DNA of 50,805 nucleotides from Hysterium pulicare CBS 123377 (lineage: Eukaryota > Ascomycota > Dothideomycetes > Hysteriales > Hysteriaceae), in NCBI GenBank assembly GCA_000467715.1, contig AJFK01000181.1:1-50805 (forward strand), given 5' to 3'. The position numbers and the translations under genes were made by a program. Every line of letters begins with the position of its first letter. Position 1 is the stretch's first letter. Positions 1-50,805 of this stretch are shown here, in pieces. Under the pieces are notes generated by a model, which did not search any database, was not told where the DNA came from, and saw nothing but the letters and a program-made list of their open reading frames with translations.

Positions 1-1536
1 CGTAGTCAGGGAATGCCGCCGCAGCCGATGGGAGCCACCTCCGCAGGGCAAGCAGGCCAGATGCTTCTTGCAGGGGGATTGAATCACGGCACTATGCCAG
101 GGGGAGCGTTCAATGAATTTGGACAGACTCCCAATGTGCAACAAAAGTCTATAGAGGTATATACCCAAAGTTTGGCCCAACAACAGAGAACAGCCTTGAA
201 TAACCATACAATGGCAAAGGGAATGAACCAGGGCTCTCCTATGGCACAACCCGGCTTAGACGGCGCCGGCGATATATACGCCGGAAATCGAAATATACCT
301 GGCGGCGGAGCTCCTGGACAACAAGGGAACCACGCGTTACAAGACTACCAGATGCAGCTCATGCTGCTCGAACAACAGAACAAGAAACGGCTCTTGATGG
401 CCCGCCAGGAACAGGACAACATGTCACAAGGCCCCCACCAAGCGCCCGTCGGTGCCCCTGGTTTCGCTCCGGCAATGTCACCACAAGGTAGCAGAGCTGG
501 GCCGTCGCCAAACCCAACTGACCAGATGAAGCGAGGAACGCCGAAGATGAACCAACAACAAGGCCTACCAAGTTCTCCCATGCCTGATGGAGTATCTATG
601 CAGCAGAACCGAAACTCGCCAGTGCCGGGCTTTGGGGTGGACCCATCCCAGTTGCCTCCGGGCGTGCCCCCGCAATTCTATCCCCAGGTACCGGCAGGAA
701 ACATGATGAGACCTCCAAGTTCACACCCTGGTGGTTTCAATGGTGGCCAATTTACTCAAGCGCAAATGGAGGCCATGGCTCGAAATGGAGCGATGCAAAA
801 TGGAGCTTGGCGTCCTGGAGGGCCTCAGATGATGCCAAACCAAGGCCAGCCGCCAAACGCTATGCCACAGCGAGCGATGCCGCCTCCTCCCGCCCCTCCA
901 GCTGGTGAACAGCCGGGAAGAGCCCAACCTCCGTCTCCACAGCAGCCAGCGGTTCCGCCAACTCCTCCCCAGACCAACAAAGCGAACCCCAAGAGGAAAG
1001 ACACCAAGGACACAAAGAAGGTAAATATCGATGTGCATCTTTTGACATTTGGGCATCGTTAATGGTGATTTTAGAAGCCTGCAAAGAAGAATGCGGCGAA
1101 TACAGGTGCACCTCCCGCTTCAGAACAGGAACCTCCTCCAACACCAACACCCTCAACACCGATTACTCCCATGCACCCTAGTTCGTTCAATAAGGGGCAG
1201 AACGGCCAAGGTCAGCAACAGCAGCAGCCACCGGCACCTGCAGCGGCGCCTGCACCACAAGTGCAACCACCACCTATGGACACCAATTCCGGCGCTCCGT
1301 TTGGAAACATTGCTGAAGATGTAAATGTAAGTAGAGTGCATCTAAAAAGCAGCCAGGTTGTGCTAACAATAATGCAGAGCAATTTTGACCTGTCTTTTGC
1401 CATGGATGGAAGTGATAACGTCCTTGAAAACTTCGACTTCGATTCCTTCCTACATACCGGAGATGATAGCGGCGCCTTTGGCTCATTAAATACAGACTTC
1501 AACTTTGATGCTGGTGGAGTAGAAGCAGAAATATGA
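1..1536 (+). CDS. SomA/Flo8-like transcriptional regulator, C-terminal part (5' end outside window)
   Basis: Partial gene entering from the left edge, open in frame from base 1. Exons 1-1020, 1075-1326 and 1378-1536 give 476 visible residues ending in TGA. The protein is low-complexity, rich in Pro, Gln, Met and Gly, which suits a transcription-factor activation or scaffold region. The stretch LQDYQMQLMLLEQQNKKR (bases about 340-390), followed by LLMARQEQD, and the acidic C-terminal block with FDFDSFLH are what I recognise from the SomA/Som1/Flo8 family of moulds. Family members carry an N-terminal LisH domain, which would lie outside this window. They are nuclear regulators acting downstream of cAMP-PKA and control adhesion and conidiation. 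Intron 1 (54 bp) ends ttttag; intron 2 (51 bp, with gctaac) has length divisible by three and no stop. Family call fairly sure; gene name not assigned because the N-terminus is missing. Confidence 0.75.
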
Positions 1537-3696
1537 GCACCGTGGTCGGCGTTCATCTTTCTATGCACCTGGTTTTGCCTAACACTACTTCGTCCTATCT
1601 CGCCATACCCCCCTTTTGCTGTCGCCTTCAGTTGAAGACGACGGCGTCATCTCCCAATCTCTGCATCGTCTGCGGTATGTGGGCTGGAGTACAGGAAGTC
1701 TTTGAAATATCTGGCGTTCGGTGTCACGGGACCTGTTCCACATGTCTCCCTCTACGGTCTTGCAGGCCTGGAAACGGGGAAGCTGCTTTCCATCTGAAAG
1801 TGTGCGAGAGGGAATTATTTCCGCTTTGAGAGTTTATACCACGTTTTTTTTTGCTGCTGCCATCTAATCGGAAATCTCCTAGGGGTTCAGTTACTGCTTT
1901 TCTGCGTTAGCTTGCTTATTTAGGAGGGGTGTCTCTTAGGAAATGGAGGGATGGTCAGGGGAGGTAGCATGTGATTTTCACTCGTTGCTGTTGCTTTCAT
2001 TGCTGCAGAAGTTGAAGTTGGTGGTGGTGGTGGTGGTTGGTTGGCTGGCTGGCTTACGTTTGTTCAAGCTGCTGATGTTCACTTGTCCTTAAAGTGTGGT
2101 TTATACTTTGCCGGCGTTCATCCTTCTGCTGTTATTTATACTCCCATACCAAATACCTTACTCCTGTTTTCCACTTTATTAATCTGGCTTGCTTTTAAGT
2201 GTGGGGGGCATTGGTTCCTTGTTTGCTGTTTCGTTCTTAAACCCGGCTACTGAGGCATCGCTGCGTTTGTATCTCATCTTCTTCAGGGCTATTGCGGTCT
2301 ATGAGTATGGAAGGGGGCGAAAGGATGTTTTTTTTTCTTTCAAAAAACGGAGATGTGTAGAAGAGAAGAAGAGTATCTATATCCCCTTTGGCTTTATGCT
2401 TTAAGCTCTATGCTTTATTCCTTTACTCGCAGTGCTTTCCATGCTCGCTCTGCACATCGATGCGTCGGAGGCTCTTTGTGATCTTGTCCTTCTTCTGCAA
2501 AGTCTGACTTAAAGACCGCGCTTGCAAAATCCCTTTTTGACTTTGCTGGCGAACACGATATTTCCATGTTCCATGTTCCGCGCTTTTCGACATTGGCGTT
2601 GGGCGTGCTTTCGAAATGGGGGAGTGGCGGAAGTCGCAGTTCTTGCTACTTGAGAAACTTATGAACTATATACCTTTTTTCCCCGCTCTTCTTCAACGGC
2701 TCTCTTCCGTGTGTCGCTGTGAAAGAAAAGGAATTTGGACGGGGCATTGATCGTGCTGCGAAGGGCACCTGGGTCTTCCGCTTCCTCTTCCGCTTTCGAT
2801 CCTCAGGTTGGTTGGCTGATACGCCAATGGGATATGTATGCAAAAAGGAGAAGGATATGTCGACTAGGTAGTGTGATGCGGGTTGGGGCAACCAACCTAC
2901 TGCTGGCCGAAATCGCTTTAGTCTACTAGGACTTCGGAGTAGAGTAGGTAGCCTTGCATTCTCTAGCTCGCTATTCCCACCACGAGGCGGGAGTCTATCA
3001 CTCTACCCTCAAAGAACCCCTGGGCCTCATCAGTTTCAGAGATTACATCCGGGCCGTTGCGCAGGCCTTCTGCCGAAGGATGCTTTGCTATGGAAGCTGC
3101 GTGCGCTGTGGGATTTATATGCGGTGGGCTAATTTATCTTAATGGCGAAGCTTGGTGGTTGTTTTTGGGTGCTTCGCTCTTTTGCTGAAGCTGTGTCAGG
3201 TGAGTGGGTGCCTAATGAGCTGATGCAGGCAGTCTGCATTGTAGAGCTGCGAGGAAGGGGTGTTCATTCGTACGATGCTAAATTCCCCGGGTAGGGTCCT
3301 TTGTCGGGAGGGTTTTACAAAGGCTAGAGCTCTGATTGTTTTTCTGCTCGTTCCTAGCACCCGGGTGAGGAGCAAGTTATTAATGAAGGGAGTTAGTTGG
3401 TCGGTTTTCTATTCCCATTAGAAAAGAAGTTTTGGGGGTGGGACTGTTGAGTTCAATATTCTTTAGGGATTTTTTTCAGCTACAGTAGATATAATGACGA
3501 CATCTCTGGAAAACGTCTTGAATAAATACATGGGAAAGGCCGTTTCTTGTTACTTTCCTTCGTTCATTAGATAAGGTCCGCTGCCATGCAACTAAATATT
3601 CCATACAAGAAAAGAAAATGCCCCAAAACCCAATGCAGCTCGGAACCTCCAGGGCTGCGTAATCCACAACGCTGCATAGCAGTCATTTAGCTTCTC
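1537..3696. other. Tail-to-tail intergenic region, 2.16 kb
   Basis: This lies between the 3' ends of the SomA-like gene (+) and the Cys-rich membrane protein gene (-). Open frames here are short, with no domain or splice pattern I recognise. It holds GT-rich and T-rich stretches that suit a long 3' UTR and terminators, and a short GGT/GGCT tandem run near 2017-2053. I see no gene. Confidence 0.5.
2017..2053. repeat. GGT/GGCT simple tandem repeat
   Basis: About six GGT units pass into TTGG and GGCT units. This is a short low-complexity tract in the probable 3' UTR or downstream region of the SomA-like gene. No function is implied. Confidence 0.7.
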
Positions 3697-5193
3697 TCAA
3701 GGCGGCGTCTTGACGCTGGGTAATTCGTATCTCTCCGGCACCTGCTCCATCGACGGCGCAGCCGGCATTTGATGCTGTTGAGGCGGCCTGTACGGCACAT
3801 ATCTGCCTCCCTCGGTCTGACCACCAGATGCAGGAGCGCCAGCACCCCCAGCCGCCAATCCACCCGCCGTCCCCGCACTCTCGGCATACCTCCCAGGTCC
3901 CCAAGCTCCTTGACTCTGTGCGGGACTGTACCCGGGCGGCGCACTTCCGAGGCTACTCTGGGCGCTGTGGCCGGGTCTGAAGCCATCGGTGCCTGGTAGT
4001 TCGCTCATTCCTTTGATCGTGCTGATGGGTCGTCCCGGACCCACAGGTTGAGAAGCCAGTTCGGGGACGTCGGCTTCGGATTTGTAGGTTCCCTGCTTGT
4101 GAAGATTGGTTTTGCCGCCTGAGAAGGTACCGTTGCCATTGGCGTAGGGGTCTGGAGTCGAGGCTTGTGAGTAGGGAGATCGTTTCTTTGAACGGCGGCG
4201 GAGCAAGAAGAAGGCGAAGCCGGCTAGGGCGAGGGCTACCGGGACCCCGACTGCGCAGCCTACGATTACGCCTACGTGCTTGTGCGAGGGGGAGTTTTGG
4301 GAGTTTTGGGTGTCGCCTGCGGCTGTTCCGGTGGGAGTGAAGGTTTGGGTGATTACGACTGTTGCGATGCCTCCAGTGCCGGACGAGAGAGATGTTTTCA
4401 CTGACGTTACTGCGGATGGTGTTTGGGTGCCAGTAGTTTGGTCTCCAGCTGATGACTTGGAGTCTGCTTTAGAAGACGCCGCGGCAGCGGTGACGGATGA
4501 TGGTTGGTTGGAAGAAGAGCCTCCTGCTGCGGTGGACGCCGGGCTTCCTCCACCATTGCCTGTTTCGTCGGGAAGCGCAAATCCAGTAATGGAGGCAAGG
4601 GTTGGCGCGTTGGAGGGTATCGAACCGCCAATTGTGGCATATGCTTTGCCATCTGCGAGGCTGAAAAACGGCCTGTCGCCGTCTTGACAGCAGTTTACGT
4701 GGGTGCGATCGCCGTCGCAGCACCATTGGTTGTTGTGACCCGAACATTGTGTTATTGCTTCGTCGCCGGCAGCAGTCATATCTATTAATAACTGCTTAGC
4801 ATAACGGGTTCGAAGAGAATCATTAAACATAATCGAATAAAGGAATTAGGAACGTACTGTATGTGCATAAGTTGGAAGCGCAATAGGGACTCTTCCAGGT
4901 CTTGTCTGTACAGCCATATCGACCATAGAGATTATCAGGTGGATAGTAGCAAAGTCCATTGTCGAGGCATTGCCAACTCCCTGGACAGCAGGCAGCTCCA
5001 TCTTCAGTGCTGCAAGCCTGATCGTTATTGCTCGGCGACGCGGCGCCATTGGGGTAATCTAGAAATCGGTTAGTTTGTTTGTTTGTCTTGGAGAGTTGGG
5101 TCGGGAAGTAGTACAGCATTGCGCGCATCTCGCAACCTCTATGCAACATGCAAGAAGCAGGATTCTCCGACAGATAAAGTTTATTCGAGGCAT
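3697..5193 (-). CDS. Cys-rich secreted single-pass membrane protein
   Basis: Three-exon model: 5115-5193, 4858-5058 and 3697-4781; introns of 56 and 76 bp; 454 residues. The start at 5193 gives a basic, hydrophobic signal peptide (RRILLLACC, residues 9-17). A Cys-rich ectodomain follows (about 24-125; motifs QCYYPNG, ACCPGSWQCLDNGLC, QWCCDGD and NCCQDGD), then a Ser/Thr/Ala-rich stalk (about 160-255), one membrane span near 262-287, a basic stop-transfer RRRSKKR, and a Pro/Gly/Gln-rich cytoplasmic tail of about 160 residues. This layout is common among fungal wall-associated sensor-like proteins (Mid2/WSC-like in shape), but I recognise no named domain. Role inferred: surface sensing or wall contact. 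The first exon rests on frame, splice sites and signal peptide only. Confidence 0.75.
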
Positions 5194-6051
5194 GATTCCT
5201 CTCCCTAATCATAGAGCGAGAAGTGTAGAAAGGAGAAGAAAGTGATAGGTATCACGATGCAAACAAGACGGTAGTAGGGATGGTCACGGTGACGACATGT
5301 ATAACTTGATAGACAGGAGTCGGACGTTACACAAAGCGAAGGGCCAAGGTCAATCGCCTCCACAAACGCAGATGCTAGCGATCAAGCTTAAAATCGGAAT
5401 AGAAACACGAGCGAAGGTTGCAGTAGTGAAGGCAGAGTCAAGTGACGAAAGCGGTTGATCAATAGAATAGTCGACGCCGTGGCGGGACTTCTCTTCGACA
5501 TGGCAAACTCCCACATCACCCACGATTCTCACCCAGAAACCGGCTTTCGCATCTCCCGCACAGGGGAGGAACGGACCTCACGACCTACGCAGTTGTCCGG
5601 CGCAGTCTCATGCCATGGCCATTCACAGATCAGTCTCCAGGAGGATTATTACAGAAGGCTACCAGGCTGCAAGATGGCAATTGGCCTGAGGTGGCTAAGC
5701 GATGCCTGGCGTGCCGTCATTTTTAATATCGCGATCGGCGTATACGAGGGGCGTTTTGGGGGGTTTGGCCGCTTCTGCGAGGGGCCGCAAGCCGGTTGTG
5801 AGGACCAACACTCGTGCCGGGTGGTGGCACTGGTGGCTATTTCTATCCCTCATTTGGCATGTTGGTTGCACCTTGATTGATGAAAGTGACACAGTGTGTC
5901 TTACCGAGCACGGAGAGTTGGCTTTCCGATCAATGCGCCACAACATGTGGCGTTGCACCGCCATTCCAATCTTCAGATGTCCCACAACAACCTCAATCAG
6001 AATACCTGCCTGGTAAACCCCATGTTCTCAGTCTGGCGGATAGTGTGGTGC
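5194..6051. other. Intergenic: promoter of the Cys-rich protein gene
   Basis: This lies upstream of the minus-strand Cys-rich membrane protein gene and downstream of the aldehyde dehydrogenase pseudogene. Frames up to about 140 codons occur on both strands but overlap each other and resemble no family. I see nothing else definite. Confidence 0.4.
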
Positions 6052-7566
6052 TCACATAACCTTCTTCCATACCCACAGAGACCTCGAGTTGGTGTAATGC
6101 TTTAAGCCTGTCATTCCCCACTCACTCCATATTCCACTCTCCTTATGCCCGCCAAACGGCACATTGGGAGCTACATCAAAGGGCGAATTCACCCAGACAC
6201 TACCCGCCGAAAGCTGTCTTGCCATTCTTTCAGCGCGTTTGAGATCTTTACTCCACACTGATGCGCCCAGACCAGTTCTCAGAGCATTGGCCTCTCGATG
6301 ACGTCGTCCTTATCAGACCATTTGAGAATCGGAATGATGGGACCGAACGGCTCTTCCACGACGATTCTTGAGTCTTCCGGAGGGTTGTCTATGATAGCCG
6401 GCTCGATCAGAGAGCCTTTGGCGGATTCGCGAACTTGGCCTTCGAGTGCTGTCTTCCAGTTGCATTTTCGGATTTCGGAGTACATGTCTTTGACAAGTTC
6501 GTACTGCACGGCGTTCTGCACAGGCCCAACCGTAACATCAGGCTCAAACCCGCCGCCTGTCTTAATATTCTGCTTCGTGAACTCAACCATCGCATCGCGG
6601 AACTGGTCGTAGATCTTCTCATGAATGTACAGACGCTTGACGAGCATGCAAATCTGCCCTGAGTTGAGAAAGGCCAACATAGTGATTTTCGGAAGACACT
6701 TATCGATATCCACATCCTCGCACACAATCGCCGCATCATTTCCCCCCAGTTCAAGAACGTACCGTTTCAGCGTCTTCGAGCAACTTGCCGCAACCTCTTC
6801 CCCGTAGCAATGGATCCAGTGAAGGAAATCATGTCGATGTCCGGATGCTCGGTCATCATAGGACCTAGATCATCCCCACCGCTGAGAACCTAAAAGACGC
6901 CCGGTGGGAAAATCGACATGCCCAACTCGCCCAGTTTGAGATCGCAGTACGGCGTGAATGGTGAAGGCTTCATAATGAACGTGTTCCCAGTTATCAGAGC
7001 CGGACCGAGCTTTCCCAGACCCAGCAGCACCGGCCAGTTCCATGGCACGATACCGCCGCAGACTCCAAGAGGGGGGAATGTTTGGAAGACAGTACGTTCT
7101 TCGTTTTCGTCTAGAATCTCGTCCTTTACGTCCATCGTCGCGAAGCTCCGCAGCCACTGGATCGACATGTCGAGTTCGGTCTTGGCTAGACCTAGCGGCT
7201 TGCCTTGCTCCATAGTCTGCAGTTTCTCTAGCTCTTCTCTATTGGCTTCGACGGCGTCGGCGAATTTAAGAAGTAAGTTCGCTCGCTCGTCGAACGTGGT
7301 CTTTGACCATGACTTGAATGCTTGACGTGCATGCTTCACGGCATTATCGAGATCTGCTTTGGTAGCTACAGGCACCTCATAGAGAGCTTCGCCAGTTGAT
7401 TGATCGATGGAATGACGAGTCGTAGTGGTGGAGACAAACTCATTGTTGATGATATTGCCAGGATACGTCTATATGCAGGTTGGATGTGGGTGATAAGGCT
7501 ACATGTCCCAAAATAGCGAAGAATAAACCAACGTCCACCCACCTTGACATCTAATTTGGAAGCCAT
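6052..7566 (-). pseudogene. Aldehyde dehydrogenase (NAD(P)+-dependent ALDH family), disabled
   Basis: Intact parts read as a full-length fungal aldehyde dehydrogenase, which oxidises aldehydes to carboxylates. Exon 1 is 7543-7566 (MASKLDVK), followed by a 74 bp intron at 7469-7542. The main exon starts at 7468. Visible family motifs include VPWNWP, the FTGS segment of the cofactor site, LELGGND with the general-base Glu, SGQIC with the catalytic Cys, and EEPFGPI. Three defects interrupt it: an in-frame TAG at 6890-6892 where the family has a codon between GVF and VLSG (CAG to TAG would be a single C-to-T change), a one-base loss near 6798 just after ATGK, and a one-base loss near 6290 after DVIER. 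The frame resumes cleanly after each and runs to the normal C-terminal stop. It is either a young pseudogene or, less likely, carries several sequencing errors. Confidence 0.85.
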
Positions 7567-8249
7567 TAACGCGGAAGACCCAAGAAAAGGGTGCAGAGAG
7601 GTGAAGGAAAGGAGAGTAATTGAGGTATTTCTATCCTTCGTTATCCTATCAAATGCAGTACGCTACCAAGCCAGCGCCGGCTTCTCCAGACAGACCCCGC
7701 ATAGTTCCAGAACAAGCACTTCTTCGGTTCCTCGGGAACCCTCAAAAGGTTCTCGGGCCGAGTCGATCATCGGTAACAATACGTGCCAGATACCAGGATA
7801 CGGCAATGGTTGTAAAGGGTAGAATGGGTCTGTGAAACAAGAGGGACGTCAACTATTCTGATTACTGCTTAGCAGATATTGGGGAGAAGTGATACCTGTC
7901 TTTTCGGCGCAGGAACAGGATAGAAATACGTTATGGGACACGCCCAAAAGCCAGTTCACGATGGTAAGACGAGCAGGATTGATATATGTACCACTCCTAA
8001 TATCCATTTCACCACTCATCGACATTGTTGCTCTCATCTGCAGATGCGTTGCCCATAACGAGGTTCTCCAGTAAATGATACTGTTATAACTTACTGTCCT
8101 TGTCGCTCTCATTTATTAGTTCACACCACTAAGTGAAATAGGATCAGAAGTAGAGCTGGCAGAGAGGATTCCGCTGGCTTCGCCTCCGTAACCGGTTGTC
8201 ACCGCCGCCCACGTCGCGTAGCTAAGCTGGAGGAGGGGGATTTAGGGGA
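7567..8249. other. Intergenic: upstream of the ALDH pseudogene
   Basis: This is the presumed former promoter of the aldehyde dehydrogenase gene. Short frames on both strands show no recognisable domain. Base composition is ordinary until about 8250, where the AT-rich block begins. I see nothing else. Confidence 0.35.
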
Positions 8250-8640
8250 GGCTGAGGCGGTGGTGTAAAGTAAACTATAGAAGTAGTAGAAAGGGAATAG
8301 AGTAGTTAGTTTGAAGAGAGAGATATTATATAGTGCTGTAAAATGAGTTTAGGTTTCTACTTTCTATAAATCTTAAATTTGTATAGACTAAAACTTACAA
8401 AATAAAACAAAAGTTTAATATATACTATAGCAATTAAGTCCCTGCTGGTTTTTGATCCCACGTTTATATTCTAACCAGTGGCGTTCAGGAGCTAAATGAA
8501 CACCTCCGTGAAGTTCATGATATCTGTTATACCAGAAAAGAGACAAAGTATAAATATATTTTTGGCGTAGAATAGCAAATCATCTTTTTATTTTCATGCT
8601 TAGTATAGAAATAAAAGACCTCCGTCTCGGTAATGACCGT
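8250..8640 (-). repeat. AT-rich, probably RIP-altered relic of a mobile element
   Basis: The block is strikingly rich in TA dinucleotides compared with its flanks. On the minus strand a decayed coding-like frame is readable at about 8420-8620. It contains FWYNRY, then ELHGGVHLAPERHW, then LEYKRGIKNQQG, and is broken by a TGA where a CGA codon would restore continuity, a C-to-T type change. That pattern fits repeat-induced point mutation in filamentous ascomycetes. I cannot name the element: no terminal repeats or complete domains are visible. Confidence 0.4.
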
Positions 8641-8727
8641 AGGCATGAACCGTCCCCAACCAAGGCGCCCAAGAAACCCTACTCAGCGAATACCAAACCC
8701 TGCTCTACCAATAGCAGAGACTCAATA

Positions 8728-10392
8728 TTAACAAGCGCGTCTACTAGCCCGGATCCGGTTTTGATTCCTCAGCATAACCAGCTGCATCTCATAATCCGTC
8801 TGTGCCGCTGGAGAGAGATCCGTTTTGCCCGTGGGCCATTCCTCCTCACTGGTGTTGTCCATCTCGGCGAAGAGGATCTTGATTTGGTGTTTGATGACTT
8901 TGAGTAAGACGTTGTCGGTAAGGTGCTCGGGGACTTCGACGTCTGGGATTGAGCGTTTTATGACGGGCTTCTTGGCTGGTTTAGGCTCGTCATCACCTTC
9001 TGCCTTCTCTCCTGCTTCCTCCTTTTTGTTGCCAGCGGGCGTCTCCTCCTTGGTCGAAGCACCTTTCTCTTCATCATTGGCATCTTCCTCGGGGACTTCC
9101 ACTTCCTCGAAGGAAGAGTCATCATCGTCTCCCTTCCCACCCCTCGCAACGGTCAATAGCGCCATGACAAAAAGTTCCTTCAAATAAGCGAAACTGAACG
9201 TCTCCGTCAACTTCGCAATAACAGGACAAAGCTCCAACGGAAAATCCACTTTCCCATTCTTCTCGAGCTTCTTCCTCCAGTACTCCGCATACCTGGCCCT
9301 CTCCCCCTCCTCCGGAAGCTTGTAGTGGTATTTTCTATCGAACCTCGACGGGCGTTTGGATATAGCTGGGTCGAGCTCTGCGAGGTGATTGGTGCTCCCG
9401 ATCATCAGGATCCCGTCATTTGATTCGAGACCATCGACTTCGTTGAGGAAGTAGCTACGGCACTTTTCCACGACAAGACTATCCAGATCCTCGAAGATCA
9501 GAAGACAGGGAGCTGATTTACGCGCTTGATTGAAGATTTGGCGGATGGCGTATTGTTCGCCCTGGCATGTCTGGAAGGACTTCACATAAAGCGAAGGGAT
9601 CGGGTCCGGACGGGCATAGAGGGAGTTGATCAGTGCCTTGATGGAAATTGTTTTGCCGTTTCCCGGCACGCCATGAAGGATGATGCCGCGTTTCCAGGGG
9701 ACGGCGAAATCCTTGTATAGTTCTTGACTGTCGAAGAAACCCATGACGTCTTCGATGATATTCTTCTTCGTGTCGCTGTCGAGAATCACATCGTCCCATG
9801 AGGAACCTTGGATGGATTTGTAGAGGCTTTTGCTCTTGCTCCAGTGTGCGTCGTCGAAGACGAAGATTTCTTCATGCAATTCGGACGTCCATTTGCCGGC
9901 GACTAGCAGGAGAGCGTCGGTGTCGGAGCAGTGGCCTTCTGTGATGTTCACGTCTGTTCGAGGTGACAGAACATAGAAGTTGTTCTCGGTGGGCTTGAAT
10001 GGGTCGGACCATCGGACATGATATACGATGAACTCCTTGCCATCCCAGAGGTACTTGTATCGAGCGAAACGCATCTCATCGTCGAGCTTGCCCGGGTGCT
10101 GCTTCTTCGCCTCCAGTCCATGGCCTACTGCATGCCAATTGCGAAGTCCATGAAAGGATTCGTCTTCGGCGTCAAGGGTGACATCAGCTTTGCCGATGGT
10201 GGCAAAGTCTAGTAACGAACATGAACTCTCGGGCGTGAGAGTGACATGATAGTCTGGATAAGTCTTTCGGATCAAGTCCAGGACGACGATGGCAGTGTCA
10301 ATTCTGTGTCCATTGGCATGGTCTTTGAATTCCGCAAAGGCGGTCTTGCCGAAGCCTTGTTCTGAAATGGCAATATCCTTTGTGGCACCCAT
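8728..10392 (-). CDS. AAA-family ATPase
   Basis: Single-exon gene of 554 residues starting at the ATG at 10392. An N-terminal region of about 200 residues, with no family I can name, precedes one AAA module: Walker A GVPGNGKT at residues about 242-249, Walker B LLIFEDLD at about 298-305, sensor-1 IGSTN near 332-336, and an arginine-finger-like RPSRFDRK near 348-355. After the module comes an acidic, Lys/Glu-rich linker (about 420-490), then a short predicted helical tail. This shape is frequent in multicopy fungal AAA proteins of unknown substrate; it lacks the BCS1 N-terminal membrane segment. Likely a protein-remodelling ATPase in cytosol or nucleus. ATPase call sure; cellular role unknown. 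A frame upstream at 10272-10670 looks like leader sequence. Confidence 0.85.
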   Translation of the reverse strand: MGATKDIAISEQGFGKTAFAEFKDHANGHRIDTAIVVLDLIRKTYPDYHVTLTPESSCSLLDFATIGKADVTLDAEDESFHGLRNWHAVGHGLEAKKQHPGKLDDEMRFARYKYLWDGKEFIVYHVRWSDPFKPTENNFYVLSPRTDVNITEGHCSDTDALLLVAGKWTSELHEEIFVFDDAHWSKSKSLYKSIQGSSWDDVILDSDTKKNIIEDVMGFFDSQELYKDFAVPWKRGIILHGVPGNGKTISIKALINSLYARPDPIPSLYVKSFQTCQGEQYAIRQIFNQARKSAPCLLIFEDLDSLVVEKCRSYFLNEVDGLESNDGILMIGSTNHLAELDPAISKRPSRFDRKYHYKLPEEGERARYAEYWRKKLEKNGKVDFPLELCPVIAKLTETFSFAYLKELFVMALLTVARGGKGDDDDSSFEEVEVPEEDANDEEKGASTKEETPAGNKKEEAGEKAEGDDEPKPAKKPVIKRSIPDVEVPEHLTDNVLLKVIKHQIKILFAEMDNTSEEEWPTGKTDLSPAAQTDYEMQLVMLRNQNRIRASRRAC

Positions 10393-11344
10393 GATGTCAA
10401 TGTGCTGATAGTGCTTGATTGTTGAAGAGAAATGAATGGAACGATGAAGTAGTTTGATGATTGACTGTGAGTTTGCAGAGTTGAGAAAGTGGAAGATTTT
10501 GACTCTTTAAATACTTGGCTTGTGGCCTCAGAGAGGTACGGTCTGGAAGTGAACTGACGCATATCTGCATCTTGCGGAATTCTAGGCAACAGGGCGCCTG
10601 ACAAGGTTGCAAGCAAGAACGCAAGGATTTCACCGGTGTAGCACTGTCTGATAACGCAACCCTCTTTCATGTAGAGATATCATAGGCTCAGAAAATACGA
10701 TGATGTTTGTTGGGAGTATGTAGGGTGAATGCTGGAGTGTCGTTCGGGTTAGCGTTCCTTTTTCAGACCGGGAGCTGCGCCTCGAGCACAGATCAGGGAT
10801 GCAGCCACCCCTGAATGCAAAATATGATTGGCAGAAGACCTTCATGAACGGGTTAGTTTGCCTGCATGGCTATGACAAGGAGCGTGCACCCCCGATGCAG
10901 TGCGCAGGAAAAGTGGGGAAGGATTTGGCTGCCAAGACTTGACACACATGGTGAGGAATATCCATCACAGTTACTAGGCATAGTGGCACGCCATTGTTTG
11001 AAACTCGGTTCAAGGCATTCTAGTAAGTTACCATCCTTAAGGTTAGTTGGAAATAATTTATAAGATAGAGCCTATCTAGGTATATACAAGTAAGTAGCTA
11101 TATAAATAATATTTTACTTTATTAAATCTAAGCTTTACTTTTCCTACCTAAGCAATATTAAAAGGTTATGCAGATAATATTTTTGATATCCGTTGAGAGA
11201 TAGATACTCCTTTGTAACTACGATACTAAGGTCAATTATTGTACGCGCTCAGCAAGAAGAGTTGTTTCGAGACTGATGCGCAACCCAGCATCCAACGAAA
11301 TACCTCACCCATTTTGTTTCCCTTAGGAATGCATTCCTTTTCAC
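10393..11344. other. Intergenic: AAA ATPase promoter and AT-rich patch
   Basis: This lies upstream of the AAA ATPase gene and downstream of the BTB gene. Bases about 11035-11215 form an AT-rich patch with many TA steps and no readable coding frame, perhaps another degraded repeat. No gene is seen. Confidence 0.4.
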
Positions 11345-12185
11345 TCAAGTTATCATCGTGTCATCCGCCTCTGCATCTACAGATTGCTCCTTATGCGTTC
11401 CACCATGTGGATAAGCATGATCATGGTACTGGCATCGGTCGATTCTTGCCCATTTTGTCTTCGACTTAAAGGACCGCCACTTCCCGTCGTTGGCGTCGGC
11501 CTTCTCCATGATATCACAAACAAAGTCCACGGTGAAGTACGATCGTTCGGTTTTTTGGAAGGTAGCATAGCAAGAGGTGTTGAAAAACGAATCCACTAGG
11601 TACTTCCGCAGAGGTGAATCTCTCATTGTGTTTTCATACGCATAGATGATGCAGAATTTGAGTGTACCCCAACAAGCAGATTTGGTTTCGTGAAGCAGGT
11701 CCAAGGCGTCGTTCTTGAGAGCTGGTATGCCCCTCTTATCTCCGAAGACCCACATCTTGCAGGTCGTCAATGAGTTCGGGTATGTCGGCACATGATTTGG
11801 ATCCGTTTCGTCGGCGTCATGCTCGTAGAATTTGCGAGTATAGATCCAGCAGTAGAACGCCTCAAAGACTTCGACTTCTTCGTCCGGGAGCTGGATAACC
11901 CGAGTTTCGCTCTCTTGAAAACCGCCATTCAGGGCACGAGAGAAATAGGACGAATACCATATCAGAAGACCGCCGTGAATACGATAGAGCTTCTGCTCTT
12001 CACCGATAATGATTGAAACGAGGTTATCGTGATCATAGCAAGAACTGTTGCTGGTTAGCTATCTGACAGCGCTCGTCAAATCTTCAGCATGAAAGGACTT
12101 ACATGGGAGCGTTTCGAGTTGGAGACGAGCAAGCCTTGAAATGCAGCTCCTTGAACAGTTCCTCTGCCTTGTTTGGCAATAACAT
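11345..12185 (-). CDS. BTB/POZ-domain protein
   Basis: Two exons, 12103-12185 and 11345-12044, with a 58 bp intron that has gtaagt and ctaac before acaacag. The product is 260 residues. The start at 12185 gives MLLPNKAEELFKELHFKACS, a typical short leader of fungal BTB proteins. The BTB fold spans about residues 30-130. It begins YDHDNLVSIIIGEEQKLYRIH, where the buried aspartate and the I-x-H strand match the family. It continues with SSYFSRALNGGFQES and LPDEEVEVFEAFYCWIYT. A helical segment CKMWVFGDKRGIPALKNDALD follows. BTB proteins dimerise and often act as cullin-3 adaptors, but no MATH, Kelch or other partner domain is visible. Stand-alone BTB proteins of this size are abundant in moulds. 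The substrate is unknown. Confidence 0.85.
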
Positions 12186-12800
12186 GTTGACCAAGTTCTT
12201 TACTGACGACTGTGCAGCAGTAGATAGGAAATATAGTTTCCTGATGTCCGTATCAGCGTTAAAGAGGCTTTAAAGTATCTAGGTAGAACGGGCTAGAGGC
12301 TTACTATATTCACCCTCCTTCCCACTGCTTCCCGCTCCCCTTTCACTAGGCGCCTCTTGAACACAACCCCAGCCTGTTTGTTGAGGAACCTGGGCTCTTC
12401 TGAGAATTGCTGTTCCGAGTCTGGTTCATTCCACGTGGATGCTCGCTATTCTTAAGTTGAAGGTGAAGAAGTGAAGACTGAAGCGATTGGGAGAAGCGCT
12501 AAAGGAGGACTAGGAAGGCACAAGCCCAAACAAAGGCTGAATTTGGCAGAACTTCGCGAGAATTCACCCAGTATGCATTCATTCATTCATCAGGATTGAC
12601 AGCAGCGTATTTGCCATGAACATGCTTAGTAAGTTTATTTCATTTCTTTAGCCTCAGAGATAACATCCTCCACACGAGGTATGCTAATGCCATAGCCCTA
12701 TTTCAGACTGGCGAGCAAAGTATTCATAACCGCTCCTCTCTGACGCCTTGACCATTCCCATGCAATACACCTCAATTCGTGAAGGACGTAGGTCATTGGA
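12186..12800. other. Intergenic: BTB gene promoter
   Basis: This lies upstream of the BTB gene start and downstream of the SBDS-like gene. It includes a short ATTC tandem tract near 12577-12591. No gene or RNA structure is recognised. Confidence 0.4.
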
Positions 12801-13330
12801 TCAGTGTGCCACTGAAGGGCCATCTGCGATGTTCTTGTCGCCTGAGCGCTCCTTGTTCTAGAATAGCAAGTCAGTCATCTTGTGCGTGATCAAATGGTAG
12901 GTGGATGCCACGTAGGTAGAAAATCATGTGAGATGGAAGAATCTTGGAAAGGTGCTGAATTTAACAGCGAAGGGAAGCATACCTCGGTCTCCTGCGCAAT
13001 TCCCTTCTCCAATATGGCCTTCACGACGTCTTCCTCGTTGTGTGTGCCAAACTCAGATTCCAGTGTTTGATTGCTTGCTGTATCTAGAATACCTTGGACA
13101 CCTTGCCTACAAGCACGCGACATGTCAGCCTAACCCCGCCGTGAAGCTCGAGGAGGGGCAGCTTACTTGTGTGTGACGAAGATCTTGAAGCCGCTCACTA
13201 CTTGAGCCAGAGGCACAGATTTGTCGTTCTTCCACTCCTGTACGGCCTTGATGTCGTCGACGAAGATCACGAAGTCGTCTTCCTTGCCCTTGTAGTGGAC
13301 CTTGGTCTGGGTGTCGTTTCCGCGAGGCAT
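12801..13330 (-). CDS. Small SBDS N-domain-like protein (Rtc3 family)
   Basis: Three exons, 13167-13330, 12983-13106 and 12801-12857, with introns of 60 and 125 bp, give 114 residues. The start MPRGNDTQTKVHYKGKEDDF and the block GVQGILDTASNQTLESEFGT match the compact fungal SBDS N-terminal-like family. Yeast Rtc3 (YHR087W, about 111 residues) is the known member and is linked to RNA metabolism and stress. Length and continuous domain coverage agree with the family. The tiny last exon (18 residues, ending DGPSVAH) is placed by splice sites and frame and resembles the short polar tail of mould homologues. Expected to be a soluble nuclear or cytoplasmic protein. The family call is good; the molecular role is poorly known in any species. 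Confidence 0.88.
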
Positions 13331-13940
13331 GTTGGTTGGTTGGTATGTGTAGTTTGAAGTCGGGTAGTTTGGTAGATAGATTAGAGTTGGAAGTGGCTTT
13401 GGGTGCGGTTGAAGTTGTGAATATGTGAGAGTGAAACTTTGGAGAGGAAGCGGGCAGGTTTTGTACAGCTGTTTCATATGGGCTCCAAACACATGTACGT
13501 CATGCCAAGGCCTGCACTTTCTTCCAGCTTCCCTGCCCACCCCAGCAGGCACCACATCAGCCTCCAAAGCCCGAGACTCATGACAGCCCGACCAATTTCA
13601 AAGGACATGTATGCTTCCGCTCTAAATTCAAATAATGACGCTGTTGTTCACACTCGCTATCCAATGCTCTCTCGTTTTGTGAATTTCCTCCCATGACGCC
13701 ATCAAAGTCCAAGCTCCTAAACAAGCAAACAAGTCAAACGGTGGCTTCGGGAGTACCTTGCAGAAACCCTATGATCTGCACATCACTCGTGCCATGCCTA
13801 AGACCAAGCCATGTTACACCGGGGAGCTCAAAAACAATATGCTTCACACGTGAGAGACTGACTGCACTAAGAATCTTCTCTTCTAGCAGACCTTTCGCGC
13901 CAGACTGAGCTTCTTCAAATTCCGAACTCCCAATCAGTTG
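13331..13940. other. Intergenic: promoter of the SBDS-like gene
   Basis: This is 610 bp between the SBDS-like gene start and the 3' end of the RhoGEF gene, both on the minus strand. It is pyrimidine/purine-biased near the start codon. No other feature is recognised. Confidence 0.4.
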
Positions 13941-16900
13941 TTACTTGAAAAACCGAAATAGTCTGCTCTTTGATTTGAGCAACTTCTTGGGTGCATTGAT
14001 GCTAGTCGGTGAGGGTATTCGCATAGACTGTGCCGGTGTAGCAGACTCATACTTCTGATTCTCGTTCTCTCTTGCCATATCCAACAACGCGGTATCCGGA
14101 ATGCGGACGATAGTCGTGCTGGATCCACTGGAGGCAGTTCTGTTTCCCATAGTCCGCTTTTGGGGTTGGTGTATCATATGCGTTGACAGCCGTCGTGCTT
14201 TCTTCACTGCGGACCGTTCACTCGATCGCTCGCGACCACTAGCTCGATTTGCAAGCCTCCTGCGCCGCCCACTCGGTCTGCTATCCTGCAATTCGAAGTC
14301 TGCGGGCAGGAAAGCTGCGGGAGCATTGTGAAAGTCAACCAGTGCGGGCACAGGACGTGCTCGAAGGTTCGCTTGCGATAACCTGCGTGTTCTGCTCAAA
14401 GACTCTTCTGACCGAGTTTGGCTTAAGCTTGTGAAGCTGGGAGAGCGTCTAGAGAAATTGCTAGCAATACTTGCCATACTAAGCTTTCGCATCACTGAGT
14501 TGGCGGAGGCTCGGATCGGGTTATCAGCTCGGCGGGGAGCCATGCCAGGGAACGGCAAGATTTCCTTGGTCCAAACTTCCTCAAGTGCAGTCTCGAGTCT
14601 GATCCTCTCGGCCCTTCGAGGAGCCAAGATTGGGACATGATTTGTAGATAAGTGAGACTGTGACCGTGTGACTGGTAGAGAAGCAGTAGCTTGAGGTGCA
14701 TCTGGGGCTTTTTGGGCATGCGTATTCTTGATGATGACTTGGCCCAAGTTCGCCTTCGGTCCAAGGGTGGCAGCCCGATGGACGGACATTCGTCGCACTA
14801 TACTCTCCGCTTGGCCAAAGGCAGGTCCGATGGACTTGATATCCAGAGATAAAGATGAAAATATGTCTTGCATGGTGGAGCGTCCTTCGACAAGGTCATG
14901 GGTCTCAGAGGTAATACGACTACGGAGATGTTTCCTCCAAGTCTCCTCTTCCTGCGCAGAACAAGCACTCAATATTACTTCGTATAGTCTATGGCCGGAT
15001 TCGAAGAGAAGTTTCCAAGTGTGGGGCGCGGTGTGACATTGCAGACCTGTATTGGTCTTTAGCGATGACAATCTGTGACCTCAGACATGTCTTGACGTAC
15101 CTCGACCATTATCTGGTTCTTCGATGGTTCCGTTCGCCAGAGAAATGGCGGCGACAACATTGTACGGCGTGAAATTGCGATTTGTCGTTGCAAGCACTAG
15201 GCAGGATTTATAAAGTACGCATATCATGTATTGACCTCTGACCTGGTCGCCACCTTGGTATGCAATGTGCAGTACGCCGCAGAGGACAACATGCCCAAGA
15301 AGTCGGAACACGACAGCGCGAGATATTGTCTAATCGGATTAACTGAGGTGTTTCGTCTTGGGCAAAGGAATAAACTACCTGCTCTTGGAATGCTAGACGA
15401 TCTTGCAGATGCCAGGTCGTTTCGATCAGCCTCCTTCTTTGAGGATCATCCTTCGCTATGTTGACCTCACGTATTGCTTCTTGGAGTCGAAACAATGCCT
15501 TTTCCAGCTCGGCATGAGCTTCAGGGTCATCATAGACGGGCGTATGCCGACAAAGATCGTCAAATAAGAGAGGATACTTGCAAACACGTTGAATTGGCTA
15601 CAAATGTCCTTGATCAGCAATACCCTCATGGTATGATCGCACACTGACCTTGATGAGAAGGTCTGAAAAGGTCAGAGCTTTCCTACTGTTGGCTTCTCGA
15701 TTATTCTCCGAAGCCAGAATCTTCGATAAAGCTTCGACGCCTCTTTCGTAAGCTTGCCACGCTGGCAGAGATCTACACTGCGATGTCAAATCTTGCGACA
15801 TAGTCGTCCAGTGCGCTCCATATTCTTCATAAGCAAAGAACCGTTTCATCTAAGACAGAATGAGATGAGCAATGAGGCGAAAAACCAGGGAAAGAACTCG
15901 TGCACTCACATATTTATTGAAGATTTTCGCGACAATGCCGGCCGTCTTTGTGTCTGCAATCATCCCTCTTGGCCGGCGATCTGGAGATCTACCAATCTCG
16001 AGAGAGTGTCTGAGTCGGCGACCTATCTTCGCCTCCATCAACCTTCCAGGAACAATGTCAGCACTGTGGAAACGAATATGCTTCGCCTTTGTTATAGGAT
16101 AGGCATCTTTGCTCGTGCCATGTGTTGCATCCGAATTAGGTATGAATTTGTGGAGGTCAGCAAGTAGGTCTTCATGCAATTGCAGGATCTGCGATATATT
16201 TTGTTGAATCGATGTTCGTGTTTGAGGTGGTAGAGACGGCATTGATGCAAGTAGCATGAAGTAATCCTAAAGACCGCAATTAGTGAAATATTGGGCGGCA
16301 GGATTTGGACAGCCCTACATTAATCAGAATCTTTAAGTCGCCGATATAGCTTTCCTCAGACGAAATAAGCTCTTCAAGGATTTTACGTCGCTGAACTGAT
16401 CGTAACCAAGCACCTTCATCAATGATCGGACCTAGAGAAGCTGTGTTGCTGTCCGTTGATATTCTTGCGTCTGAAAAGTTACTACTCCTGTTTTCAACTC
16501 TCATCTTAGTAGTGAAGCCACCTCGCTGAGACCGAACAGCTATGCTAGTACTGGCCAGAGTTATCGTAGCGGATCTCATGGCAGTTACAAATCCTAAAGA
16601 TGATGACATAGACTCGGATTTTCGTCGCTGTGATTCCGGTATATGCGGCAATGGCGATAGCTTTCCCAGGTCACTATCCACAATGTCGACTGACCATCTT
16701 TGTGTCTTCGCGCTGTCGTCTTTTCGGCGTTGGGCATGTCGTTTTCGCAGTGTGCTCATCCACCTCTTGAAAGGAGGTGGGCTGATCTCGATTATGACTG
16801 GAGGGGTTTTGTGATCATCACTACTTTGTTCAGTCCCCGTACTATCTGAGAATCGACCATCTGACAGAGGGAACTGTAGAGCATCGTAATAGAGATCCAA

Positions 16901-17389
16901 GGTATTCGAGGTGTCACCCTCTACTTTCGCAAGCTTGCTGCCCCCCCTTACAGGACTCTGTCTCGTGGGTTCATGGAGGTGGTTGAGGTTGATATCACCC
17001 AAATCTTTCGCATCCTTCAACTGAATATCCGGTTGTTTCTGAACGACCGCAAAAGATAATGGGGCCCCCTTTGCATCACAGCCTGTTTTACGTGGGTAGT
17101 GAACAGATAGTCGTGGCTCTGCTGATTCTGCCTCAAGCTCATGAACGAGATTCAACAATGATCGGGAGGTGAGCCCCGGTGGGCAATTCTCGGTTCCAAG
17201 AAACCATGCTCCAGCCTGAATAGAGACTAAGGAGTTCAGCGAGGTCGTAGACAAGTTCCCGGGTGTCAGGTTTTGGAGTGATCCATTTGGTATTTGATCC
17301 CTCAGAGGTGAACATGACCGCAAGTAGGGCGTTTCACTGAAGGAGCGCTTTAGCGGACTTTGTGGGGGCAGGGCCAGTACGGAGGCCAT
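13941..17389 (-). CDS. Rho guanine nucleotide exchange factor (DH-PH)
   Basis: Six exons: 16319-17389, 15910-16266, 15649-15849, 15379-15597, 15101-15329 and 13941-15046. Introns are 49-60 bp. The product is 1060 residues. A Ser/Pro-rich N-terminus (1-330) precedes a DH domain at about 333-600: RRKILEELISSEESYIGDL opens helix 1, MKRFFAYEEYG follows, and FSDLLIKPIQRVCKYPLLFDD is the hallmark last helix. A PH-like domain follows at about 617-740 (VVFRLLGHVVLCGVLH; TWKLLFESG). The tail is long, basic and Ser/Arg-rich, ending KSRLFRFFK, suggesting phospho-regulation and membrane binding. The family activates Rho/Cdc42 GTPases at growth sites by promoting GDP release; the target GTPase cannot be read here. 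The gene is divergent from the Nas2 gene, with 551 bp between starts. Confidence 0.92.
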
Positions 17390-17940
17390 AGCGACAAAGA
17401 GTGGCCGTCGAAACTAATCCATATAGGACAAGTATGGGGTATCGTGTGACATGGGAGATAAATATTTGCTTGAGAGACACGAGGAGCAGAGAGATGAGTG
17501 TTGAAGATCAACCTACGCCTGAAGGGATTATTCAACAGACGATCAGCAGGAGTGAATTCGTGTGAAGGAAAGAGCATTTAGTTTGTTGACCAATGCATGC
17601 TGGAGTGATCATGATATCCAGGCAAGGGCAAGCTGCGGTTAGTGTTGAATGATGAACAGCCATTTCCTCATCTACGCTTACAATCATTCACTATGACCCA
17701 GGCGCATTTAAAGGAGAGAGGACTCCTCATGAGTTGGATTGATGAAGGATGGTTGAGAGAAGTGAGAAGCTACACCAGGTATCACAAACAAAGTTTGGTC
17801 ATTTTAACGAGGGCCATCCAGGTATGCTGGATACGCTTAAATGGTCATGACTAGCTATCTCCGACAACCCCCGCCGTGTGATCTGACTGTTTACCACTTC
17901 GAATTAACACCACACAGCGCGACGATCTATCCTGTCACAA
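17390..17940. promoter_or_regulatory. Shared divergent promoter, RhoGEF / Nas2
   Basis: A 551 bp gap separates the start codons of two genes transcribed away from each other. I looked for the yeast proteasome element GGTGGCAAA and did not find it. No further motif is claimed. Confidence 0.5.
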
Positions 17941-18925
17941 ATGGGATTACGAATGGACGACATACATGCGCCAACTGTAGCCTCAGGGCCAACCTCAGGC
18001 GGCTACTCGAATGGTGTCCCCAAAGAGCAACTCTCTCTAAAATCCTTGATAGAAGAGAAGGACAGACTCGAAGAGGAACTCAAGGCCTTGGGCTCTGTAT
18101 TGGATTCTGTGAGCACATTCATACTCTACTCACTACATATGCTGATGATGTCTTGTTCATAGCATGGAGTCAATATGAACACAAGCCTAACAACATTCGA
18201 TGGCTTCCCTCGAAGTGACATCGATGTCGCGCAGAGTACGAGTCGTCTTACCGCTCCACGTTCAACAATATCTGACATGGTGTGGTAGTTCGCACAACGA
18301 GAGCCCGAATAATAAGGTTGAAGACCGACTACAAGGAGCTCATGACCCGGATAGAGGCAGGCCTACATGCTCATCATGCAAGACAGGCAGAAGCTGCACA
18401 AAACAATGCCGCAAGTCTCTCTAGTCAAGCTGGAGACGCAGCTTCTGGAGCTTCTGCCGCATCGGCGGTACAAGCTCCGTTTGCTAAGGTCAATAGCGTG
18501 GTGCCTGGCAGTCCAGCAGATTCCGCAGGTCTAAAAGCAGGCGATACCATAACCAAATTCGGCTATGTAGACTGGACAAATCACGAGAAACTAAGTAAGG
18601 TGGCAGAAGTTGTATCGCAAAACGAAGGCGTGAGTTGTCCCCAGCCACCCAATCATATATCTTGCCCCTGCGCCATAGTGGAAAAGCACTACAGCCCCCG
18701 AATGATGTCCTGGGAATGAGCAACACCATGTCTCAATTGCAGAGTATACGCTCGGAGATTCCACATTGGAAATTGACTAATTGCTAGTTACAGTTGCCCA
18801 TAACCGTGAAAGCACTTAGGCCAAGCTCTTCCGGTGGACGTGCAGAAGAAGTGCAAATGCAATTGACACCACGTCGGAATTGGGGCGGAAGAGGCTTGCT
18901 AGGGTGTCATTTACTTCCGGTGTAG
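17941..18925 (+). CDS. nas2: 26S proteasome assembly chaperone Nas2 / PSMD9 (PDZ)
   Basis: Four exons, 17941-18108, 18163-18235, 18289-18629 and 18794-18925, with introns of 54, 53 and 164 bp, give 237 residues. An N-terminal helical region (EEKDRLEEELKAL; RTTRARIIRLKTDYKELM) is followed by a PDZ domain at about 123-215: FAKVNSVVPGSPADSAGLKAGDTITKFG carries the family's PDZ signature. The C-terminus has the family tail NWGGRGLLGCHLLP. Nas2 binds the C-terminus of Rpt5 and guides assembly of the proteasome base. The last junction joins NEG to LPITV in phase and aligns with homologues. The start could also be the second Met (17953), since MDDIHAPTV resembles homologue N-termini. Neighbour context is not informative. 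Confidence 0.9.
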
Positions 18926-19578
18926 TCAACGACGGGTGTCTTTGTTCACGTAGGTTTTATGGGGGAAATGACGTTGAGTTTCACCGAGTCCAAGTTATTC
19001 TTGTAGACCGGCAGCAAAGGGCATGTAGGCATGGGAAGACTCTTTGACTCCTCACGAGAATTCTGACACCTATGTGGTCTTTCACTTCTAGAGCATTCGA
19101 TGAAAAGCGGCTGTTTGCTTCGTGGCATGCATGGAATGGAGCAAAGTGTTGGGTTTTCACTGATGGCATGATATCCCGGAGTTCATATGGCATCTGGACA
19201 ACATGTAGACATTAAATGTACAGTGATTTCCAAGAAGTTTCTGCTAGGTGGCAATGGCCTTCTGCCTTCCACCGCTGCCTGGTGAAAGCAGAGTATATGC
19301 ACGGACCAAGTGGACTTTTGCTTACCACATTGGATCTTTCACCGCCCGCCAACAAAGTCATAACAAAATCAACAGGCAAGCCAGAGTTTTGCCCCACGAC
19401 ATCCAAACAGTTTTCCACGCTCTCTTGACTACCGACTTACCATAAAAGGTACGGCTCCTCTGCTTAGGGTATTGTTACGACAATATCTCCTCGCCCCAGC
19501 TACTGACGGCCGGGCACAATAGTCACCTTTGCGCAAACAACCATCTAGCATCCTATCACCCCGCAACACATCGTGACC
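18926..19578. other. Intergenic: Ran GTPase promoter
   Basis: This is 653 bp between the Nas2 stop and the Ran start, both on the plus strand. A pyrimidine-rich, A/C-rich leader precedes the Ran ATG. Short frames here match nothing. Confidence 0.45.
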
Positions 19579-20542
19579 ATGGCTGAAGCACCTGCGCAAG
19601 CCCCACCAACCTTCAAGCTTGTGCTTGTGGGTGACGGTGGTACCGGAAAGGTGAGACAAGATTGTCCTTGAACTTTCTAGTTGTCACTGGTTTTCCAGTC
19701 CTCAAGGCTGGATTGCAACCGACAAACATATCAGCAAAATTCGTTGTCTGGAACTACATCCGGCTAACCTCATCTTATTCGATAGACAACCTTTGTGAAG
19801 CGTCACATCACCGGCGAGTTCGAAAAGAAGTACATTGCAACACTGGGAGTAGAGGTCCACCCTCTCGGCTTCACCACCGTGCGTAAATTCCCGATCTCCA
19901 ATAGTGCGGAGGAAAGAGGGTTAGATGCTGACATACGATAGAACTTGGGACCCATCCAATTTGATGTCTGGGATACCGCAGGCCAAGAGAAGTTCGGTGG
20001 CCTCCGTGATGGATACTATATCAACGGCCAATGCGGCATCATCATGTTCGATGTGACGTCGCGAATTACATACAAGAACGTTCCCAACTGGCACCGTACG
20101 TCTTCGATCTTTCCTCTCCAATCTGATATGCTACTAATTTGCACATAGGCGATCTTGTCCGTGTCTGCGAGAACATCCCCATCGTCCTTTGCGGCAACAA
20201 GGTCGACGTGAAGGAGCGTAAAGTTAAGGCAAAGACAATCACTTTCCACCGCAAGAAAAACCTTCAGTACTACGATATCTCGGCCAAGTCCAATTACAAC
20301 TTCGAGAAGCCCTTCCTTTGGCTTGCCAGGAAGCTTGTCGGAAACCAGACTTTGGTAAGACAACACAATACTAGCTATAGAGAATGTAGTGGCTAACGAT
20401 TTGTTATTAGGAATTCGTCGCCGCTCCCGCATTGGCACCTCCCGAAGTCCAGGTCGACCAGGCCGTTCTCGAGCAATACCAGAAGGAAATGCAGGACGCT
20501 GCCCAGATGCCTCTGCCTGACGAGGAGGATGCCGATTTGTAG
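19579..20542 (+). CDS. Ran GTPase (Gsp1/Spi1 orthologue)
   Basis: Five exons, 19579-19650, 19786-19878, 19942-20095, 20149-20354 and 20411-20542, give 218 residues, close to the usual 216. G1 loop GDGGTGKT is at about 18-25, cut by the first intron; switch I follows, with LGVEVHPL; switch [16 protein letters not shown] starts at residue 66; NKVD is at 123-126; the SAK motif is DISAKSNYN. The C-terminus ends in the acidic DEEDADL, the Ran hallmark that contacts Ran-binding domains. There is no C-terminal prenylation Cys, as expected for Ran. It drives nuclear import and export and spindle assembly through the RanGTP gradient, with RCC1 as its exchange factor. An essential, strongly conserved gene; no defects seen. 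Confidence 0.97.
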
Positions 20543-21770
20543 ATAATAATCGTGTCTACGCGATCCCTTCCTCAGTTGGCTAGCTGTCTGAAGGCTATTT
20601 AGAATGCGGGAAATGAGGGTTAGGAATTGGCATCTGGGAGGAAAGGGAAGGGGCCGGCCATAGCTTGATTGTTTGTGGGTGGAAGCGATAGGAACGAGAA
20701 GAAATGACAGTGCGACAAACCTTCTCTTCTTGTCAAGGGGATCCGGATCTTCTGGGTTTTCTACTTAGCGTTAGACGGTCATATGGATAGTTCATATGAT
20801 ATTCCTTGCCTGATACACATTACGAGCGATTCGTGTGATGCTTCTTCTATTGCTAGTGCCACTCATTTAAAGTTGAAATATGACTAGGTACGGCTTCCAC
20901 AACACATACTTATCAAACTTGGCTCAAACTTGGCAATATGAGGCTGTTTATCACCTCTGCGCACGTTGGTTTGACGTCATTGTTATCATGCTTCCTCAAA
21001 CTTCACGACCATGCAACACTTGCTCAAACTTCCATTCATAGGTACCATCAAATACTAGCATTAAATATGTCAGGGGGAACAAACACATTCTCCAAAAACC
21101 GAGATAACCAGCCGAACTAGAGAGTTTTGAGGTATCAATAGTTGCCGAAATCGGTCCAACACTACTTATTCCACGTCTCCTTCTCCTTAAACAAACTCTG
21201 AGTTTTGAAAGACCGTTTGGAGATATATAGCGAATGCTTCTAAGACCCCTAAAAAAACTTAGCCTCCAAGATTCCATAGTCTTCCCAATTAAACCCAAAA
21301 CATAGGCGTCTCGAAGATCCTAGCTAAAACATAAAGATGCGCACTCCTTCACATAAGAGGACAGATAGATGAACAATGGGATTAAACGCCTTTTGAGTGG
21401 AAATAAAAAGGGACGATAGCGAGGAGAGAGTGAAATGGCGTCAGGATAAAATACAGTGTGCCGAGAATAAGCCCTTTCTTTGCGTTGAAACAGGTCATCT
21501 AGGCGACGATAAGTCCTGGAAGAAAGGGAGAGCTATCGTTGATATGGAACAATGAAATTGCGTGGCGCGCGAGCTTTTCTTTAAGTGAGCGCTGTTGTAA
21601 CGCTCTTTATGTCTGCTTGTGGGGCAGACGGATATTTCCTGGTTTTCGGGTATCGATGTTGGGTATCAAAAATAAGAACGCATAGTTAACTTTTAGACCA
21701 AGGACGAGTAAGAACACGGTTAATGAAATCGAAACGAGGGCGGCGACTAAATGGAGCTAGACTTGAACCA
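20543..21770. other. Tail-to-tail intergenic region between Ran and the Zn2Cys6 factor
   Basis: This is 1.2 kb holding the 3' UTRs of two convergent genes. Frames are short and unrecognised. I see no repeats or RNA genes. Confidence 0.45.
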
Positions 21771-23913
21771 TCATGGTGTCAGAAGCTGTAGTGATGGGGG
21801 CAGCAATGGTGCGTAGGTTTGCGGTTCTTCCAAAGACCCATCTTCGATGACGCTGCGTATAATGTCGTCATTTGCAAGTGTCGACCACATATGAATGCTC
21901 TGCGCCTTCTTGGACCGGTACATGACATGCGCAACGCCTCGTACCTGACCTAGGACTGTCTTCGCAACGGGCCATAGGTTGGTCAAGGTTTGTAAGGCAC
22001 CGATGTCTAAACGAATCGAGGACTTGATCTTCTCGTCTTGGCCGTCCGGAACTAGAAATGACCAGTACGAGAGATGGATGACTGAAGCCTGGACGATGAC
22101 ACAAGTGAAGAAGGGCGTGTGTTTCTGTAGGGAGCCTGGAAGTTTGATAAGTTTCAAGATATCCTCTGCTGCTGCGAGACATTTCGCGGTGTGGGTGTCC
22201 CGTGACTGGGTTGGATTGAGGTATTGTAGAGGATCGACGCAGAGGGTGATTTCCTTGGCGTCTCCGTATCCGAGGTTGGATCGTGGCCGATGTAACATAA
22301 TAGTACTTCCGCTGATGATCATACGTGCGGTGAAAAGGAGCTCGTCAACCTGACCGTCATTCCTGACGATGTTCTTCTTAGATTCGGGGAGGAGTCGTGC
22401 CCAATTTGTTTGATAATCATCTGCGGTGTCCACGATGTGGTATTCGAATGGATCAGATCGGCAGGCTTCGAAAACTCTGCCCAATATTCGTACTGCATCG
22501 ATTAGATATGTGAAGGAGGAGAATACGACTCTTTCTTCGGCAAATGGTTCATCGTCATATTCTTGAATGGTTCGCGAAAAAGGAATTTGCTGTATAATCA
22601 TCAGTGTCCGGCCAAAAAGCTGAGGCAAGCGCCTCATTCAGGCACGAGATCGGAATGCCAGTCATTTATTGAACAGATGGAAGCCCAGTAGCAAAAGCAG
22701 AATGAGAAAATAACTCACGCCAGATATATATTCATTGTCCTCGCACGGCAAGAGAACATCGGTCACAACGTCTCTCAGTTGGAAAGGGATGGTGGGGTTC
22801 ACGGCAGCAAACATGCCGTTGATAGTGAATAATGACCACCATGTTCGCTTCCAGCATTCTTCTAACACTCTGTCACCGTTGCCGTGGACAATAGCAAAAT
22901 CTGACCGATGTAGACCAATCTCAAGGGCTAACTGAATGGCCATTAAAATAATTTGAGCAGCTCGACCAGGGTCATTGTTCGCGTGTAGCCCCATTGCGAA
23001 AAGAGTTAAAGCTTGAACGGAGAAGCCGTCTTTTTCAAAACTCTGTTGAGAAAGCATCTTGTTCAAAGCTTGTTTATACATCTCTGTTGGAGCTGATGGA
23101 ATGAAGCATGATCCAATAAACTGAACCGCAAGCTCCAAAAGAGGGATTCGTCTCACTTTAAGAAGCTCTACAAGTCGATTGCGGGGAAGTAGAAATGGAT
23201 GGCAGCCGTTAAAGAATGCAAAGAAGGCTCCTGTTGAATTCGCAGGGCCTAGAGTAACTGGTTGGGTTTGCCGTTGAGCCCCGGGCAAAGTAAGTTGATT
23301 TTGAGGCGTAGTGGCGAAGAAATTCAGTCCATTGGGAGGAGTTGAGGTAAGGTTAAAATCGAGATTTTGAGACGGTAATTGGAAAGCGTCGGCTCCTGAA
23401 ACACTGTCCAGTGGGCTTGAAAGGAGCGGCCCGTTCTCTGGTCCTGCTTTCATGTTAGATCGTCGTGATGTTGGAGTTTCGGACAAGGCATGACAGACCT
23501 GGAGTTGGAGCCGATGGATTGTCAGCCCCAGAGACTTTAGTTCTCCTCTTACCCTTCCAGCCTCTACGGGACTTGATGTAGGAACATTCCACACCATCTG
23601 CTCTGCATCTGGAACAGCGAACACCTCCATCGCATTTGAGGTGTCGGCTCCTGCAAGCCACGCACGCTACCGGGACAGAAGCTCTAGGCGCAGACCCTTT
23701 CTCCGACGTATTAGTACTACGCGGAGGGGTTGGGCCTTGGCTTGGTTCTGAGATACTGTTATGACCAGACGAATTGGCGTCAGTAGAGACGTCAAGGCCG
23801 ATAGCAGCGGGATCCTGTGATTCCTGCGTCCAGAATGATGACTCTACTGTCGAGGCAGACAGATCAGAGGCTGAAGATGCCATCAGGACGCGGTTTGCGT
23901 TATTTCGAGCCAA
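21771..23913 (-). CDS. Zn2Cys6 transcription factor with fungal_trans domain
   Basis: Three exons, 23499-23913, 22719-23443 and 21771-22589, with introns of 55 and 129 bp, give 652 residues. A Ser-rich N-terminus precedes a Gal4-type binuclear zinc cluster at about residues 83-109, with spacing C-x2-C-x6-C-x5-C-x2-C-x6-C (starting ACVACRSRHLKC). A basic linker SRRGWKGKRR follows. The middle-homology regulatory domain spans about 210-450; FFNGCHPFLLPR and CWKRTWWSLFTINGMFA are the typical signatures. It is a nuclear DNA-binding regulator; the target is unknown. It sits beside the GAG gene set with its 5' end facing uge3, so a local role is possible but unproven. An alternative start is the second Met at 23883. 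Confidence 0.9.
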
Positions 23914-25943
23914 ACGGTTGTTTATTTGTGTGTATGAGATGTTCTTTCACGGCAATGAGGTTGAAGAGTGGACGCGCGCAGCCATTAATGATGATCGTCC
24001 GAGGTAACCGAATCACGAGTTTGGCGCTAAACCAAACGCGGATGAGTTTCTCGGCATTCATCGTCCTTACTTTAACTTCTGCACCCCTGATTGTTCTCAT
24101 AAGGTACTACATATACTCCTTTGCAGACGTACCCAACATGATTCCATCAGTGCTATCTTATACGTTCGAAGAATGACCTCCCGCGACAAGTAGGTAACTT
24201 ATATTTGGTTTAAAATGAGAAAGCGTAAGTGATCTTCTTATCTCTGCTGAACTTCCCTCTGTATGCGATAATATTCCGTGGCAACCCAATACGGTGTCCA
24301 GTCTCACTTTTCTTATCTGCGACAAATTAACCATCCTGGCGTTTTTCAATGCCCCTAAGAATCTCTTTTGCGATTGTGGTAGAAGACAAGGTCGTTTCGA
24401 TAGCTCTTGACCCTACACAGTCACAGTTGTGAAAGAAATCGCCTTGGATAGTGTGCATTTCTGGCCATATTAAGGTTAGATATGTCACAGATTTGAGAGC
24501 ATTGTAACGAGCGTTCAATCGATCTCACCTTCGCGAATTTCACCTCTAGTCAATTGTGCTGGCAGGTATCTGGGTCAGTAGGGAAAAGGTATTATTTGCA
24601 TGGCCGGGAGCTGAATCGCCAGCATGACTGGTTTTCCAACATAGGAGCGCTCAATAGATACCATGCTTCCAATACGAGGGCATTAGTTTCATTAGACCTA
24701 GGCCTACCTAAGGACTGCTTTGGTCGGTTTCTTTGAATCATCCTAGTCGTCGAAGGACACCGACCAGGAGAGTGCTGTACTTGGTCTGTTCAGGTACGTC
24801 AATCATCTTGCAGGTCATCGAGCTGCTAGACTCACATCTTAGATCTTTAGATTTGCACTACGCGTTCGATGAAACGTAGCATATTTTCGATGTCCTCTCC
24901 GCACTTGTTTATATTCAGCTAACCCCCGAGCAATCGAGCCAGTCGGGCAGGGGCTCAGACATCAAACTCCCTTGATAAGCACATGCAAAAATTCGTCCTC
25001 ATTGGGCTATTCGCCACCTTATCGAGTTCAATTCGGCATTCTCGGAACGACTGATTGGAACACCTGCAGTTGCGCGCCTCCGCTGACCTCACATCCTCTC
25101 TTCAGTACAACTCTGTCCAAAAGTGGAGCTTCTGCATCCTGAAGGATGCAATTAATGTGCTCAGTGGGCTCGTATCTTCTCATGCATTTTAATCATTGTA
25201 TACGAAGAGGATTGTTGGGGTTACGCAATCTGTGTTTAGCCAAGAAACAGCTACATAAAGGACCAGCTCGCCTTCGATCAATCACTCGACTGACCCGTAA
25301 TGGTCCTTGGATATCTCGTGACTCCTCACTTCCTCTGAGCCCCCGGAAATAATGTTCGAGCAAAGGAATGCGCGACATGATTGGCTGTTTGCTATCTTTA
25401 TCGGATTTAACGGAAAGAATCCTTACCTCCTCCTCCCAAAATTAGTGTTCTCGTTGGACGAACTGACATTCTGGACTAGTAAATATGGACCCTATCTCCG
25501 GCTTTGCACCCACAAGATGAGCTTCTATTTCGAGAATCGCCCATTAATCATCACGTCAAGACCCATTCATAGATGGAATCTGCCTTCAACCCTAGGAATT
25601 CATATACCAGAATCCACTTAACAATGGAGCTAAGAAGATTCCCCGCTTTGCACATCATCGCACTGATGCCGTCACATTAATTCCTGGGTATCAAGCACGC
25701 GTATTGATCAATTACAATCAATTCAACTTAGCATTGCTACGACGATGATGGTCTATAAAGCTTTGGGCTCGGGCGCATTTTTTTCTTGGAGCTCCTAGGA
25801 AGCGAAGCCCCTGCACCAGAACGCCCATATGGAAGACAATCAGAATCGGGAAATCTATACAAGGATTCTGAAATGCAGCAAATGGAATTAACATCAAACC
25901 GCCTGACTCCTGTTTTGGTATCTTTTCGCAAACAAACACTTCG
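23914..25943. other. Intergenic: TF promoter to uge3 3' end
   Basis: This is 2.0 kb between the Zn2Cys6 factor start and the uge3 stop, both minus-strand. Frames reach only about 119 codons and have no domain signature. I see no tRNA or repeat. It marks the left border of the exopolysaccharide gene set. Confidence 0.4.
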
Positions 25944-27558
25944 CTAGCAAACCATCATTTCGTCTGAGTCTTGCGGTTCACATCGACTTTTTGTAAAGTT
26001 CCAGACATCCACCGAGCAATCTGCAAGAGTTTTCTCTGCCCTCCACTCGAGCTCGGTTTCCGCTCTCCGGCTATCAGCCACGCAGAATCCGACGTCTCCC
26101 GCTCTCCGGCCAACTTCTCTCACTGGAATATCGCGACAAGAAGTCTGTTGAAGGCTGTGAAGGACTTCGCGTACAGTATGACCTCTTCCTGTGCCTACGA
26201 TACATTAGTAACGATGTCATAGTAGAACAGGATACCAACGGAGTAAATGCCCTTTGGGAATTCATTACGTCCGTTCATAGGAGTATTGGACTTACCAAGA
26301 TTGTATGTGCGGAAAGCGTCTTTGATCTTACCAGCGGCCGACGCTGCCAAAGCAGCGATATGACCTCTTGCTAGATCGACAACATGGATGAAATCCCGAA
26401 CCGCAGTGCCATCTGGGGTATCCCAATCCGTTCCGAAGATGTCCAAAACGGGTTTAGCGCCAGTGAGGACTGTGGCAATAACTGGGATCAGGTTGCTTGG
26501 CTTTTGCCTTGGATCTTCTCCAAGTATTCCTGATTCATGGCATCCGACCTTCACCAACGACATCAGTACACCTGCCAAATTTCAAGGAAGTAATTACTCA
26601 CCGGATTGAAGTATCGAAGGGCTGTGATTGACCACGTAGGATCCGACCTTGCAATGTCGGATAGAATAGATTCACACATGAACTTCGTTCGGCCATATGG
26701 TGAAGTCAAGCCGAGTACACCTGGGCTTACCCGGCGCTCAAGTCCATCGGTATCGAAGTATGACTCTGGATGATGAACACATAGTTCTTCACGGAGTGGT
26801 AGTCCGCAATTCGCGCCTTCGCCGTAGACGGTGGCGGAGGACGAGAAGACGAAATTTTTGATTCCAAATTCCTCGAGGAGACTGAGGAAGTCCACCATGC
26901 CGCAAACGTTATTGCTATAGTACTTCAACGGCATTCGAATACTCTCCTCCACCGACTTATACGCGGCGAAATGGATTACACCTGATATTCTCGATGCCCG
27001 TCTCAGGATCGTTTCTTGTGGTTCGTCTTCGTTGTCCATGTCAATACCGGAGTCGGTCCGTTGAAGTTGGGAGTACGGGAAGCCTCGGGGAAGGGCGCTA
27101 GCAGACGCAGTGATTGCCGTTCCAGCTTTGTTGCCAATGGAGTAGGATGCGTAGCTTGCCAATATCGATCGCATGTGTGGGCTTCGGTAGTCGAGCTGGC
27201 GGAAATGAAGGGCAGGCATGGAACGATCAAGAGCAGCAAAATGCTCAGTCGCCAGGGCCTTGATTCGATGAAGAACGCTCTCATAAGAGTTACTCAAGTC
27301 GTCGATTATGAGAACATTGTAGTTCTCCTTCAACAACTCAAGAACGGTATGCGAGCCAATGTAACCAAGTCCGCCAATAACCATAATGAAGGGAGAGTTA
27401 TTGCCGACGATATCGAGAGGATCTTCGACAACATCGTCGTCAAACAAAACGGACCTTTGAGTGCCCGGAGTGCTAATTGCCTGTGGAGAAGCAGAAGGAG
27501 AGAGTGAATAAGAGGACAGCGCTGGGGATTCTTCCCCAAAGGTTGAAAAAGTATCCAT
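25944..27558 (-). CDS. uge3: UDP-glucose 4-epimerase of the galactosaminogalactan cluster
   Basis: Three exons, 26602-27558, 26296-26548 and 25944-26194, with introns of 53 and 101 bp, give 486 residues. This short-chain dehydrogenase-fold enzyme interconverts UDP-Glc/UDP-Gal and, in the Uge3 type, UDP-GlcNAc/UDP-GalNAc. NAD-binding GGLGYIG is at 62-68, followed by IDDLSNSYES. The active site has SSSATVYG (239-247) and Tyr288-x3-Lys292 (YGRTK). RYFNPVGCHESGILGEDP and VRDFIHVVDLARGH follow. A 57-residue polar N-terminal extension and a low-complexity insert near 140-187 enlarge it beyond the yeast epimerase domain, as in other mould epimerases. Substrate range cannot be read from sequence; the Uge3 name rests on its place beside sph3. 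It shares a 484 bp promoter with sph3. Confidence 0.88.
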
Positions 27559-28042
27559 GAGTGCTTAAACGAATGAATGACCGTGAAGGTTGGTGCTTGT
27601 TGGTGCTTGTCCTGGCGGCATGGAGAGGTATGTGGAAAATGTCTTATATATTCCTGAAGCCATTGCGCAACTTGAACCCCAATTAGGCAGAACATGATCG
27701 ATGCAAGTTTTCCCCGTACCGCCCAATTTCGACCGTGCCTGGGCTGCCCTTGGCATGCTCCGGCCACTTCGCCCCGACTTATTTTCTGCCCCGAGGGTTG
27801 GAGCTCTGGTCTAGTACTTCAAATTTACTGCGTAACCGGTTAATCCCTGCTCAATTTGTTTTCCATCACATTCCACTTTTTAAACACTTTAAATCCAATT
27901 GCGCGGCCTCCAGAGCCCCCGAGGGCTTTATTAAGGCTGCAAGCTGACCATTGTCTCCAGTTGCACCATCACGTTTCCTAACTGAGAACCCGGATTCTGC
28001 GTATTTTTCGGTACCACTTAAAATTTCTTTTGAGGCACTTTC
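27559..28042. promoter_or_regulatory. Shared divergent promoter, uge3 / sph3
   Basis: This is 484 bp between divergent starts, so co-regulation is likely. A perfect 10 bp tandem duplication (TGGTGCTTGT twice) lies at 27591-27610, 33-52 bp before the uge3 ATG. No StuA-type (A/T)CGCG(T/A)N(A/C) site was found here. Confidence 0.55.
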
Positions 28043-29209
28043 ATGGGATTATTCTGGCCAATTATTCTTTACAAATCTCGAACCGTTTACTCCACACTAG
28101 TCCCAAAGCTTTTGTACTTGATTCAAGTGATCATTGCAAGTTCAGTGGGAGTTCAATCAAGTTCTCGACCAACGCGTTGCCGACGGCGAAACACGATGCC
28201 TTTCGCCGCCTCAGTCCTTCTCCCTCTCTACATTTACCCTTCCCCCGGGGCCTGGAATCCTCTGCTCCAGATGTATGAGGCCCTCTCAGATCTCCATGGA
28301 TTCACTTGTGGCGCACTAACCTCAGATTATGACAGGGCTTCCACCTACCCCCGTGTAGGATTTACGGCAATCGTCAATCCAAACAGTGGCCCGGGTGACG
28401 GCACGCTACCCAATGCAAACTATACGCAGGCCATCCAACAACTGAACGCCATGAGCAATGTCCGTACTATCGGTTATGTGGCTACCACGTGGTGCGCAAA
28501 AAGTATCGATTCAGTGCTCAACGAAATTGCTGTTTACAACGGATGGGGCACCCAGAACCCGTCCGTCGCCATGCATGGTATTTTTTTCGATGAGACTCCC
28601 GTCCAGTACGATCCTGGATGTGTTCAATATTTGCAAACCGTCTCACAGGCCGTTCGAAACTCGAGCGGCTTAGCGGATGGGTTCGTTGGTAAGTAAAACT
28701 CATCTCATATGCGTTGGGCATGCTGGGTGGTTCTAGCAAGCCCGAAGCCGGTGAGTGCCGATATATGGTACCCCTCACTATATGACTGGTCGTCTTCTTC
28801 TGAGGGCTGGAGTCTCGCGCCCATAGCCTGGGCACTTGATATCGGCAGTTGCAAGCGTCAAGGCTGACAATGCACCACAGTCCACAATCCGGGGTCTATG
28901 CCTGACGCACGTTACTTCAGTGACCCAACCTCCAGTAGAGCAGCCAACGTCACCGTGGTGTTCGAAGATACCTACACCAACTGGGTTGCACGTGCATCCA
29001 ACATCACCTTATCGTCACTTTCATACGACCATAAGAGACTTGGAACCTTCATTCATTCAGTACCAGAAGAAAATGATACTGACCTCGAGGCGCTCCTGCA
29101 AGAAGTGGTCGCTGTTGGAGAGAGTGTTTACCTCACCGGAACTGACAATTACACACAGTTCGACCAACACTTTCCCATGTTTGTTCATTGCTTAGATCAA
29201 CTTGTATAA
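28043..29209 (+). CDS. sph3: Spherulin-4 family glycoside hydrolase (GH135)
   Basis: Three exons, 28043-28272, 28336-28688 and 28881-29209, with introns of 63 and 192 bp, give 303 residues. The family cleaves galactosaminogalactan internally, and Sph3 is needed for GAG production in A. fumigatus. The TIM-barrel domain starts LLPLYIYPSPGAWNPL (about 59-74). VNPNSGPG and GYVATTW follow, then catalytic-site FFDETP with Asp162-Glu163, and VVFEDTY with Glu223. From memory the A. clavatus enzyme uses D166, E167 and E222, so spacing agrees. The start at 28043 adds a hydrophobic segment (about 19-37) fitting the N-terminal membrane anchor of known Sph3; starting at 28196 would give a soluble 252-residue protein. 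Basic residues after the segment make the topology uncertain. Confidence 0.87.
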
Positions 29210-32200
29210 TAGACTGCTTTTTGGTTTTTTTACGCTTCAGTGTATCTAGGAAAGGGTGTTCCGGTTCTGCGGATGTCGTGCATGAGGGATGAAATGCAGA
29301 AAAATTGACTCACCGGCATGTCTGTTCTTGATGTGATCCTGGAAAGAGCCACGATTTCTGAGTAACGAAGTACGTAGCGTGACGAGCACACGTTGGATCG
29401 GGGTTCATGGGCGGCGGCTTCATAAGATCGAACCAGGTCTCACGCCCTTGACTATCATTGCCTGCTTCTCTGGGTGGCCGTCGTGCTGGGATACTGCAAC
29501 GGAATGATGGTACACGGTGGTGACGAACCTTGCACTGTGTCTGCTAGCAATCTGAGCTTCTCGACCGCCCCATGGGGTTGCTTGTGAGGCACGACGGAGT
29601 CACGCTATTGTGGCAGTACGTGATGATAGTACAGGTCGGAGCGATGAGAGCCAGGCGCAACGTAGAAGCATCGAATGAGCGGACCGTCATCTCCGCCGGA
29701 AGAATCGCTCCAACAAGGCGCAACATGAGCGAATAAGCAACGAAAACAAGCAATGATCGTCCATCCCTGCCTTTCCCCCGCGAAAATCCATCAGGCACAA
29801 CGAGCGTTGGGGTTGGGTGCACGCCGCTTTTAACGCCTGTCGCGCCCCCTGTTCTAACCCTTCCCGACGGCGCTAAATTCGCGTGACCACTTTATTTCAA
29901 CCCCGAACTCTTTGCATTCACTGTACCTCACACTCCTCACCCGCGGCCGTCCTTTCACCTTTGTCAATGCACCCTGTTCTCCAGTCTCTGTGCGCCTTTA
30001 CCTTGTGTGCATCCCCAGGTTACTGCAGGCGAATGCATGTCTCCCTATGACGCGGCGCCCAAGGTTGACGCGGCTCTGCATCTAGAAGCACACAGGGTAT
30101 CCCAATGCTCACCACCAGTTCCCAGTCTTCCCTCTGCTGTCCACACAAGTCCAGATGCAGCAACCGGTTTCGACATATTGGGGCAAGATTCGCAATGGGA
30201 TTTCCAAGCCGAGCGACGGACAGCAAGGACCTACAGTGAAGGATGGGTCCCCCGCGATATTCTCCCTGGTCTATCCACGCTATCGGGAAATCAAACTGCA
30301 AGGTTCTTTCTTCCACCGTAGAACGCTGTAGAGCAGAGTGCTGACTGTCTGCCTCTGTGCTGCAGAGGCCTCTGCTCTGCTCTTGTCGTTCATGTTCGGA
30401 CTTCGAAACTAGTAAATCCCGCCCACATGTATAGCGACAGCTATTTCACATTATACAATTCCGGATAATTCTCGTCTGTCCTTGCATGATTACGCAACAA
30501 GACAAAGAACGCTCCAGCATGGTTACAGGACTTCAGCAGCACACCACCGTTGCAATCAGTATCAAGTGAAGCATTCATCGCCATACCACTCCACTACAAC
30601 ATCTGCTTGCTCCAAATACGAAGTTTCATAGCAGCATCACCTCTCACAGTCGCTCATAATCTTCTGAGCGAATTCATCTTCGCAACGCTGCGTTGCGCTC
30701 TTGTTTGCTCATTTCAATTTTCCACCAGTCATTTCCCATTTTTCGGCCATGCTCGCAGATTTGGATGTATGCAAACGCCATACCAATATGTGAATAGGCA
30801 AGATGACGAAACAGTCTGCTTACCTACAGGCGATGGCTCATAACATAGGCATAATTTGCATCCCAAATCCATACTCGCTAGTGGTACACTGCTAGCCGCC
30901 TTTCCTGCAAATGGTTGAGATCCAGAAACACAAGTTTGTGCAACCGCTAAAAGGGTGAATGCTATGTTGCTCGATATTCAAGCGCGAAGTACTCTAGGAA
31001 TATGTCCCTTGTCGCTCAAAGGATCCTTCCTATTTACAATAAGAATTGGATACTTGCACCTTTTAGACGAACGTGGCACCATAGTGACGTTGGACTGCGC
31101 GAGAATTGCGCCAACATCGATGTCAAATTTCCCGAATATTCTATCATCTATTTGGGCGGGAAAAGTATTGGTTACGCAAGCCTTGAAGATTCCGTTTTCT
31201 CTGCGCCAGTCGGTTCGCTTCCGCATCTGATAGTTCACAAGCCGACTATTTGCCTGGTCGCGTAGTACAGCGAACTTGGTTGCACATCCTCGACTGTGCC
31301 CGTAGGCTCGGTTCGATGAACCAATTTGCTTCTAAGGCGGCCCAGGCTCTTCCGCAGCAATTCCAAGCAGGACTACCAGGTCCGCCGCCTTCGCCCTCCA
31401 GGAATCCTCTACCCGCGGAGAATAGGGTAAATCTAACGCTCTGGCAGGTGAGTGTGGGCTTGTCAACGCCAGAAATACATGCTAGGACTACTCCGGTCGT
31501 TGGACCAATCTACCAAATTCCGTTTGCCGACTTGACGAGCGAATACCTCGGTTCCTCTGCCTAAACCACACGCTGTGTTACCGGGGGTTCTGGGGTGCGT
31601 TGGGATGTTCGACCCGAAGAAAGAAAGTAAATGTTTTCAGCAAGGGGCCTATTAGTTGGAAGTTGGGCCGCTTAAGCCTTCCGGATCGAATTCGGCAAAG
31701 GAATGATCGACAGCTACTGCGGGTAGCTTCAATTGTGCGATTTTTCTCAACGTTGATCGCCTCAACGATTAAGAAAGGACGCGTAGCCCCTGTTGCTCGT
31801 CTACGAAGCGAATGACGGCCTGCGAGGACTGGGTCTGAAGAAACATATCCTCCACTCCTCACGAAATTGCAGCCGCCGAAAATGCTTGACCCTGATCCTC
31901 ATAATCTGCAGGCGGATCTCACTTGTTCTCCAAGATCTATCAATTCATCCGCATTCATCCGCTTGCGAAACTTGGCTAGAGCCCTGGCCATGCTACTCAA
32001 TCGGGCGGCTAATCTGTTGCGTATAGCTATAACAATAGATAGAAACTTAGCGTGATCAGAGGTCCAGATTTTCGACTGCTTTTCAAACCGCCACCAACGT
32101 CAGCAATACTTCGCAGCTGCGAAATATTTAGACTCTGGCCTCGGTAGAAGCATAGCTTCCCCGGATTCGCTCGTCCGGCTGTACTGAAGCTGGTCAATAA

Positions 32201-32827
32201 TACGCGCAGAACTAACGGTGAACATTCTTTTGTGCGACCAACTCCAGGCCCTGCCCTACGGCCCTGCGGGCGCGCGGAAGTTGGGCTTCGGTACTACGGC
32301 GTTGAGTCACCACCGATTCACGATCCTTAGCAGAGATCAATGCAGTCACGACGATCATTTTAGAGTTGCTGATCATGATCTTGATCTAAATCCTCCTAGG
32401 AGGCGAAAATCGGGCACCCGCGATCTCCCCGCGAAGAATAAGCAATTCCGAGTACTTCTCATCTACGAACCGGTAGGCCTTGTTTGTGAGCCTCAGGAAC
32501 AATGTGGACTTTCGCTCTCTATCCGCTCGTTTGATTGAGCTTACGAAGCAGGAGCAAGATATGCACCCCACAAACGCACCACGCACCCCGCAGTGTGAAA
32601 TAGAGGATTCTCGACAGGGAAGGTTCTTTTCCACCGGTTCCAGACATTTCTGCTGCAGGCGGGCTCAGGAACGCACCCACACCATTGACCGTTTCTCTTA
32701 CGTCATGCCAAACACGTGAATGTCGAATTCTTTCCTCAACCCCACGGGATGCAGTAAGCAACTCTTCGGACAAGTACAATTCCTCGGACTTTAGAACTTT
32801 TCTTCGACCGAACATTTCCATTGCATT
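29210..32827. other. Gene-poor 3.6 kb interval inside the GAG cluster
   Basis: This lies between the 3' ends of sph3 (+) and ega3 (-), so no promoter is required here, yet it is the longest gene-free stretch in the window. Base composition is ordinary, not AT-rich. The best coding-like piece is about 31316-31449 on the plus strand: it starts MNQFASKAAQALPQQFQAG, runs into a Pro-rich stretch, and reaches a donor-like CAG/gtgagt. I could not find a continuation or name a family. A perfect palindrome CCTCCTAGGAGG lies at 32392-32403. No transposon ends are seen. Confidence 0.4.
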
Positions 32828-34021
32828 CTATGACCCAGTCGAATTTATCGGCGTCGTTGCCGTGTTTCCATCGCAGTACTCCACCCATCCGTCTAAATCC
32901 ATGTTCTTGAGCACCGTCTGGAACCCCGTTTCTCCCGCAGCATCCCCTTGATTATCACAATACCGCTGGACCACGCTCGCTTTCAAGTTGGGCGCTCCGT
33001 CGGGGTACTCGATGTGGAAAACGGGTTTCGAGGCATTGATGTAAGCACTGAAGCTCTCGCATTCTGAGTTTTCGACGCATTGCTCGTTGACTTGGAAGTA
33101 GGTAATAGGTAATACGGCGGGGATGATGTCTAAGGAGTTTTTGAGGCCCATGGATAAGTTGTAGGCTAGAGTGGCATTGGAGAGGAATGCCATGTAGTTG
33201 ATGCTATCGTAAGGGGTGAGGTTGAGACCGTTTTTGTTTTGCTGGATTTCAATGTCAGTTTTCTACTCTCTTTACCTCCGACTGACTACCCCTTTCACAC
33301 TTGGGAAGTAGGTCAAGGCTGTAGACCATATATCACAACGCCAACCGCAACAACCGAGAGAAGAAATGCACAGGAAAGAGATGTTACTCACATAACCATC
33401 TACATTATCCGGATCCACAGCATCGCAGCCCTTCTCGCTCGCCAACTTAATCCTCTCCGTCATAATATTCCTCACGTTCGTACTATTCAGATCCAACCAC
33501 TTCTCCCCCGGCCACCCCTCCAAACCCAACCCCATATCCTGATCCGTAAAATTCCCACTATCCGGCCTTCCAGGCTCAAAACTCCCCGCACTAAAATAGC
33601 AAATCACTTTCTTGCCCAGCCGATGCAGCGTATCAATCGTACTCGTTGGATTTGTGAAGAGATCTATGTCGTAGACGCTGACATTCGGTGTTACTGATGT
33701 AGCGTCCGTGTCTAATATGATATTCGATTGGAGGATGATTTGCCAAGTGTCGTTTACGCTTGGTGCCCATGCTGGCGTTGTAGAGGGCGATGGGAGAGGC
33801 GTGAAGGTGTAGGTGGGTGTGGGTTCTGAACTTCCGCCTCCGTTGTCGCCGCCGCCGCCGTTTTGGCCTATGGTTAGGCCTACGCCGAGACCGACGGCTA
33901 GACCAATTATTAAGAACAAGAGGATGACGCCGAGGATTATCTTTAGGCGGAGGGATGTGCGTGTCCAGATGTTTTGTTTTCGGGGTGGAGTCGTCGACTC
34001 CTTTTGCGTTGGAGAAGACAT
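32828..34021 (-). CDS. ega3: Endo-alpha-1,4-galactosaminidase (GH114), membrane-anchored
   Basis: Two exons, 33392-34021 and 32828-33241, with a 150 bp intron in phase 0, give 347 residues. Residues 1-27 are polar and basic, 28-51 are a hydrophobic anchor (LKIILGVILLFLIIGLAVGLG), then a Gly/Pro/Ser/Thr linker leads to a GH114 barrel from about 85. Motifs are WQIILQSNI, VICYFSAGSFEPGRPD, the WLDLNSTNVR segment, and KGCDAVDPDNVDGY (the conserved acidic catalytic pair). The C-terminal part has VFHIEYPD. Ega3 hydrolyses galactosamine stretches of the GAG polymer and is a type II membrane protein, matching the architecture here. A frame upstream to 34072 exists, but MSSPTQKES at 34021 gives the expected start. 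Transcribed in the same direction as agd3, whose stop lies 1.26 kb upstream of this start. Confidence 0.92.
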
Positions 34022-35285
34022 TTTTTGACGCGACAGATCTTCACAAAAACTCGAAAAGAAAAAAAAATCCAAGAAAAATTACTAAGCAAGAATTTTGCAG
34101 TGGTACAAGTTCGGCCAAAACACGAAGAATATCTTCTGAGCTTATTCGCGAGCGTCTTGGCTGCCCTTCTTAAAGAGAGGAGTAAAGAGGCTGTGTTGTT
34201 CTGCTTCAGCTGGCAAAAACGCGCTCTCACGATACGACTGTTACAGTAGCAAGAAAGGAGATTAAACCGAGCACCGTCGCTTTGGTTCAATACTTCGTTT
34301 GCATATTATATTGTGGCGCGGTGCGAACGTGTGTCAATGAGCCTTCAGGGACCGAATCCTTGGGACTTGGGGTTCGTACAAGCTCAAAGAAATTCAATAG
34401 GATAACGAGAAACGCATGAATCGTTTTCGCGATGAAATAATGGATGATATTTTGATAATTGATAATTGACGGTTTTCAAAACTGCGGATATGAAGGGGGC
34501 TTCGACGATCTGTCCTGAGAAAAGGGGAAAAGGCCACACGGAACAATAGCGAAGCGTTCCCTACCGATATTAATACGCCCTTGTCGAAGCCCCTGCCAAG
34601 TGATGTGGCAGTGCCAACGAACCCCTCCCTTGCTTTAATTCCCTTTCGGTTTGAATCCTTTTCAACGAAGGATCGAGCTGAGATGGCATGATCGCGGTGG
34701 ATTATGCTTCGCAGATACGAATCGAACTGTAGTTCGTAGGAGGCTTAGTATGGAGGCGCTGGCATTGCAGGAGGAATAGGCGACGTTGCGTTCGGTGGAA
34801 GTCTGGGGTAGTGAAAGGATTTTCGGGCGATCTTACCGGAAGGGTGTTAGCGCTTGTGTCTGGCAAAATGCTTAGCACTACTACTGTGATCCCATTCAGC
34901 GATCACATGGCAGAGCGAACGTGAAACTCGGTCGGAAGTAGAAATTCATCGTCGTTTTCGTCTATCTCGAGATTGAATCTGAGACGTTGCAATACATTTA
35001 TGTGCTTCATGCGGTCACCACTAGATCAGGACGGAGCAGAATGCTATGAATAATAGTATTTCGTAAGGATGGTATTTGCTGCCGCACAGCTTTGCTTTCC
35101 AGCCCCCTCCCCTCTCCACGATGGAAACCCTTCTAAGTAATATGTAACATAGCGAAGTGAATAATGCTGGTATTAACAATTTTCTCGCGCAACGCCTTTT
35201 CGTTTACACAATACCACCTCGGCTTTCTCTCGCCCTCTAATAATGAATGATGCCTGGTATTCACAATTTGTATGTACATATACAT
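34022..35285. promoter_or_regulatory. ega3 promoter and agd3 downstream region
   Basis: This is 1264 bp with no gene. Three matches to the StuA consensus (A/T)CGCG(T/A)N(A/C) lie within about 410 bp upstream of the ega3 start: 34028-34035, 34146-34153 and (minus strand) 34425-34432. About one would be expected by chance in the whole interval at equal base frequencies. A direct repeat TTGATAA/TTGATAA lies near 34453-34465. Confidence 0.4.
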
Positions 35286-37647
35286 TTAGACAGAAATAGC
35301 TTTAGAGAGTGTGTAGCTGCGGGCTGTTCCGCTCATCGTCACCCAAAGTGTCAGTGGGTCAGAACCGATTTGCTCCTTTGTGGCACCGGTGGTGGACGTG
35401 GTAGTGCCTGGGTAAGTAACGGGGACGGTCGTTCCGCACTGGTTGTTGCTTCCAGTGCCGACAGTTGTGCTTTCGATGCTCTTGCCGTCTTTAGACAGAG
35501 TCCAGGTCAAAGTTGGCTTGCAAAGATCCCGGGTCTTTCTGTTGATGAAAGCCTGCGCGAGGTCGTCATGCTTGATGGTCTTGTAGGGCCAGGTAGTGCT
35601 GTTGCGTTATTAGCAATTGTACGGGAAAGGGGCACGCTGAACGTACAGTCTCATCATCTCCACAATTACAGTCTCGACCCATGTCATAAGGAGGGAATAC
35701 TGGCCCTTCTTGCTGTTGACCGTTGTCTCTGGAACATCGGCCACCCTGAGATTCGCTTGATGGAACATATATCTAGCATAGATTAGTAGAAGTAGAATCC
35801 GTAAAGACTCAGAGAGTACCTACGGGTCCCAATGAAGACCGAGAAAGTTCCTTGTTGCGGTGTTTCTCGCGTCCTTAAGGAGGTCGTCGAATGTCCCTTT
35901 ACCACCAGAGGTGTCGATCCATTCTTGCAAAGTACATGCAGGCAAGTCACAGTTGTAGTAAATCGTCGATGCCCAGCGCGGCATGATATTCACACCAGCA
36001 TAGCCATTGTGTTCGACAGTGCTAGTCAAGGGCCAGAAACGATTCTCCGTGTTGAGAAGTAGGGGTCGTGTATTATCACCGACCACGTTAACGATACCAT
36101 TATCGAGCCAAGCCTTGAGAGCATCTCCGTTATGCAGTCCAGTGATTGCTGGAGGAATTATACCCTTGGAACTGAAGCGCTGAGCGTTCGATATTCCGAC
36201 TTGGGCTAGCCAGGCTTGGTTGAAAGAGATCTCCTTAGCGGTATCCGAATACGTAGCATTCGTCAAATCCTCGTGTGAGCTTGTCCTTGTTAGCAATGCC
36301 ATAAGCAAAAGATTTTGGGAGCTTACAATGTATGGGAGATATGAGCGAAATTATTGAGATTATCCTCGACTTCAAACCAATTGAGGAGATCGTCAATCTC
36401 AGCACAGTCAAGGCTCCAAGTATACTTTGTTGGAGTAGCAGGCCAAATATTTGTACCACTTCCCATAGGCTTCGTGTAGTCTGGAGGACCATCAATCTGA
36501 TCGGGATACTCAATACCCATGTTGGGACTGCATGTGCGAGCGCCCTGCGTAGTATCGGTCGAAGCCTCAATGTCACCATTTCCGTTGTGTCCAATTTCCA
36601 AGAAGTATTCGGATCCTTTAGGCATACGAGCATTGATATCAGCTTGCCAGTCGACGTGCGCGTTAAGATCTTCGGCCACGACTCGGTAGGAGGATCCATT
36701 CGGTCTGTACATAGGTGTTTCCAAGAACATGTCATCAACTTGGGTATTCAAATAAAGTCTTCGGAAGCCAACGTATAGACCGCGAGTCATCCAATGGATC
36801 CAAGCATGTTGAAGGAAGCCTGAAGATGCCGACCAGTCGAGAGCAAACGGCATGAACCAAACCATCTGTTGGCGCAATCCAATCTGGTTGATGACAGCAG
36901 CCGTTGCATTTCCATTGAACTTAGCAACCTCCCAAGCGATGGAAGAGTTGGTAATTTGTGCGGGGTAATGGTAAATGTTGGCGATGCTCACAGCGGCGTT
37001 ACTGTGCATTCTGTTAGTTTCTAGTGCATATGGAAATACGAGCTCGAGAATAGGCGAGATCAAATGATCGGTAAAGTTTGAAAAGTAGTAGATACTTACG
37101 TCTTAATATTCGCCGTCGGGAATCCGGTAGAGTTGACGATGGAGACGGGCTCGTCTTTCGCATTTCCTGGAAGGCCTTTGGTACCAAAGTCGGCGTTTGG
37201 GAAGACATCTAACCGGACCATGCGAACACCAAAACTGACTTGATAATTGTAGAGCGTGTTCCATTGTGCCCTTGTCATAGCACTGTAGTAGGATCCGTTG
37301 TAATCGTAGGCGACTTCGCTCACGATAACTATTCCACCATAGTTGCCACTGGTTGCTGTCGAGTTCAGTACTGGTAATTTTGCGCCTTGCTGTGAAACAG
37401 TGAGAACCTCGAACGGGATACCATAGCCTTGTAAGCCAAGGTAACCACTGTTGGCGGCTGAGGTATTGTCACGCGCGATAATCAGAACGGTACTGGAAAC
37501 TGTAGCTCCACCTACGGCTTGGGTTGGAAGCGGGGGTAAGTTTGCAGCGTTTTCGACGCTCTCAATTGACAGGACAGCGCCGGAAAATGCCAATAGAGCA
37601 GTGATGGCACACGCCCGAATCGACGCAAAAAAAGACAAAGGTGCCAT
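35286..37647 (-). CDS. agd3: Galactosaminogalactan deacetylase (CE18)
   Basis: Five exons: 37100-37647, 36327-37001, 35824-36279, 35647-35772 and 35286-35598, with introns of 98, 47, 51 and 48 bp, give 705 residues. A cleavable signal peptide (ACAITALLAFSGAVLS, about residues 12-27) directs secretion. The N-terminal part (about 50-230) fits the carbohydrate-binding region of the family. The deacetylase module holds TQVDDMFLET with Asp272-Asp273 and HISHTFSHEDL with His406-x3-His410, the metal-binding set of polysaccharide deacetylases, then GLHWDPYMFHQANLR. The family removes acetyl groups from GalNAc in GAG, producing the positive charge needed for adhesion and biofilm. The C-terminal 70 residues form a Thr/Ser-rich beta-type tail. 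The gene is divergent from gtb3. Two small 3' exons were placed by splice sites and frame. Confidence 0.92.
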
Positions 37648-39273
37648 CGCGAGAAGATGGAGATCAATTGAATGAGTGAATGCAACAAAGTTCACGGGGA
37701 GGCTGCACGTATTAATAAAAAAAGTGCTCGGCTCTAGAAACACGTCGACTATTGGGCGAAGTATTGAGCCAGAGGCGAAATATACTAAGGGCGTTGTTTA
37801 TTACCCTTACTATTCCCACCTGGCTACCTGGAAAGTAGAATGCAGGTCGATTTTGAGGAACGGCTTCACGCCATGACGCGGCGCAATGGTTCTATAATCT
37901 CAAATACTGTGCGCTGTAGCATCATTGAGGTCCATGGACAGTTCCATTGATACAGTTCCATTGATGACGCAGCGTATCCTTCTCGTAGAATTTGGGTGCT
38001 GTGGACGCGAAGCTGGGCGATAAACGGGCTTGGCAGGCATCTACTGAGCAGAAGACACGTAAAAAGCATTAAAGCCACGTGCAGAAGAAGGAGAATTGAC
38101 TAAGAGGGGACGTGAATGGATGGTTCCGGCTTGGACAGCTGCACGACGCCGGTGATTGCAGCGTTGCTGATCCAGGTCCAGTCCGACGCACCTGGGGAAA
38201 AGCTCTCAATTCCAGCGGTTCTTCGATGACCTGGTGAGGGCTGGCCCCAGCACGGCGTTCCATCGCGGCTATGGAAGCCAGCTAGATGTGTTCTAGCTTG
38301 GAGACGTTATGATGGAGAGGATATTGGGGAGACGCGTCCTACGGCGAGACATGTTCTTCTGGGCCCTTCCACGCAAGCTGCACTCCGCATGTACTTTGTT
38401 GTGATGAAGGTTCATATAAAGATGCTGTATTTGAGGAGCAGGGGAGTATAGGAGGAGGTCAGGCTAAAGTCAAAAGCGGAGCGGAATGAGTATTTTCCCC
38501 GTTAAAACAGCGATGAGCACATCGTGTGGTCCGAGCGCCGATTCAGCCTCCCGCAGCTAACGTCGAATGCATCAATCACCCTTCTCCAGACTCCGACCCC
38601 CGACCCCAACTCATCTGCATCGCCGTTATTATGGCGTCGACCCTGGACCTCCCCGCTCCCTGCAGTTCCGGATTGAGCTGCTCTCAGCCTGCACGCCTGC
38701 AAAAGATGTGCAACTTTTGCTCTGCCTACTGACGCCCGGTCGAATGGCGGCAGTGTCATCGCCGTTGACCAGGAGCACTCACTAATGGCCATTGCTCGGT
38801 TGCCCGTGCTGGAGGCCATGCTTGCTGCCATGGCTCTAAAGCCCACTACGCGGCCTCATGTGAACGATTTGCCTCCGGCTGCTGTGCGATTCGATCATGC
38901 CAATTGGGTTCATTCCACTGACACATGGCAATCTTATACCTGCCCTGAGTAGTGTCGGGGCATGACCTAGACAGAATATGTGCCGGTAGCCTCTTCCCAT
39001 AGTGTCTGGTCAAGCCCTTATAGTATCAATTTTTTCCTAGTGTTTTTGTTTGATGTGTCCGTCAGTGCAGTTGGCGATTCCAGTCCTTTTACTATGAAAC
39101 ACTGTGGCCTTGTTATGTCTCTCGCTACCCCATCTCTCATTTAGTTATTATTTCGTCCTGATATCACATCGATCCCCCACATTCCTCGGCCCAAGCCTTG
39201 AGGCGCCCGCGGTGGACGATTTGGTCATTCTTCAAAAACCCCACCAGATCCAAACTTCAAACCCGGTGTCACT
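37648..39273. promoter_or_regulatory. Shared divergent promoter, agd3 / gtb3
   Basis: This is 1626 bp between two divergent starts. A StuA-type consensus (ACGCGTCC) lies at 38332-38339, and another (TCGCGAGA, 37647-37654) overlaps the agd3 start codon; about 1.6 are expected by chance. No convincing gene is present, although short frames exist at 38502-38846. Confidence 0.45.
38332..38339 (+). promoter_or_regulatory. Candidate StuA response element
   Basis: ACGCGTCC fits the published consensus (A/T)CGCG(T/A)N(A/C). It lies in the agd3/gtb3 shared promoter. StuA controls GAG genes in A. fumigatus; binding here is inference. Confidence 0.25.
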
Positions 39274-42200
39274 ATGGTCCAAGTCCTGGGCATCACCGCG
39301 TTTGGGTCCGAGGCCCTCTTGAGGCACTGGTGGGAGTGGACTCTAGTTGCTATCATCGGTGCCAGCGGACTTGTTGGCATCGTGGCATTCATATGGGGCT
39401 TCTATCTTTCAATTCGGAAGCTACTGAAGGTATGACTTCGAGAAATCTAACTTATCTAGATTGGTCACTGACTATTTATCAAAGTCGGATTCAGACGAGA
39501 CTTCATTACCGCGATCCGTCCAAGAACGAATACACCTTTTGTCTCAAAGTGCTACGTATGTCAGTAGTGGTCAAAGTCTTCCCTCGAAACCTTCTGGCTT
39601 TGGCGTGTATCTCGGCCCATTATCGAATCCCTCGGTAGAAGACGAGATAAGACTTATATCACAATGGGAAGCTGTTATTCTTGATCCATTTCAACCAGGG
39701 ATACCGGAAGCAGTCAACGATGAATATCTCCCTCTGGGGCCGCACATAATTGCCCGCCTAGATCTCCAAAGTCTCCTAGATCTCGTTCCGGCTCTAGATA
39801 ATGAAGTGGACATGCTTCGGGCCGTCTACATCCTCTCAAAAACTATTCAGCAGACCCTAAGGCAACCTCAATGCCGGAGATACTTCACTGGTGTTCTTGT
39901 AGCCGGGTGGAAGGAACAGCTTTCCATCCCTATGTTGAATGGTATTGCAAGACTATTTGCGGCCCATGGATTGGACGTCTTCCTTGAAATAGGACCACCG
40001 GGTTTCTTGGACGAGGTCAAGAAGCTGAATCTGAAGCTTTTTGCAGGCGTTGTTGTCAAGAATGGTACAATTCTTCCCAATGGAGAGCGGCGAGACTTTT
40101 TTGGCATGGAAAAGATGAAAACTACGACAAAAGCTTTTGTCTCTCAAGCCTGTCTTCGTCCTTTCACAGTAATGATGTGGGAGACGGTGGATGATGGTGC
40201 TGATCTTTCACATGCCGTGGTACGGAGATCTCATATGTGGTGTAGCTATCACGGTGCCATCCCGTGGATTGGACGAGCTGCATCAATCACAGATATCTCA
40301 GCAGTCCAGCCTTATGATGAACCATTGGCCGCGTTTCAATGGCTTAAAGAACGCCGAGTCATGAATGTCCATGATATCTTCCGCACAACTCGTATTGTAA
40401 GTCTTTGTCAACGCGGATTGAAATTGACAGGCTAATCTCCTCGCCTAGTTAAATTCCAATTTTTCCAGCAAAGTGGAAGATTATCTGTCATTGCAACAAG
40501 TATTTCCATATCTTAGTCATGCCATCGCTGGTCTGGATAATGATGACTATGAATCGGACTCTGACGATGAATCAACCGCACACTCCACCGCATCGACACT
40601 CACGGTTCAGTATCCAGAAATTGATGAGAACGGAGCACTTCTTCCCCACTCGCCTTCTATGCCTACACTGGATTGGACTTCGAGCATGGACAAACGAAAT
40701 GCCAATCCTCTGTCGTGCTCTTTTTCTGGCTCTCTTTATGGTTCCCTCGGATGCTTTCCAATTGGTCTAAATGCTAATCAAGACGATTTCCAACGGGTTT
40801 TGAAATCCCAACGGAAGCTAAGAAGACTGAATTTGCTCAGCAGAGTGCCTGCTAAGCAACTACAAGACATCGCAGCACTTCTCTACCGATATGTGAGATC
40901 AGACAATCGTTATGTTGACGTTGTCCCCACAGCAAGGCAGGCAATAGGCGATATCGCCAATTTACTTGCTAGGGCCAACGATGAAGCGGATGACACCTAC
41001 CAAGTCCAGGTTTATCTGGGACTGGACTCTGGCTTCCACACTCCAACGGGAACCCAGTTCTGGGCCGTCTTCGAGACTGACCCACGAACGAGTACCCTCA
41101 TATTCTATATTTCGAAATCAGTCCAAGATCTCTCAGCAGTTATACTTCACACGTATTTAAGTCGATGTTCCTTTTCAAGATACCAATGTTTCTTGACTGA
41201 GTATGGCCTCCAGCTTTTTCAAAGCAACGTAGCTGTCATCGATCGCCTTCCCGGGCGTCTAGAACAAGACCTCACGCTCTTATCTTCTTCGGACCTCCTT
41301 CTTTACTTGCAACATATGAGGTTTTCAGAGTGGGACGAGGGTTGCCCTTTGCTCTCGTTGGTCCGTTCGACATGCGAGGAGCTCTTGATCGACGTTCCCA
41401 CGTACAGACAGTTGAAGCAGCGGAGCAACATGGATTATATTAGTGGCACAATCTCCGACGAAACCCTCGTGAATGCACGATTCAAGTGGTATCGCCAATG
41501 CCACCTACCTAGCATTGATAGACACCAGGCTCTCCGACTTTTCCGCGAGATTGAAGATAACATGCGCAACCTACTTTGGAACCGAGACCACCAACAGTTG
41601 GATATTATTACATCCGCGATAGAGAAGCTGGCAAATAACAAGGAAAAGCTAGACCCGGTCGCCGACTTTGTACTGTTTTCCATTTTCTGTGCAGCGAGAA
41701 AAGCAGGGTTCGAAGAAGTGTACATTGAAGTCTCCGACCGGAATCCTCTTTTCAACCAATACACCGATCAAAGCGCAGCCTTTGCCGAACTTTTCGCCCT
41801 CGGTTCTCGATGTGAGGCCTACTTTGATGTTACACCCAGTGATTTTGGACTTCTTCTTTCTAAAAAGCACCGGGAGTACTATAACGAACCAGAGCATCAG
41901 CCCCCAATGTGGATCTGGAATGCACCTTCATTTGCTTCAGCGTACGCAGCGGCTCAAACGGATATCGATCCCGATCAAAAAGCATCGGTAATGCCCTCAT
42001 ATCGTCGGTTTACATTTCTGAGTGTTTTCGCCATTCCTGCTCTTGTTGGTAAGTCTGCTTGGGTCACTCGTTGTCTGAACTGCAATTGATTATTTCTTTC
42101 TAGATATCATGCTTTTAACAACTACCGGGCATGGCCTCTATCTCAGCGCATTCATGTCCTATAATGAGCAGAAGTATGCTACACTGGCCTTGATGACGTC

Positions 42201-45200
42201 TCTGCTACTGTCAGGTGCCATTGGAACTTGGATCTCGATAGGCGGCACGTATTATCTCATCTCTATGGCATTCTCAGCTGCCAATATGTTTGTTTTTACG
42301 CGCTTAATCGGAGGCCTTGCATTTACTGCTGCTGGTGGTCTGCTAGGATTCATCATTATCAGCGCAGTTCACAATGTCCAAGCAGGTGCCATTTTCTTTT
42401 TTTACCTGTTCGGCTTGACATCGTATCTGTCTGTGCTAGCAGTACTCTCTACGTATCAAATTCCCGGATCTTCTTTCCTAAATGGCCGTAAAGTCATCAT
42501 CATGCTTATTCCGACCCTCATTATTTCTCCGATCCTTACCCTTTGGATTAAGGGACACGATGTCATTATCTACCTCTCCGTGCTTCATTTCTTCGTCGTC
42601 TTGCTTCTTTTGGGAGCTCGCAATGTTGGTGCCCAATGGGTGACCTGGTATCACAGTGTCAAGACGCTTGACGATGCCGCGGTGAAGGACTGGTATGCGC
42701 GAACAAACACCAAAGCATCGAAGTTGCAAGACCCGGCACAAATCAACGGTCAGTATCTATTGGCTTGAGAGCATAGGTGCAAAGTGCTGACTTCCATTCA
42801 GGGAACAAAATGAGTGTGGATGTGAGAACATCCCTGGCCCCGTCCTCTCAATTGTCAACAGAGGAATCTGATATATTTTACGGCCTGAGCGAGCCTGCTG
42901 TATTGGCACTATGTCGGAAAGGACTGTACGACGAAGTGATGAAAGAGAAGAATCGACATTTTTGGCAAAAAGCAACCGATGACTCTCTTGTCAAGGAATT
43001 GGCATCCTGCTGGGACTCAACAATTTTCCTTTTGGATTGGTACTGCCGTTTGAGTGACGTCAAACGTCCAATCCCATATAGCTCCACATGGAACCTGGAA
43101 ACTCAAGTCGCGCTAGAAAGCATGCAGCAGGCGCAAAAAGGAATACGTCTCCACAACTCATTCATTCACTGGCGTAACGCCGGCGATGAGATCGGCTCTG
43201 GTATTCTCTACTTTCTCACTGCCCTGATGGACCGATGGTTAGCCCTTGTTCAAGGTGGTCATGTTGTCGGCTTGTCTGCTGCGTTTAACAAGTCATATCG
43301 CCTATCAGTGGGATTCGGGCTGGCCTACTACTTGATCGGTGCCGTTTTGCTTGATTACAAAGCTCAGCATCTACATCAACTTTCTGAGCAAGCCTCACCT
43401 GTTTCTGTCGAGTCTATTCCACACATTCGGAAAGCTAAAGCCAACGACAAAAAGTTTCGGCGTCATCTTTACTGGAATACTCTTTGTCACTTCATCGGAG
43501 TTCACGTCTGGGCACTTTCACTCAGTTCAGCTCTGGTTTGGATTTTCAATGGATCAGGAGAAGCCATGACCATGTTCTTGTCCTATGTGGGGGCTTACAG
43601 CGGTCTTCTGATCTACCAATACAACAAGATCTTCTCAGGACCTCATGCACTGATGCCACTTCTGACGGCCGTCCTCCTCGGGTTCCCCCTTGGCATGATT
43701 CTGAAACGGGTACATCCAACGTTCGAGTACAATAACGTGATAGCGCTCGGTGTTAGCACATGGTCTGCTGCTTTGATGTCTTTTAAAACAGCAAAACTTG
43801 GTTTACCTGAAGCGTTCGAGATCCGGACTTGGTTCTCGGAAGTCTGCGACAGCTTTAAGCGCTCCAGAAAGCCCAACGCCTCCAGCGAATCTCTCAACAT
43901 TCCTGGGTTTGAAATGGCAATGCATTGGTCCAGCATTGAAAAATTCCATGCATATAATGGTGCGGGGCCTGACCAAGAATGGAGCCAGAGTGAGCTTGAA
44001 GCTTTTTATGATAAACTACGAGCTGGACCCAAGGAGAATCGATTTAGACTGTCTGCATTCAGTCATCCGGGCACTCAAGTCACTGCTCTTCTACTTTCGT
44101 GCACCCACGAGGCGCTAACTAGGCTCGCACTGCATGCATTCCCAACTATGCCTTTCTTGGTGCAAAGAATCGTATCAGCTTGGCAGAATGGCTCGATTAA
44201 ACTCTACATCGTACCTATGCGATCAGTTGTGGATGGTGGCGCCGACCTTCGGGCTATTTCACACTACTCCAACGGTTGTCTGACTATCCTTCTAGCGTCT
44301 GATGCCGAGGGAGCCGCTTCTTCGCAAATGAACGTTAGCAGTAACTGTCGAGTTATTGCGGAGACTCTAATTCACGCATGTTCCGAGACTATGTTCGGCA
44401 TTAAACACTTCCAAGCGGACATAGCTGAGTCCCTTCTGGTGTGCAAACAATATACAGATGAAATGTACATCGTCTCAGAATGTAGCAAACGCACTATGCC
44501 ATTTGGTGGTTCCGATGCTCAAGCTACCGCATTCGCTACTTCCTGTCGGAAATCGCTATTGCGGAGTCTCTGTTTGGGAGTTGATTTCGAGACGCAATGG
44601 GACACCCTTCCTCTTGAGATTCGAAACCTATTCCTCAGGAGATGCCTTGGAATCTACAATCCATTCACGTCTAGTGAAATGGCATGGGTCAATGAGAACA
44701 TCCCAGGAGAAGATGCTTGCACTATTTCGGCACGGATAGCTCGCTATGATCTCGGCGCATTCTTGGCAGTTCAGAAATATAACTATTTCCATATGCGAGC
44801 ACACCAAGCCACAGGCGAAAAAGGATATCGCCAAGTCACCGCTGATATTCGGCGCTCCCACCATCCAGTTCTCAATCGCTCGGCGACGTCGCTTTTTAGC
44901 GCCCTCTATGCTCGTATCAAGATGCCATTCGCCTATACTTATCACCTTTTTGGCACTTGGATAAAATTCTTCGTCCTGGCGGCAATGGCAGATCCCGAAT
45001 ATCAAAGAGAGCTCAACTGTGCGTTGAAAGGTTCGCCAAGGATTCTAGCCAAACCATCGACCTTCTTGCTCACAGGACTATGGATTTATGCCCGAGCCGC
45101 AATGGCTACGACACTACCATTCTTTATCTACTACGGTCGCAAAGACGTTGGAGCATTAGCGAACACAATAAAAGGTAGCATTATTGCCCAAAAGAAGAAT

Positions 45201-48200
45201 CGGCTTGTGATAAGAAACCACGACCAACCAGAGACTGCATTCATTCATCCGACCGACGAGCACGGATTCAAGTTGATCTTCTACTCTGGGATCCTGAAAG
45301 AAGAGCCAAAGTGGGGTCATACCAGGATCAGTACATTTGGGAAGGACATGCGCCTGTGCTCAAGAGTTGAGTACAAGAATGCAGAGGTTACCAATGAATT
45401 TATCTATGATTATCCGACTAAGAGACCTGAACGGCCGGGCAAGATCACCAAGGCTCAGAACACCAAAATCCCCATGGCCAGATCTTGCATTCGTGGAAAT
45501 TCCGAAGGCGCCAAGGTTCAATACAACCACAAAGGTCACGTCGAGTCTGGTAGCTTCATGTTGCATGGGAATCTTGTGCGCTTCAAATATCATTACAGAA
45601 AAAATGCCAAGTATGATGACGAACTTCTCAGAGCAGAATTCGTTTTACCTCACATGTCCTGCAATGTCAGTTGGTGTGCTCCACCCATTCGGCACGCCGA
45701 GAAGATGGAGCGTTGGATACCTACCATGCGGGTGCACGAAGCTACTTTTGTCCAAGGCGCAGACGTCTACGAATCGACGTGGCTTTATGACCACAAATTT
45801 CATCCAACCATAACCACGAAGTTGAACGGCGAGGAAGTAGATACCCCAGACATGATCCGTTTTGATTGGCTCGGAGTTTTGAAGAAACCTACGCACTGTA
45901 CCTTTACTGATGAGAACCCCCTCATTGAATTCAAATCAGCAACTTCCAGTTTCCTGGGCCGTTTCTTCAGAACCAATATCAAGCGTCAACCCGTATCCAC
46001 ATCTCGAGCAAGATCCCAACTTTGGAAAGCCTGGAAAAAACGTACTGACCTCGACGGAGTGGTGATCAGATGGGTAGATGAGCAACTCCTAAGGCGTGAG
46101 TCGCTATTGAGCACATATTGGCGCCGCAGAGACCGGGGAAGCCTGCTCAAAGCAGAAGATTATCTTGCATTACACGCCGATGCCATCATGGCAAGTTCAG
46201 ATCTTTCTAGCGATATAAGTGCATGGACTCCCTTGGCAGTTCGTATCAGCGACCTCTTTAGCTTCGGACAGGGTGGTGACGCTGTCTTCCACACGAGAAC
46301 CAAGACGTTGGCTCGCGACACAGACAAGTCACTACATGTTATCGCAGTAGATACAGGAACCTGGCCCAACGAAGGTGGTGGTGTTTCAGCTTGTCGACGT
46401 GATCTAATCAACAACCTGCGCACCATTAGATGGCACATGGTGGTTGAATCTGCGAACGATTTTGGGTTGCCAAAGCACCAGACTGAGGAAAATGTCGAAT
46501 CTCTAAAGATCATACCTCTATGGGGCCTCGACTTCCTCCACCCAAATCACGGGATGTTCACCAACAAGCTTGACAGCGAAGTCGACCACCTATTTAGGGA
46601 CGCAACCCTTTCAGATATTCGTACGAACTTCCTTCCGACACTCACTGCTCTTGTCCGAGGTGCACGAGCGCTTACCATGACACAAGCCGATGTCAAGCAA
46701 GCTACTCGAGCTTTAGTGAATCTCAACACCTACTTCCAGGATTCACGGCATTGGAAAGAAGTGTGGACAAGCGACATTGTCAAGGACACTTGGAGAAAGC
46801 TTTGGCTAACAGATGATATGCCCAACGCACAAGCACCTTCGGAATGGTTTAGGACCGAACTACCAACTCTTGGACACCTCGATACTGCCTTGGAGCTATG
46901 GTTCAGATGTAAGTAAATAGTATATAATGGTGTTGAAGCTACTAACCAACGCCCCAGATCTATTCATCTTCTCAATTCCTATCCCGGAGAAGATACCCAG
47001 TGTTTTCCAAGCTTCCCACCACAGCGTTTCTGCATCCTACGGAATTGTCTGCAAATTGAAGCGGAATTGCACTCTTCAAATTTGGGACCACGCTATCTCA
47101 TGGAGAGAGACTAATCTTTATCTCTCATCAGCTATGTGCACACTTCCTCCATTCATCCGAAACGCACTTCTAGGGCTGATGAAGTTAACCTCGACACTCA
47201 TTCTTCATCATGCGGATCAGATTCTTCCATGTGCTGGTAAGACATCTTCCATGAGTCCGGCCGTTGTCCCTTATTCTAAGTTACTAATTCGTTAAAATAG
47301 ACTTCTTCAATCCCGGCTGGGAGGTGGAAATTGGAAGTTCGAAAGGAGAGCTCACTCATCGCAACGTCTTCAAGCGAAAGGTGGATCCAATCGGTAAGTT
47401 CTGCCCCTTTCTTTGATGCGCAAAAGGAACCTTCGACTCATTTGAACATAGTCAATGGTATTACCGACATGCAAAAGTTTGCCCCCGTATCGGAAATCAA
47501 GACCAAGACGCCGACTGTGACCATGCTTTCGCATGTGTGGTTTGCAAAGGATATCAAGACTGCCCTTCTTGCAGCCGACATCATTTCTAACGAGTGGGGC
47601 TTCAAAGACTACAAGCTGGACATCTACGGGGCTTTGAACAAGGCTCCTGTCTACTCCTCGGAATGTCAGGAGATCCTTGCCTGCAAAGGCCTGGGTACTA
47701 GTGTTACTCTTAGGGGAACTGCAGATCCTGCAATGGTTCTCGCTAATACAGTATGTCAAATTTTTCCATTGATTGTAAATGTAAAAGCTAATAAACGACT
47801 AGTGGCTCTTCCTTAACTCCTCCGTATCAGAGGGTCTTCCACTCGCACTAGGTGAAGCTGCTTTGACTGGCGCTCCTGTCGTCTGTACCGACGTCGGAGC
47901 GTCCCTTCGAGTGCTAACTGATCCCGACGATGGCAAACGTTATAGTGAAGTCGTTGCTCCCAACGATGCTTACGGCCTCGCACGAGCGCAAATCAACCTC
48001 CTTGCGATGTTGGATGAGTGGGCTCAATATGCTGAGGATGAGCCGGGTTGTGCCGCTCCTATCTTGCCACATAAGCCAACTCCTAAAGATGTTGAAATCA
48101 TCACAAGACGCATGTACGAGAAGAGCGAACATAGAAGAAAGCTAGGTATGATGGCCCGCTCCATTGTCCAAAAGTCCTTCGGCGGCGAACGATATCTCCG

Positions 48201-48756
48201 AGAGCACGAACAAATGTTGTGGATCGGAAAGTCATGCTACGAAATGCTCGGCATCAACAGCCAAGAGCCTCCAGCCAGAAACCCCAGCCGTCGTCGTCAA
48301 TCCGCTATCGCGCCGAAGCTCCAATCAGCCGGCTCAAGCCAAGTCCTCGATGTCCAGCTCGAGAAGATGCAACATCCACGTCCGCCATTGGCTAAAAACT
48401 CAACAACTACATCGTTTTCTAGCGTGTACTTGGATGACCCGGCGGGTCCGTCGAACTTTAATTACGACTGGGACCTTCCTCCTACTGCGGACAGCTCTAT
48501 CACACACGAAGGAAAAGATGACGGCGAGCTTTATTACCCGATTGATCGACCAATGCGTGCTCGTGTTCGATCTTCAGACAGAGCCGTGGGCAAGAGTCCC
48601 ATGAGGGGAGCTCGTTTGCCGAATATTGATGCGAGACGGAATCCCATGACGCGACCGTTGAGACCGGAGAGTTTCAGAACTCAGAGTACGAGGGCGAGGA
48701 GTACATTGCATGAGATGCAGGTTGCGGAGTATGGGAATGTTGATGGTCGGCTGTGA
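39274..48756 (+). CDS. gtb3: Giant multi-pass GT4 glycosyltransferase, GAG synthase
   Basis: Nine exons: 39274-39429, 39485-40396, 40449-42048, 42104-42748, 42802-46908, 46958-47236, 47301-47393, 47452-47750 and 47803-48756. All eight introns are 44-64 bp and all phases agree, giving about 3014 residues. A membrane anchor is at about 24-48. Residues 60-350 alternate beta-strands and helices in a barrel-like order, unassigned. Residues about 890-1080 hold five or six membrane spans, with more near 1275-1415. The catalytic GT4 domain is C-terminal: DTGTWPNEGGGVSACRRDL (about 2285, nucleotide-sugar loop) and SEGLPLALGEA (about 2706, E-x7-E). A polar, Arg-rich tail of about 180 residues follows. 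Gtb3 of A. fumigatus is the proposed GAG polymerase/exporter; the GT4 signature recalls bacterial PelF. The largest gene here, intact throughout. Confidence 0.9.
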
Positions 48757-49075
48757 TGAGGAAGAATGGGTTCATGTGATCAACACTCGTTTTTTTTGGG
48801 AACTGTACAAATCTTAAGCGTATATATATACCCAGGGCATTCGTTTATATCTGTTGCATTTCTTGCGGTGAAGAGGAAAATATCGAAAATCATGGGGTGG
48901 CGTTGATGTAGTTAGATATTGGTTATTCATGCAGTTGAAATGTACTCTACACCAATGGCATTCGTTACATATTTCAATCTTGCTCTTCAATGATTTTTCC
49001 ACCATGTCTGTCTGAAGACTCTTGATAGGACTCGATGATATTCCATGTTTGATATTCTGAGGTATATATGTCAGC
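48757..49075. other. Tail-to-tail intergenic gap between gtb3 and the CTNNBL1-like gene
   Basis: This is a 319 bp gap between convergent stop codons, with T-rich and (TA)n sequence near 48820-48832 fitting terminator regions. Nothing else is seen. It marks the right border of the GAG gene set. Confidence 0.5.
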
Positions 49076-50805
49076 TCACTGAAGGAAGCCAACCAACGTC
49101 TCAAGCATATCCCTCAACATAACTTGTCCCGGGCCCTCAGCATCCATTCCGTCCAACTGCTCTCTAATCGTCGATTTCACATCCTTCAGTCCTTCATCCC
49201 GTTCCGCAAGCAACTTCACAATTGCCTTCTTAGCACCGTCGTCCTCAGCAACCAACCAAGCCAGAATAACATCTAGAGTCTGCAAGCAAAACAATCCCGC
49301 ATCCAGACGTCTCTCAAACCAATCTTCCTCTATGGTTGCTTGTTCTTCTTTGCTCAATCCCTTCTTCTCATCTTTGATCTTCTTGTCGACTTCTGAGATG
49401 CGGCCTGCGTACTCTCGTCGCAACTTGATCAATTTTGCAATCTTCTCATAGTCTTTCTCGACGAATTTAGCAAGAGTACGTATCCTAGGGGCGGAATCGC
49501 CTGGTAGGGAGCGAAGAAGAGCGGCGAAGATTCCGAGAAGATGTTCCGTGGTTTGAGAATCTATTTTCTTCATGAACATGCCGAAGATTGTCTTCAATCC
49601 TGCTGCCTCGACTACTTTTTCACAAACTAGAGCGCCTCGATTGGGATTCGAGTCATCCTGTGGTGAGTCTTTCTTACTCTTTTCTTTTGTCTTCGACTTG
49701 CTTTTCTGATTCTCGGAATCGGTGGGCGCAGGCGCCTCGGCGTATCCAACAGCATGATCTAATACCCTCAGAGCTCGCGCCTTACTCATTTTGCCTTCCC
49801 TTAGCATAATGAGGCAAAGCTCCACACCTTCTGCGTCTACAAATTTGGTTTTGCCGTCAGCATCATCCACTAGGCAGGTGAGGCAGTCGAATATATTCTC
49901 AATATATTCCTCCTCCTCGCTTTCCTTTTGCGGATCGCGTTTTCGGTACGGCGCGAGTAATTGTAGTATGTGGTCGACACCATCCAGTGCAATTAAGCGA
50001 GTGCGGTTCGAAGATGAGGATTGGAGGAGGATGGCTAGGAGTTCGGCGGCGTATTGCTTGTTTTGTGTTATGGGCGATTCCAACTTCTGCACACGGTTGA
50101 GAAGCCAAGACAGAATTTCGGTCTCTTTGCCTATGCGGTCGGAATGTGTTGTTTGGGAAGCCAGGTTCTCGATTACACTGAGGGAATGGTATACGCCGCT
50201 TCTGTCCGCGTCATTATTTTCGTCAAATCGAGAGAAATTCGAGACTAGGAGGCTGAGAAGATCTGCTTCCAGCATCGACGCAACAAGCGCATCCCACTGT
50301 GTCGACGAAGCCTGCACATCCTCATCCGTGAGCTCGGAGATGATCTCAATAGCGTCGATAGCAATATCCGTATTCTCATGCGCCAGCAGCGAAACCAACG
50401 AGCCGGCACACCCTAGTTTCGCAAAATCTTGATATAATTCAGGGTGTTCTGAAAGTATAGATAAAGTCTTGATATCCGTATCCAGATCCGCCTCCGAGCT
50501 CATGAACTTCTGCGGCTCCTCTTCGTATTTTGCGCGTAATTCCGCATTTTTAGATATCTTCTTCTCGAAATTCAGGGCTAGTTTCCGCAGCCAAGAACTA
50601 TCATATTTTTCTTCCACGTATGCTTCCTCCGCGTCTCGTGTGTCGAGGTAATCCATTGCTGTCTTCGCACCTTCGTCTATGCCGCCACCAAAGAAACGCC
50701 CTTCTTCATCGTCCGGATCCTCTTCTTCGATATCTGGAGGCAGCGAGGGTCCTGCTTCTTCGTCATCTTCTTCCGACACGTCTTCTACGGCGGCTTGACC
50801 GCCCC
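49076..50805 (-). CDS. CTNNBL1-like armadillo-repeat protein (5' end outside window)
   Basis: One continuous frame from the right edge to a TGA at 49076-49078, with at least 575 residues visible. It stays open to base 50805; the reading GGQAAVEDVSEEDDEEAGP has no ATG, so the true start is beyond the window. An acidic N-terminal patch is followed by FGGGIDEGAKTAMDYLDTRD, TDIKTLSILSEHPELYQDFAKLG, helical armadillo repeats (about 85-430) and the C-terminal block VEKDYEKIAKLIKLRREYAGRI and DWFERRLDAGLFCLQTLD. These are hallmarks of beta-catenin-like protein 1, a nuclear protein bound to the Prp19/CDC5L splicing complex. A charged Lys/Ser loop near 365-390 is variable in the family. No defects are visible. 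Unlike most genes here it shows no intron in the part seen. Confidence 0.92.
   Translation of the reverse strand, partial: GGQAAVEDVSEEDDEEAGPSLPPDIEEEDPDDEEGRFFGGGIDEGAKTAMDYLDTRDAEEAYVEEKYDSSWLRKLALNFEKKISKNAELRAKYEEEPQKFMSSEADLDTDIKTLSILSEHPELYQDFAKLGCAGSLVSLLAHENTDIAIDAIEIISELTDEDVQASSTQWDALVASMLEADLLSLLVSNFSRFDENNDADRSGVYHSLSVIENLASQTTHSDRIGKETEILSWLLNRVQKLESPITQNKQYAAELLAILLQSSSSNRTRLIALDGVDHILQLLAPYRKRDPQKESEEEEYIENIFDCLTCLVDDADGKTKFVDAEGVELCLIMLREGKMSKARALRVLDHAVGYAEAPAPTDSENQKSKSKTKEKSKKDSPQDDSNPNRGALVCEKVVEAAGLKTIFGMFMKKIDSQTTEHLLGIFAALLRSLPGDSAPRIRTLAKFVEKDYEKIAKLIKLRREYAGRISEVDKKIKDEKKGLSKEEQATIEEDWFERRLDAGLFCLQTLDVILAWLVAEDDGAKKAIVKLLAERDEGLKDVKSTIREQLDGMDAEGPGQVMLRDMLETLVGFLQ

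Follow-up and report, generated by a model that had tools for sequence, protein, structure and literature searches.

A probable galactosaminogalactan gene cluster of Hysterium pulicare and a PelF-related domain in its glycosyltransferase Gtb3

Introduction

Co-regulation (StuA, MedA) is a trait of the fungal galactosaminogalactan (GAG) gene cluster. In Aspergillus fumigatus, five co-regulated GAG genes have been described; a study of 2016 found the cluster in 28 species among more than 250 genomes and raised the possibility that it came from bacteria (PMC4817252). The tags AFUA_3G07910, 07900, 07890 and 07860 are assigned to uge3, sph3, ega3 and gtb3, respectively (PMC4817252), agd3 adjoins ega3 (PMC7229062), and a 2020 review lists the order gtb3, agd3, ega3, sph3, uge3 together with a working model of GAG synthesis (PMC7329490). 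The same review describes Gtb3 as not yet characterised and notes that Aspergillus species differ in how much GalNAc their GAG contains (PMC7329490); deletion of gtb3 is reported to abolish GAG. In Metarhizium, gene deletion shows that the cluster makes GAG (PMC8224951). The bacterial polymer Pel consists mainly of GalN/GalNAc, and cross-kingdom activity of GH114- and spherulin-4-type enzymes has been noted (PMC9135694). Furthermore, bacterial operons carrying most or all GAG-like genes were reported in 2020; GH114 is a very consistent member of them, spherulin-4 occurs in some Actinobacteria, and the finding was read as strengthening the case for a transfer from bacteria (PMC7229062).

This study is focused on a window of 50,805 bases (the whole stretch of DNA analysed) in Hysterium pulicare, which is contig C146 of a 37.2-Mb genome in 596 contigs. 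It is very probable that positions 25944-48756 hold a GAG biosynthetic cluster orthologous to that of Aspergillus. Clusters of this kind are already described in many Pezizomycotina, and the window is a further example. It adds one more fungus that can be expected to produce GAG, which in Aspergillus and Metarhizium is linked with adhesion, biofilm and contact with the host.

Organization of the Locus

The five genes are adjacent in the order uge3, sph3, ega3, agd3 and gtb3 (Table 1), the outer ends of the cluster being the stop codons of uge3 and gtb3. A preliminary description had placed five GAG genes side by side here, which is borne out by spliced models and Pfam families for all five, and had given the same order for A. 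fumigatus, which agrees with the tags of four genes (PMC4817252), the position of agd3 beside ega3 (PMC7229062) and the listed order (PMC7329490); this comparison concerns gene order.

Approximately 3.6 kb without a recognised gene separate sph3 from ega3. A 3.4-kb part of this gap (29300-32700) is single copy, matching only itself in a DNA search of its own genome, and the idea that it is a repeat was accordingly rejected, simple repeats being skipped by the search; five ORFs of the gap gave no Pfam match at 0.01. On the uge3 side, about 2 kb from the end of uge3, lies a gene for a transcription factor of the Zn2Cys6 type (Zn_clus 2.4e-8, Fungal_trans 2.3e-9); it is treated here as a neighbour of the cluster and not as its regulator. 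A CTNNBL1-like gene (2.8e-191) flanks gtb3.

Table 1. Cluster genes and neighbouring features of the window (positions in bases)
Feature	Position	Strand	Description	Exons
Zn2Cys6 gene	21774-23946	-	Transcription factor	
uge3	25944-27558	-	UDP-sugar 4-epimerase, 486 aa	3: 27558-26602, 26548-26296, 26194-25944
sph3	28043-29209	+	Spherulin-4 / GH135 hydrolase, 303 aa	3: 28043-28272, 28336-28688, 28881-29209
sph3-ega3 gap	29210-32827	.	Without recognised gene	
ega3	32828-34021	-	GH114 endo-alpha-1,4-galactosaminidase, 347 aa	2: 34021-33392, 33241-32828
agd3	35286-37647	-	CE18 deacetylase + CBM87 + C-terminal domain, 705 aa	5: 37647-37100, 37001-36327, 36279-35824, 35772-35647, 35598-35286
gtb3	39274-48756	+	Giant membrane glycosyltransferase, 3,014 aa	9: 39274-39429, 39485-40396, 40449-42048, 42104-42748, 42802-46908, 46958-47236, 47301-47393, 47452-47750, 47803-48756
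CTNNBL1-like gene	49079-50803	-	CTNNBL1-like	

Introns, which measure 47-192 bases in the genes of the window, where fungal transcription-factor families are also present, were positioned by hand from splice signals and from alignment to solved relatives where available. The resulting five spliced frames total 4,855 codons and have no internal stops, and each enzyme retains its catalytic residues, the residue roles of Sph3, Ega3 and the epimerase being presumed. The earlier claim of intact frames stands to this extent; the status depends on the inferred introns, of which three of 17 use the less usual AAG acceptor (uge3 intron 1, agd3 intron 2 and gtb3 intron 1), and on an uncertain start codon of sph3, taken as the first ATG of its frame. 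The protein sequence flanking the first two of these introns is conserved and fixes their positions, and for gtb3 intron 1 a possible alternative acceptor further downstream would also preserve the frame.

Structure and Predicted Function of the Four Enzymes Beside Gtb3

The Pfam families named below for the four enzymes all score above their cut-offs, as does GT4 in Gtb3. Uge3 belongs to the Pfam family Epimerase (3.7e-38) and matches UDP-glucose 4-epimerase structures at up to 5.7e-61 (first-round query). It carries the motif YGRTK (288), which we take to be catalytic, and a Cys in GDVGFC, a position at which a small residue presumably goes with acceptance of N-acetylated sugars, as in the human and E. 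coli epimerases; the position is Leu in the one other epimerase of the genome, on contig C94. In the Uge3 model, 56 residues of the product of the first exon (26602-27558) precede the NAD-binding strand, and an insertion of approximately 60 residues lies around 109-174 relative to the best-matching solved epimerase. Uge3 and Gtb3 are assigned by family and position only.

Sph3 has a hydrophobic stretch at its N terminus and matches Pfam Spherulin4 (9.3e-75) and the spherulin-4 structure 5d6t (4e-57), with the motifs FFDE (160) and VVFE (220). Ega3 has an N-terminal hydrophobic anchor (segment 28-46) and matches Pfam GH114 (3.5e-80) and the solved endo alpha-1,4 polygalactosaminidase 6oj1/6ojb (2e-81), with DPDNVD (203) and HIEYP (286). 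We take the acidic and neighbouring residues of these four motifs to have the roles known for the two families. The structures 6oj1 and 5c5g are those of Ega3 and Sph3 of the A. fumigatus system (PMC7229062).

Agd3 comprises all three expected domains, namely Agd3_CE (CE18; 3.5e-180), CBM87_Agd3 (1.5e-84) and Agd3_C (3.4e-20), and matches the solved Agd3 6nwz at 1.4e-229 across query residues 48-704. VDD (271-273) and HTFSH (406-410) are present, and in the 6nwz alignment the base, metal, Arg and acid positions described for this enzyme (PMC7229062) are kept as D272, D273, H406, H410, R509 and H564, which include the DD pair, H-x3-H and the catalytic His. Four of the motifs named in the preliminary description, Y-x3-K, DE/E, DPDNVD and DD plus H-x3-H, were thus recovered. 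For the fifth, E-x7-E of Gtb3, agreement is partial: the pattern by itself is weak evidence, occurring 10 times in the protein, and EGLPLALGE (2707-2715) counts as evidence because it lies inside the GT4 domain.

Paralogues in the Genome

Genes of these families, cluster copies included, occur at no fewer than seven places for GH114, three for spherulin-4, two for agd3-like genes and one for full gtb3; with such counts in 37.2 Mb, five genes within 23 kb are not a chance assembly. In scores against the solved structures, each window copy comes out ahead of the single paralogue taken for comparison: Agd3 by 767 to 748 bits (+19), Ega3 by 277 to 263 (+14) and Sph3 by 197 to 177 (+20). The window proteins served to find the paralogues by tblastn, and the segments so obtained were joined into queries, which may cost the paralogues some bits; the C23 spherulin-4 gene, as well as five more GH114 places, stayed outside the scoring. 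Because the margins are small and the paralogue queries joined, orthology is supported by these scores and not proven.

The second agd3-like gene is solitary (C138:62869-65165, minus strand; approximately 54 and 46 per cent identity to window Agd3 in two pieces), and tblastn found no other GAG gene in the surrounding 30 kb. Likewise, no other GAG gene was found by tblastn in the 10 kb around each of the spherulin-4 genes at C548:118694-119612 and C23:22398-23255, and no other cluster gene in 10 kb each around the GH114 genes on C411 and C440. A second GAG cluster was thus not found around these five genes, which include two of the six other GH114 places detected. A second full gtb3 was not found in a genome search, in which the exon searched as 39428-40432 and the last exon matched themselves only. 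The longest gtb3 exon matched itself and a short stretch at C285:10234-10484 (minus strand), which agrees with Gtb3 residues 1991-2074 at about half of its positions; no further part of gtb3 was found on this 19.6-kb contig, and from its sequence the stretch resembles what would be left of a second gtb3.

The PelF-Like Domain of Gtb3

Gtb3 has one N-terminal hydrophobic segment and, depending on the threshold, 8 to 10 more at approximately residues 877-1405, and its C-terminal region holds a GT4 domain (Pfam PF13692, 3.9e-14), with DUF3492 at 7.6e-5, just below the Pfam cut-off. For residues 2281-2849 the best NCBIfam family is PelF (NF038011, 1.2e-19; next family 1.1e-10), although the match reaches 70.8 bits against a curated cut-off of 100, its best stretch covering profile positions 280-463 of 489. 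Judged by these profiles, this region is related to PelF and falls below the cut-off for filing as PelF. In a tblastn search of 72,556 plasmids the region matched eight records (best 6e-12), and a PelF or DUF3492 annotation lies under the match in seven of them, the eighth being unannotated. The nearest solved structure is the more distant glycosyltransferase Gtf1 (0.0026). A narrow literature search found no statement naming both proteins as homologues.

Residues 1-2280 gave no Pfam family in the parts scanned, apart from a weak Ribophorin_II_C signal (0.0097, under cut-off) in the first 77 codons; an idea by eye that residues 53-360 form a hydrolase-like barrel was dropped, as no Pfam match accompanied it. 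No bacterial counterpart of residues 1-2280 was detected: when the whole of Gtb3 was compared by tblastn with 86 bacterial loci, every match ended at residue 2250 or later, and hhalign of the region outside GT4, run with a single Gtb3 sequence and hence with little power, gave E values of 0.25 or worse against PelG (two sequences) and against membrane proteins of bacterial Agd3 operons (three, then 19 sequences). These negatives are weak because no other fungal Gtb3 entered the comparison. Single-sequence structure prediction returned mean pLDDT values of only 37.7 for the part encoded at 39491-40396 and 32.8 for that at 45066-46328.

It is conceivable, and we offer it as a tentative proposal somewhat short of probable, that fungal Gtb3 descends from bacterial PelF, which in fungi became joined to a membrane exporter and to sizeable uncharacterised soluble parts, that the GAG cluster is a captured bacterial operon of the Pel/GAG type condensed to five genes, and that residues 1-2280 hold a new kind of synthase partner. 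The PelF-like domain offers a model of the Gtb3 active site that can be put to the test, and it is relevant to the bacterial origin proposed for the cluster; the relation to PelF may matter more than the cluster itself and may be useful to specialists.

Bacterial Loci with Agd3 and PelF Relatives

Bacterial operons with GAG-like genes, having been described previously (PMC7229062), are not a new find. Plasmids of Deinococcus QL22, D. ficus and Kocuria rosea carry loci in which PelF has a membrane protein, GH114-type enzymes and an Agd3-like protein as neighbours; both Deinococcus loci also encode an epimerase-type protein, and the Kocuria locus encodes spherulin-4. The Agd3-like protein of Deinococcus QL22 is backed by Pfam (CBM87 9.6e-17, CE 5.8e-16) and that of Kocuria weakly (2.2e-5 and 0.0043, both below cut-off); Kocuria PelF matches DUF3492 over nearly its full length.

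A scan of GTDB genomes with an Agd3-like alignment yielded 165 confirmed relatives, and the best 80 were taken forward. Among these best 80 of 165, PelF lies within approximately 9 kb of the Agd3-like gene at 66, PelF together with GH114 and spherulin-4 at 42, and a Uge3 match at three; at 12, none of the genes sought was found within this distance. These numbers are lower bounds because several loci are cut by contig ends, and they are not 80 independent cases since 59 loci are titled Streptomyces. The combination of PelF, GH114, spherulin-4 and a Uge3 match occurs once, in Solirubrobacter sp. CPCC 204708 (locus L103, 8974-19813), where relatives of all five GAG proteins, Gtb3 being represented by its GT4 part only, lie within 11 kb. 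Window Agd3 finds 23 of the 80 loci by tblastn, and the bacterial link is thus distant.

Proposed Pathway and Alternative Interpretations

The following steps, including export and the polymer itself, are drawn from published work on relatives. Uge3 would make UDP-galactose and UDP-GalNAc in the cytosol, and Gtb3, as a membrane protein with a PelF-related GT4 domain, would link these UDP-sugars into an alpha-1,4 chain and pass it out of the cell. Secreted Agd3 would then take off part of the acetyl groups, leaving the chain positively charged and sticky, and Sph3 and membrane-anchored Ega3 would cut acetylated and deacetylated stretches. The preliminary description expected a partly deacetylated polymer with adhesive properties, which is reasonable to infer and has the support of gene-deletion work in Metarhizium (PMC8224951).

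The relation of the GT4 domain to PelF also suits a different product, in which the cluster would make another alpha-1,4 polymer, for example nearly pure GalNAc/GalN like Pel, and not galactose-containing GAG. The composition of Pel (PMC9135694) and the variable GalNAc share of GAG among Aspergillus species (PMC7329490) are in keeping with such a product, whereas GH114 and spherulin-4 occur in both kinds of system and so cannot discriminate between them; we regard it as unlikely. It is also conceivable that Ega3 and Sph3 act against the GAG or Pel made by other microbes and that their position in the cluster is incidental, given the cross-kingdom activity of such enzymes (PMC9135694) and the presence of GH114 at six or more further places and of spherulin-4 at two or more, which indicates that these families are not tied to the cluster. 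Yet sph3 and ega3 sit inside the known five-gene order and both proteins outscore the paralogue scored, and an attacking role is accordingly considered extremely improbable.

Real and orthologous genes could nevertheless yield little or no polymer if one of them were silent or mis-spliced, as the three AAG-acceptor introns and the possible alternative acceptor in gtb3 intron 1 might suggest. Against this, the open codons of the five frames and the kept catalytic residues argue for ongoing selection, and such a failure is judged very unlikely. A GAG cluster orthologous to that of Aspergillus is thus retained as the preferred interpretation.

Comparison with Known Systems

As far as the published order can be traced, the window has all five genes of the A. 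fumigatus cluster (AFUA_3G07860-07910) in the same order, and matches to the solved proteins reach 1e-229 for Agd3 and 2e-81 for Ega3. A gap of approximately 3.6 kb lies between sph3 and ega3 in the window. Unlike A. fumigatus Agd3, which has a Ser-rich stretch near its N terminus (PMC4817252), window Agd3 has no evident stretch of this kind. The same five genes are found in Metarhizium and other Pezizomycotina (PMC8224951, PMC4817252), and the window shows them in an ascomycete-type genome that is not among the best-studied species, although gene order and orientation in Metarhizium differ from those of A. fumigatus (PMC8224951), whose order the window has. In bacterial Agd3 operons, Agd3-like, PelF-like and GH114 proteins, often with spherulin-4, are likewise encoded side by side; there, PelF and the membrane protein are separate genes, whereas the GT4 domain of Gtb3 is preceded by 2,280 residues with no detected bacterial counterpart, and, unlike in the window, a Uge3 match is rare (three of the best 80 of 165). 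Relative to the bacterial Pel system, Gtb3 differs in its sub-threshold PelF score, and no similarity to PelG was seen in the low-power comparison with a single Gtb3 sequence; Gtb3 shares with PelF a GT4 domain with a DUF3492-like front part.
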